DNA from: Sphagnum magellanicum | Lineage: Eukaryota > Streptophyta > Sphagnopsida > Sphagnales > Sphagnaceae | NCBI GenBank assembly: GCA_021904315.1 | Contig: CM038910.1 | Span: 22,516,256 to 22,580,255, forward strand | Length of the DNA: 64,000 nt | Reading direction: 5' to 3' | Shown: positions 1 through 64,000 of the stretch, piece after piece | How positions within the stretch are numbered: the stretch's first letter is position 1 | How the letters are laid out: each line of letters begins with the position of its first letter | Program-made: the position numbers and the translations under genes | The notes under the pieces: model-generated | The model's input: only the letters and a program-made list of their open reading frames with translations | Told to the model about the DNA's origin: nothing | Databases searched by the model: none

Positions 1-960
1 TTTTTCTTTTTTTTTTTTGGCCAATTTTTGCATCCTGGCAACAGAAAAAAAAACACAGAAGTCAGTGTGACAGATTCGTGTAGAATTGCCCATCACTGAA
101 TGTTTTGCCTATCATTGGACATTTTTTTCAATATTTTCCTCGTTCTTTAACCAAATTCAGCAATTTTTGTATCATTGGACCTGCAAACTAACTGGAGGGC
201 TACAAATGTTCTTTGCATGTCAAAAGTAAAGGAGCAACCCACAAAACATAAGAAGAGGATGAATGATAGTAGATTTCAAAAAAAAATTTGAAAAAATAGG
301 TCTTGAACCCTATATAGCTCTAATCCCATATCTTTCTCATTTTTCAGTCCATTTCTTTGAGTGATTTAAAACCTGATGGGTGTGCCAATTAGGGCTTTAC
401 AAAGCTTGTTTCTATTCCAGAAGCTAAGATGTAATGATCAAAGATTTTAAGCTCAAAATCTTAATCTGTTTAATTCACTCATTATCGAACATCGAATCCT
501 CTTACACCAAACATCCTGTGTCTTCCCCATTCCTTTATTGAAATGAACAATTTTTGCGACAAACACCCCATGTCTTTCCCATTCCTTTACTGAAATGAGC
601 AATTTTTGCGATGTTGCCAATCTTGTGACATTGTTCAAATGCAATAGATAATGTTTGAACATAATCTGGTTGTATTCTCCCTATTTCTATAGACTCAAAA
701 TACAGGTAACTCCAGGTTTAGCATGTATCAGCAAATCACTAAAACACACACAATTTACGTGGAGAAGGCCTGATTAGAGGGCTTTTAATCAGAATTCATG
801 CCCTGCAAGAAATTAGGGCTGATTCACCACAGTGGTGTCACATTAATATTTGAACATGTAAGGTTTGTTTGTTTGTATATCTCCTTTAATGTTTTTATGG
901 CAGGTTTCTAATGTACAAAAGTTGGTCAGACACAAAGTGAGCAAAAGTTGTATATACATT
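1..960. other. 3' flank of LAX copy 1, no gene seen
   Basis: This is AT-rich DNA beyond the stop codon of the minus-strand LAX gene. It opens with a poly-T tract at the window edge. The only structure seen is the short tandem repeat at 504-610. The small ORFs present are not convincing as genes. Confidence 0.6.
504..610. repeat. Two-unit minisatellite, about 53 bp per unit
   Basis: Two imperfect tandem units each contain CCCCAT, TTCCTTTA and GAGCAATTTTTG or close variants. The equivalent place in copy 2 (about 43351-43520) has three units, so the array has changed length since the duplication. Confidence 0.7.
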
Positions 961-3900
961 CTAGCACTGGTAGCACTTGTCAAAGAATCCGAAAGAGCTA
1001 ATCTGTCTCACAAAGTTGGTGACACTAGCCCATCCACCAACGCCACAACCCACAATGACCATCCAGAGCACAATCATCCCATTGAAAAGGAACATAAGCA
1101 TCCAACTGGGCATGAATGGTGGTAGCTTCACTGCGGAATTCTACACCAACAGGGAAGAAAAAAAACCCCAATTAGCTTAGAACACTAGGTACTAACCTGG
1201 TACAAAACTCTTTTCCAAAAGACTTCCCTTTTATTTTCTCTCTAATTAATCTTAACTCTTTGTACTGCAAGACAAACAGAATAGGGATTGTTCACCTTCA
1301 TCGAATGTTTGAAGAGTAAAACGGTTGCAGACTTGGGTTGCATTAGTTTTGCAGGGAAATGCAAGTAGAATAGTGAACCAAATTTCCTGGCAGCTTTTTA
1401 TTCAAGTTTTACACGGAAGAATTGTTGTTTTGAATTCAAACCAAATGAATGGAGGGATGGATAGAGGACAAACCTGACGGGCAGCTTTTGTTCGATAAGT
1501 GACAAAGAAGGCAACAAGGGGAATAATGTAGACAGCAAAGGTGACCAGGAAGGCTCCCTTCACAGAGTCGATGGGACCAAAGAAAGGGATGGCTAGTGCC
1601 ACAAACCATAGAAACAACACCACTGGAATTCGCACCAGGATTCGTAGCCCCAAACTGCGGGTGTGAACCTTGGCAAACTTCTCAAACACCAGGAACACGG
1701 GGTGGACAAATAGTACAAACACCATACTCTGTTCATGCACAAAAACAGAACTCTTAGTCTTCTGCCTGTGACTGTCCTCTCACTGTCCTAGTGGCCTCAT
1801 GTGTCAGGGGCATTTCAATGAGGTTCCACTATCATTTCTCTTCCATAGTTATTTGGACTGGTGTCCCACCTCTAAGACCCAAAGTGTCATACGCAATATA
1901 ACCTCATTGACTCAGGCTGCTCGATGTTTCGTAGATGGCCAACTCAAGGTTGTATATATGTACAACATATATCCCCCATTGCCTTTGGGGCTATTTCAAA
2001 CACAAAGAGCAGCGGAAAAAGGTGGTACCTGGTGCAAAATTATAGACACAATGGCAAATGTCCTCCAAGGGGATGGTGGGAGAACGGCAAAAGCATTTGA
2101 TCGATGCAGAAGAATATCACCAAAAGCCCAGTAAGTGGATACTGCACTTGGGATAGTGACTGCAAACGTGTAAAATACAACTGCCAAGTATACGAATTTA
2201 AACTTTGATGGCCTTCTGGTAGCCTCCATAATTTCTCTGACCACATAACCACAACTCAGTACCCATCAGCTCCATACTGAAAAACCATTCATACATAACT
2301 GTCCATTTTAGAGGACTTAACTAAGAGCAGCAGATAGTTCCAGATGGGTGATCAATGGGGTGTCCCATAATCCCTTTCCATACCAAAAAATGCCCCAAAA
2401 ACAGGTCCATAGGTATATGTCTCTTTCTGCCATATGATGGCCTGAACAACCCACATTGAGCTAGTTTGTTCAATTTTTTTGACATTTCTCCCTATTTGAA
2501 TATTTGCAGTGATTGAACATGTTGGTTTCAAATAGTCATTCGGATGGTCAATTGGATTGACATAGCAATTACAGTGTTTTGTCTCTTGCATAGGATGGGA
2601 CTATTAACAGTTTCTATGGTTCTGACCACAAAGGGACATTGCAAATTGTGAGATTGCAATCATTTCTCTTCTGATGCCCTGCTGATTCCTTGTAGGCATG
2701 TTGAAGCCCACCTAGGTGGTATGAGGCGATCCTATGCAAATACATTATATGTTACACTCTATGACCACTGCATCATCTTTTGATCGTTCAAGAAAGTGAC
2801 CTAAAAATACAAAACTTGACTCACATTGTTATTGCGTGACCACCAAATGTATACAACATATTGGTTGCACCAGTGAAGAACTGAACCTTGTCAACTGCAC
2901 CCACATGCTCCACTCCAGAGACCTACATTTCCAAGTAGAGGTGCTTAAAAACTGTAATCAACCTAATATATTACACGCACCCAAAACTTGAGAACTGCAC
3001 CTGATGATGTTGTATCATCTATCTGCCACACCAGCAGTGTCGACAATATTAAGACCAATGTTGGAAAGCCCATCATATTGGAGGTCCCACAAGTTTACAA
3101 ATAAAACAAAATGTAAGCAATCAGTTGCTTGTCTATGGAAAAATCAAGATATCTCGAAAAAGGAACTCTCTATGCTTTGAAGGACAAGTGTTTGCATACA
3201 CGGCTAAAATGTACACCTTGAGTCCCTACAAAGATTCTGTAGCATAGCAGATCTTATGGTGAAATTTCTGAAGTACCGAAGTGCATGTTGACATGGAATG
3301 GATCAGTGGGATCGTCAGCTTTAGAACACCAGATATTACCTGGCCATGCACAAGAGAGGCAACAAATAAATAGAGGCTAGTGATAGTTGTGGAGGATACA
3401 CCCACAATAGCACCCACTCGAAAGTGCCCAAAACTGGGGACAATTACACTGATCAGTGCAAAAAGACCCACCACATACCCCCATTGCCGCTTGTTAAGGC
3501 TGTCATTCGCATAATACAAATCACTGGTGCACATAGAACAGAACATCAGTATTCAAATCTCAAACCCAGATCACATCAGAGTACTATATGACAATGTTTG
3601 AGATTCCTGATGTTGAATTACTGGTAGAGTCCTTGAACTATTGCTTTGTGCGGTTGATAAAACCATAGTCACTTCATCTAGAACACATTTTTGTCTGCAA
3701 TTGTTTTCTACCTGAAAGCCAACTTCTTTGGATTGACAAACTCTTATTCCATGAATTTGGGTAAAGGACATCATGTTTGATGAGTTGCAATCAAAGTGTA
3801 GCTAGGAGTCAATGGTTGATATAACAAACCTAGCAGATGCGATAAGCTGGATGGCTGATGCAAGTGCCAATGACAAGATCACGAAAAAGAATGTCATGTA

Positions 3901-5027
3901 GCGACCCCATTTTCCAGTCAAGCCTCCAATCACTTCATGATACTGCACATATTCACAAAATTACTGAAATAGCCATACAGAAGTAAAAAAAAAAACAATT
4001 CATGGCAATTCATTACACAATACTGCAGGCACTCACTCACTCACCAACCAGTGGATGGATGTTCAGCTTCCAATATTGACCATGACCTAATTTTCTTCAA
4101 TTTGTGTTGTTGAGAGAGAGAGAGAGAGAGAGAGAGTTTGCAATGGTTTTTTTTTCCCTCACCTGGAGAACATGTCTGGGAGGGTATTTTTTGCCATGCA
4201 AACTGCGACGGGACTTGAACTCAAAGTAGAGCCATGTGAGGATGTACACCGTCCACGCACCCAACAGACCATAAAAGATAAGGAATACTAGACCATAAGC
4301 ATATCCCATTTGTGAGAAGCTGTACGGGAGAGTGAGTACCACTTGGCCAATCTGATTCACACTCACACACATTCTTTTGGATCAGTGTTTGTAATGTACT
4401 GGCAGCTGGTGCCAAGTCAATCAAGCTTCTGTTTGTTAATCCTATTCCAGTCTCTATACTCCCATTCTGGGCCTAGACCATATGCCATAATAGGCTATAT
4501 AGCTGCCATAACAACCTTGGAAGTTCTCTAATGTGTAATGGAGGTGGGATCTAGGCATCAGGTAGAGTATCAAAATGTTCTGCTTGACTCATACACTGCC
4601 ATTGTGGGTTCAGCTTCCCACTATGCGTTTCGTTTTCTTTTTGGTTCTTTGGGTGTCTATACAATTCCAAGAATTTCACACGAGAGGTTTGTGTACATCA
4701 ACTCGTCCAAGCTCTGGAGAATCAAGGCCCTAGGGTAGAGGAAATATAGCTGAGGGAGTGTAAGAAAACCTGAGCAGCTGCAGCAATGAGCCAGGAATCG
4801 AATGTAGAGGTACCCCACCAGATGGAATGCGAAGCTGAAGGACCTTCGACTGCACCTTTACTACTACTACTCAATGCGTGCTCTGTGGCAGCAGCAGTAG
4901 CCACCACCCCATTGGAGCTGTCCCCATTGGTGGATGCAGACAGGCCTTCTGCAGTGCCACCAAGCTCAACCGACTGCTCTGCAGCTGCAGCAGCAGAACC
5001 CCCTGCTGCTTCTTCCATAGCCGCCAT
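961..5027 (-). CDS. LAX: AUX1/LAX-family auxin influx carrier-like protein, copy 1 (8 exons)
   Basis: This is a proton-coupled amino acid/auxin permease (AAAP superfamily), expected as an 11-helix plasma-membrane protein importing auxin. Exons on the minus strand are 5027-4770, 4351-4163, 3942-3830, 3523-3340, 2922-2825, 2236-2029, 1728-1474 and 1140-961. Every intron has GT-AG ends and the frame runs through to 494 aa, close to the usual length of about 480-490. Family landmarks are SIWWGTSTFDSW before the first helix, LTLPYSFSQMGYAYG, IFYGLLGAW, FFTGATNMLYTFGGHA, YWAFGD, IPFFGPI, VTFAVYIIP, PPFMPSW and the C-terminal WASVTNFVRQ...FDKCYQC. The N-terminus is an Ala/Ser-rich tail. An in-frame ATG at 5096 would add 23 residues; 5027 was chosen because it fits family length. 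Identity to classical AUX1 is only about half by eye, so substrate is inferred. Unlike copy 2, this copy reads GPID rather than GPIN and GVGGW rather than GFGGW. Confidence 0.93.
4111..4136. repeat. GA microsatellite in LAX intron 2
   Basis: A run of about 12-13 GA dinucleotides lies between exons 2 and 3. The copy 2 equivalent (about 47562-47581) is several units shorter. It is a simple length-variable tract. Confidence 0.85.
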
Positions 5028-5544
5028 CTCTTCCGCCCTCGACGATACAGTTACTGAGAACAACAACCAACAATCCACAGCTCTGTTGCAGCTCAAATTT
5101 TGTGGGATTACGAGGGAATTACATCTACAACGAGGTGATTAGTGGACATGTCGTCGCAATGTCGGTCGATCCCAACGAGCTTCAAGACTTGGTACATGCT
5201 TTCTCTTTACTCTCGTTTGCGGCTGCAAAATGCAATGGCTTCCCAGGCATGATTATCGATGGCGACGATTCGATGGAAGGAGTTCACGAAAAACCCAGTT
5301 CTCACGAGGAAGATACACACATAGAAAAAATGTGGTGAGAATGGGTGGGTGGTTTTTCGGCCACAGCTGCTGTAGCAAAATCATGTACTGGCAATCACTC
5401 GGTGTTTTGACATTTGTTACTTACATCTCTTCATAGTCTGTCGTTGTTGTTGTTGCATTATGGAGTTGTTGTCAAGTTTCCGTCAGGTACTCACCTAAGA
5501 AAATCCCAATAACTTTCCCATGCCATCTTTCGCACGCTATTTCC

Positions 5545-5770
5545 TTCAACACAACCCCCATCACCATCATCATCTCCATCATCTCCATCTCGTGTCCCAG
5601 CATCATCCCCCATCCATCCCTTCATGGCCAATCCTTTCAACTCATCATGACCAACCCTTTCATCTCATCATGTGCAATTCTCCATCCCATCATGGCCAAC
5701 CCTTCATCTCATCATGTGCAACTCTTCATCACATCATCACCAACCCTTCATCCCATCATGTCCCATCCTT
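5545..5770. repeat. CATCAT/TCATCTCATCATG minisatellite
   Basis: Degenerate tandem units are built from CATCAT and CAACCCTTCATC motifs, 0.5 to 0.7 kb upstream of the LAX start. The copy 2 array (about 48980-49200) differs by small unit gains and losses. Confidence 0.75.
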
Positions 5771-6589
5771 AAATATATTCCCAACAGAATTTTCGGCCCC
5801 TTTTTCTAATCAACAATTTGGCCCATCTCTTCTTGCATGCTACTACTTCAACACAACCCCAACAACTCACATCCTGTCCTCCATCTCATTTCCAACCATT
5901 GTTTAGCTTCATTTTCAACCCTTTAGAGTTAAGGTTGCTTCCAACAAAATTTTCAAGCTCCTTTTTGTCAACATCTGGCCCATCTTTTGCACACCTCCCA
6001 CCCTCCATCTAATGTTTTCCAACCTCTTCATATTAGGGTCCATCACTCCCATCAAAATTTTCAGGCCCTTATTGAGAACAACAACAACAAGGGTCAAGTT
6101 GTCAGTTTGGGGGCCCTCAATCCTACTCAAAAAGCTTCACCCTTCTGCTCTGCCTGACGCTTTGGCATTAACAAATGTGTTGCAGGATTGCAAATCATTT
6201 GTTGGGAAGATGTACAGATGGGGTGCTACAAATTTGGTTGGTTCCGACTACCACCAGCATTCAACAACTGAATTATTATCAGAATTGCTCAAGAGCGTCA
6301 CATTGAGTGATGGGAAGTGACTGAAGTGACTGGGTTCATTTCTTGGTCAAAAGTGGCTATATACTTTTTTTTTGGTTGTGTCAGCTTTTAAAATAATTGC
6401 ATAAAATTCATTAAAAAAATCCAACGAAAATTAAGGGTAAAAATCGAACGGATATGCCAAAATATAACTCATTTACTTTGTTGATGTCAAGGAAAAGAAG
6501 TAATGAATTTGAAAAATAAAAGCCACTTATTTTGTCGATGGTGAGAAGAAGAATGTTACATTTGGGTTGGAGGAATTTGTCTATCTAAA

Positions 6590-6787
6590 GGTGTGTTCAC
6601 AGTTGGGTATTAGGGACTCTAGTGTTGAGTTCCTTGACACACCATACCAATCATTTAAGACTTAAACTTATTGTGAAGATTTTATGTTAAACTAACATTG
6701 ACTTAACATTAAACTATCGCCCATCTAACATTGGGTGCCACCCAGATTTTCATGTAACATTGATTTAACATCAAGTGTGAATGCACC
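6590..6787. mobile_element. MITE, about 198 bp
   Basis: The ends are inverted repeats: GGTGTGTTCACAGTTG at the left and CAAGTGTGAATGCACC at the right. The interior (AACATTGGGTGCCACC and flanking) is shared with the element at 28315-28508. No clear target-site duplication was seen, so the superfamily is unassigned. The same insertion is at 50070-50268. Confidence 0.7.
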
Positions 6788-7197
6788 ATGATGTTATTAT
6801 CCATAACAAAATGGTTTACCTGTAATGTTAGCAGACCAGTTACCAGTTTCTCAGGTCTTATTTGGATTTGCAAGTTTGATCCTAAGTGGGATGGGTAGTG
6901 CTCCTGGGTTCTACTTTGGTAGGTTCCTACGTGCCTAAGAGGGCAAGAATCAACCAGGAACAACTGGCGTTCCAAACTGGAACAAGCCCTTCCCAGCCCT
7001 AATTGGGCCTATCACCACCATATGAGATGCTTCTTGTACTAAAGGGCCAGTCACTTTCCATAGTATGTATAAATGCAGAGGGTCTTATTATCCTTTACGG
7101 AATGGTGAAGTCCCTGACATTATGTTGGATAATGCACCCAAGCGCCCATTTGGCCAAAGCTAGGTCACATCACAAAACCTAATTATGGACATGAGAG

Positions 7198-7507
7198 TGT
7201 TATGCCCATACATGGCCTCATCCATGATGGCCAAGTACGGGCATGCCCATGTGCGCTTTTAAGGTTAATGTACGATCTTAGGTGACTGTACATTATTAGG
7301 TACTTAGGGTTTCAGTTGGTTGGCAGCATTATAAAAGGTCAAGCCTTTCCTTTCTCTCTTTAGTTTTTCTAGAATTCCTTTGTTAGGACAGTTTCCTCCA
7401 TAATCAGATAGGATTTCTAGATGTTCACGACGGCCATTGCATGGCCATCGTCTATATACATTACATTTTTTATTTTTTTTGCAATTCAATTCTTTCTTTC
7501 ATTTAAT
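7198..7507 (+). repeat. 5' LTR of the outer Gypsy element (start possibly truncated)
   Basis: These 310 bases match 25607-25916. They start with TGTTATGCCC exactly where similarity to copy 2 ends. A TATA-like TATAAAA lies at 7330-7336, followed by a pyrimidine-rich stretch. No recognisable tRNA primer-binding site follows. The 3' copy is preceded by about 57 bases (25549-25606) that have no equivalent here. Confidence 0.75.
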
Positions 7508-8475
7508 TCTAGAAAAACTCCACTTTTTGTTGCTTCATGTTCAAAGCGACATATTTATTTTGCCTGTGAGTTCTTGAGTTATTGTTGCTACTACTAGTGT
7601 TACTACTGCTGGTGTTGCTACTACCGGAGGGTGCTAATGTTCCTACTGCCACCGAAGGGAGCTAACATTGTTGCAGGAAGGAGCTTGTGTTGTCACATTT
7701 CTGACAACCAACAGAGCCGGGATCCTAGAGCAGGTTTGAAAGCCCTCTTGTCCTTCTCTCTTTCTCCCTATTTTTTTTCTCTTGAAGCTGTCAAGTAAAA
7801 ATTTGAAATAAAATAAAATAAAATAAAAAATTATTTCTCCATGTTGTAACACAACGTTGGCCAGGGCTGCAATGTGTGCTGACCATCGCCATAGCAGCGC
7901 ATTGCCGGCCATTGTTATAGTGTCGCGTTGCCAGGAGTTGCAGTGCAGTGTTGCCGCCTGCCATCACAGCAACGGCGGTTAACTTATGCCCGTTTGACTT
8001 CCATCGAACTTTTGTTCGACGTCCGTCAAATTTCCATCAGACTTTCGTCTGATGTCCTACGCCCTAATGTCTTGCACATGTTGTCCTGTGCCTTGTCGTC
8101 TTGCATCATGATGTCATGCGCCTTGACGTCCTGCATCCTATTGTTTTGTCGTCCTGCTTTTTCATCCGACATCTGTTTGACTTCTATCCAACCTTCGTCC
8201 AACCTTCATTGGACGTTCGTTTGACCTCCGCGTGATGTTTGTGTGTCACGGGTCATTCCCAACAACGCATTGTATTTTTCAAATTATATGTTATGTTAAA
8301 ATTTTGTAGCTAGTGTTATACATTATCACAAAATTTTGGGGCATGGGACAACACCATGTCCTCGTATGGTGAAAGCACTACCGCTTAACCAAAGCCCATG
8401 TATTAGCTACGAAGTAACACACAATCCTTTGAGCCGATTTCTTTAAGTTCACGATCTTCACGACGGTACCATCAA
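7508..8475. other. Leader region of the outer Gypsy element, including inverted repeat X-left
   Basis: This is non-coding DNA between LTR and gag. About 8000-8330 matches, in reverse orientation, 17709-17997 plus 24181-24202. The unit is rich in degenerate GACTTCCATC/GACGTCCGTC motifs and ends towards TGTATTTTTCAAATTATA. The left part holds TGTTACTAC-type low-complexity sequence. Confidence 0.6.
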
Positions 8476-10262
8476 GTGTCTACATCACCATTGTTATCCA
8501 GTACAACTCCTACTAAGAATTTAGGTTTAGGTTACACTACATCAATGGTACATCAAAGTCCATTTGGAGGGGCTCATCAATGGGGTACGCATGTTACTGC
8601 ACCTACTTTCACACCATCACCATATATTCCGTTGCAAGTTGTGACCTCAACACCCATATACACCATGGAGGTCAGTAGTTCCTATGGGAGAATTGAGAAG
8701 TTCAGTGAAAGGCCAAGCATTATTTCTTTGAGGGAGTTCAAGGCAACTTTCTCAACTGTGGTTTATGAATTATAGCTCAAGTATGGCACTAATTACACCG
8801 AGGCGTTTACATTTAAACAATTGGCCCGTTATGTGCATTATGAGGCATTAGATGTCTACGAGCAACATTTGGCAAGGATTTTGGGTGTCACCCAAATTCC
8901 CAATCCAGCTTACACCATAGCCATCGCCATCGCCTCTCAAGTTGCATTGCAAGCTATAATTACACATCATGGGACTGTGCCCAATAATCCAGACTTGATA
9001 CCTACCTCAATAAATCTTTCTCTTTAACAACTCATTGCTGTTGTTGCAAACATTCTTCCCACCACTGATGCGCCAGCTTTTGCTAATCCAATGGGGGATT
9101 TCTTTTGAATTCTTGAGCTAGAATTTCTAGTCAAAAGTTTTGAAAAAATTATGCAGCTTGCCACCTTTTCTCGACAAAAAGATGAAACCCTCAAGATGCT
9201 CTATATAGGAGGCTTCTCAAACTCAAAGAGGATACCCAGAGCATCACAAACCTGGAAGTTGCCCACTGATATCTTAGTTCGTTGGAAGGTACTCCAACAC
9301 TCCATGCGCAGGTTTTGCAATGGGTTTTTGTAGAAGTTGGAGACTCGTACATTTTGCTGGATGTGTACAACATTTCCGAAAAGCTAGAACTAGCTCATGC
9401 ACACTATGAAGCTAGTATTATGAGGCCTCCATCATGTTCAAGGCCTCAACCTACACCAGCTGCACCAATTAAATCATCACATTCTTCTTCAAGGACTAAA
9501 GCGGTGCACTCAGCTACACCCATCCTACCTTCTTGCAACTATTGTGGCAATCCTACCCACAGAGCTAATGAGGTCAACATTCCTTCCAAGGATCTCTTTT
9601 GTGATTATTGTGGGAAAGAGGGACATCAGGAATTTGTCTATTTTGCCAAGTTCCCGAAACGAAAGTAACTCTGATTATAATGGCAAAATTTGCCAACATC
9701 TTCCACTGTGCCTCAACCAAAAGCCAAGGCACCTCAACCTTCCACTCAGGCTTTGCCCACCAAGGGTAATTCCAACAAGAATGCTAAGAAGAAAGAGCAT
9801 AATGCTGACAAGAGGGAGGTGTTTCAAGCCCATGCAATTCAAGTTCAAACTCTACAAAATGAACTCGAATCATTAAATGCCGAACTTGCCAATGTAAAAG
9901 GCAAGTCCTCCCAACCAGCTAGTCATGCCCAACCTGTACAAGGTTCAGGATCACGAGAGGGACCGCCTAGGTCGTTTTATGGCCTCCCACACGATGCCAT
10001 GGTTGGGGAGTATGTTTTTTCCACTCCACATAATTCTAGTCTCACACCAGAATTTGTTACTTCTTTTTGCCCTTCCTATGTCGAGGCACAAGAAGTTAGT
10101 GTGGCACCCAGAGTTCCTGCCACTAGGCAGGTAATTCAAACTGATGGACTCGCATCTGGTTCAAGTCCTATTATTAGGGCTAAAGGAGCTCGAGTAGTCA
10201 TGCCACAATCTTTTCGTCCTCTCAACACAAAAGAAGAACGCACCTTGTTGGCAAGGGGGGAG
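8476..10262 (+). pseudogene. gag of the outer Gypsy element (broken)
   Basis: This is a capsid/nucleocapsid remnant. It reads in frame through 8476-9330 with in-frame stops near 8773, 9025 and 9106, then shifts frame at about 9280-9330. Two CCHC-type zinc knuckles follow the capsid region: CNYCGNPTH, whose fourth ligand is missing, and CDYCGKEGH, whose last Cys is now Tyr. Downstream is a Lys-rich, coiled-coil-like segment (VQTLQNELESLNAEL) and a Ser/Pro-rich linker. A CACTA element interrupts the reading frame at 10263; the frame resumes at 13316. Confidence 0.8.
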
Positions 10263-10592
10263 CACTAGTAAAAATCAGCCAAAATGTAACCACTCCATTT
10301 ATGACTACATGCGACTTGTAGTCGTTTGCGACTGGATTTGGGAACATTTGCAACTACAAAACCAAATTTCAACTATTTTAGTCATTCTCACAACTATGAT
10401 GCAACTATTAAAATTTTCATCCTATTGATTGGATCAATTTTACATTCATTTTCATCCATTAATAGGTTGATATCTCCCATTAGTCGAAGTAGTCATCAAA
10501 TTAGTTGCATCCTAAAGGTATTCTGCAATGACATACGGGTGTATTTTAATGTATGTACTAAAATTATATATATGCATACGTATGTATAATGT

Positions 10593-11000
10593 TCATATAA
10601 TGAATCTCAAAATTAATATTTGAACTTTGGATTTTTAATTCAAATCTGAAAATTAATATTTCAATTATGAAAACTACTATTTTAGTTTTTTAAAACAATA
10701 TTAGAATTTGAAACTTGATATTTGAATTTGAAAATTGTTATTTCAATTGTTTAAAAGATTATTTGAATTTCAAATTTTTGATTTGAATATGATATTTTCA
10801 TATAATGAATCTCAAAATTAATATTTGAACTTTGGATTTTTAATTCAAATCTGAAAATTGATATTTCAATTATGAAAACTACTATTTTAGTTTTTTTTTT
10901 AAATATTAGAATTTGAAACTTGATATTTGAATCTGAAAATTGTTATTTCAATTGTTTAAAAGATTATTTGAATTTCAAATTTTTTATTTGAATATGATAT
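10593..11000. repeat. Two-unit AT-rich direct repeat, about 206-bp period
   Basis: The segment beginning CATATAATGAATCTC recurs about 206 bases later with few changes. It lies inside CACTA element 1. Confidence 0.75.
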
Positions 11001-12490
11001 TTTCAATTTAAATTCAAAAAGGCTTCTTTGATCTAAAAATTGATATTTCAATTCTAAATTCATGTTTTCGAATCCAAAAATTAGTATTTCAATTCAGAAG
11101 GTTATTAATTGATTATAAAACTGGACATTTTAATTTTGAATATTTTTATATGAATATGGAAATTTATATTTCAATTTCGAAAAATTTTCATTTAACTTTT
11201 CAATAATCATTTGATTTGAACCTAAAATTTGAATTCCAAATTATTATTTGGGATTTTCAAAATTAATACTTCTAGTCTGAAAATTATTAATTAAGTCTAA
11301 AAATGGACATTTCAATTTGAATATTGTTATTTGAATCTGAAAATTTACATTTCAATTCTGGAAACTGTTATTTAAATTCAAAAAACTTATTTGATTTAGA
11401 AATTGATATTTGAATTCTAAATTATTATTTTCGAATCTAGAAATTAGTATTTCAACTCAAAAACTAAATTAGAATGATAGGAAAAATAATTATATAATTA
11501 TTAAAATAATTACTAAAAGTTTAATATAATACTATATTATCATTAAATTCTTTTCAAATGACATAATAATATGTAACAAAAAATAGCTAACCTAGGCTAG
11601 CTACAAATTACATTATTATTATTATTATTAGTAATAAATTATGAAGTATTACTATATTATAATAATTACCAGAAAATATTAATATATAGTTTTAAGTTTT
11701 TATATTTCAATTTTATAATTAATATTTATTCATTATTCAGTATTCAATTATTATGATCAATTACTATATATAGTTTTTATTTTCAATTTTAATATTATAT
11801 AATAATTACTGTAGTAGTTAGAATGGAAATCTAATAAATTAATATACAAATGTAGAAATTATTTTCGAAGGAAAATGTTTCTTGTTAAAAATAAAAAATA
11901 TTTATTGTAATAATTCATAAATATCTATAATGAATAAAGTAATAATATGAATAATAAAAATGAGAAAAATAATGGGAATAATTGTAATAAAATAGTTAGC
12001 GTAGGCTAGGTTTTAATTATATTATTAGATTAAAAAAACTACTACTTAATTTATATAATCATTAATTATTAATTAATGAATATTTCAGTTATTATGTTAA
12101 TTTATTTGGTTATGAAATAATAAATGATTAATTATTAAAAATTAGCTAATTATTTGAATATTAGCCAATTATTAGTTAATGAAATTGGTTGATTCATTAT
12201 AGTTCATATATAATGAAAATTAAATATTATTATTGTTTATATAACTAATAAATTAAGTAATATTTAGTAATAAATAATTAAATAATTAATGCAGTAATCA
12301 TAATATATTGATGATTATTATTATAAATAATTAGTTAGTTGGATAATTTATAAAGTGAATTAGTTAATATCTAATTTAGTTGTTAAATAATTAATTAACT
12401 AGCTTATTAATTTATTTTTCTATTTTTTATTCATTAAATAATTAGCTAATTAGTTAGCTAATTAGTTGTCACTTACCACTTAATTATATA

Positions 12491-12636
12491 CTTTTCAAGA
12501 TGAGGATGAAAGTCAAAACATATGGGATAAACTTTTTAGTTGCAAGTCATTTGCGACTAAAAATGATTAGTTGCAAATGACTTACAACTAAAAAGTTTAT
12601 CCCATATGTTTTGGCTTTCATTTTCATTTTGAAAAG
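12491..12636. repeat. Long palindrome, 69-bp arms and 8-base loop
   Basis: Arms 12491-12559 and 12568-12636 are reverse complements at 63 of 69 positions. The inner parts carry TTTAGTTGCAAGTC-type motifs that resemble the element's own subterminal repeats. RNA from either strand would fold into a near-perfect hairpin. Confidence 0.9.
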
Positions 12637-12769
12637 TATATAAACAAGGTGTTTTGTCTTTATATTTTCATATTTAAAAATATGGACAAATGGGATGAGC
12701 CAATGAAAAAGACTTAACCCAAAATAAAATAAAAATATTCATGTATTTACACTTAACTACATACTTCCT

Positions 12770-12905
12770 TAACTTACCTACCTACTTTTCTACTTACATA
12801 CCTACCTAAGTAGGTATTTGGCCTAGGTAGGTAAATAGGTCCTATCTAGATAGGTGTTTAGCTTATATGGGTAGGTAGGTATATAGGTAGGTAGGTATTT
12901 AGTTC
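12770..12905. repeat. TACC/GGTA microsatellite-like array
   Basis: Runs of TACC in the first half and GGTA in the second half form an imperfect inverted arrangement within CACTA element 1. Confidence 0.7.
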
Positions 12906-13315
12906 AACCTACATCCCTAAATATTGATTTAAATTGAATTTGGACAAATTCAATTAATATTCCACGTGTCACAATTTAAACCATCTAAACATAAAAATTA
13001 AACATCTTGGATTATTTCAAAAGAATAAAAATTAATTAATTATTAAAAGTTGGGACACATGGCAACACATAAATTGTTCCCATTGTTCACCAAAAAAGTC
13101 GCATCCTAGTTGTAAACGACAATACGTATATGACAAGTCAAAGGATGAAGGCGTATTTTGTTGATTTTTTCCTTCATCTAAAATTCGTTGTCGTTTGCGA
13201 CTAGTGTCCTATGCGACTTGTCCAATGCGACTATTAAGATTTTAGTTGCAAATGTCGCTTGCAACTAAAACTTAGTCGCATGGACCAGTTGTAAAATGGC
13301 CATTTTCTACTAGTG

Positions 13316-14203
13316 GAAAAGATTACCACACCACAAGTTGTTAGGGCATCAAATTTCCCGTGTCCGAGGAGTACATGTACATAAGGAAAACACACAATTT
13401 TCCATTGATCAGCTTATGGAATGCCAAGTTCAAATGCATGAAGTGGCGCAAAAGCTTATGAGTACACCATTGTTTAGTTTTCAAGATTTGAAACTAAGCA
13501 CTAGGGACATAATTACAGTATTAGAGGATACCCTAAACACTACATCATGTCTTCTACAAATCCCTGATCCACATGCTACAAAGGTCCCATCCAACACCTT
13601 GAAGAGACATTCGATTGGCTCACATGTTGCAAATGGCATTCGTAATCTATTCACTAGTTCTAGCATGGCTAAATTAGTGGGCTTTCCTACCTCTGATTCT
13701 ACATTCACATATCAGAAAGGAGTTGAGAACACCTCACTTGTGGATTTGTTATTCAACAAAGGTGTTGTGGATAACCATTCTCTCCACAAAGTCTCTCACT
13801 CATTTCCGAAGGTGGTGCCTAATGATAAAACTTCCATCGCCACTGGAGTTGCCATTGTCAACAATATTGGGTCAGTAATCCAAATGGGAGGACATACACC
13901 CAGAGTGGTACTTTTTAATACAAGTGCCCAACTAGTGATTCTTGGAATTTAATTCGCCAAGAAGATGGCCATGCTTGATTCTAAACTACGGAAAGCTATG
14001 TGACAAATTCGCACCACTAGTGGGAACGTAAAGGAAGTACTTGGGGGAAGTTCAGATTTTATTACACTTAACTTCAATGAAGGTATAGATCAGGAGCTTT
14101 GCTTACAGGTCAGATGTTTTGTCACCAATGCCACCAGTTATGATGTGCTCATTGGGCAAGAGGCCATGTTTCCACCTAGTTACACAATTAACAACTAGTT
14201 CGA
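13316..14203 (+). pseudogene. gag-pro remnant with retropepsin of the outer Gypsy element
   Basis: This continues the frame interrupted by the CACTA element. About 200 residues of linker lead to a retroviral-type aspartic protease. The active-site motif reads LFNTSAQLVILG where a Gypsy protease normally has D-T/S-G-A, so the catalytic Asp is now Asn and the Gly is Ser, both explicable as transitions. The second half of the fold is seen in SYDVLIGQEAMFP. In-frame stops occur near 13950, 14000 and 14197. The frame then changes by one into the downstream pol region. Confidence 0.75.
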
Positions 14204-14364
14204 ACATGCGTACTACCGAAGTGGATTGGGAGACTGATGGCAACCACCTGGGATACATACCCTTTGATTTGCATGGGAACCATAGTCCTACGGCTCACCA
14301 TTGTATGCTCAAGGAAGCACACACCATTTCTTACATCCAACAAGCTAACCACGAGTGGATATAG

Positions 14365-15762
14365 GGAGATGAGGAAGAGATAGCTTACGTTCAAGCTACT
14401 GAAAGTTTGAAGGTGGTTCCTACTGACATTCAACATGGACCAGAGGTTTTATAGAGGTTCAAAGTAGCCCACAAACCCTTGGTTAAAGCTTTGTCTAGTT
14501 TTGAGAGCATGGAGAGCCATGGTGAACCGATTAAGCCATTAGTTTGTCAGCTAATCACCTAGACACCACCTAAGGAAAGGATTACATTACTAGAGCTCTT
14601 TGGTGGTATTGGTATAGGTCTCGAAGCCCTACTACAGTCAGGGATGGTGGTTCAGAGGTATTTTTACATAAACATTGACCCTATTGCAAGGCAAGTGGCG
14701 GCATTAAGAATGAGGGAGTTCATAACAAGATTTCCACAACAGTTTGCAACCACTACATGGAAAGCTAGTTTCACATTTTTGCCCTCTGACATACAACTAA
14801 TTTAGAATAAGCATATGGAATTACTTAGCCCCATTGACCTCATCATTTCAGGTTGGGAGTGTCAAGGATTTTCAGTGGCTAGATTTGGAGAAGGCTTGAG
14901 TGACACAAAATGTGGTCTTTTCACGGACATGATACGATTGATCACCTGGGCTCAATCCATTTTTCCTACATTTGGTTATGTAATTGAAAACACCATTTCT
15001 CAGCTTGACCAGAGGGAGAAAGTCTAAGAGCACTACACATTAGTTAAACATTACCTTGGAGAATCGCTCTTACTTGATGTGGCACAATGCGGTTCCTATG
15101 CACATCGGTTATGCAACTAGTGGACCAACCTAGCGCCACTTTTAGTTCTATAACTAGCTTTGAAATACACTATCAGAGACCTTAACCTACAAGTTTCTCA
15201 CATATTGGATGATTAAAGTTCTTGCCAACCAGTTGCAAGGCAAGAGAAACCTCATTGGTTTCTTGCGAACATAATAGGAAAACCAAGAGGTGTTTGGCCC
15301 ACCTTTGTTTCCTTCCCAGGAGCACACGCCTTTTAGGGAGATGGGCCAAGCCTGGTGTATCATCATGCTTCAGCCACTTGGGATGAACCAAGCCTAGAAG
15401 AAAGAGAAAAGGCTATGGGGTTCCAAACTGGCACTATTAGTCACACTATTGTGATTAAATTGGAGCGTAACGCTCTATTGGGGAAAGGCATGGACGTGAA
15501 CTCCCTTACATGGTTGTTGGTAACTTGTGTACTCTTTCAAATGTACACAACATTAACACTGATTCAATCAGCTTGCAGTTCTGGCAATGCGACCACATGG
15601 CACCCCGACCAAGTACACTTGCCTATTTTCAACACTCTACATTTTACTCTTAGTGTTGGGGGGGAGGAGGCACCATGTAATTTGACTCAAGTTGTGTCTA
15701 ATACACCTGGAGGTACATCAGCTTCTGGAAAAACAATTACAACTTTCTATGAATCTGCATAG
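14365..15762 (+). pseudogene. C5 cytosine DNA methyltransferase domain inside Gypsy pol (broken)
   Basis: This region would transfer a methyl group from S-adenosylmethionine to cytosine in DNA. In one frame (codons beginning at 14581) it shows motif I, LLELFGGIGIGLEALL (14587-14634, SAM binding). Motif IV follows as DLIISGWECQGFS, with the candidate catalytic Cys codon at 14860-14862. Motif VI appears as YVIENT (ENT at 14986-14994), a motif VIII-like AHRL followed by WTNL lies near 15103-15132, and IX/X-like EEREKAMGF and RNALLG end near 15531. Spacing and the tail resemble the DNMT3/DRM-type catalytic fold more than CMT or MET1. Stops lie at 14560, 14803, 15025, 15118, 15151, 15214 and 15334, mostly explicable as C-to-T changes. 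The domain lies between protease and reverse transcriptase in the same frame as the latter, so it was part of pol. Motif IV has Glu where the usual Pro of PC would be. Confidence 0.85.
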
Positions 15763-16890
15763 TTGGATAGTGGAGAACCCAATACACCAAGTTCTTCAAA
15801 CACACTTTCCAACTCCATTCCATGTGTTTCTAACTACCCTTTCGTTATGGGGAACCAATTCACCAAGAAGGAGAGAGACCATGTCACAAACTTGTTAATT
15901 AAGTATGAGAATGTGTTTGCATTCTCAATGAAAGACTTAGGTAGGTGTAAGACCATGCAATTCTCTATAGACCTTACAGATGAAACACTCGTTTATTGAA
16001 GGAGGCATAGGTTGAGCAAGCATGAATGGGAATTGGTAGATGAAAGATGCAAAGAGCTCCATGAGGCTGGTCTCATTCAATCATCAAGTTCTGATTTCAC
16101 AGCCACTATAGTAATGCCAACAAAGAAAGATTTAGCTAGATTGTGGACTGAGAAAAGGATGTGTGGGGAATATAGGCCTTTGAACCTAGTTACACCTCAA
16201 GATAGGTACCCCATGCCCATCCTTGAAAAATTGTTTGATAGCATTGGATATTCAAACATTTTCACAATTGTGGATCTGAGGCAAGGTTTCAACCAGATTG
16301 TGCTCGTTACGAAGGATCACAAGAAAACGACATTCCATGGAAGCAGCAAGTTATGGGAATGGCTTGTGATGCCCTTTGGATTGGAAAATGCACTTGTCTT
16401 CTTTTAGCGAGTCGTGGACCAGGTTCTTGAAGGGGTAGATTTCCTGACATGCTATATAGATGACGTTTTAGTGCATAATAAGGGACTCCTACAACATTTG
16501 GCTCATCTTGAGGAGTTATTCAAGAGGCTCCATGAAGTCAATATGAAGATCCATCCTAAAAAGTGTGAGTTTGTTGTCACCTTAGTAATTTACTTTGGAC
16601 ATAGACTTTTACCAAATGGTATTATGGCTCATTGGGCCAAAGTAGTAGCCATTTTGGAGATGCCCAATCCTACTGATGTTCGCACATTGAGGAGCTTCAT
16701 TGGACTATGTAATTACTACAGAATTTATGTCCAAGACTTTAGTACTATTACTCATCCTCTCTATGCATTGTTAAAGAAAGATGTTGCTTGGACATGGAGT
16801 GATGAGGCTCAAGAAGCTTTCAACACACTCAAGGAAAAGCTTTCAGAGTTCCCCATTCTGAGAAGACTTGATTTCAACAAGGTCTTCATT
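15763..16890 (+). pseudogene. Reverse transcriptase of the outer Gypsy element (broken)
   Basis: This is the RNA-dependent DNA polymerase domain, in the same frame as the methyltransferase. It shows MQFSIDLTDET, HRLSKHEWELVDERC, EYRPLNLVTPQDRYPMP, FTIVDLRQGFNQI, LVMPFGLENA and the catalytic CYIDDVLVH (YIDD at 16453-16464). It also has the connection region LRSFIGLCNYYR. Stops lie near 15997 and 16405. The key catalytic Asp residues are still present. Confidence 0.9.
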
Positions 16891-17359
16891 CTACACACTA
16901 ACTAAAGTGCTCTTGGTATTGGAACTATTCTTGGCCAACTTGATGAGGAAGGCAAGGAATATGTTATCGCCTATGCATCTCGAAGCAACAACAAGGCTTA
17001 AAGCAACTACTCTTCATACGAGGGGGAGTGCCCTGTTGTTGTATGGGTTGTCATACATTTCATGCCCTATCTTTATGGCACCAATTTCACTTTGTATACC
17101 GACCACCAGCCTATCAAGTGGCTGATGACCAACAATAAGCTTACTAGTAAGTTAGCTCGTTGGGTGCTTATACTTCAAGAATATGAGTTCAAGGTTATTC
17201 ATTGACCTAGTATTACACATTAGAACGTGGATACCATGTCGCGCAGACCCCTCACTACCTCTGAAGATTTTGCAAAAGCCAAGCAAGATTTTGACCAAAT
17301 TCTAGCAATACATGTATCTGAGGCATCTAGTTTCCTTGCACTATTGCAATGTAACCTGG
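16891..17359 (+). pseudogene. RNase H of the outer Gypsy element (broken)
   Basis: This follows reverse transcriptase in the same frame. It is recognised from SALGIGTILGQLDEEGKEYVIAYASR, NYSSYEGEC, TLYTDHQPIKWLM and the terminal NVDTMSRRP, a variant of NADALSRR. The first catalytic Asp is replaced (HTN instead of HTD) and stops occur near 16903, 16998, 17203 and 17221. Confidence 0.85.
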
Positions 17360-17711
17360 TTAAGCATCCTGTTATGGATATATGCGAGGACTTGGACACT
17401 CTAAGGTTTCTTCAACATGGGGAATACCTTCCCCAAATTACATCAAGTCAGCGGGATCGCATACAACAGTGGTTTAAACGCTATTCATGGAGGGACAATC
17501 ACCTCGTCCGATGCTTACCACAAGGCAACAAAGTGGTTCCTCCACCACATGAATGCTTATTTAGAAGGTACACTCGCAGTTTGGACACTTTGGAGTTAAA
17601 CGTATTTATAACCTTCTCGTTCCTCATTACCATTGGAGAGGTATGTATGCTCAAGTTTGAGACGTCATTATTAGGTGTGAACAATGTGATAAAATGAGAA
17701 TTTCTTTTTGT
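17360..17711 (+). pseudogene. Integrase N-terminal part of the outer Gypsy element (broken)
   Basis: Downstream of RNase H the frame runs through DLDTLRFLQHGEYLPQ and RDRIQQWFKRYSW into VVPPPHE, the start of the HHCC zinc-binding domain. From about 17524 the sequence matches 24203-24399, but this copy has a small deletion and lost frame. It stops abruptly at the inverted repeat X-right. Confidence 0.75.
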
Positions 17712-17997
17712 GATAGTACACAACACTAGTTACAAAATTCTAACACAACGTATAATTTGAAAAATACAATGCGTTGTTAGGAATGACCCATGACACATAG
17801 ATGTCACATGGACATCCAACGAAGGTTAGACAAAAGTCGGATGAAACTCAAACAAATGTCGGATGAAAAGGCAGGACGGCAAAACGGTAAAACACAAGAT
17901 AACAAGATGATGGGGCGTAGGATGTCAAGACGAAAGTTGGACGGAAGTCCAACGGACATTGGATGGACATCGAACAGAAGTGCGACGAAAGTCCGAT
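17709..17997. repeat. Inverted repeat X-right (split by the nested Gypsy element)
   Basis: The reverse complement matches 8000-8330. The unit is rich in GGACGGAAGTCC/GATGGACATC motifs. Its last bases resume at 24181-24202, after the nested Gypsy element, which used CCGAT at 17993-17997 as target. Confidence 0.75.
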
Positions 17998-18264
17998 TAT
18001 CATGGCCTAGGATATTTTGGGATACTTTTGGCAATATCATGGCCTAAGATATTTTGGGATACTTTTGGCAATATCATGGCCTAAGATATTTTGGGATACT
18101 TTTTGCAATATCATGGCCTAGGATATTTTGGGACTAGTATGGTTCAGGGTTATAAAAGGAGATAGTCTAGGGAACAACCCGTCAGCAGATCAACACCAGT
18201 TGATGGATCAATAAAGCTTGTCTTGTCTTGTAATTCTCCACTTGTTTGTAGTCGGTCCATAACA
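17998..18264 (+). repeat. 5' LTR of the nested Gypsy element
   Basis: It runs from TATCATGG (TG in the 3' copy) to CATAACA. It contains four direct repeats of about 33 bp built on ATCATGGCCTA...TTTTGGGATAC. TTATAAAAGGAG is the likely TATA region and CAATAAAG a likely polyadenylation signal. No convincing tRNA-type primer-binding site follows. Confidence 0.95.
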
Positions 18265-18408
18265 GTTTGATCTGCTCCTTCTTATTGTTTGTTTGTTTTG
18301 TTGTTTCAGTAAGTAGCTAGAGGTATTTTGGGGTGAAACTTGGAAAGGTTATAGAAGACTATAGGACGCTTCTACTCTCAAAGTTTCAAAAGAAAAGGAT
18401 ATGTTTTA

Positions 18409-18716
18409 TGAGAGTTAAAAGCTTTTGAAAACTCTGTGTCAAATCTGGTTTTTTAGTCAGATCTCCTTTGTTTAAGCTTTTTTGGGTCTGTAACTTTGTG
18501 ATTTTATAGATCATATAGGAATATATGTGTGAGAGAAATTTCATGTCATTTGGACTTGTATTATGAGAGTTAAGAGCTTTTGAAAACTCTATGTCAAATC
18601 TGGTTTTTTGGTCATATCTCCTTTGTTTAAGCTTTTTTGGGTTTATAACTTTGTGATCTTATAGATCATATAGGAATATATGTGTGAGAGAAATTTCATG
18701 TCATTTGGACGTGTAT
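18409..18716. repeat. 154-bp tandem duplication in the nested element's leader
   Basis: Units 18409-18562 and 18563-18716 both begin ATGAGAGTTAA and end in the same GACTTGTAT/GACGTGTAT region. They lie in the untranslated leader before gag. Confidence 0.85.
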
Positions 18717-19202
18717 TGTGAGAGATCCAAGCATCTGAAGTTTCAGTCTCAGTTTTGAAGTCAGTTTCTTTTGAAAGTGATATCTTTTTGTGGTCATCAT
18801 CAATAGGGCTGAAATTTTGACAAAATATAGAAGACATATATTCTATGTGTCTCCCAAAATCTCAAGGATTTTGGAGTTTTTGAGAGCGAGTTGTAAGTCA
18901 TTTTGTGTTCAGGTCCTAGTTTGAGGTGGCTTCAAGGAAGTAGCAAGATTTTTCACTTTCCGAAGTTCAATGAGCTGAGATTTTGTGAGAAGGTAGTAGA
19001 CATAGTTGCTCATGTTTTACCAAAATTTTAGAACGATCCAAGGTCATATGTGAGCAGTGTAGCTTTGCAAAATTGCTATGACAGAAGTTTGTTTTGAAAA
19101 GACATCAAAGCCAAAGTTTTGAAGTGGAGCAAATACAACTTGGGAGATCTTGAAGGAAGGAGTTTGAAGATTGGGAAGCGCAAAAGTGTGAGAACTACCA
19201 CC

Positions 19203-20177
19203 ATGGACAACTCAGAATCAAACATCGATCTCACTCAAATCCTCGCCGCCCTTCAACACCTTCAACAAGAAAATGTCGTGCTTAGAGACTTGGTGACCCA
19301 CCTACAGAATCAGCCACCACCTCCTGCCCCAGTACTTCCTGCTCTTGCAATGGTCACCCCAGAGCCCAAGATCAGTTTGCCAGAAAATTTTGATGGAACA
19401 CGCCTCAAATTTCGAGGCTTTGTTAACCAGGTACGCCTGATCATACAACTACACCCCCATTGTTATTTTGATGACACCACTTGTGTAGGATTCACTGGAA
19501 CCCTACTCACTGGGACAGCTGCAGCATGGTTTGCTCCCATCCTGGAAACATCATCCCCTCTCCTACAAGATTTCAACGCCTTTATGGCCGAATTTGAAGC
19601 AGTGTTTGGGGACAGTGACAAGGCCAGGACTTCAGCCAACAAGCTGCGTCGCCTCCAGCAAGGGACACATTCGGCCGTCATCTACGCCTCAGAATTCAGG
19701 CAGCTTGCCTACGACGTCAATTGGGGAGAAGTTGCCTTGATTGATCAATTTCGCTGTGGGTTTCGTGATGATGTTCAAGATCTTTTGTTGACACTCGCAG
19801 ACCCTTCTTCCTTTAGTGAAGCTATCACCTAGGTAATTCGGTGCGATAATCGTCTATTTGAACGTCGCCAGGAAAAGAAAGTCACTTCCAACGCCCAGCT
19901 TTGGAACAGTCGGCCTATTACGCTCCCCTCAGTTCCTCAAATAACACTAGTTGCCCGACCTGCCTCTTTTGGACCTGCTCCGATGCAGATCGACACAGCT
20001 AAGTTTAAATCTTTGACAGAAGCCGAGAAACTTCGCCGAAGGACAAACAATCTATGTCTTTACTGTGGCAACCCAGGGCATATAGCTCGTCAGTGCCCTC
20101 AAAAGCTTGTCAAACTTCAAGTACAAGCTGTGGAAACTCCCCAAGAGTTGGAAAACAAAAACATCCAGTCACAGTAG
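19203..20177 (+). pseudogene. gag of the nested Gypsy element (one internal stop)
   Basis: The likely start is the ATG at 19203, which opens MDNSESNIDLTQ. An N-terminal coiled-coil-like stretch is followed by PKISLPENFDGTRLKFRGF and the capsid domain (AAAWFAPIL...FEAVFGD). A TAG at 19830-19832 interrupts the frame where CAG (Gln) would fit. Reading continues to a canonical zinc knuckle, CLYCGNPGHIARQCP, near 20055-20100. The frame ends at a TAG at 20175-20177, and the protease lies in another frame. Confidence 0.9.
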
Positions 20178-20990
20178 GAGCCGTGCGACTGGATATCACC
20201 CAACATCACCTTTGCAAAGGCTCATGTTCCACTGTTGGTCCCAGTCCCAGTTTCACTCAGTATGTGGACATCATTCGTATTCCAGAAGACATACCACAAG
20301 TGTCAGCTTTGGTGGACTCCGGCGCCACCTCTTCTTTCATCGACCAAACATTTGTCGTCCAACACAACATCCCTGTGATCAAGAAATCAACCCTTGTTCC
20401 GGTAGAGGTTATTGATGGGAGAACCATTGCTTTTGGTGCAATCACACACGAGAAAACCCCTTTAGAACTCTGTATCGGCAAGCACACGGAGAAAATTGTT
20501 CTCAACATCATCTCCACCCCTCACCATCCCATCATCCTTAGTCCGCCTTGGCTAGAAGCAAACAACCCTATCATTGATTGGCGGTCTAGAACCCTCACCT
20601 TTAGCGCACAACGATGCACCTCTCAAGAACCTCACGCTCAGAAAAACACTTTGTCCAGTCTTGCCAAAAACCCTGTGGTCAAGAACCCAAAGAGGGTCGA
20701 AACCAATTCCAGTTTTCTCAAGTCTGTTATGTCAAGTCCTGCAGTCAAGAACCCCCAGTTGGTCAGAACTAAACCTTGTCCTATCAAGAACCTTGTCAAG
20801 AATCCTGCCTAGAAAACCAACCCTGTCCAGATCTTCGTTGATAGAGTTGTCCCTTTCTATTGGGCTGCTAAGAATCTTCAAGTCTTCGCCATCCATGTCA
20901 ACCCAGCCAACAACACAAACCCCCCATCAGAACCAACACCTGTCAACCTTCCCGAGAAGTACAAGGACTTTGTTGATGTTTTTGAAAAAA
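20178..20990 (+). pseudogene. Protease region of the nested Gypsy element
   Basis: This is a retropepsin. The active-site motif ALVDSGATSSFID has its Asp at 20315-20317 intact, followed by PVEVIDGR and the flap/hydrophobic region [16 protein letters not shown] Lys/Pro/Asn-rich linker follows. A TAG near 20810 interrupts the linker. At about 20990 one extra A in an A-tract moves the reading frame before reverse transcriptase. Confidence 0.85.
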
Positions 20991-21943
20991 ATTAATGCTG
21001 ATCAGCTCCCCGCCCATAGTCCATATGACTGCCCAATTGATCTAGAAGAAGGACACTCACCACCCTTTGGTCCTATCTATGGCCTATCGGAACCAGAACT
21101 CCAAGCCCTGCGTGATTACCTTATTGAAAATCTTGCCAAGGGGTTCATTCAGCATTCCAAGTCTCCAGCCGGTGCCCCAATTTTGTTTGTCAAGAAGAAG
21201 GATGGATCCCTTCGACTCTGTGTGGATTATCGTGGACTCAACAAGATAACCAAAAAGAATCGATATCCCTTGCCCTTGATTTCAGGTCTCCTGGATCGAC
21301 TACGTACCGAGAAGATCTTCACCAAGCTTGACCTCCGTGGAGCCTACAACTTATTCAGGATTCGTCCCGGTGATGAATGGAAGATAACTTTTCGCACACG
21401 CTACGGCCACTTCGAATACACGATCATGCCCTTCGGCCTCACTAATGCACCCGCAGTCTTTCAACATCTGATGAATGATATCTTCTAGGATTACATGGAC
21501 AAATTTGTCGTGGTCTATTTGGATGACATTTTAATCTTTTCCAAGGACCAGGAAATCCATAATAAACATGTACGATTGGTGCTTGTGACGCTCCGAGAGC
21601 ATGGTTTATACGCCAAGTTGGAAAAATGTGAATTCGACAAATCTTCAGTGGCGTTCCTCGGCTACGTGATCTCTTTAGATGGCATTTTCATGGACAAGTC
21701 AAAGGTCGAAACCATCCAGTGTTGGGCTACTCCATCCTCGGTCAAGGACGTTCAATGCTTCTTGGGGTTTGCCAACTTCTATCGTCGGTTTATCAAAGGC
21801 TACTCCAAGATCGCAACACTGTTAATAACCCTGACTTGCAAAGACAAGCCCTTTTCGTGGAACCCAACGGCCCAGGCTGCTTTTGATACTCTCAAGATGG
21901 CATTCACCTTTGCACCCATCTTTATACATCTCGATCCTACCAA
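20990..21943 (+). pseudogene. Reverse transcriptase of the nested Gypsy element
   Basis: Recognised by [85 protein letters not shown] (YLDD at 21516-21527) and CFLGFANFYRRFI. A TAG at 21486-21488 interrupts the domain. The frame differs from its neighbours because of one inserted base at about 20990 and one lost base at about 21943; the second restores the original frame. Confidence 0.93.
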
Positions 21944-22447
21944 GCCATCATTGTGGAAACGGACGCTTCAGATTTTGCCTTGGGAGCTATTCTATCTCAA
22001 TTTGGAATAGATGGGTTGCTGCATCTAGTTGCTTTCTATTCATGGAAGTTAACCAGTGCCGAAATCAACTACCAGGTCTACGATAAGGAATTCCTGGCAA
22101 TCATCGCGGCATTCGAGTAGTGGAGACCGGATCTTGCTGGAGCTCAACATCGAGTCCAAGTTTTGATAGATCACAAGAATCTCCTTTATTTCACAACTAC
22201 TCGGACCTTAAATTGTCACCAGGCACGCTGGTCTATCTTCCTAGCTGATTTTGACTTTGAGATTCAGTATCAACCCGGCACCCAGCAAGGGAAAGCTGAC
22301 GCGCTATCTCGTCGTTCAGAATATGAACTTCGAGCGGGGGATGAGGCCTACAGTCAGTAGAACCAGACTTTACTTAACCCAGAGCAATTTCGAGTTGCAG
22401 CAACAATCAGCACCCTCCCAGACTCATACCTTGTCAGGGACATCAAG
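21944..22447 (+). pseudogene. RNase H of the nested Gypsy element
   Basis: The domain starts [17 protein letters not shown] and continues through [13 protein letters not shown], the DHKNLLYF motif and the terminal GKADALSRR. Stops lie near 22118 and 22358. The catalytic Asp in ETDAS is retained. Confidence 0.9.
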
Positions 22448-23908
22448 ATGGCAACTGAGGAAAACACCTGGGCTACCAACATCAAGAAGGAACTCCAGGA
22501 ACGACCAAGGAACCCAAATCGTGATGACCTAGATCAGTTTGAGCAGCAAGATGGACTTCTCTTTCGAAATAACCTGATTTATGTACCCGAAGGACCTATA
22601 CGCCTAAAAATCCTGAGAGAATGTCACGACAACACCCTGGCGAGTCACTTTGGAATAGCACGGACTCACGAACTAGTGTCAAGGACTTACTAGTGGCCCA
22701 AAATGAACAAGCTGCTACGGGAGTATGTCAAGTCTTGTGATACATGTGTTCGATCCAAGGCTCCCAGACATCACCCGTTTGGACTTCTACAGCCTCTGTC
22801 GATTCCTAGCCGACCTTGGGGATCTATTGCAATGGACTTCATCACAAACCTCCCTATTGTCATAACCAAGAATTCAATACTGGTTGTGGTCGATCGACTC
22901 ACCAAAATGGCCCATTTCACCCCTTGTTCCAAATCAATCACGGCAGAAGAGACAGCTCAGTTAATTCTGGACGGGAACGTCTGACTGCATGGACTCCCCG
23001 AGGAAATTGTGTCCGACAGAGGTCCTCAGTTTACATCCAAGTTCTGGCATCGTCTATTCGAGCTTCTTGGAGTTAACATTTGGCTATTTTCAGCTTTCCA
23101 CCCCGAGACAGATGGACAAACCGAACGAACAAACCAGACACTCGAGCAATACCTTCGCTGCACTGTGAACTACCAACAGGACGACTGGCTAGACCTACTA
23201 TCTCAAGCAGAGTTTGCTTATAACAACACAACACATGCATCGACCGGGATCAGTCCATTCTTTGCCAATTACGATTTTCATCCCAGGTTTAACCTTGAAA
23301 TTCCTGGAGACTCCGTAAACCCCTCGGCTAAAGAAAGGGCCACGAGGCTTGGACAGGTTCAACAGAACCTTATGGCAGAAATCAAGCTAACATAAGAGTG
23401 GCAAAAGAAGCAAGCAGACCGTCGACGCAAGGACCATCCAAACTTCAAGGTTGGAGACAAGGTCTGGCTTCTCAGAAAGAACATTGCTACCACTCGCTCA
23501 TGTGCCAAGTTGGATTATAAGCGCCTCGGACCTTTCAAAATCGCCAAATTGGTTAGTCAAGTGGCTTGCCAGTTGGAGCTTCCACCCCAGTTCAAAATCC
23601 ACAATGTTTTCCATGTCTCCTTGCTTGAGCCCTATCATGAAAACCCGATCCTAGAACGTCATCAAGAACCCCCAGCTCCAGTCGAAATTGAAGGCCAAGA
23701 AAAGTTTGAAGTTCAGGAGGTCTTGGACTCCAAGAAGATTCGTGGAAAGCTCCTGTACCTTGTCTTTTGGCGAGGTTATCCTCCTTCTGAAGCTACTTGG
23801 GAACCTGTTGGAAACCTAGTTCATGCCCAAGACTTAGTTAATCGGTTTCACCAACGGTATCCTAACAAACCGGCTCCATCTGGAAGATGTCGCTTGAGGA
23901 GAGGATAA
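22448..23908 (+). pseudogene. Integrase plus chromodomain of the nested Gypsy element
   Basis: The integrase joins cDNA to the genome. Zinc-binding residues are in HDNTLASHFG and CDTCVRSKA, and the catalytic D, D and E lie in AMDFITNLP, VSDRGPQFTS and QTLEQYLR. The GPF region LGPFKIAKLVSQ is followed by NVFHVSLLEPY. A C-terminal chromodomain (about 23690-23870; YLVFWRGYPPSEATWEP, DLVNRFHQ) would target methylated histone tails. Stops lie near 22691 (TAG), 22982 (TGA) and 23393 (TAA), the latter two fitting CGA and CAA changed by C-to-T. Confidence 0.92.
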
Positions 23909-24175
23909 TGTCATGGCCTAGGATATTTTGGGATACTTTGGGCAATGTCATGTCCTAGGATATTTTGGGATATTTTTGGCAATATCATGGCCTAAGATAT
24001 TTTGGGATACTTTTGGCACTATCATGGCCTAGGATATTTTGGGACTAGTATGGTTCAAGGTTATAAAAGGAGATAGTCTGGGGAACAACCTGTCAGCAGA
24101 TCAACACCAGTTGATGGATCAATAAAGCTTGTCTTGTCTTGTAATTCTCCACTTGTTTGTAATCGGTCCATAACA
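23909..24175 (+). repeat. 3' LTR of the nested Gypsy element
   Basis: It runs from TGTCATGG to CATAACA, preceded by a purine tract GAGGAGAGGATAA. It is followed by the target duplication CCGAT at 24176-24180 and the resumption of repeat X. Confidence 0.95.
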
Positions 24176-24202
24176 CCGATGGACGTCAGATGGAAGTCCA
24201 AC

Positions 24203-25294
24203 AACAGAGTGGTTCCACCACCACATGAACGACCTGGTCTTATTCAAAAGGTACATTCAAAGCTTGAACACTTTGGAGTTAAGCGTATTTATAACCTTCT
24301 CACTCCTCATTACCATTGGAGAGGTATGTATGTTCAAGTCCTAGACATCATTGCTAGGTGTGAACAATGTGATAGAGTGAGAACCTCTTTCTCCTTTCAA
24401 CAGCTCACGCTTTCTCCATTCCCTATTCAGGGCATGTTTTGTCATTGGTCATGTGATTTAGCTGGAGAATTACCACAAACCTCCAGGGGTAATGTTTACA
24501 TCATGATTATGATTGAGGATTTTTCAAAGTGGGTTGAGCTTGTTGCGCTACCGGACAAGTCATCACACAACATTAGCCAAGCTTTTTTACAACAGGTTCT
24601 AAGTAGGTTTAGGGCTGGCCTGAGTGCCTTACTAATCAAGGATCAGAATTCAGGGGAGAATTCCAAGACCTACTTGACCATGCTTTCATTGACCATCATC
24701 AAACTTCAAAAGATCATCCCCAAGCTGATGGCCTTGCAGAGAGGATGGTTCAAACGTGCAAAAAGGAACTTTGGAATATTTGCCTCACTAAAAACAAAGA
24801 GGATTGAGACTTAGCCTTCCCTTACATCGCTATAGGTTACAAGATGTCCAAACACGCCTCTTTGTCTCATTTCTCTCCTTACTTTTTATTTTTTGGGAAA
24901 CGTCCCATTCTACTTTCTTCCATTGTTGTTCAAATGGAACAGGTTGTGGACTTGGACTCCCAGCCACTTGGGTTAGGGTCATTGCAAAAAGGGCTGCTCT
25001 ATACAAGAGGGTTATGCCCATGGCCATGGAGAACCTATCCATTGCACAACATCAAAACACCTTACGGTATGCACACACACGAGGTGATAGTTACAAACTT
25101 AAAGTGAAACAATTTGATGTTGGTGATTTTGTGTATCTCTAGCGGTAACCCAATGATACTCTAAACACTTCTTCTGGTCGCACTATCTTAAGGATTAAGG
25201 CATCAAGCCTTTAAGTGTGTTGGAGTTGTAAAGAGCTGATGGACGCACAATTCAAGATCATTCCAAAAATTCTGCGCCTTGCCACCTGCCAAAC
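24203..25294 (+). pseudogene. Integrase of the outer Gypsy element, second segment (broken)
   Basis: It begins immediately after repeat X and re-reads the HHCC region already present at 17524-17711: VVPPPHERPGLIQ, HSKLEHFGVKRIY, HYHWRGMY and ARCEQCDR. The core follows with CDLAGELPQTSRGNVYIMIMIE (first catalytic Asp), then is frameshifted around the second Asp (about 24630). Later fragments in other frames include YRLQDVQ-like and PMAMENLSIAQH regions and KQFDVGDFVYL near 25142. The two copies of the overlapping segment differ substantially. Confidence 0.85.
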
Positions 25295-25498
25295 TTGGAT
25301 CTTACCATCATCACGTTGACTTGGATTCCTCCACTTGATTATCCATGTCAAGTATGTCAAAAGACAAATGATGCTGATCAGATGCTGTTTTGTGACAACT
25401 GTAATGGTGGATACCATCTCTTCTGCCTCAAACCGAAGCTCACACAAGTTCCCACCAACAATTGGTACTGTTCATCATGTTCTCCTACAGCACCTTGA
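25295..25498 (+). pseudogene. PHD finger at the C-terminus of the outer Gypsy polyprotein
   Basis: This is a C4HC3 zinc finger of the type that reads histone H3 tails. The open frame contains all eight ligands in order: CQVC, then CDNC, then H-L-F-C, and finally CSSC. Its span is 25346-25480, ending with Trp-Tyr before the last Cys pair, as in typical PHD fingers. It takes the position where chromoviruses carry a chromodomain. The frame ends at a TGA at 25496-25498, followed within 45 bases by the purine tract and the LTR. The finger itself has no stop, although the upstream frame is damaged. Confidence 0.85.
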
Positions 25499-25548
25499 TT
25501 CCTATTCAGATCATGCCACGCTTTTCCTGGCTCAAATCTGGGGGGAGA

Positions 25549-25606
25549 TACTACGGATTTACACCTTTATGACACCGTACGTCACAACATTACACGTCAC
25601 GACAAC
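25549..25606. repeat. 55-bp repeat between purine tract and 3' LTR
   Basis: TACTACGGATTTACACC through CACGACA recurs at 26040-26095 as TACTATGGATTTACACC through CATGACA. Starting right after the purine tract, it could be the true start of the LTR. Confidence 0.7.
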
Positions 25607-25916
25607 TATCATGCCTGTACATGGCCTCATACATGATGGCCAGTTATGGGCATGCCCATGTGCACTTTTAAGGTTAATGTACGGTCTTAGGCGACTATAC
25701 GTTGTTAGGTACTTAGGGTTTCAATTGGTTGACGACAATATAAAAGGCCAAGCCCTTCCTTTCTCTCTTTAGTTTTTCTAGAATTCCTTTGTCAATAAAG
25801 TTTCCTCCATAATCAGATAGGATTTCTAGATGCTCATAGCGGCCATTGCACGCCCACCGTCTACATACATTACATCTTCTTTTTTCTTTGCCATTCAATT
25901 CTTTCTTTCATTCAAT
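25607..25916 (+). repeat. 3' LTR of the outer Gypsy element
   Basis: It matches 7198-7507 over 310 bases, with a TATA-like sequence AATATAAAAGGCC near 25738 and CAATAAAG near 25793. It begins TATCATGCC where the 5' copy begins TGTTATGCC. Confidence 0.8.
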
Positions 25917-26095
25917 ATACATGAGAATTTCATTTCAACCTCCTCTTGTGCATTGTATATATATGTGTATGCGTGCATCTTTTTTTGGTTGATTAGTTTA
26001 TACCTTTGACTGGCTTTAATCATTTTGTTTAGTAAAATTTACTATGGATTTACACCCTTACGACACCATACGTCACGACACTACACGTCATGACA
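25917..26095. other. Tail of the insertion with second 55-bp repeat
   Basis: This sequence lies between the 3' LTR match and the resumption of host DNA. It includes a TATATATGTGTATG low-complexity stretch and the second copy of the 55-bp repeat (26040-26095). It is absent from copy 2. Confidence 0.65.
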
Positions 26096-28177
26096 AAAAA
26101 GGTTGTTTCATGACATTAAGGTCTTTCATGGCATATTCAACAATCTAAAAAACAAATGTTGTTCAATAGACACATTTTGGTCACTATTACATGTGTATGA
26201 TCATCGTTAAAAAATTATGTCATCTATTGTGAGCATGAAGATGACGTAATTTGCCACCCTAGACCCTAATGTCCTCTCTTGGGATTATCAATCATAAGGA
26301 ATCTCCACTGATTCCTAGACCCTTAGCTTTTTACCCAAGGAGCAAATGGCCCATGAAGGATTCAAGGCCCTAGTAGTAGGCCATTGGTCTTTGCTAGCAC
26401 CCCAACCATGGCCATTGCCCTTTCACTAGTACATGAGTTTAGGATGTACTATAATAGGTAGATTAAATTGGTAGACAATTTTATTTTTTGAATGGCACAA
26501 ATGAATGGATTTATTATGAAGAAGGAAACAAAACAGCTCGCCCCTCCCCCCTCCCCCCCCCCCCAAAACAATTTTGTAGACAAATTTGACCCTCCAAGAA
26601 AATTGTAAAGATTGGGTGCCAATTAGTGTTTTTCTTTTTTGTGCGAATTCTTTGCATAAAATGAAAAAAAAAAAATACATGCACATGAATTTTTTTTTGA
26701 TTTTAAGGGATTTTTTCACCATTTCTCGAAATAAAAATAATTAAATTAGCTAGATTTAGTCCTAGGCACTTTGTAGGTCACCGCTCTGAGTAGCACTCTT
26801 GTAAAAATGCTACAGCCCTACCTAGGACAGTCACCATTTAATGCTAGTTAACGCTGGGGATCCTCACCAGTGGACCTACTCGAGGATTTCAAAAAGAAAA
26901 AACCTGGTGCCAATCAGCCTTTTTTTTTCCTTTTTTTTTAAGTGCGAAATTTCGCCAAAATGAGAAAATAAAAATAAATTTTAAAAGAGAATATTCCGTC
27001 AAAATATTCCTTTTTGAAGGGAAAAAAAATCTTTCAATTTCTTTATAATTATATAAGTCATCACATTTGGACGTTGATTTGAGTTTGGTAACATTTTTAT
27101 AAATAGTGTTTTTTCTATTTAACACAGGTTGTAAAAATGTGTTGCCATTGAATGGTAAATCCCTTTTGGGATTCTATGCAATGACAGAACATTAGAAATT
27201 TGAGAAAAAAAGTTACCTGTGCCAAGTGCCAATCCAATCTTGGTTGAAAGAAAAGAAAAAAAGGAAAACTGGTGTTGGGCATGTAGGTAAAGTAAACTGG
27301 CCCATCATCAAACACTAGCTTATCACCAAACACTTTGGCACATCTTTCTCAATTCTTCTCCATTTTGAGTGATTTAAAACGTTAGAGGAGCACCTTCTCA
27401 AGCTTTAAAAATAATCTTTGGAATGCAAAGGAGCAGTCAAACAAGAGCAGTTAGGAAAATACATTTTTTCAAATTGCAAAATGCGTTTTTTTTCATCAGT
27501 GCATAACTTACTCATTTTATTTTTGGTTCAAATTGAGCAATTTAAACTGCTCTGAAATCACCATCTTAAACTTTACAAAGCATGTTCTAACTCTAAAGGC
27601 AATAAAGTAATATTTACGAATTTTTTGAGGGGTTTGAAAATAGGTCATGAGTTGTTCGATCAAGAATTTTTTTCATAAAAATGACCTCCTCTACTTTGGA
27701 GGGCTGTAACTTTCTTACCTCTAGTCCATTTTGGCTGATTTTGAATGCAATAGATGCACAAAGAAGAGGGCTCCATCTACTCTTTAGAAACCATAAACAA
27801 TGGGGCCCTCCTGCAACAATGGCGAGAAACCCTACCTTAAATGTACAATTACTAGCCTCTCTACCCCAGTTGTTGTCAATAAAAAAATTTATGAAACAAA
27901 CAGAAAAAACAAAATGACCTTTGATTGAGCTACAGTGAACCAGCACCCATCACTGCACCATGAAGGATGGATGGTAAGTGGTCAGGAAACAGTTTTCTGT
28001 TGGGTTCCAGTTCACTAGCTAACCATGGTGGTTAGCTCAGTAGCTTTTTTTTTGTTACCTACCTCCTACCAGGTATGTAAGTAAAATCAGCCCTTACCAA
28101 TGTATAAACCACCTATTTACCTAGTAGTTACTTATTTTTTAACCTATCTACCTACATATGAGACCTATTTCTTACAG
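26096..28177. other. Intergenic DNA of duplication copy 1, no gene recognised
   Basis: It matches 50686-52774. It contains a poly-C tract (about 26545-26565) that is longer in copy 2, several poly-A/T runs and AT-rich sequence. Small ORFs are not conserved between the copies in a protein-like way. Confidence 0.6.
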
Positions 28178-28314
28178 AATTGATTACCAAGGTGAAACCA
28201 AATTTTAACTCAGTTGAGGTTCATCCACAATTGAATAATAACAGACATCCAGTGGACAGTGCACTGGTGGGTGCTAGTTCACTCTGTTTGTACAGGGAAC
28301 AAACCCATGCTTCA
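28178..28314 (+). other. Exon-like open segment, unrecognised
   Basis: After CTTACAG, an open frame reads LITKVKPNFNSVEVHPQL and continues to the edge of a MITE. It is preserved with only two residue changes in copy 2 (52775-52909). Further exon-like pieces follow at about 28511-28612 and 28867-28938 (the latter ends at a GTAAGT), and at about 29018-29075, where copy 2 is frameshifted. No family was recognised. A decayed gene or chance are both possible. Confidence 0.3.
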
Positions 28315-28508
28315 GGTGCATTCACACTTGGTGTTAGGGAGTCACATAACACCATTCTTCTCATTTAGGACTTACACCTGCTTACTATGAACATTTTATG
28401 TTAACATTCACTTAACATTAAGCTATTGCCCATTTAACATTGGGTGCCACCTAGGATGACACCTAGATTTCCATTTAACACTGACTTAACATCAAGTGTG
28501 AATGCACC
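28315..28508. mobile_element. MITE, 194 bp
   Basis: The terminal inverted repeats are GGTGCATTCACACTTG and CAAGTGTGAATGCACC. The interior is shared with 6590-6787. The equivalent insertion in copy 2 is 52910-53103. Confidence 0.8.
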
Positions 28509-28695
28509 ATTAGATGATATTGACATCTACTTAGAAAGAACCTGGCAAAATTCTTATACCCATGAGAGAGGACGGAATCAGATCAAGGATGATGAGAAGG
28601 TCATCGGGATTCAGTAGGTTGCCCTCAGCAACATCTTCTAACTTCTATCCAACGTTGAGAAGATCTAGTTAGGTAGAAGAAAAACTGTTTTTTAC

Positions 28696-28776
28696 ATGCA
28701 ACTACACATGTTGTATGCAACTAAAAAATGTTACATCCAATTATTTTTGAGTTGCATGCGACATGTGTAGTTGCAT
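28696..28776. repeat. Fold-back repeat, 27-bp arms
   Basis: Arms 28696-28722 and 28750-28776 are reverse complements at 25 of 27 positions, with a 27-base loop. The arm motif TGCAACTACACATG resembles CACTA subterminal motifs elsewhere in the window. It is conserved in copy 2 at 53291-53371. Confidence 0.8.
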
Positions 28777-31038
28777 AAGACAAGTTAAAAATAAAATAAA
28801 AATTTATTAATATAATGAAATCTCACCTAAGTTTTGTGTCTTTCTGCACGTACCTCTTTTATGTAGAAGAATCAAGGCAACTCCTTTTCATTGTTCCAGC
28901 AACATCCACAGATCATTGCAATGCTCACAATCCAAGTAAGTAATTCTATTTGCATGATAGCAAAATGTGGAGATATTATATTACTACTCACAAAGTCTTG
29001 GAATTCTTGCTCTACAGGTTGATCCACAACGGCCTTTAAACCCCCAGAAAAGACTTACATTTAGAGGAGAGTACTAAGGGGCATCTCTATGCACACCCCC
29101 CTATTTGGGCCTCTACTAGCGTTTACAGTATCCCACATAGAGTGTGAACAATTTCCCCATCCTTATCCTTAAACATGAAATGTTGGATACTACACAAGGT
29201 GAGAGACTACTTAAATGTAGTCACAACCTAGGCCAATCTTTATGGCTAGCCAATCACAAGTAGTCATTTTCTTTTGTACTAACCCCTTTAAAGTTATTGT
29301 ATCTTTTCCATATTTTCGGGTACAAAGTCCAAACGCAATTTCATAGTATCTAATAGCTGGACTTCATTTGAAATCATGTTTACAGGTGATTTTTATTGCT
29401 GCCATTGCTTAGCATCTCCACCCACAGCAATAAAATGGCCTGTACAGTGTCTTTTGATTCCAATCAAACAGAATGAAACTCAGTTGAGGCCTATAAAGAG
29501 GTTACACTTACAGCGCCCTCCAAGATGGTCAGTATTTAGAAATGACTGTTTTTTATTGCCAGTCATAATAAGCCCAGGTGGTGACATTCAAAATAATCTA
29601 TTACTGTATACTACTCATTTTTTCATGTTTTGGAAGAGTGGGGAGAGGGGGAGGAAGAAGGTTTGGAGAATTAATTTACATTTTATGTTGTTTGTGGTGA
29701 ACACTAATACCATTGAGCCGCAAAAAGGGAGTGTGAGTTGAGATCTGCAGCAGTGCTCAGTATGTGACCCTGCAAAAGTGTGTCTCATATACAAAGTCAA
29801 TACATGCCAGTTTGGCTCAGCAAAATAGTTTCCACCTAACATTCTGCACAGGAGGACGAGGCTGGCAAGAGGCAGAGAAACACCTAACGCCTGCTGTTGA
29901 TTGGCTAGATACTTTGATTGGTCCACGTGGGTTGCTAGTAGAATTCGGTCTTTCACCTTTTGCAGTCCAAGTTTCAGTTTTATGGGTGAGGTTGGGAAAA
30001 AAGTAAATAACTAATCTTGGATGTCAGAAATACTCTTAGAGGGCCACATACTGAACATGGATGGAGCCAGTGTAAAAGTATGTTAAATAGGGTGACATTG
30101 TGAAGTTGATAAGCAAGTCAATGAATGGGATCCCAGAATCCAATATATAAGGTGGGTCAAAGGTGACTAAATCTTCCAGCCAAAACTCCTTTGAAGTTGT
30201 AAGGTCATACTAGAATCTTGCACACCCCAAATTGAACAAATATTGAAAAGGTTTGGTGCAACCAGAAAACAACAACTCAGAGCCTGTAATTGACAGAAAA
30301 GCTGGAAACCAAGGGTTTATAAAAGACAATATAAATAAGTGGATTCATATTGATATGCAAACCGCGTATAGATAAAGCTAGCAAACACCATGCTTTGCAA
30401 CAATTAACAACTGGCCTGTCTGGCCCATCGAAGATGGCCAATCACTAGCATGGGACTATGGACAAGTGTATGGTTATGGGTCCAAGTGCACCGATGCAAG
30501 CCTCATATTGTCCAACTTTACCAGCCTTATTCAAATAGTGTAAGCTTGACTTACAGGAGCATGTATGTACTTAGAAGTCATTCAGAAGCACAATCTGGTG
30601 GCACAGGCTTTTTGCAGATAAAAGGGGATTTTACTCACCAAGTGTTGGGTTAGATTAGATTTCATGCACTTCATTTGACCCTATTCCACACAAATCATTT
30701 GTGCAATCTTCACAAGATCTTTCAATACTGAGGCCCCCACCTGAATAGTACATCGAGACACATTTTTCTAATTCTAAAATGTAGCATTGTGACAAGTTAG
30801 TGAGGAGGGAAGTTTATGAAAGCCTCAATAGCAGCAAAACTATATTACAACTTGTATCCAAAGTGGACCTCCGTTTGTGGTTCTCCACTTTTGAGGGCCG
30901 CACTGCACTTCCAAGGTCTTCACCACTGGGCCTTTAGTTAGCTCCTCTAGCCTAATCGGTTTTGTATCCAGTGGATCTCTCAACACTTTTTTCCCTCTAT
31001 TTTGACCTCCTTGTATTTCTTGATTTTAAAACCCTAGT
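28777..31038. other. Intergenic DNA, no gene recognised
   Basis: It matches about 53372-55607. ORFs such as 29376-29741 (plus) and 29615-29956 (minus) overlap each other, differ in length between the copies and match no family I know. The region contains no repeat larger than short homopolymers. Confidence 0.5.
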
Positions 31039-31150
31039 TGGGTCTTTCAGCTCAATGGTTTAGAATGCTACCTAAACATGGGGAAGGTCTTGAATTCAAC
31101 TTCTTGAAATTTTGACAATGTAGGCCCAAGATTGTTTTTTTTTGGGGCCC
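31039..31150 (+). repeat. tRNA-derived SINE-like sequence A
   Basis: An A-box-like CAGCTCAATGGTTTAGAATG is followed about 35 bases later by a B-box-like TCTTGAATTCAAC, and a poly-T/GGCCC tail follows. The same sequence is at about 55608-55720. The match to RNA polymerase III boxes is imperfect. Confidence 0.45.
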
Positions 31151-31699
31151 CTTTATGATTAATTAGTGCCAAACATCAATTGTAGGTACAATGACCAACT
31201 CTAGGGGCCATGAGATGACTAGCTCCTCCTTGCTTTCATTGGTTCTACTTAGTGTTTTTATTTGTGGCGAATTTTCACCACATGACAACAAAAAAAATGC
31301 ATGGTGAATGGCTTTGAGGATTTTGAGTCATAGGATCTGAAAAAATCAAAATGATGCAACATGGATGAGCAAAGTAGCCATCTTGTTGATTGATGATCCC
31401 ATGTTGCCTACTTTGTTTTATAGTGACATTATCTTGTGTCCACTCTATCCAATGGGGACATTACACTTTTGTTCACTCTGTTCAACGGTGACAATACAAT
31501 TTTGGCCTTAACATGACCCCCTTGTATTCTGGATTCTGTCTTCAAAATTCTATGAATAGTAAAGTATAGATTTGCATTGTCAAAGAACAATTACATAATC
31601 ATTCTAATTGTTCTAAATGAACTAAGTGTTCCTCTTAAGGCACCAATGTAACCTTTTGTGCTACACTATTCACGTTCTAAGTTGTGGATTGTTCTACCT

Positions 31700-33151
31700 C
31701 TTCTATAGATAACCTTTCATTCTAAGGTTGAATATGCGAAATTTGTTGATACAATTCTTGATGTACCTCTTCAATGGTCTTTGTATGAACATTATTTCCT
31801 TCCTTTAGAAGTGTCCCCTATTGGAGTAGCTATACCATAAATTGCAAAGTGAGAAACAATTTGTGTTGTCATGTACTTAATAAAATATGTTGTTTTTTAT
31901 ATTTGTTGTAGCAATTGTTCCTACATTTCTATGGCTACATATGTAGTATGTTCCACTATTTGAATGTTTTTTGGCTCAACAATGTCATTCTCCATTGCAT
32001 CTCCTCCCTTCATTTCTTCAAGCACCGCTTATTATACTTATGATGCTCCTCCACTTGTACTTGCTTGAAATTGCTCTATGATTGATTACACAAAGTTATC
32101 TTCTAGAATGACAAAAAGAAATTCATAAACAAATATGGATAGGCTTCCTTATACACTTTGAGATTCCTCTTGTATTTGGCTTCATCTGCTTTATGTTCTT
32201 TAAACAAACCATTAACATCCTTCTATTGAATATCTTGGACTAAATTCCACTAGACATAATATCCGATGCACCTAGTTCCATGGACTTGTGTTTAGTCCTC
32301 AAGATAATATTTTGCATCAACAAATTGTTATACTCTTGAAGTTTGTGCTTTGAAGAGTATGGCTCCATACCTTTTAGTTTATCCACAATTGCTTTTATAT
32401 GCTTGGAATCATGTTGAAATGACTAAATTGCCCTGTTACATGTAGCTTATGTTTGTTCCTTTGCCAACAATGCATCATTCTTTTGATGTACAACAATTTT
32501 AATATCTTGTTTGAGCTTTAAAATTTTTGTTTCCTACTCTTCTACAACATGATCCAAACTACTCTTATCCTTTTGTAATGCTACAAATTAGGCTTCAAAT
32601 TCATCTGCTTGTTTTTTCAGAGCCTAATATTTCAGATCCTCCTTCTCTTTGCTTCAATAGATCTCTTTCCTCCTTTATTCTATCCATAAATTCTAAGTGT
32701 TGTACCACATTGTGTTTCCTTTTACTCACTTGAAATAACTCCATGTATATCTTGTTCAACTATTGTTCCTTGGCTTGTTACACTTCTTTTTCTGAACTTC
32801 ATGAATTATCATCTTGTGTTTCAAATATTCCACTTCTTGTATTGCATGTTCAAGTTTGTTTTCCAAATCTAACTTTTATGTTTCAAGTTTGTTTCGCTAT
32901 AGTTTAAGTCCTAATAATTCAATCATCATTTGCTCCATCTTTTTGTTGTAATGTGCCAGATGTTGGAACAATCCAACAACCTTTAAATGTTCTTTTGTCT
33001 CTTGACTTAGAGATCCAAGTGTTTATGGTGTTTAAAAAACTAAAGCACCTCTTCTAGATGTCTCAACAAATAGTGTTACATTTCTATAAGTTCCATATTG
33101 AATTCCTACTACATAGGAACTTGCTAGCAATGATGCTAATTTTCATGTTGT
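31700..33151 (-). pseudogene. Degenerate coiled-coil coding remnant
   Basis: Read on the minus strand, long stretches are open apart from TAG/TAA codons where Gln codons would fit. They give Lys/Glu/Gln-rich heptad-like sequence, for example ALQKDKSSLDHVVEE and KILKLKQDIKIVVHQKNDA. It lies downstream of, and on the same strand as, the Gypsy integrase remnant at 37020-38050. The copy 2 equivalent is 56100-57721. No named family is recognised. Confidence 0.5.
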
Positions 33152-35334
33152 CACTACTAAAAAAAACATGGTTTTTACCCTATTAATATCATGTTTTAAA
33201 TGATTATATTGTTAATAATTAGAATACACTAATAATCTAAAGTGACTAAATGTGTCCATCATGACTAAAAACAAAAGATGCAATGTCCGTTGTGATTAAA
33301 AAATCTAACATTATAGTTATATTAAACAATATATTGCACATGTGGTGAATGCGGGTGCCCATGTGGATTTAATTTGTCTATGTTGATTAACACAACTAGT
33401 TCATGACTATAACTAGTCATATTTAATATGACACATATGATTATAATGTTATTTTTAATGACATGGTATTAATAAAATGGAAAAATAAACATGTTATCAT
33501 TTTTAAAAATTCATTACAAAAAAAATGACAAAAGATATAGTTATCATGATTTCAATTATTATTCATAATTATTAAACTAAGATTCCATTTTTTTTCAAAC
33601 ATTTCCCCTTGTAATTTTGATCAAAATTATAGAAAATAAATCATTGTAATTAATTAAATGTACATGCTAATCTTGAATTATTCAAATTCCATTATTCAAT
33701 TTTTATTTCTGATGAATCAATTGAATGCACATATATGTCCAGATTACATTAGGCCCAAATTAAACCATTTGTTTATTTATTTATGATCAAATGACATTAG
33801 TAAAATGGAATAATAAAATAAAGTAACCTCTTATAATTTAATAAATAAAAAAAATAAAAATAATTTACATCTCATTTAAATTAGATTTTTAGTTAAAAAT
33901 TAATAAATAAATAAAATTATAGTAAATTCCGTTGTTACTACAAAAACTTTGTGACATTGAATTCAATTATTTTACTTTTAAACAAAATTTGATATAAGAT
34001 TTGACGGATATAAATTTCAATACCATAATTTCCAAAGTGATTTTTTTTTGTTATGATATTTAAAAGATATATATTTTTAAATTAAAAATTGATAAATATG
34101 TGGCATAAATCAAAATATTAAATTAATGGAATGTCTAAAAATTTGGATTAAAAATATTATAAAATTAAAGTCAATGATGAAAGTAAGGAAACCAATGTAC
34201 CCAAATAATTATATGCAAAATTTCTAACCAAACAAAAAAAAAATTGCTTGAATTTTTGAAACAAATATTGAAAATATTTTGAAATTGAAAGGAATTACAA
34301 AGTTCAATATGATTAGGATAATAAATTGTTTTTACCTAAATATTTATAAATTATAATTCAATCAAAGATCTAATGCATTATATATGAATTTTTAAATTAA
34401 GTGATTTAATTATTTGTTCACGTTTTGAAACTAAAGAAATTTTAAACATTGGTGTAATTCTGAAAATAAATATTTTATTTGAATAATTATATTTCAGACA
34501 TTACATTTTATTTTTAAAAAATATTTAAAACCATATTTGTTGTTGTACATTTTGAAATGGAAAAAAATCACAAAGTTTCATGAAAGTTAATATATTAGAT
34601 GTGTTTAAATAATATTTGAATATATAACTGAATTCAAAGTTTCAAAAAATGCATTTGAATTTGTTGATTAATGAATATTTAAAATACTTATGATTTACAC
34701 ATATTTTTGAATCAAACAATTACAAAGTTCAATGTAATAATAAACCTACCAAATCAATTAGATCAAATAGTGATATAAAAATCATTTTTTTCCCAAGATA
34801 TGTGTTTATATATTTTGTGATGTCATTTTTTGTCATCACTTGAGGTGATGGCTTAGTGGTTAAAGCCTTGGACTATGGTTGAAAAGGTCGTGGGTTCAAA
34901 TGTTAGTTGGATTTTTCAGCAAAAAATCTTGAATTTGGGGATTCAAAGGCCTGTTGTCTAACACAATTTGTCAATAATGTTAGCCTGAAATTTTTTAAAA
35001 AAAAAATTATAACATTGAATCACATATCAAGGGTGATAGCGTTTTGGGGTCACTTGTAATTCAAAAATAAAAGTTCCATCATATATTCATATAAATAATA
35101 TAACTTTTAGTTTAAAATAATCATGCCATGTCAACTAATAGCCTTAATCATTTTAGTAATTTCAGACGAGCATATTTAGTCATGTTGATCATATAATTTT
35201 TAATCACATTTGTGTCAAAAACAACCGGTTTATTATGACTACAATCAATTTTGTCCATTGTTTGATGTGACTAGAAACATGAGTAAACTTAGTTTTAAAA
35301 AATTAGCTTAAAAACACATATTTGTAATAATGTG
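33152..35334. mobile_element. CACTA-like element 3 (2.2 kb, non-coding)
   Basis: The left end is CACTACTAAAAAAAACATG. The right end read on the other strand is CACATTATTACAAATATG, an imperfect match. The element is flanked by TGT on both sides (33149-33151 and 35335-35337), fitting a 3-bp duplication. The interior is AT-rich with GTGACTA/TAGTCAC-type motifs near both ends and contains a SINE-like unit. The same insertion, with the same TGT flanks, is at 57722-59921. Confidence 0.6.
34844..35010 (+). repeat. tRNA-derived SINE-like sequence B
   Basis: An A box, TGGCTTAGTGGTTAAAGCC, is followed by a B box, GGGTTCAAATG (34893-34903), then a non-tRNA body and an A-rich end near 35000. In copy 2 (59412-59580) the B box is closer to consensus, GGGTTCAAACC. 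No tRNA cloverleaf can be formed, so it is not a tRNA gene. Confidence 0.65.
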
Positions 35335-37019
35335 TGTAACTTGCACAATTTCAATGCATACATGTTCATGTGGTATAGGAGATTGTGACTTAGGTGGGGA
35401 CCACCCACTAAGTTTTGGTTTTGGAAATAATGACTTCTTCCTTTCCTCCTTTTATGGTTCCACTATAAACTTAGGTTGTGATGCATGTTGTTTACTAAGT
35501 CCTAGAACATTTGTGTCCTATTTGGCATGTAACTCTGCCCTAGAAACAAGCTTTGGTGACCTTGGTATTTCTATTGCTTCCTAAGGTTGTTGTTGTCTTG
35601 GAATAGTAAAGGTGGTTGTTATTTATGGAGTCTGATGCAAAGCTCTTATCATTCACCATCTCTTCTTGAAAGCCAAAAGATTGTTTTCATCTTCCTCCTC
35701 ATAAAATTTTATTATAGTCTATTACCCTTTTTTTGTTTGTGCCTCTCTAGTTTTGGATTCACAAATTTGAAATGTGAATCTTATATTTCCTTCCACTTTT
35801 TGTCTTATTTAGCAATTCCATTTCTTCACATTATAGATATCTCTATAGCTCTCTTTTTTGGTCATAGGGAATGCTTCTTTTCACCTCTTCATTCTCTCTT
35901 ATTAATATCTCTTTAGTTTTTCAACAAAACTTTCATTGCTAATTTTATTTGATTGAAAGAGATGTAAAACAACACAAGTAAGTGATAATGATTCAAAATT
36001 GTTGTTATGGGAAATCAACAATCCTATTTCCTGCCTCCGCTAAGTTGTCACTTTTATTTTTAAGGTTTCCATGTTTGAAATGTTATGGGGTGTGATCAAA
36101 ATCAAATGAGCTAATGGTGAAGGACTCAAGGACTGTAGTCCTTTTTGTGGTCATTTTCACTTTCTCGTACAAAGGACTTTTGGGATGAAAGCTTTTGCAA
36201 TATGTTAGTAAAAATACATGTAATTTTTTCAATACATCACTTTTTTTTTATTAAAATTTCATGAATAACTTTTTTTTAAATGTACAAATTCTACCAATTC
36301 TACATTTCGTTTTGAAAACTTATCTTAATTTTAAATTATATGAAAATACACTAATTTATTTAATGTTTTATTTTATTGTTTTATAAACCAAAACTTTGTT
36401 TTAGATGTCATGTACATTACACCCCATTTACATGTGATAAAGGACTCTTGAAATTAAAAAAATTTGCTCAATAGATTTTTAATTTTTATAAAATTCAAAT
36501 TTCACAACTTTCAAATTCTGAATGATTTTTGAATGTGGATAATCAATTAACATCATGTCAATTTTTTTCTCATCAAAATTCCTTTATAAAGAACATCTTT
36601 AGTTTAGTAATTTATAAAATTGATTTTTTTTTTTGCAACTATTGTTCAAGTTCAAAGGTCTTTTATTAAAACCAAAACCCAAAATATTTTTTTGAATTCT
36701 TCAACATTCATTTTAGTCATTTAACACTACATTCCATGATTAACATGGCATTAAAATGGCACCAAAAAAATATGTCTAGCAAAATTATAATTTTTGTAGA
36801 GTTTTGGTAATTGCCCAAAGTGCTTTTTGGTTCGGTTGATTGTGATTGCACCTTGCACCTCTTAGTACCATTTGGTGTTGGATGAAAAAGAAAGCCATTT
36901 GATTCAACCTTAACATAAAAAGAATCTATGAAATCCTTACATTATTATTTGGTTTGTTGAATGTGTACAATGTGTATTATTTTTTCATGATTGTTTTTTT
37001 TCCCATCATTAACTGTAGC
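35335..37019 (-). pseudogene. Continuation of the coiled-coil ORF remnant and Gypsy 3' region
   Basis: This is minus-strand coding-like sequence with many stops, truncated compared with copy 2. The segment matching 60344-61535 is missing between two TTTTGGA repeats at about 35753. The rest (35950-37019) is AT-rich and without a clear frame. Confidence 0.4.
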
Positions 37020-38050
37020 ATCACCTTATCCATCCCAATATACAAGTGTTGGACCTCTTACACTCTATGCTTTGTCATCCAAAAATTAGTAAGGTTTTAA
37101 CTTGTTTAGATTGATACATATAAGTTTGGATCAAACTTATCCATTGTGATTAAAGAAATAGTATTATTTGGTAAGCAAAACTATACTTTGTATGGACCAA
37201 ACCATTTCTTATAATTTTTCAAGATGTGTTTTTTGTATTTTTGGAAACCACAACACATGATATTCAAACTTAAACCTCTTTTTTGGATACCTTTGTTGAT
37301 TCCAGAATGCACATTTCCATTGTTGATTGCTAGTGGTTTCTTATGCCTGTAATTTGTCAATTTGGAGTTTCTCTAGATCTATTAGTCTACTAATGAATAC
37401 TTTAACAAGATTTGCATCTTTGTGGTCCCCACTGCATGTTGGCAAAACATATTTTGTGGGCATTAAAGGATGTAATATCTAGACTAACTAATATAAAATA
37501 TATCCTATGGTTACCTTATATGTAGTTTTATTAAAAAAAAATCTAATGAAAAGATGTTCATTTCAATTTATCTTATTATCACTAGTTAACTTAGCACGAG
37601 ATTCATAATAAACTTGTTAGTTGACTTTGCATGCCCATTCCCCTATGGATAATAGGTAGTGGAATTAACATGCTTCAACAAAAGACGATCAATCAAATGT
37701 TTAATATCATCATTGATAAAATGAACTCTTTAATTTGTTACTAAAATCAATAGACAACCAAACCTTATAAGGATGTATTCATACAAAAATTTAACTATCA
37801 TAGTTGTGTATTCATTTGGAATGTTTTCACTGCCATCCATTTTTGCAGAATAATTTGTGGCTACTAAAATGTACTTATTACATGTAAATCTCCCTACTAA
37901 TTTGATTGATTCAATGAAATTTAACCCCCACTTCATAAAGGGTTCTTCCAGGAGGTAGTAGTCACCAACTTTGCTAAACTATGTGTTGCTAGATTGTTAG
38001 CTTTTTTACACACATCATACACTTTGTTGTATTTATCGTGGGCACAAAAA
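37020..38050 (-). pseudogene. Ty3/Gypsy integrase remnant
   Basis: On the minus strand the integrase core is clear: KWGLNFIESIKLVGRF, KYILVATNYSAK, FLYEYILIRFG, then HFINDDIKHLIDR and NSTTYYP. The C-terminal part has MPTKYVLPTCSG-like sequence, FKFEYHVLWFPK and, near 37190, WFGPYKV and CLPNNT. The catalytic Asp in VATDY is now Asn. An N-terminal YDVCKKANNLATHSLAKL is at about 38000. Stops and shifts are frequent. The element belongs to a different Gypsy group from the two plus-strand elements. Confidence 0.85.
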
Positions 38051-38642
38051 CTACAAAGATAGATAATGAAAGGATAGGTCTAAGTCTAAATCCTAAATAC
38101 AAAACAAAGGAACCAAGACAAGAACACAAAACCTAAAACCAAGAACACGAAATGTGCAAAACCAAAGTATAAACAAATCTTTATTGTAATGAAGTATAAA
38201 AACGTAAACATGAAAACAACAAAATAAGGCTATAGAACAAAATCATACCACAAACTAGGCTTGAATAGATTAAAAATAATGGGTGGTCCTACCTTTATTT
38301 ATACCTTTTTGGCGACCTAATTAAAGGACAAATAAACATGTGGTTTAAAACACATTTATGGTTATTGAACTAGCTTATAACTAAGTACATGGTCTTTAAA
38401 TGTTCTTAATGAATGCAATATTTGGGTTCTTAGCATTTGGTTTATTAAGACCATGTGTCTTGTTGACAAAAGCCAACCAAACCATGTTTTCTATATTCCA
38501 AAGTTAGAGAATAATATTTTTTCAAATAGTTAATTGTGAATTTACTAGCACTTATAATCAAATGGATTGTTTCATTTTTAATTAAAAAAGACATTTCAAT
38601 ATTAAATGACTAAGATTTAGGAAAGTTAAATTAATTATATAG
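38051..38642. other. AT-rich sequence, no feature recognised
   Basis: This is A-rich DNA with repeated AAAACC/AACCAAG motifs around 38090-38180 and no open frame. It separates the Gypsy remnant from the Copia remnant. Confidence 0.5.
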
Positions 38643-38891
38643 ATGCATGTGATGACACCAAGTGAAATTAGTTTCACAAACACTCCAAATGGCCCAAGTA
38701 CTAAACCACCACATGACTTAAAAATTTGGCACCAAAGATTTGGTCAAGTTAATCATACCATATTATTACAAATAGCTGTGAATGACCATGCGATTGGATT
38801 GAATTTTAGTGCAAACATCACTACATTGAATGTGTGTGAGGTGTATTTGTGGGAAATAACACAAGAAACGTTTCTTAATTCATGGTATTGA
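38643..38891 (+). pseudogene. Ty1/Copia gag-pre-integrase fragment
   Basis: The 82-codon open frame contains KIWHQRFGQVNHTILLQIA, the hallmark of the Copia pre-integrase zinc-binding region (LWH.R.GH.N). It continues with a degraded knuckle, TTLNVCEVYLWE. No other Copia domain was recognised nearby, so this is an isolated fragment. Confidence 0.75.
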
Positions 38892-39166
38892 ACTTAAAGT
38901 AGAAAAACAAGGTGAATTTTGTTATGGGTAGAAATTTTTAGGTTAATTAGTGTCATGGGGATCCTAATAACTATATGGTCACTAGTGGTAGATTCATTGT
39001 CTTTTACCAAAGGATGAAGCTAATGGGGTAGTTAATTATATGGTTGGTGGTAATCCATTAATCAAATAATGGATTTTAAAGAGGATTAGGATAACAACCT
39101 ATTTTCATGGGGATAAGATGGGCCTTGTGTGGTCTTGTGAATAAGGGGATTAAAAGGACGAGGAAT

Positions 39167-42114
39167 CACTAGTAAAAAATTATGTCTTTTGCAACCAAAG
39201 AAACAATGACTAGCTATGTTGAATGACTCTATCAATGACCATAGTCATATATTATAACATCATTATCTATGTGGAATAAGTATGAATAATAGATTAGTCA
39301 TTTATATGACTGATGGATGAAAACTTACAAAATAGACATACTTCATCCATTTTCCATGGACCATATTTCATCTGTTATGGTATTCAAATGTGTGCTAAAA
39401 AATAAAACACTGACATGGATTATCTAGTTGTCATTTTCATTATTAAAAATCTTGTTGTTTTCAATTCATCCTTGTGCAATTACATGTAACCAAATGTCGT
39501 TCGCAATTACAAATGGTTGCATGTGCAATTTACTTTTCAAATTTGGATGAAGTTTGGTCTTCTTTTCAACTAGGTTGTGACTATGATTTATTTCATCCTT
39601 AAATTGTGTTTTTTTTAATAAATTTCTTTGTACTTTTTACAACATTGTATATATGTTTAATTGCAAATGTAACAAAGATAGTCACATGCTAGTTGTATAA
39701 GGTATTTAAGCTACCTAGTAAGGATGTACCTAGAATATACCTACTTACCACTAATACCTACCTACCTACTTATTATATACCTACTTATTTATTAAGTACC
39801 TACCTACCTATAAACCTAGGCCACATGGTACCTAGCCTAGGCTTGGTGACATGTGGCATTGCCTATGTCTACATATAGGCCTAGACATGACATGTGGAAC
39901 ATAGGTTAAGCTTAGGCCATGCCAAATGGCACTTATGCTAGGCTTAAGCCTTGCCCACATGGCATCTATGTTAGGCTATGACATGCCACATGGCACATAT
40001 GTTATGCTTAGGCCATGCCATGTGGCATCTATGAAAAACATAGGACATGCCACATGTGTTAGGCCTAGGCCATGCGATGTGGCATCGATGTAGGGCATAG
40101 GACATGCACACATGCTAGGCCTAGGCCATGCCATGTGGCATCTATGAAAGACACAGGACATGTCACATGTATTAGGCCTAGGCCATTCGATGTGGCATCT
40201 ATGTAGGACATAGGACATGCCACACATGTTAGGCCTAGGCCATGCCACGTGGCACATAGGCTAGGTCTAAGCCATCTCACATGGCACTTAGGCATGACAT
40301 AAGACATGCCACATGGCACATATGTTCGGCCTAAGCCATGCCAAGTGGCACATAAGCTAGGTTTTAACCATGCCACATGGCACCTATGCTAGGCCTAGGC
40401 CTTGATACATGACACATAGGCTAAGTTATGACATGCCACATGGCACATATGCTAGGTCTTGGCCATGCTAGGTGGCATTTAGTTAAGGCATAAGACATGC
40501 CACATATGTTAGGCCTAGGCCATGCCATGTGGCACATAAGCTAGGTTTAAGCCATCCCACATGGCACTTAAGCACAACATAGGACATGCCACATCGCACA
40601 TATGTTAGGCCTAAACCATGCCACATGGCACATAGGCTACATATAAGCCATGCCACATGGAACTTATGACATGGTACATGGCACTTAGCCTAGCCTAAGC
40701 CATGCCATGTGGCACATAAATTAAGCCAAAATGCCACATGGCACATATGCTAGGCCTAAGCCATGCCATGTGGCACCGAGGCTAAACTTATCCATGCCAT
40801 GTGGCACTTAAATTAAGCCTATCCCATACCACATGTCATTTAAGCTATCTTATGCCATGCCACCTAGCACATATGTTAGGCCTAGCCATGCCACATGGCA
40901 CATATGCTAGGCTTAGGCCATGGCATGTGGCACCAAGGCTAAACTTATCCATGCCATTTGGCACTTAGGTTAGGCCTATGCCATACCACATGTCACTTAG
41001 GCTAGGTTATGCCATGCCACGTGGCACATATGTTAGCCCTAGCCATGCCATATGGCACCTAGGTTAAACCTAGCCATGCCATGTGGCACATAGGCTAGGC
41101 TTAGGCCATGCCATGTGGCACCTAATTAACTTTTTTTCCACACCACATGGCAACATGATTAGACTAGGTGCCACATCATAAAATGTGTTAATTAATAAGC
41201 TAGGTTATTAAGTTGTAAGTTAGGTTAGAAGTAGTAGGTTGGGCTAGGTAATCACTAGTAGCCCAAGTAGTTGAATGACTAGTTGTAACTACAAAATTAA
41301 TACCATATGTTTTGCTTTTCATTTTAATTTTGTCAACTACATAAGGAGGTGCCCTAGGAACACAATGTGCAAATTAAAATGTAATTGCATTTTGGGATGA
41401 GCCAATCAAAAAGGTTCAACCTTAATTAAACCCAAAAAAAAATGGTATTTTTAATAAATGCCATGTAGCTTAAGCCTAGGCCTAACTTAAGTGGCGTAGG
41501 TCTAGACCTAATTTAGGTGCCACATGGCATCTATGTAGACCTAAATAAGCTAGGTGCCACATGGCACCTAGTTTACGTGGCACCTATGTTTAAAAACATG
41601 CCATGTGACATATGTTTAAACCTAGGTGGCACGTAAGCTAAATGTCACATGGCATATGATCTAAATCTAGGTGCCATGTAAATTAAATGCCACATGGCAT
41701 ATGTATAGACCTAGGTGCCACGTGGTTTATGTTTAAACCTATGTGCCAGGTAAGCTATATAGGTGCCATTTGGCATAGGCATAAGTGGGTGCTACATGGC
41801 AAAATGTAACTGGTCACTCATATAGTTGCAATTTCAATTGTAAGATTGTTCATGTATACATTATATGGCGGCCATATACATATACGATGAAAAATAACTT
41901 CATTTATCACATATGATTGGTTTTTGCATGCGATTTGTCGTTTGTGACTACAATCAATTCAATTGCAAATGTCATTTACGATTGCAATTCAATTTACAAA
42001 TGTCATTCAATTGCAAATGTCATTTACGATTGTAATTCAATTTACAAATGTCATTCAATTGCAAATGTCATTTAAACCAAAATCCTCCTATAAACCTAGA
42101 CCTATTATTTATTA
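39167..42114. mobile_element. CACTA-like element 2, filled with satellite (right end uncertain)
   Basis: The left end CACTAGTAAAAAATTATG is like that of CACTA element 1. Both elements share a GGGATGAGCCAAT segment (12693 and 41396), a CATATGTTTTG segment from the palindrome arm (12603 and 41308) and subterminal TTGCAAATGTC motifs (41930-42070). The right end is obscured: ACTAGTG at 42114-42120 could be its inverted terminus or the end of the adjacent Helitron. No matching 3-bp duplication was found. Confidence 0.6.
39880..41135. repeat. Short palindromic satellite array
   Basis: Dozens of degenerate units of about 30-60 bases are built from TGCCACATGGCA or TGCCATGTGGCA, separated by GCTAGGCCTAGGCCA-type spacers. 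Each core is an imperfect palindrome with TGCCA and TGGCA arms. ORFs read through this array are artefacts. Related but sparser units continue at 41455-41800. Confidence 0.9.
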
Positions 42115-42632
42115 CTAGTGTGAACCCGGTGCATAATGCACTCGTCGAGGAAAAAAAAAAAAAAAGGTCTGGGCAATTTAACTGACACAGAAAACAAAAC
42201 CCAAAAAAAAAAAAAAAAAACAAAGGTCTGGGCAGTTTAACTGACACAGAAAACAAAACCCAAAAAAAAAAAAAAAAAGAAAAGGTCCGGGCAGTTTAAT
42301 TGACACAGAAAACAAAACCCAAAAAAAAAAAAATCAAAAAAAAGGTCCGGGCAATTTAACTGACACAGAAAACAAAACCCAAAAAAAAAAAGAAAAAAAA
42401 AAGGGTTCAGGCAGTTTAACTGACACAGAAAACAAAACCCCGAAGAAAAAAAAAAAAAAACAAACAAACAAACAAATAAAGGTCCGGGCAATTTCACTAA
42501 CACAGAAAACAAAACCCAAAGAAAAAAACAAACAAACAAACAAACAAACAAACAAACAAACAAACAAAGGTCCGGGCAGTGCCCGGAAACTGCCCGGACA
42601 GACAGACAGACATGTAACTTTAATATATAAGA
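42115..42632 (-). mobile_element. Non-autonomous Helitron, 518 bp
   Basis: On the minus strand it starts TCTTATATATTAAAG at 42632 and ends CTAG at 42115. It is flanked by A before the TC (42633) and T after the CTAG (42114), as Helitrons require. A short hairpin, GTGCA-TTA-TGCAC, lies 12 bases before the end, followed by CGGGTTCACACTAG. These are canonical Helitron termini. The interior has no genes, only the tandem array at 42145-42570. Confidence 0.82.
42145..42570. repeat. Tandem repeat inside the Helitron, about 60 bp, 6-7 units
   Basis: Units contain AAGGTCCGGGCAATTTAACT, GACACAGAAAACAAAACCC and a variable A-rich tract. The last units end in an AAAC microsatellite (42520-42566). Poly-Phe/Leu ORFs on the minus strand derive from the A tracts. 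Confidence 0.92.
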
Positions 42633-42866
42633 TTACCTAGGGGCCAAATTCCCTTAAGCTACTATACTCTATAATGAATCTAAACACAATAATATCCTTC
42701 CCTTGGTAGGCAAGACCAATTCATGACTAGTAGGTGGACCTAGGATACCTTAGATGGAATATGTGGCTTTTTACCTTTTTATTTATATGGGATATCAGAT
42801 GCCACTAGAAGCTATCGAAATCTGATGGCATTGGGTTTCGATCAGTGTTTCTGTTTTTTTTTTTTT
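42633..42866. other. Spacer before duplication copy 2
   Basis: This non-coding sequence runs up to a poly-T tract (about 42850-42866), after which similarity to position 1 onward begins. The true left edge of the duplication cannot be set because copy 1 is cut by the window. Confidence 0.5.
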
Positions 42867-43523
42867 TTGGGGGGCCAATTTTTGCATACTGGCAACAGAA
42901 AAAAACACAGAAGCCAAGTGTGACAGATTCGTGTAGAACTGCTCATCACTGAATGTTTTGCCTATCATTGAACATTTTTTTCAATATTTTCCTCGTTCTT
43001 TAACCAAATTCAGCAATTTTTGTATCATTGGACCTGCAAACTGACTGGAGGGCTACAAATGTTCTTTGCATGTCAAAACTAAAGGAGCAACCCAGAAAAC
43101 ATAAAAAGAGGATGAATGATAGTTTGCTTCAATTTTTTTGGAAAAATAGCTCTTGAATCCTGTCTAGCTCTAGTCTCATATCTTTCTCATTTTTAGTCCG
43201 CTCTTTTGAGTTATTTAAAATCTGATGGGTGTGCCAATTAGGGCTTTACAAAACTTCTTTCCATTCCAGAAACCAAGATGTAATGATCAAAGATTTTAAG
43301 CTCGAAATCTTAATCCTTTTAATTCACTCATTATCAAACATTGAATCCTCTTACACCAAACACCCTGTGTCTTCCCCATTCCTTTATTGAAATGAACAAT
43401 TTTTGTGACAAACACCCCATGTCTTTCCTATCCCTTTACTGAAATGAGCAATTTTTGCAACGTTGACAAACACCCCATGTCTTTCCTATTCCTTTACTGA
43501 AATGAGCAATTTTTGTGATGTTG

Positions 43524-44048
43524 AAAGCGTTAGGTGAAGGGTTACAAATGTTCTTTGAGCTTCAGAAGAAAAGGAACAATGCATGAGGTTTCAACCTCTC
43601 TTTGGAGTTCTTAAGTGTTTGCTCATCAGCTTATCTACCCTTTCAGAGATATAGAAGCATTTTTTTTTGGAAGAAAGAACCCAAGCTAAGCAAAACAATT
43701 TGAGTTTGCCATATTTAGACAACAGGTTCTAGTATGGAGCACAATTCCTAAACATTTTACTTTCCTCTCTGGCCTATAGCCAAGTTTGTCTAACTGTCCT
43801 CTTGGGGATGATTGCAAATTGAACTTCCTCATAAACTTGAAAATAAAATACTGGTTTAGATGAGAATTATCTTTTCTAGCTTGTAGGGCCACTTTTTACC
43901 CTTTAGAATTTAGGATGTTAAAATTAGGTCATGTGGATTTCAAGCCAGTCAGGAAATCCACATGACCTAACTTCAACAACCCTTAAGACAACTCCTTTCG
44001 TTAAAACTGGAGTACAATAGTCACCAATGTGATGGCCATAATTGTCTA
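43524..44048. other. Segment present only in copy 2, with perfect hairpin
   Basis: It is inserted, or lost from copy 1, next to a third unit of the 53-bp minisatellite. It contains an 18-bp perfect inverted repeat (43924-43941 and 43953-43970) with an 11-base loop. It has no transposon termini and no convincing gene. Confidence 0.7.
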
Positions 44049-44391
44049 CCCAACCTTGTGACATTGTTCAAATGCAATAGATAATGTTTGAACATAATCT
44101 GGTTGTATTCTCCCTATTTCTATAGACTCAAAATACAGGTAACTCCAGGTTTTGCTTGTATCACCAAATCATTGAAAACACACAATTTAGGTACAGAAGG
44201 CCTGATTAGAGGGCTTTTAATCAGAATTCATGCCCTGCAAGAAATTAGGGCTGATTCACCACAGTGGTGTCACATTAATATTTGAACACGTAAGGTTTGT
44301 TTGTTTGTTATCTCCTTTAATGTTTTTATGGCAGGTTTCTAATGTACAAAAGTTGGTCAGACACAAAGTGAGCAAAAGTTGTATGTACATT

Positions 44392-47300
44392 CTAGCACTG
44401 GTAGCACTTGTCAAAGAATCCGAAAGAGCTAATCTGTCTCACAAAGTTGGTGACACTAGCCCATCCACCAAAGCCACAACCCACAACGACTATCCAGAGC
44501 ACAATCATCCCATTGAAAAGGAACATAAGCATCCAACTGGGCATGAATGGTGGTAGCTTCACTGCGGAATTCTACACCAACAGGGAAGAAAAAAAACCCC
44601 AATTAGCTTAGAACACTAGGTACTAACCTGGTACAAAACTCTTTTCCAAAAGACTTGCCTTTTATTTTCTCTCTAATTAATCTTAACTCTTTGTATTGCA
44701 AGACAAACAGAATAGGGATTGTTCACCTTCATCAAATGTTTGAAGAGTAAAACGGTTGCAGACTTGGGACTTGGGTTGCATTAGGTTTGCAGGGAAATGC
44801 AAGTAGTATAGTGAACCAAATTTCCTGGCAGCTTTTTATTCAAGTTTTACACAGGGAAGAACTGTTGTTTTGAATTCAAACCCAATGAATGGAGGGATGG
44901 ATAGAGGACAAACCTGACGGGCAGCTTTTGTTCGATAAGTGACAAAGAAGGCAACAAGGGGAATAATGTAGACAGCAAAGGTGACCAGGAAGGCTCCCAT
45001 CACAGAGTTGATGGGACCAAAGAAAGGGATGGCTAGTGCCACAAACCATAGAAACAACACCACTGGAATTCGCACCAGGATTCGTAGCCCCAAACTGCGG
45101 GTGTGAACCTTGGCAAACTTCTCACACACCAGGAACACGGGGTGGACAAATAGTACAAACACCATACTCTGTTCATGCACAAAAACAGAACTCTTAGTCT
45201 TCTGCCTGTGACTGTCCTCTCACTGTCCTAGTGGCCTCATGTGTCAGGGGCATTTCAATGAGGTTCCACTATCATTTCTCTTCCATAGTTATTTGGACTG
45301 GTGTCCCACCTCTAAGACCCAAAGTGTCATACGCAATATAACCTCATTGACTCAGGCTGCTGGATGTTTCATAGATGGCCAACTCAAGGTTGTATATATG
45401 TACAACATATATCCCCCATCGCCTTTGGGGCTATTTCAAACACAAAGAGCAGCAGAAAAAGGTGGTACCTGGTGCAAAATTATAGACACAATGGCAAATG
45501 TCCTCCAAGGGGATGGTGGGAGAACGGCAAAAGCATTTGATCGATGTAGAAGAATATCACCAAAAGCCCAGTAAGTGGATACTGCACTTGGGATAGTGAC
45601 TGCAAACGTGTAAAATACAACTGCCAAGTATACGAATTTAAACTTTGATGGCCTTCTGGTAGCCTCCATAATTTCTCTGACCACATAACCACAACTCAGT
45701 ACCCATCAGCTCCATACTGAAAAACCATTCATACATAACTGTCCATTTTAGAGGACTTAACTAAGAGCAGCAGATAGTTCCAGATGGGTGATCAATGGGG
45801 TGTCCCATAATCCCTTTCCATACCAAAAAATGCCCCAAAAACAGGTCCATAGGTATATGCCTCTTTCTGTCATATGATGGCCTGAACAACCCACATTGAG
45901 CTAGTTTGTTCAATTTTTTTGACATTTCTCCCCATTTGAATATTTGCAGTGATTGAACATTTTGGTTTCAAATAGTCATTCGGATGGTCAATTGGATTGA
46001 CATAGCAATTACAGTGTTTTGTCTCTTGCATAGGATGGGACTATTAACAGTTTCTATGGTTCTGACCACAAAGGGACATTGCAAATTGTGAGATTGCAAT
46101 CATTTCTCTTCTGATGCCCTGCTGATTCCTTGTAGGCATGTTGAAGCCGACCTAGGTGGTACGAGGCGATCCTATGCAAATACATTATATGTTACACTCT
46201 ATGACCACTGCATCATCTTTTGACAGTTCAAGAAAGTGACCTAAAAATAAGAAACTTGACTCACATTGTTATTGCGTGACCACCAAATGCATACAACATA
46301 TTGGTTGCACCAGTGAAGAACTGAACCTTGTCAACTGCACCCACGTGCTCCACTCCAGGGACCTACATTTCCAAGTAGAGGTGCTTAAAAACTGTAATCA
46401 ACCTAATATATTACACTCACCCAAAACTAGAGAACTGCACCTGATGATGTTGTATCATCTATCTGCCACACCAGCAGTGTCGACAATATTAAGACCGATG
46501 TTGGAAATTCAAAAGCCCATCATGTTGGAGGTCCCACAAGTTTACAAATAAAACAAAATGTAAGCAATCAGTTGCTTGTCTATGAAAAATCAAGATATCT
46601 CGAAAAAGGAACTCTCAATGCTTCAACGGACAAGTGTTTGCATACATGGCTAAAATGTACACCTTGAGTACCTACAAAGATTCTCTAGCATTGCACATCT
46701 TATGGTGAAATTTCTGAAGTACCAAAGTGCATGTTGACATGGAATGGATCAGTGGGATTGTCAGCTTTAGAACACCAGATATTACCTGGCCATGCACAAG
46801 AGAGGCAACAAATAAATAGAGGCCAGTGATAGTTGTGGAGGATACACCCACAATAGCACCCACTCGAAAGTGCCCAAAACTGGGGACAATTACACTGATC
46901 AGTGCAAAAAGACCCACCACATACTCCCATTGCCGCTTGTTAAGGCTGTCATTCGCATAGTACAAATCACTGGTGCACATAGAACAGAACATCAGTATTC
47001 AAATCTCAAACCCAGATCAAATCAGAGTACTATATGACAATGTTTGAGATTCCTGATGTTGAATTACTGGTAGAGTCCTTGAACTATTGCTTTGTGCTGT
47101 TGATAAAACCATAGTCACTTCATCTAGAACACATTTTTGTCTGCAATTGTTTTCTACCTGAAAGCCAACTTCTTTGGATTGACAAACTCTTATTCCATGA
47201 ATTTGGGTAAAAGACATCATGTTTGATGAGTTGCAATCAAAGTGTAGCTAGGAGTCAATGGTTGATATAACAAACCTAGCAGATGCAATAAGCTGGATGA

Positions 47301-48465
47301 CTGATGCAAGTGCCAATGACAAGATCACGAAAAAGAATGTCATGTAGCGACCCCATTTTCCAGTCAAGCCTCCAATCACTTCATGATACTGCACATATTC
47401 ACAAAATTACTGAAATAGCCATACAGAAGTAAAAAAAAAACAATTCATGGCAATTCATTACACAATACTGCAGGCACTCACTCACTCACAAATACCAACC
47501 AGTGGATGGATGTTCAGCTTCCAATATTGACCATGACCTAATTTTCTTCAATTTGTGTTGTTGAGAGAGAGAGAGAGAGAGTTTGCAATGGTTTTTTTTT
47601 TTCCTCACCTGGAGAACATGTCTGGGAGGGTATACTTTGCCATGCAAACTGCGACGGGACTTGAACTCAAAGTAGAGCCATGTGAGGATGTACACCGTCC
47701 ACGCACCCAACAGACCATAAAAGATAAGGAATACTAGACCATAAGCATATCCCATTTGTGAGAAGCTGTACGGGAGAGTGAGTACCACTTGGCCAATCTG
47801 ATTCACACTCCTCACACACATTCTTTTGGATCAGTGTTTGTAATGTACTGGCAGCTGGTGCCAAGTCAATCAAGCTTCTGTTTGTTAGTCTCTATACTCC
47901 CCTTCTGGGCCTAGACCATATGCCATAATAGGCTATATAGCTGCCATAACAACCTTGGAAGTTCTCTAATGTGTAATGGAGGTGGGATCTAGACATCAGG
48001 TAGAGTATCAAAATGTTCTGCTTCACTCATACACTGCCATTGTGGGTTCAGCTTCCAACTATGCGTTTTGTTTTCTTTTTGGTTCTTTGGGTGTCTATAC
48101 AGTTCCAAGAATTTCACACGAGAGGTTTGTGTACATCAACTCGTCCAAGCTCTGAAGAATCAAGGCCCTAGGGTAGAGGAAATATAGCTGAGGGAGTGTA
48201 AGAAAACCTGAGCAGCTGCAGCAATGAGCCAGGAATCGAATGTAGAGGTACCCCACCAGATGGAATGCGAAGCTGAAGGACCTTCGACTGCACCTTTACT
48301 ACTACTACTCAATGCGTGCTCTGTGCCAGCAGCAGTAGCCACCACCCCATTGGAGCTGTCCCCATTGGTGGATGCAGACAGGCCTTCTGCAGTGCCACCA
48401 AGCTCAACCGACTGCTCTGCAGCTGCAGCAGCAGAACCCCCTGCTGCTTCTTCCATAGCCACCAT
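44392..48465 (-). CDS. LAX: AUX1/LAX-family auxin influx carrier-like protein, copy 2 (8 exons)
   Basis: Paralogue of the gene at 961-5027 with identical exon structure: 48465-48208, 47797-47609, 47388-47276, 46969-46786, 46362-46265, 45676-45469, 45168-44914 and 44571-44392. All introns have GT-AG ends and no frame is broken, giving 494 aa. An alternative ATG at 48534 would add 23 residues. Compared with copy 1 it differs at 13 residues: A2V, A47G, K141V, A179V, G202E, S236G, S250P, F365C, D404N, K407M, M462I, I464V and V469F (copy 1 to copy 2). It keeps the family-typical GPIN and GFGGW, so copy 2 looks more conservative there, but F365C is private to it. Role as for copy 1: probable proton-driven auxin uptake at the plasma membrane. 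Confidence 0.93.
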
Positions 48466-48979
48466 CTCTTCCGCCCTCGACGATACAGTTACTGAGAACA
48501 ACAACCAACAATCCACAGCTCTGTTGCAGCTCAAATTTGGTGGGATTACGAGGGAATTACACCTACAACAAGGTGATTAGTGGGCATGCCGTCGCAATGT
48601 CGGTCGATCCCAACGAGCTTCAAGACTTGGTACATGCTTTCTCTTTACTCTCGTTTGCGGCTGCAAAATGCAACGGCTTCCCAGGCATGATTATCGATGG
48701 CGACGATTCGATGGAAGGAGTTCACGAAAAACCCATTTCTCACGAGGAAGATACACACATAGAAAAAATGTGGTGAGAATGGGTGGGTGGTTTTCCGGCT
48801 ACAGCTGCTGTAGCAAAATCATGTACTGGCAATCACTCGGTGTTTCGGCATTTGTTACTTACATCTCTTCATAGTCTGTTGTTGTTGTTGTATTATGGAG
48901 TTGTTGTTAAGTTTCTGTCAGGTACTCACCTAAGAAAATCCCAATAACTTTTCTATGCCATCTTTTGCACGCTGTTTAC

Positions 48980-49205
48980 TTCAACACAACCCCCATCATC
49001 AGCATCATCATCTCCATCATCTCCATCTTGTGTCCCAGCATCATCCCCCATCCCTTCATGGCCAATCCTTTCATCTCATCATGACCAACCCTTTCATCTC
49101 ATCATGTGCAATTCTCCATCCCATCATGGCCAACCCTTCATCTCATCATGTGCAACTCTTCATCACATCATCACTAACCCTTCATCCCATCATGTCCCAT
49201 CCTTA
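48980..49205. repeat. CATCAT minisatellite, copy 2
   Basis: This is the same array as 5545-5770 with several small unit gains and losses. It lies about 0.5-0.7 kb upstream of the LAX start. Confidence 0.75.
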
Positions 49206-50069
49206 AATATATTCCCAACAGAATTTTCAGCCCTTTTTCTAATCAACAATTTGGCCCATCTCTTCTTGCATGCTACTTCAACACAACCCCAACATCTCAC
49301 ATCCCATCATCCTCCATCTCATTTCCAACCATTTATAGCTTCATTTTCAACGCTTTAGAGTTAAGGTTGCTTCCAACAAAATTTTCGAGCTCCTTTTTGT
49401 CAACATCTGGCCCATCTTTTGCACACCTCCCACCCTCCACATAATGTTTTCCAACCCCTTCATATTAGGATCCATCACTCCCACCAAAATTTTCAGGCCC
49501 TTATTGAATCAATCAACATTTGGCTAAATCCCCTTTCCTAGGTGAGAACAACAACAACAAGGTTCAAGTTGTCAGTTTGGGGGGCCCTCAATCCCACTCA
49601 AAAAGCTTCACCCATCTGCTTCTGCCTGACGCTTTGGCATTAATAAATGTGTTGCAGGATTGCAAATCATTTGTTGGGAAGATGTACAGATGGGTGTTAC
49701 AAATTTGGTTGGTTCCGACTACCACCAGCATTCAACAACTGAATTATTAACAGAATTGCTCAAGATGATCACATTGAGTGATGGGAAGTGACTGAAGTGA
49801 CTGGGTTCATTTCTTGGTCAAAAGTGGCTACATACTTTTTTTTGGGTTGTGTCAGCTTTTAAAATAATTGCATTAATTGCATAAAATTCAGAAAAACAAT
49901 CCAACGAAAATTAAGGGTAAAAATCGAACGGATATGCCAAAATATAACTCATTTACTTTGTTGATGTCAAGGAAGAGAAGTAATGAATTTGAAAAATAAA
50001 AGCCACTTATTTTGTTGATGGTGAGAAGAAGAATGTTCAATTTGTGTTGTAGGAATTTGTCTATCTAAA

Positions 50070-50268
50070 GGTGTGTTCACAGTTGGGTATTAGGAACTCT
50101 AGTGTTGAGTTCCTTAACACACCATACTAGTCATTTAAGACTTAAACTTATTGTGAAGATTTTATGTTAAACTAACATTGACTTAACATTTAAGCTGTCG
50201 CCCATCTAACATTGGGTGCCACCCAGATTTTCATGTAACACTGATTTAACATCAAGTGTGAATGCACC
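50070..50268. mobile_element. MITE, copy 2 equivalent of 6590-6787
   Basis: Same position and ends as in copy 1 (GGTGTGTTCAC to GAATGCACC). It therefore predates the duplication. Confidence 0.7.
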
Positions 50269-50685
50269 ATAATGTTATTATCCATAACAAAATGGGTTGG
50301 TTACCTGTAATGTTAGCAGACCGGTTACAAGTTTCTCAGGTCTTATTTGCATTTGCAAGTTTTATCCTAGGTGGGATAGGTAGTGCTCCTGGGTTCTACT
50401 TTGGTAGGTTCCTACGTGCCTAACAGGGCAAGAATCGATCAGGAACAACTACCATTCCAAACTGGAACAAGCCCTTCCCGGCCCTAATTGGGCCTATCAC
50501 CACCATACGAGATGCCTCTTGTACTAATGGGCCAGTCACTTTCCATAGTTCGTATAAATGCAGAGGGTCTTATTATCCTTTACGGAATGGTGAAGTCCCT
50601 GACCATTATGTTGGATAATGCACCTAAGCGCCCATTTGGGCAAAGCTAGGTCACACCCCAAACCTATTTATTTTTTCATGAGAGA

Positions 50686-52774
50686 GGCTGTTTCATGACA
50701 TTAAGGTCTTTCATGGCAGATTCAACAATCCAGAAAAAAAATGATGTTCAATAGACACATTTTGGTCACTATTACATGTGTATGATCATCATTAGAAGAT
50801 TATGTAATCTGTTGTGAGCTCGAAGATGACGTAATCTGCCACCCCAGACCCTAATGTCCTCTCTTGGGATCATATTAATCATAAGGAATCTCCACTGATT
50901 CCTAGACCCTTAGCTTTTTACCCAAGGAGCAAATGGCCCATGAAGGATTCAAGGCCCTAGTAGTAGGCCATTGGTCTTTGCTTGCACCCCAGCTATGGCC
51001 ATTGCCCTTTCACTAGTACATGAGCTTAGGATGTACTGTAATAGGTAGATTAAATCGGTAGACAATTTTATTTTTTGAATGGCACAAATGAATGGATTTA
51101 TTGTGAAGAAGGAAACAAAACAGCGCGCCCCCCCTTTCCCCCCCCCCCCCCCCCCCCACAAACAATTTGTAGACAAATTTGACTCTCCAAGAAAATAGCA
51201 AAGATCGGGTGCCAATTAGTGTTTTTCTTTTTTGTGCGAATTCTTTGGATAAAATGCAAAAAAAATTTACACATGCACGAAAATTTTGTGAAATTTAGGG
51301 ATTTTTTCACCATTTCTCGAAATAAAAATAATTAAATTAGCTAGATTCAGTCCTAGGCACTTTGTAGGTCACCGGTCCAAGTAGCACTTTTGTAAAAATG
51401 GTACAGCCCTACCTAGGACAGTCACCATTTAATGCTAGTTAATGCTGGGGATCCCCACCAGTAGACCTACTTGAGATTTGAAAAAGAAAAAACCTGGTAC
51501 CAATCAGCCTTTTTTTTTTTTTTTTGAGTGCGAAAATAAAAAATAAATTTTAAAAGAGAATATTCCGTCAAAATATTCCTTTTTGAAGGGAAAAAATATT
51601 TCAATTTCTTTATAATTAAATAAGTCATCACATTTGGACGTTGATTTGAGTTTGGTAACATTTTTATAAATAGTGCTTTTTACTATTAACACGGGTTGTA
51701 AAAACGTGTTGCCATTGAATGCTGAATCCCTTTTGGGATTCTATGCAAGGACACAACATCAGAAAATTGAAAAAAAAATCACCGGTGCCAAGTGCCAATC
51801 CAATCTTGGTTGAAAGAAAAGAAAAAAAGAAAAAACTGGTGTTGGGCATGTAGGTAAAGTAAACTGGCCCATCATCGAACACTAGCTTATCACCAAACAC
51901 TTTGGCAGTTCTTTCTCAATTCTTCTGCATTTTGAGTGATTTAAAACGTTGCAGCAGCACCTTCTCAAGCTTTAAAAATAATCTTTGAAATGCAACGGAG
52001 CAGTCAAACAAGAGTAGCAAAGAAAATACATTTTTTCAATTGCAAAATGCATTTTTCTTCATTTTGACCCTTCCTACTTCATCAGTGCATAACTTTCTCA
52101 TTTTATTTTTGGTTCAAATTGAGCAATTTAAACTGCTCTGAAATCACCATCTTAAACTGTACAAATAATGTTCTAGCTCTAAAGGCAATAAAGTAATATT
52201 TAAGGATTTTTTGAGGGGTTCAAAAATAGGTTATGAGCTGTTCGATCAAGAATGTTTTTGTAAAAATGACCTCCTCTACTTGGGTGGGCCATAACTTTCT
52301 TACCTCTAGTCCACCTCTAGTCCATTTTGGCTGATTTTTAGTGCAATAGATGTGCAAAGAAGAGGGCTCCACCTACTCTCTGGAAACCATAAACAATGAG
52401 TCCCTCCTGCAAAAGTGGCGAGAGACCCTACCTAAAATGTACAATTACCAGCCTCTCTACCCTAGTTGTTCTCAATAAAAAAAATTTTATGAAACAAACA
52501 GAAAAAACAAAATGACCTTTGATTGAGCTACAGTGAACCAGCACCCATCACTGCACCATGAAGGATGGATGGTAAGTGGTCAGGAAACAGTTTTCTGTTG
52601 GGTTCCAGTTGACTACCGAACCATGGTGGTTAGCCCAGTAGCTTTTTTTTTTCTTACCTACCTCCCACCAGGTATGTAAAATCAGCCCTTACCTATGTAT
52701 AAACCATCTATTTACCTGGTAGTTACTTATTTTTTAACCTATCTACCTACACATGAGACCTATTTCTTACAGAA
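50686..52774. other. Intergenic DNA of duplication copy 2, no gene recognised
   Basis: This is the equivalent of 26096-28177 and includes a long poly-C tract at about 51121-51158. Short ORFs there encode low-complexity Gly or Lys runs. Confidence 0.6.
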
Positions 52775-52909
52775 TTGATTACCAAGGTGAAACCAAATTT
52801 TAACTCAGTTGAGGTTCATCCACAATTGAATAATAACAGACATCCAGTGGACAGTGCACTGGTGGGTGCTAGTTCACTCTGTTTCTACAGGGAACAAACC
52901 CATACTTCA

Positions 52910-53103
52910 GGTGCATTCACACTCAGTGTTTGGGAGTCCCATAACACCATTCTTGTCATTTAGGACTTACACCTACTTACCATGAACATTTTATGTTAAC
53001 ATTCACTTAACATTAAGCTATTGCCCATTTAACATTGGGTGCCACCTAGGATGACACCTAGATTTTCATTTAACACTGACTTAACATCAAGTGTGAATGC
53101 ACC
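52910..53103. mobile_element. MITE, copy 2 equivalent of 28315-28508
   Basis: The termini are GGTGCATTCACACT and GTGTGAATGCACC. It has the same flanks as in copy 1. Confidence 0.8.
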
Positions 53104-53290
53104 ATTAGATGATATTGACATCTACTTAGAAAGGCCCTGGCAAAATTCTTATACCCATGAGAGAGGACGGAATCAGATCAAAGATGATGAGAAGGTCATC
53201 GGGATTCAGTAAGTTGCCCTCAGCAACCTCTTCTAACTTATATCCAACGTTGAAAAGATCTAGTTAGCTAGAAGAAAAACTGTTTTTTAC

Positions 53291-53371
53291 ATGCAACTAC
53301 ACATGTTGTATGCAACTGAAAAATGTTACATCCAATTATTTTTGGGTTGTATGCGACATGTGTAGTTGCAT
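53291..53371. repeat. Fold-back repeat, copy 2
   Basis: This is the equivalent of 28696-28776. The arms are 53291-53317 and 53345-53371, with slightly more mismatches. Confidence 0.75.
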
Positions 53372-55607
53372 AAGACAAGTTTAAAAATTTTTAAAAAATT
53401 ATTAATATAATAAAATCTCACCAAAGTTTTGTGTCTTTCTGCACGTACCTCTTTTGTGTAGAAGAATCAAGGCAACTCCTTTTCAGTGTTCCAGCAACAT
53501 CCACAGATCATTGCAATGCTCACAATTCAAGTAAGTAATTCTATTTGCATGATAGCAAAATGTGGAGATATTATATTACTACTCACAAAGTCTTGGAATT
53601 CTTGCTCTACAGGTTGATCCACAACGGCCTTTAAACCCCAGAGAAAAGACTTACATTTAGAGGAGAGTACTAAGGGGCATCTCTATCCACACCCCCCTAT
53701 TTGGGCCTCTACTAGCGTTTACAGTATCCCACATAGAGTGTAAACAATTTCCCCATCCTTATCCTTAAACATGAAATATTGGATACTACACAAGGTGAGA
53801 GACTACTTAAATGTAGTCACAACCTAGGCCAATCTTTATGGCTAGCCAATCACAAGTAGTCATTTTCTTTTATACTAACCCCTTTAAAGTTATTGTATCT
53901 TTTCCATATTTTCGGGTCCAAAGTCCAAACGCAATTTCATAGTATCTAATAGCTGGACTTCATTTGAAATCATGTTTACAGGTGATTTTTATTGCTGCCA
54001 TTGCTTAGCATCTCCACCCACAGCAATAAAATGGCGTATACAGTTTCTTTTTATTCCAATCAAACAGAATGAAACTCAGTTGAGGCCAATAAAGATGTTC
54101 CACATACAGCGCCCTCCAAGATGGTCAGTATTTAGAAATGACTGTTTTGTATTGCCAGTCATAATAAGCCCAGGTGGTGACATTCAAAATAATTTATTAC
54201 TATATACTACTCATTTTTGCATGTTTTGGAAGAGGGGGGGAGAAGGAATGGAGAATTAATTTACATTTTATGTTATTTGTGGTAAACATTAATACCGTAG
54301 AGCTGTGAAAAGGGAGTGTGAGTTGAGATCTGCAGCAGTGCTCAGTATGTGACCCTGCAAAAATGTGTCTCATATACAAAGTCAATACATGCCAGTTTGC
54401 CTCAGCAAAATGGTTTCCACCTAACATTTTGCACAGGATGAAGAGGCTGGCAAAAGGCAGAGAAACACCTAACACCTGCTGTTGATTGGCTAGATACTTT
54501 GATTGGTCCGCGTGGGTTGCTAGTAGAATTCGGTCTTTCACCTTTTGCAGTCCAAGTTTCAGTTTTATGAGTGAGGTTAGGAAAAATAACTGATCTCGGA
54601 GGTCCACAGACTGAACATGGATGGAGCCAGTGTAAAAGTATGTTGAATAGGGTGACATTGTGAAGTTGATAAGCAAGTCAATGAATGGGATCCCTGAATC
54701 CATTATATAAGGTGGGTCAAAGGTGACTAAATCTTCCAGCCAAAACTCCTTTGAAGTTTTAAGATCATACTAGAATCTTGCACACACCCCAAATTGAACA
54801 AATATTAAAAATGTTTGGTTCAACAAGAAAACAACAACTCAGAGCCTGTAATTGACAGAAAAGCTGGAAACCAAGGGTTTATAAAAGACAATACAAATAA
54901 GTGGATTCATATTGATATGCAAACCGCGTATAGATAAAGCTAGCAAACACCATGCTTTGCAACAATTAACAACTTGCCTGTCTGGCCCATCCAAGATGGC
55001 CGATCACTAGCATGGGACTATGGACAATGTATGGTTATGGGTCCAAGTGCACCGATGCAAGCCACCACATTCTCCAACTTTACCAGCCTTATTCAAATGG
55101 AGTAAGCTTGACTTACAGGAGCATGTATGTACTTAGAAATCATTCAGAAGCACAATCTGGTGGCACAGGCTTTTTGCAGATAAAAGGGGATTTTACTCAC
55201 CAAGTGTTGCGTTAGATTAGATTTCATGCCCTTCATTTGACCCCTATTCCACACAAATCATTTGTGCAATCTTCACAAGATCTTTCAATACTGAGGCCCA
55301 CACCTGAATAGTACATCCAAACGCATTTTTCTAATTCTAAAATGTAGCATTGTGACAAGTTAGTGAGAAGGGAAGTTTATGAAAGCCTCAATAGCAGCAA
55401 AACTATATTACAACTTGTATCCAAAGTGGACCTGGGCCTCTCCAAAGTGGGCCTCCGTTTGTGGTTCTCCACTTTTGAGGGCCGCACTGCACTTCCAAGG
55501 TCTTCACCACTGGGCCTTTAGCCTAATTGGTGTTGTATCCAGTGGATCTCTCAACATTTTTTTCCCTCTATTTTGACCTCCTTGTATTTCTTGATTTTAA
55601 AACCCTA
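53372..55607. other. Intergenic DNA, no gene recognised
   Basis: This is the equivalent of 28777-31038. A 167-codon minus-strand ORF (54200-54703) is longer than its copy 1 counterpart. It has no recognisable domain, and the copy 1 version is interrupted, so it is probably not a gene. Confidence 0.5.
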
Positions 55608-55720
55608 GTTGGGTCTTTCAGCTCAATGGTTTAGAATGCTACCTAAACATGGGGAAGGTCTTGAATTCAACTTCTTGAAATTTTGATAGTGTAGGCCCAA
55701 GATTTTTTTTTTTTGGCTAG
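55608..55720 (+). repeat. SINE-like sequence A, copy 2
   Basis: This is the equivalent of 31039-31150, with the same A-box-like and B-box-like motifs and a longer T tract. Confidence 0.45.
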
Positions 55721-56099
55721 GCCCCTTTATGATTAATTAGTGCCAAACATCAATTGTAGGTACAATAACCAACTCTAGGGGCCATGAGATGACTAGCTCC
55801 TCCTTGCTTTCATTGGTTCTACTTAGTGTTTTTATTTGTGGCGAATTTTCACCACATGACAACAAAAAAAATGCATGGTGAATGGCTTTGAGGATTTTGA
55901 GTCATAGGATCTGAAAAAATCAAAATGATGCAACATGGATGAGCGAAGTAGGCATATTGTTGACTGATGATCCCATGTTGCCTACTTTGTTTTATAGTGA
56001 CACTATCTTGTGTCCACTCTATCCAATGGGGACATTACACTTTTGTTCACTCTATTCAATGGTGACAATACAATTTTGGCCTTAACATGACCCTCATGT

Positions 56100-57721
56100 A
56101 TTCCGGATTCTGTCTTCAAAATTCTATGAATAGTAAAGTATAGATTTGCATTGTCAAAGAACAACTACATAATCATTCTAATTGTTTTAAATGAACTAAG
56201 TGTTCCTCTTAAGGCACCAATGTAACCTTTTGTGCTACACTATTCACATTTTAAGTTGTGGATTGTTCCACCTATGCTATAGATAACCCTTCATTCTAAG
56301 GTTGAATATGGGGAATTTGTCGATACAATTCTTGATGTACCTCTTCAATGGTCTTTGTATGACCGTTATTTCCTTCCTTTAGAAGTGTCCCTTGTTGGAG
56401 TAGCTATACCATAAACTGCAAAGTGAGAAACAATTTGTGTTGTCGTGTACTTAATAAAATATGTTGTTTTTAATGTTGTAGCAATTGTTCCTACACTTCT
56501 ATGGCTACATATGTAGTATGTTCCACTATTTGACCACCTTCTAGCTCAACAATGTCATTCTCCATTGCATCTCCTCCCTTCATTTCTTCAAGCGCTACTT
56601 ACTATACCTATGATGCTTCTCCACTTGTGCTTGCTTGAAATTGCTCTATGTTTGATTACACAAAGTTATCTTCTAGAATGACAAAAGGAGATTCATAAAC
56701 AAATATGGATAGGCTTCCTTATACACTTTGAGATTCCTCTTGTATTTGGCTTCACCTGCTTTATGTTTTTTAAACAAACCATTAACATCCTTCTATTGAA
56801 TATCCTGGACTAAATTCTGCTAGACATAATATCCGATGCACCTAACTCCATGGACTTGTGTTTAGTCCTCAAGATAATATTTTGCATGAACAAATTGTTA
56901 TACTCTTGAAGTCTGTGCTTTGAAGAGTATGGCTCCATACCTTTTAGTTTATCCACAATTGCCTTTATATGCTTGGAATCATGTTGAAATGACTAAATTG
57001 CCCTACTACATGTAGCTTGTGTTTGTTCCTTTGCCAACAATGCATCATTCTTTTGATGTACAACAATTTTAATATCTTGTTTGAGCTTTAAAATTTTTGT
57101 TTCCTACTCTTTTACAACATGATCCAAACTACTCTTATCCTTTTGTAATGTTACAAATTGGGCTTCAAATTCATTTGTTTGTTTTTTCAAAGCTTAATAT
57201 TTCCAATCCTCCTTCTCTTTACTTCAATAGATCTTTCTCCTCCTTTATTCTATCCATAGATTCTAATTGTTGTTCCACATTGTGTTTTCTTTTACTCACT
57301 TGAAATAACTCCATCTATATCTTGTTCAATTGTTGTTCCTTGGCTTGTTACACTTCTTTGTTTGAACTTCATGAATTATGATCTTGTGTTTCAAATATTC
57401 CACTTCTTGTATTGCATATTCAGGTTTGTTTTCCAAATTTAACTTTTATGCTTCAAGTTTGTTTCACTATAGTTTAAGTCCTAATAGTTCAATCATCGTT
57501 TTCTCCATCTTTTTGTTGTAATGTGCCAGATGTTGGAACATTCCAACAACCTTTAGATATTCTTTTGCCTCTTGACTCAAAGATCCAAATGTTTATGGTG
57601 TTTAAAAAACTAAAGCACCTCCCTAGATGTTTCAACAAATGGTGTTACACTTTTATAAGTTCCATATTGAATTCCTACTACATAGAAACCTCTTGGCAAT
57701 GATGTATGATCTTCATGTTGT
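56100..57721 (-). pseudogene. Degenerate coiled-coil coding remnant, copy 2
   Basis: This is the equivalent of 31700-33151. Minus-strand sequence gives heptad-rich fragments such as VSKRKHNVEQQLESMDRIKEE, shortened here to its core EQQLESMDRIKEE, with stops mostly at former Gln codons. It continues the frame region seen upstream at 59930-61433, and CACTA-like element 3 splits the two. Confidence 0.5.
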
Positions 57722-59921
57722 CACTACTAAAAAAAAACATGGTTTTTACCGTACTAGCATCATGTTTTAAATGATCATTTTGTTAATATTTAGAATACAT
57801 TAATAATCTAAAGTGACTAAATGTGTCCATCATGACTAAGATCAAAAGACACAATGTTTGTTGTGACTAAAAAATCTAGCATTATAGTTATATTAAACAA
57901 TATATTACACATGTGGTGAATGTGGGTGCCCATGTGGATTTGTCTATGTTGATTAACACAACTAGTTCATGACTATAATTAGTCATATTTCATATGACAC
58001 ATGTGATTATAATGTTATTTTTAATGACATTGTATTAATAAAATGGAAAAATAAACATGTTCTCATTTTAAAAACTTGATTACCAAAAAAATGACAAAAG
58101 ATATAGTTATCATGATTTCAATTATTATTCATAATTATTAAACTAAATAATTTGAAAGGGGAAATTTTTGAAAAAAAATGGAATATTAGTTTATTTTCTA
58201 TTTTGATCAAAATTATAGAAAATAAATCATTGTAATTAACTAAATGTACATGCTAATCTTGAATTATTCAAATTACATGATTTAATTTTTATTTGTGATG
58301 AATCAATTGAATGCATATATATGTCCAAATTACATTAGCCCCAAATTACACCATTTATTTATTTATTTATGATCAAATGACATGAGTAAAATGAAATAAT
58401 AAAATAAAATAACTTCTTATAATTTAATAAAAATAGAATAAAACTAATGTACATCTCATTTAAATTAAAAATTAATTAATTTATAAAATCATAATAAATT
58501 CCATTATTACTACAAAAACATTGTAACATTGAATTCAATTTTTTACTTTTAAAAAAATTTTGACATAAGATTTTGAGGCATATAAATTTTAATACCATAA
58601 TTTCAAAAATGACTTTTTTGGTAATGATATTTAAAAGATATTTTGTTAAAAAACTAAATTTTGATAAATATGTGGCATAAATCAAAGTATTAAATTAATG
58701 GAATGTCTAAAACTTTGGATTAAAATTATTATAAAATTGAAGTTAGTGATGAAAGTAAGGAAACCAAATGTACCCAAATAGTTATATGTGAAATTTCTAA
58801 CCGAACAAAAAAAACATTGCTTGAATTTTTTAAACAAATATTGAAAACGTTCTGAAATTGAAAGGAATTACAAAGTTTAATATGATTAGGATAATAAATT
58901 ATTTTACCTAAATAGTTATAGATTATAATTCAATCAAAGATCTAACGCATTATATATGAACTTCTAAATTAAGTGATTTAATTATTTGTTCACATTTTGA
59001 AACTAAAGAATTTTTTCAAATCAATGTAATTCTGAAAATAATTTTTTATTTAAATAATTATATTTCAGACATTAAATTTTATTTTTTAAAACATTTAAAA
59101 CCATTTTAGTTGTTGTACATTTTGAAATGGAAAAAAACCAATGAGTTTCATGAAAGTTAATTAATTAGATGTGCTTAAATAATATTTGAATATATAACTC
59201 AATTCAAAGTTTCAAAAATGCATTTGAATTTGTTAATTAATGAATATTTAAAATAATTATGATTTACACACATTTTTGAATTAAAAAATTACAAAGTTCA
59301 ATGTAATAATAAACCTACCAAATCAATTGGATCAAATAGTGATATTAAACAATCATTTTTTCCAAAATATGTGTTTATATATTTTGCAATGTCATTTTTT
59401 GTCATCACATGAAGTGATGGCTTAGTGGTTAATGCCTTGGAGTATGGTTGAAAAGGTTGTGGGTTCAAACCTTACTTGGATTTTTCAGTAAAAAATCCCG
59501 AATTTGGGGACTCAAAGGCCTATGATGTTGTTTAACATAATCTATATATAATGTTAGCCCAAAAACAAAAATTAAAAAAAAATTACAACATTGAATCACA
59601 TATCAAAGGTGATAACGTTTTTGGGTTCACTTGTAATTCAAAAATATTAAAGTTCCATAATGTCATTATAAATTCATATGAATAATATAACTTTTAGTTT
59701 AAAATAACCATGCCATGTCAACTAATAGCCTTAATCATTTTAGTAATTTCGAATAAGCATATTTTATCATGTTAGTCATGTAATTTTTAGTCACATTTGT
59801 GTCAAAAACAATCGGTTTGTTATGACTACAACCAATTTTGTTCCTTGTCTGATGTGATTAGAAATATGAGTAAACTTAGTTTTTTTAAATTAACTTAAAA
59901 ACACATATTTGTAATAATGTG
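57722..59921. mobile_element. CACTA-like element 3, copy 2
   Basis: Same insertion as 33152-35334, with TGT on both sides (57719-57721 and 59922-59924). Confidence 0.6.
59412..59580 (+). repeat. SINE-like sequence B, copy 2
   Basis: The A box is TGGCTTAGTGG and the B box GGGTTCAAACC lies at 59461-59471. An A-rich end lies near 59575. It sits inside CACTA-like element 3. Confidence 0.65.
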
Positions 59922-59929
59922 TGTAACTT

Positions 59930-61433
59930 GTGCAATTTCAATGCATACATGTTCATGTGGTACTAGAGATTGTGACCTAGGTAAGGACCACCCACTAAGT
60001 TTTGGTTTTGGAGATGAGGACTTCCTCCTTTCTCATTTTATGGTTCCACTAGAAACTTAGGTTGTGATGCATGTTGTTTACTATCCTAGAACATTTGTGT
60101 CCTATTTGGCATGTAATTCTTCCCTAGAAACAAGCTTTGGTGACCTTGGTATCTGTATTGTTTCCTGAGGTTGTTGTTGTCTTGGAACAGTAAAGGTGGT
60201 TGTTACTTATGGAGTTTGATGCAAAGCTCTTATCATCCACCATCTCTTCTTAAAAGCCAAAGGATTCTTTTCATCTTCCTCCTCATAAAACTCTACTATA
60301 GTCTATTACCCATTTTTTGTTTGTGCCTCTCTAGTTTTGGAATCATTTTTGGAGATCTATTAGACAACCATAAAAGCCATTTGTTCTTCTACAACATGTC
60401 CTTCAATTTTGAAACACTAGCCTTGGATGTTGAAGCTTGCTATACTGGAATAGGTTCTAACATTGTTCGTATCTATGGGTTTTTTTTTGAAAAACAAATC
60501 CATCTACACCTCAATTACCAATGCAAAATGGCATACATCCTTTTTGAAATCAAATTTTATTATACCCTTGTGAATCTTGGTCTAAGATGTTGTCCACCTA
60601 ACCAATTTTTTGTGCTACTATTTGGACATGGTATTTGCCCAATCTACAAATTTTCCTTGATCTTCTATCATCATGGAGATAACATTTATGTTATTAAAGT
60701 AATAGACTCTATCCCTTTTATAAACAATCTGAATAAATGTAGGAAAATGAAGATCATAAGGTGATTTCATTATACTAACACTCCATTGTTTTACGTTTAT
60801 GTAAACTCTAGGCAAAGTAATGTGTTGAAACATAGCTTCAATAGTTTGCTTTTCAACTTGTTTTTTCTCTTTCCAACTAATGTTTGATATTTTAAACACA
60901 ACAATGATGACATATTTATCCACAATAACTACCTTCTCCCCTATCCAAACATAAATTGTGTCCTTGTTCTCAACTCTCCAAGTATTGAAAAATTCCGCCA
61001 ACAAATTATGACATGGTGTTCTCCACTCAATTTTGAATAGACCTACCAACCCAATCATGAATGCCCATCTCTTCTTTATTTCTCCCATTTTCACCTAAGT
61101 AGTGTTTCTTTCCAACTTTTGAGTATATGATTGTTTTGTAGGGGTAAAAATCATTTTGTTTAATTCTAGTGGAATTACAGACCTACCCTAATGAAACATT
61201 CTACCATGTTTGTTAAATTTGGACACAACAATTGAAGAATTAAGATTTGAGGAACTTGGTGCAAAATGTTGTGCAAAAAGAATTGTAGATGAAGATGGTG
61301 TTAGCTCTATTAATTGTTTCAATTCTTGAAAGAAAAGCAAGTCGTTCTTGTCTTCATAATTTGGTAGCACAACTATTTTAGGCATTGCTTGAAGAAAAGA
61401 AATCCTAGGTACTTTTGAAGAAAATGCAACCAC
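59930..61433 (-). pseudogene. Long degenerate ORF downstream of Gypsy integrase (accessory ORF candidate)
   Basis: On the minus strand one frame runs from 61433 to about 60618 with only two internal stops (near 61188 and 61096). It starts MVAFSSKVPRISFLQ and includes KDTIYVWIGEKVVIVDKYV, TIEAMFQHITLPRVYINV and VYYFNNINVISMM. It continues, more broken, to 59930 and, beyond CACTA-like element 3, into the coiled-coil region at 56100-57721. Together they look like one large protein with a globular N-terminal half and a coiled-coil C-terminal half. Position and strand suggest an extra ORF of the Gypsy element whose integrase end is at 62750-63173. I recognise no named family. Copy 1 lacks 60344-61535. 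Confidence 0.5.
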
Positions 61434-61539
61434 TTCTAAATTTCATTCCTTGTTCTTTCTAAACAATGCAAACTCTCTTCAATTTGCCTTCATGGGTTGT
61501 AGTTTGGAGAAGAAGACGGAAAACAAACTTGAAAAGGTT

Positions 61540-62749
61540 TTGGATTCACAAATTTGAAATGTGAATCTTATCTTTCCTTCCATTTTTTTGTCTTATTTAG
61601 TAGTTCCACTTGTTCACATTAATAGCTCTCAAAACTTTCATCACTAATTTTATTTGATTGAAAGAGATGTAAAACAACACAAGTAAGTGATATTGATTTA
61701 GAAATGTTGCTATGGGAAATTAGCGCTCCTATTTCCTACCTCCACTAAGTTGTCAATTGTTAAGGTTTCCGTGTTTGAAATGTTGTGGGGTGTGATCAAA
61801 ATCAAATGAGCTAATGGTGAAGAAGGACTCAAGGACTATAGTTTTTTTTGTGGTCATTTTCACTTTCTCATATAAAGGACTTTTGGGATGAAATCTTTTG
61901 CAATACATTAGTAAAAATACATATAATTTTTTCAATACATCACATTTTTTGTATTAAATTTTCATGAATAACATTTTTTTAAAATATACAAATTATGCCA
62001 ATTCTACGTTTCGTTTTGAAAAATTATTTTAATTTTAAATTATATGAAAATGCTCTAATCATTTAATGATTTATTTTATTGTTTTATAAACTACAACTTT
62101 GTTTTAGATATCATGTACATTACACCCCATTTATATGTGGTAAAGGACTCTTGAAATTTTTAATTTGCTCAATAGATCTTTAATTTTTATAAAATTCAAA
62201 TTTCACAACTTTCAAATTGTAAGTGCTTTTTGAATGTGGATTATCAATTAACATCATTTCAAATTTTTTTCTCATCAAAATTCCTTTATAAAGAAAATTT
62301 TGTGTTTAGTAATTTACAAAATTGTTTTTTTTTAATGCAACTATTGTTCAAGTTCAAAGGTCCTTTATTAAAACTAGAACCCAATTTATTTATTATTATT
62401 ATTATTATGAATTCTTCAACATTCATTTTAGTCATTTAGCACTAGATTCCATGATTAACATGGCATTAAAGTGGGCACCACAAAAATATGTCTAACAAAA
62501 TTACAATTTTTATAGAGTTTTAGTGGTTGCCTAACGTGTTTTTTGGTTCATTTGATTGTGACTACACCCTACGCCTCTTACTACCATTTGGCGTTGGATG
62601 AAAAAGAATGTCATTTGATTCAACCTTAACATAAAAATAATCTATGAGATCTTTACATTATTATTTGGTTTGTTGAATGTGTACAATGTGTATTATTTTT
62701 TCATGACTGTTTTTTTTCCCATCATTAATTGTAGCATCACCTTGTCCAT
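61540..62749. other. AT-rich region, no gene recognised
   Basis: This is the equivalent of about 35757-37019. It contains an ATT microsatellite near 62390-62408. No frame of interest was seen. Confidence 0.5.
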
Positions 62750-63173
62750 CCCAATATATAGGTGTGGACCTCCTACACTCTATGCTTTGTCATCCAAAAA
62801 CTAATAAGGTTTTAACTTGTTCAAATTGATAAATATAAGTTTGGATCAAACTTATCCATTGTGATTAGATAAATAATATTATTTGGTAAGTAAAACTATA
62901 CTTTGTATGGACCAAACCACTTTTTGTAATTTTTCAATGTGTTTTTTGTGTTTTTGAAAACCACAACACATGATATTCAAACTTAAACCTCTTTTTTGGA
63001 TACCTTTGTTGACTCTAGAATGCACATTTCCATTGTTGATTGCTAGTGGTTTCTTATGCATGCAGTCTATCAGTTTGGAATTTCTCTAGATCTATTAGTC
63101 TACTAGTGAATACTTTAACAAGATTTGCATCTTTGTGTTCCCCACTACATGTTGGCAAAATATATTTTGTGGG
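62750..63173 (-). pseudogene. Gypsy integrase C-terminal remnant, copy 2
   Basis: This is the equivalent of 37020-37455. Minus-strand fragments include MPTKYILPTCSG-like sequence, RLIDLEK and CLPNNT-like sequence near the lower end. The integrase core seen in copy 1 is missing because 63174 switches directly to gag sequence. Confidence 0.75.
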
Positions 63174-64000
63174 CATAAATTTTTGGCCCATTATTTCACA
63201 AATATGACAAGGATAGTTTAATGGTCTTGGAAGTTTACTAGCCTATACATTAATTTTAGTAGTAGTTACATTGGGTTCTTCCTTTTTTATTTTTCACATC
63301 TTTGTGTTATGGTTCATACAATGACAATTTGTACAATACATAGTACTTGGCTTTGCAACGATCTAGTTCCCCACATCCATAATCCATGCTCTTGATGTTT
63401 GTGGTACAGATAATGAACTTTAGGTTTCATGTAAAAATAAAAATACCCACTTCACACATAAGTGCATATTCCTTGTGCTATTGTAAAATGTCTCTTTTCA
63501 TCCCTATTGTAGCAATACGCAAATAAGACCATAGTCTAGATTTGAACATGATTGTCAAAAAAATATCAATTGCAAGAGTTTATAGATTGTTTAATAGTTT
63601 TAGTAATCTTTCATAGTACACCTCCATTTGTTTTATCGATTCATGTTTTAGATATATGAACTATAAATACATTTGTTCATCATTTTGTATTATCCAATAA
63701 TGTCTATAGAAAGCATGTTCTAGATTTGCAAATCTACAGTTTGGATGATTTCTTATATAATCATTGCACTAGTTTTATGCATATATTGTCCTTTAATGTG
63801 AAATTGAACAAATTTGTTATTTCTTCATCTACCATTCCCTATTAATTCTAATTGTAGCTTTAAATATTCGTACATGAACATTTGGATTAAAATATTTTTT
63901 GTATTTAGGATAGTTAAAAGGCCTCTTGTAAGGCTTAAAATAAGGTACTAACGTTACACATATGCTAAGGGTTCCCTCTGGGGGTTCTGGAAGTTCTCCT
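63174..64000 (-). pseudogene. Gypsy gag remnant (runs off the window)
   Basis: The minus strand encodes a capsid-like region (ANLEHAFYRHYWIIQNDEQM, then KQMEVYYERLLKLLNN, then KRDILQ and HKEYALMCEVG). Two zinc-knuckle-like pieces follow, TNCHCMNH and NYPCHICEIMGQKF. Several stops are present. It is fused in frame-like fashion to the integrase remnant at 63173, so protease, reverse transcriptase and most of integrase have been deleted. Confidence 0.75.

Follow-up and report, generated by a model that had tools for sequence, protein, structure and literature searches.

A stretch of 64,000 nucleotides of Sphagnum magellanicum DNA (the window) contained, at positions 14563–15540 of the forward strand, a decayed C5-cytosine methyltransferase inside a Ty3/Gypsy-type pol, between the protease and the reverse transcriptase (RT). 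The element that carried it was almost certainly of the Ty3/Gypsy type, with the architecture gag–protease–Dnmt3-like methyltransferase–RT/RNase H–DDE integrase–PHD finger, and the copy in the window was dead. Judged from the sequences of related proteins, this finding extends to land plants the Gypsy-Dnmt3 elements, a kind that had been reported in algae. The new points were the occurrence in land plants (a liverwort and three Sphagnum species), the PHD finger, and an ECQ active site.

Methyltransferase domain in the window

The translation of 14563–15540 (P0001), in which six in-frame stops were written as X, matched the Pfam family PF00145 (DNA_methylase) with an E-value of 1.3e-7 and a score of 31.8 bits (cut-off 22). 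Since this match exceeded the cut-off and the stop-free piece 14809–15027 was significant by itself (E = 3.4e-6, 27.2 bits), the methyltransferase domain was not a chance pattern; the pieces 14563–14805 and 15337–15762, scanned singly, gave no Pfam match. The preliminary description, which had proposed such a profile search, had placed a cytosine methyltransferase at 14569–15540, and its coordinates proved good to within a few codons. The motifs it had named (motif I, motif IV with its Cys, ENT, and a IX/X-like tail) were all recovered in order, the full series in 14563–15540 being ELFGGIG, WECQGFS, ENT, HRLCN, and the tail, which we take to be motifs I, IV, VI, VIII-like, and IX/X-like, respectively. 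The candidate catalytic Cys of WECQGFS was encoded at 14860–14862, and HRLCN of the window read HRLRN in relatives. The domain was single-copy within the window by tblastn. It lay just upstream of the RT, as had been stated, and in the same reading frame as the RT pieces 16000–16407 and 16408–16905.

The family was assigned with a methyltransferase-only profile. This profile matched DNMT3A best (E = 3.2e-16), followed by HhaI (1.3e-7), DRM (4.1e-6), and DNMT2 (0.004), and no DNMT1/MET1/CMT chain was among the profile matches listed up to E = 10. The predicted structure of the relative P0018, a model with a mean pLDDT of 72.3 and values below 50 at residues 198–205, 233–241, and 243–290, matched the DNMT3A/DNMT3B fold. 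The family motifs ran directly from I to X; the rearranged order of the DRM type was absent, and profile positions 4–134 matched the C-terminal part of DRM chains. In both sequence profile and predicted fold, the methyltransferase family thus appears closest to DNMT3. A candidate from a scan of viral contigs, L001, was rejected as a close relative: the C5 methyltransferase encoded at its positions 1093–2181 was of phage type, read FPCQ, and reached 31% identity in no more than a short alignment, and an ORF of similar length overlapped it in another frame. A pattern scan of genome contigs gave 38 matches, of which 0 were confirmed as relatives.

Active-site residues among relatives

The catalytic Cys was kept in 99 of the 100 relatives aligned at its column and was followed by Gln in 98 of 98, satisfying the PC(Q/N) consensus at the latter position, while the residue preceding the Cys was Glu in 94 of 100, instead of the consensus Pro; the 154 relatives were mostly close moss-type sequences, so none of the counts of relatives given here is a count of independent cases. 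The Glu of ENT was retained in 80 of 90 aligned relatives, and the motif I residues F and G in 59 and 60 of 61, respectively. Key residues were damaged in many copies, Arg being kept at R184 in 46 of 76 and at R182 in 57 of 76. In selected alignments of 22 rows and 6 rows, which included moss-type, liverwort, and Closterium records, WECQG was invariant, and the change from Pro to Glu therefore looks old. On the evidence of the alignments, Glu before the catalytic Cys could mean that methylation is weak, altered, or lost.

Backbone of the element

All parts of the element lay on the forward strand. A decayed gag region at 8665–9650 was identified from where it lies and from two CCHC knuckles in the relative P0148, a protein that matched the window by tblastn at 8665–9204 (74% identity) and 9168–10262 (65%). 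The window remnants of these knuckles were without the last Cys, and no gag family was among the Pfam matches listed for P0148. The pol stretch before the protease, 9681–10262, was delimited by tblastn of P0124 and P0148 and had no convincing Pfam match. A spacer and a decayed retropepsin region followed at 13356–14219, from matches to P0148 and P0124; the protease of the window copy was one frame off, and the matches of relatives split near 14219. The preliminary description had placed the methyltransferase after a retropepsin. A protease region did lie upstream, but it was recognised via relatives, whereas the window's own pieces of it had no Pfam match.

Downstream of the methyltransferase, a linker (15541–15890) led to decayed RT and RNase H regions at 15900–17100, which were delimited by RVT_1, RT_RNaseH_2, and the alignment of P0123. 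RVT_1 scored 27.3 bits on 16000–16407, just below the cut-off of 29.6, and 41 bits (E = 2.2e-10) on 16408–16905, above it; RT_RNaseH_2 scored 29.5 bits (E = 7.9e-7), slightly below its cut-off of 29.8. Among solved structures, the RT part of P0123 was nearest to the Ty3 RT 4ol8 (E = 1e-62), the next non-Ty3 chain being 8r0s (3.3e-46). By pairwise alignment, the start of the integrase zinc-binding region was present in two copies, at 17526–17707 and 24202–24390. The integrase itself, with an H2C2 zinc finger and an rve core, both decayed, occupied 24202–25201 and was matched by P0149, P0150, and P0065; on 24203–24685, PF17921 was found with an E-value of 3.4e-13 and rve with 3e-6 (27.9 bits, below the cut-off of 32.6). 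In P0149 and P0150 the integrase lay downstream of RNase H, which is the Ty3/Gypsy order. No tyrosine recombinase family was among the Pfam matches listed for P0148, P0149, and P0150; a DDE integrase was present instead.

A PHD finger followed the integrase at 25346–25471 (PF00628, E = 2.2e-12 on 25202–25471, residues 49–90 of the translated piece). The S. magellanicum relative P0065 also had a PHD finger past its integrase-matching part and was 83% identical to 25202–25462. The finger was seen in these two copies only; P0150 extends beyond the integrase, and no PHD finger was listed for it by Pfam. In chromoviruses a chromodomain is positioned after the integrase. Because the PHD finger occupies the same position, it may have a histone-reading role in integration.

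Domain fusions in related proteins

Relatives were collected in three protein searches, from which the best 120 of 254, 120 of 566, and 120 of 1728 matches were taken, and their union formed the 154 listed relatives; the search with the methyltransferase was the one that gave 254 homologues. The protease and methyltransferase regions of the window were both matched by 7 of the 154, two of which, P0065 and P0120, are gene models interrupted by gaps. P0033 (liverwort), P0124, and P0148 had protease and methyltransferase within a single protein, and gag-asp_proteas (PF13975) exceeded its cut-off in P0033 but fell short of it in P0124 and P0148. The methyltransferase and the following linker were matched by 54 of the 154, and four (P0094, P0123, P0149, and P0150) extended past the methyltransferase and into the RVT_1 core, the Pfam domains of both being found in three of these four. 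P0005, P0100, and P0122 stopped short of the RVT_1 core, though they passed the edge at 15900.

The longest relatives overlapped one another along the element. P0148 (1214 aa) joined a gag-like part, the protease, and the greater part of the methyltransferase; P0123, which is of Sphagnum type, joined methyltransferase, RT, and RNase H and aligned with 14644–17106 at 87% identity; and P0149 (1217 aa) joined methyltransferase, RT, RNase H, and integrase, ended inside the integrase, and was collinear with 14530–17553 in a single alignment of 1044 columns (40% identity). P0150 (1313 aa), from Closterium, had the same four domains in one protein, with an internal duplication. The span from gag to integrase was covered by no single listed relative, and from these overlapping pieces we infer that the element probably had a single reading frame from gag to integrase. 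The claim that the methyltransferase was embedded in a Ty3/Gypsy pol was borne out by the PF00145 match and by the fusions in relatives.

Identities in the methyltransferase and the RT, compared among three records, were 34% and 45% between P0123 and Closterium, 39% and 59% between P0123 and P0149, and 42% and 52% between P0149 and Closterium. The closest pair differed, being P0149 and Closterium in the methyltransferase and P0123 and P0149 in the RT. P0123 and Closterium were the most distant in both domains, which fits a joint descent of the methyltransferase and the RT.

Hosts of related sequences

Among the matches listed, the relatives with a named organism were from Sphagnum compactum (P0047), S. 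balticum (P0120), S. magellanicum (P0065), the liverwort Calypogeia fissa (P0033 and P0133), and the zygnematophyte Closterium sp. NIES-54 (P0150). The seed plants, against which the preliminary description had set the element, were thus not supported as its setting. The domain of the window was 68% identical to that of P0047, 83% to that of P0120 over 113 residues, 71–84% to pieces of P0065, and 62% to that of Calypogeia P0033. P0033 outscored the named Sphagnum records, its query coverage being 74% versus 63, 30, and 35%; by identity, the relatives pointed to a probable Sphagnum host. In a small tree, in which moss-type labels were given by similarity to the named Sphagnum records, the window copy grouped with four moss-type records (support 100/100), a nine-row set of bryophyte type had a support of 94/98, just below the mark of the program, and Closterium was placed with P0149 (80/69). 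Host groups beyond mosses, the liverwort, and Closterium may exist among the matches past the best 120.

Element ends and decay

The window also held a duplicated segment without the element: 617–7186 and 26100–35761 matched 44050–50671 and 50685–60345, respectively, with the empty site near 50677. Homology broke at about 7200 and resumed at about 26097–26100, which placed the element at about 7200–26096. The segmental duplication (617–7186 with 26100–35761 versus 44050–60345) was large and about 92–97% identical. Elsewhere in the window, overlapping self-matches of 71–87% identity at 39876–41129 and 42151–42556 suggested diverged tandem repeats.

Two pairs of direct repeats were found on the forward strand. 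Repeat A1 at the 5' element end (7202–7507, 306 bp) was 87.9% identical (269/306) to repeat A2 at 25611–25916. Repeat B1 (25549–25605, 57 bp), directly before A2, had 7 mismatches to repeat B2 (26040–26096) at the 3' element end; this pair scored 79, whereas 500 shuffles of one partner gave at most 26. An order of A, B, A, and B, with a gap between each A and the B that follows it, is that of the split direct repeats of DIRS-type elements. The window held one copy only, and DIRS-like split direct repeats are therefore probable, not proven. Alternatively, A1 and A2 could be ordinary long terminal repeats (LTRs), with 25917–26096 (180 bp, including B2) either inserted independently or the truncated end of an LTR. 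A DDE integrase normally acts on LTR ends, and the target-site duplication of this single copy was ambiguous, with GAGAG on the left versus AAAAA on the right. The A1/A2 pair was present, but the element continued past A2 to B2. However, B2 ended where the empty-site homology resumed and B1 ended just before A2, and the two pairs had diverged equally (269/306 and 50/57 identical). Repeats structured like those of a DIRS element were also described for KnitGypsy-Dnmt3, which has domains typical of Gypsy (PMC5890265, Fig. 4 legend). Ordinary LTRs are accordingly an unlikely reading of the ends, although one of some weight, and split direct repeats are preferred.

Five of the six stops in the methyltransferase lay at columns that are mostly Gln in relatives and one at a column that is mostly Trp. 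Transitions outnumbered transversions by 29 to 8 between A1 and A2 and by 7 to 0 between B1 and B2. The stops and the excess of transitions fit cytosine deamination. The observed/expected ratio of CpG was 0.31–0.35 in the element, and this depletion was no specific mark of it, since the ratio was 0.35 in the whole window and even 0.21 in 26100–35761; a nested Gypsy element had 0.56.

The element was split by an insert at 10263–13315, with ends CACTAGT... and ...ACTAGTG and a possible 3-bp duplication (GAG/GAA), which we take to be CACTA-like; it contained, at 12479–12648, an inverted repeat whose arms are 82 nt long. The nested Gypsy element occupied 17998–24175, with 265-bp repeats at 18000–18264 and 23911–24175 (95.8% identical) and a presumably chromodomain-like stretch near 23750. 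An integrase-region piece of about 185 bp flanked this nested block on both sides, within 17526–17885 and 24202–24390, and adjoined 5' leader sequence of the element (8143–8333) that was duplicated in inverted orientation, a rearrangement.

Possible function of the methyltransferase

The best overall explanation, which combines the polyprotein architecture with a working mode for the methyltransferase and the PHD finger, seems to us rather likely. In this explanation, the methyltransferase would be made within the polyprotein and packaged with the RT, and it would then methylate either the element cDNA or, during insertion, the DNA of the host, with the result that a new copy would already carry methylation on entering the genome; integration would be steered by the PHD finger, which follows the integrase and would read a histone H3 tail. 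The cDNA-methylating role taken by itself is conceivable, with somewhat less than an even chance, and is supported by analogy: the domain sits inside an RT polyprotein, and SymbioDIRS-Dnmt3 enzymes methylated CG de novo in yeast, according to the text of PMC5890265.

A non-catalytic job, such as DNA or RNA binding or aiding reverse transcription, would suit a domain that with ECQ for PCQ/PCN is no longer a methyltransferase. WECQG was invariant in the alignments of 22 and 6 rows that spanned moss-type, liverwort, and Closterium records, and the methyltransferase domain of KnitGypsy gave no signal in yeast, a result judged inconclusive by its authors (PMC5890265, as described there). However, plain binding would not need the catalytic and motif I residues, and their retention (Cys, the following Gln, the Glu of ENT, and F and G of motif I, in the counts given above) argues against such a job, which we consider improbable, about as much so as ordinary LTRs. 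Action directed mainly at host DNA or silencing, or at competing elements or viruses, and not at the element's own cDNA, agrees with a speculation in the 2019 article PMC6338049 that retrotransposon methylases are antiviral, and the PHD finger could bring the element machinery to chromatin; the location of the domain, with the protease on one side and the RT on the other, instead points to a role within the particle, and action on the host or on rivals has a low probability, lower than that of a non-catalytic job. That an unrelated methyltransferase gene was inserted once, by chance, into a Gypsy element might be supposed from a broken copy in a rearranged, nested locus. Related elements nevertheless carried the segment, both as protease–methyltransferase (7/154) and as methyltransferase–RT core (4/154) fusions among the listed relatives, with moss, liverwort, and alga included, which leaves this explanation a negligible chance.

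Beyond the explanation that we prefer, packaging with methylation of cDNA and PHD-guided integration, the element may represent an old write-and-read module, complete in itself, of streptophyte Gypsy elements, in which a derivative of Dnmt3 with ECQ throughout the family, in mosses with a PHD finger, was combined with split direct repeats and a DDE integrase, and in which ECQ may alter the chemistry or the targets. This is a speculative proposal that is probably wrong in part or whole, its chance falling between those of a non-catalytic and a host-directed role. If it were true, a DDE integrase that acts on split direct repeats would need a special end-processing route, and we know of no such route for Gypsy elements. 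The occurrence in bryophytes makes it testable why a retrotransposon would carry an enzyme of the type that usually silences it.

Comparison with known systems

In the titles and abstract openings listed from open-licence literature, a scope outside which most of the subscription literature lies, there was no report of Gypsy-Dnmt3 elements in Sphagnum, Calypogeia, or Closterium. According to a 2019 article, land plants, such as tracheophytes, have no transposons that encode methylases (PMC6338049); PMC12344493 mentions DNMT3 members of retrotransposons, from streptophytes and from dinoflagellates, as having been reported earlier; and the available text of PMC10952607 and PMC9122828 treated host methyltransferase genes, not element-borne ones.

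The methyltransferase resembled animal DNMT3A/DNMT3B in its best profile and fold matches and in its motif order. Unlike these enzymes, it was embedded in a polyprotein and had Glu, not Pro, before the catalytic Cys, and neither ADD nor PWWP, which DNMT3A/DNMT3B possess, was among the Pfam matches listed for the scanned pieces of the element in the window and of relatives. With plant chromoviruses, the element shared the Gag-Pol layout and a domain of the chromatin-reader type after the integrase; unlike in those elements, a PHD finger replaced the chromodomain and a methyltransferase was added.

A methyltransferase in a Gypsy pol has a precedent. In the charophyte Klebsormidium nitens, KnitGypsy-Dnmt3 has a Dnmt3 within the Gypsy Pol ORF (de Mendoza et al. 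2018, PMC5890265) and, by the account given there, is under purifying selection. It is like the present element in having a Dnmt3-type, non-rearranged methyltransferase in that position and in the DIRS-like repeats described for it. Compared by description, the two differ in their hosts, which here are moss, liverwort, and Closterium (no Klebsormidium record was named among the 154 listed relatives), and in that the word PHD is absent from the main text of PMC5890265 and ECQ is unmentioned in its sections 9–11. SymbioDIRS-Dnmt3 and SymbioLINE-Dnmt of dinoflagellates, which that article describes as independent of the Klebsormidium case, are likewise retrotransposons with a cytosine methyltransferase domain; they are built on DIRS backbones with a tyrosine recombinase or on LINE backbones, in contrast to the DDE integrase and Ty3-type RT of the element in Sphagnum.
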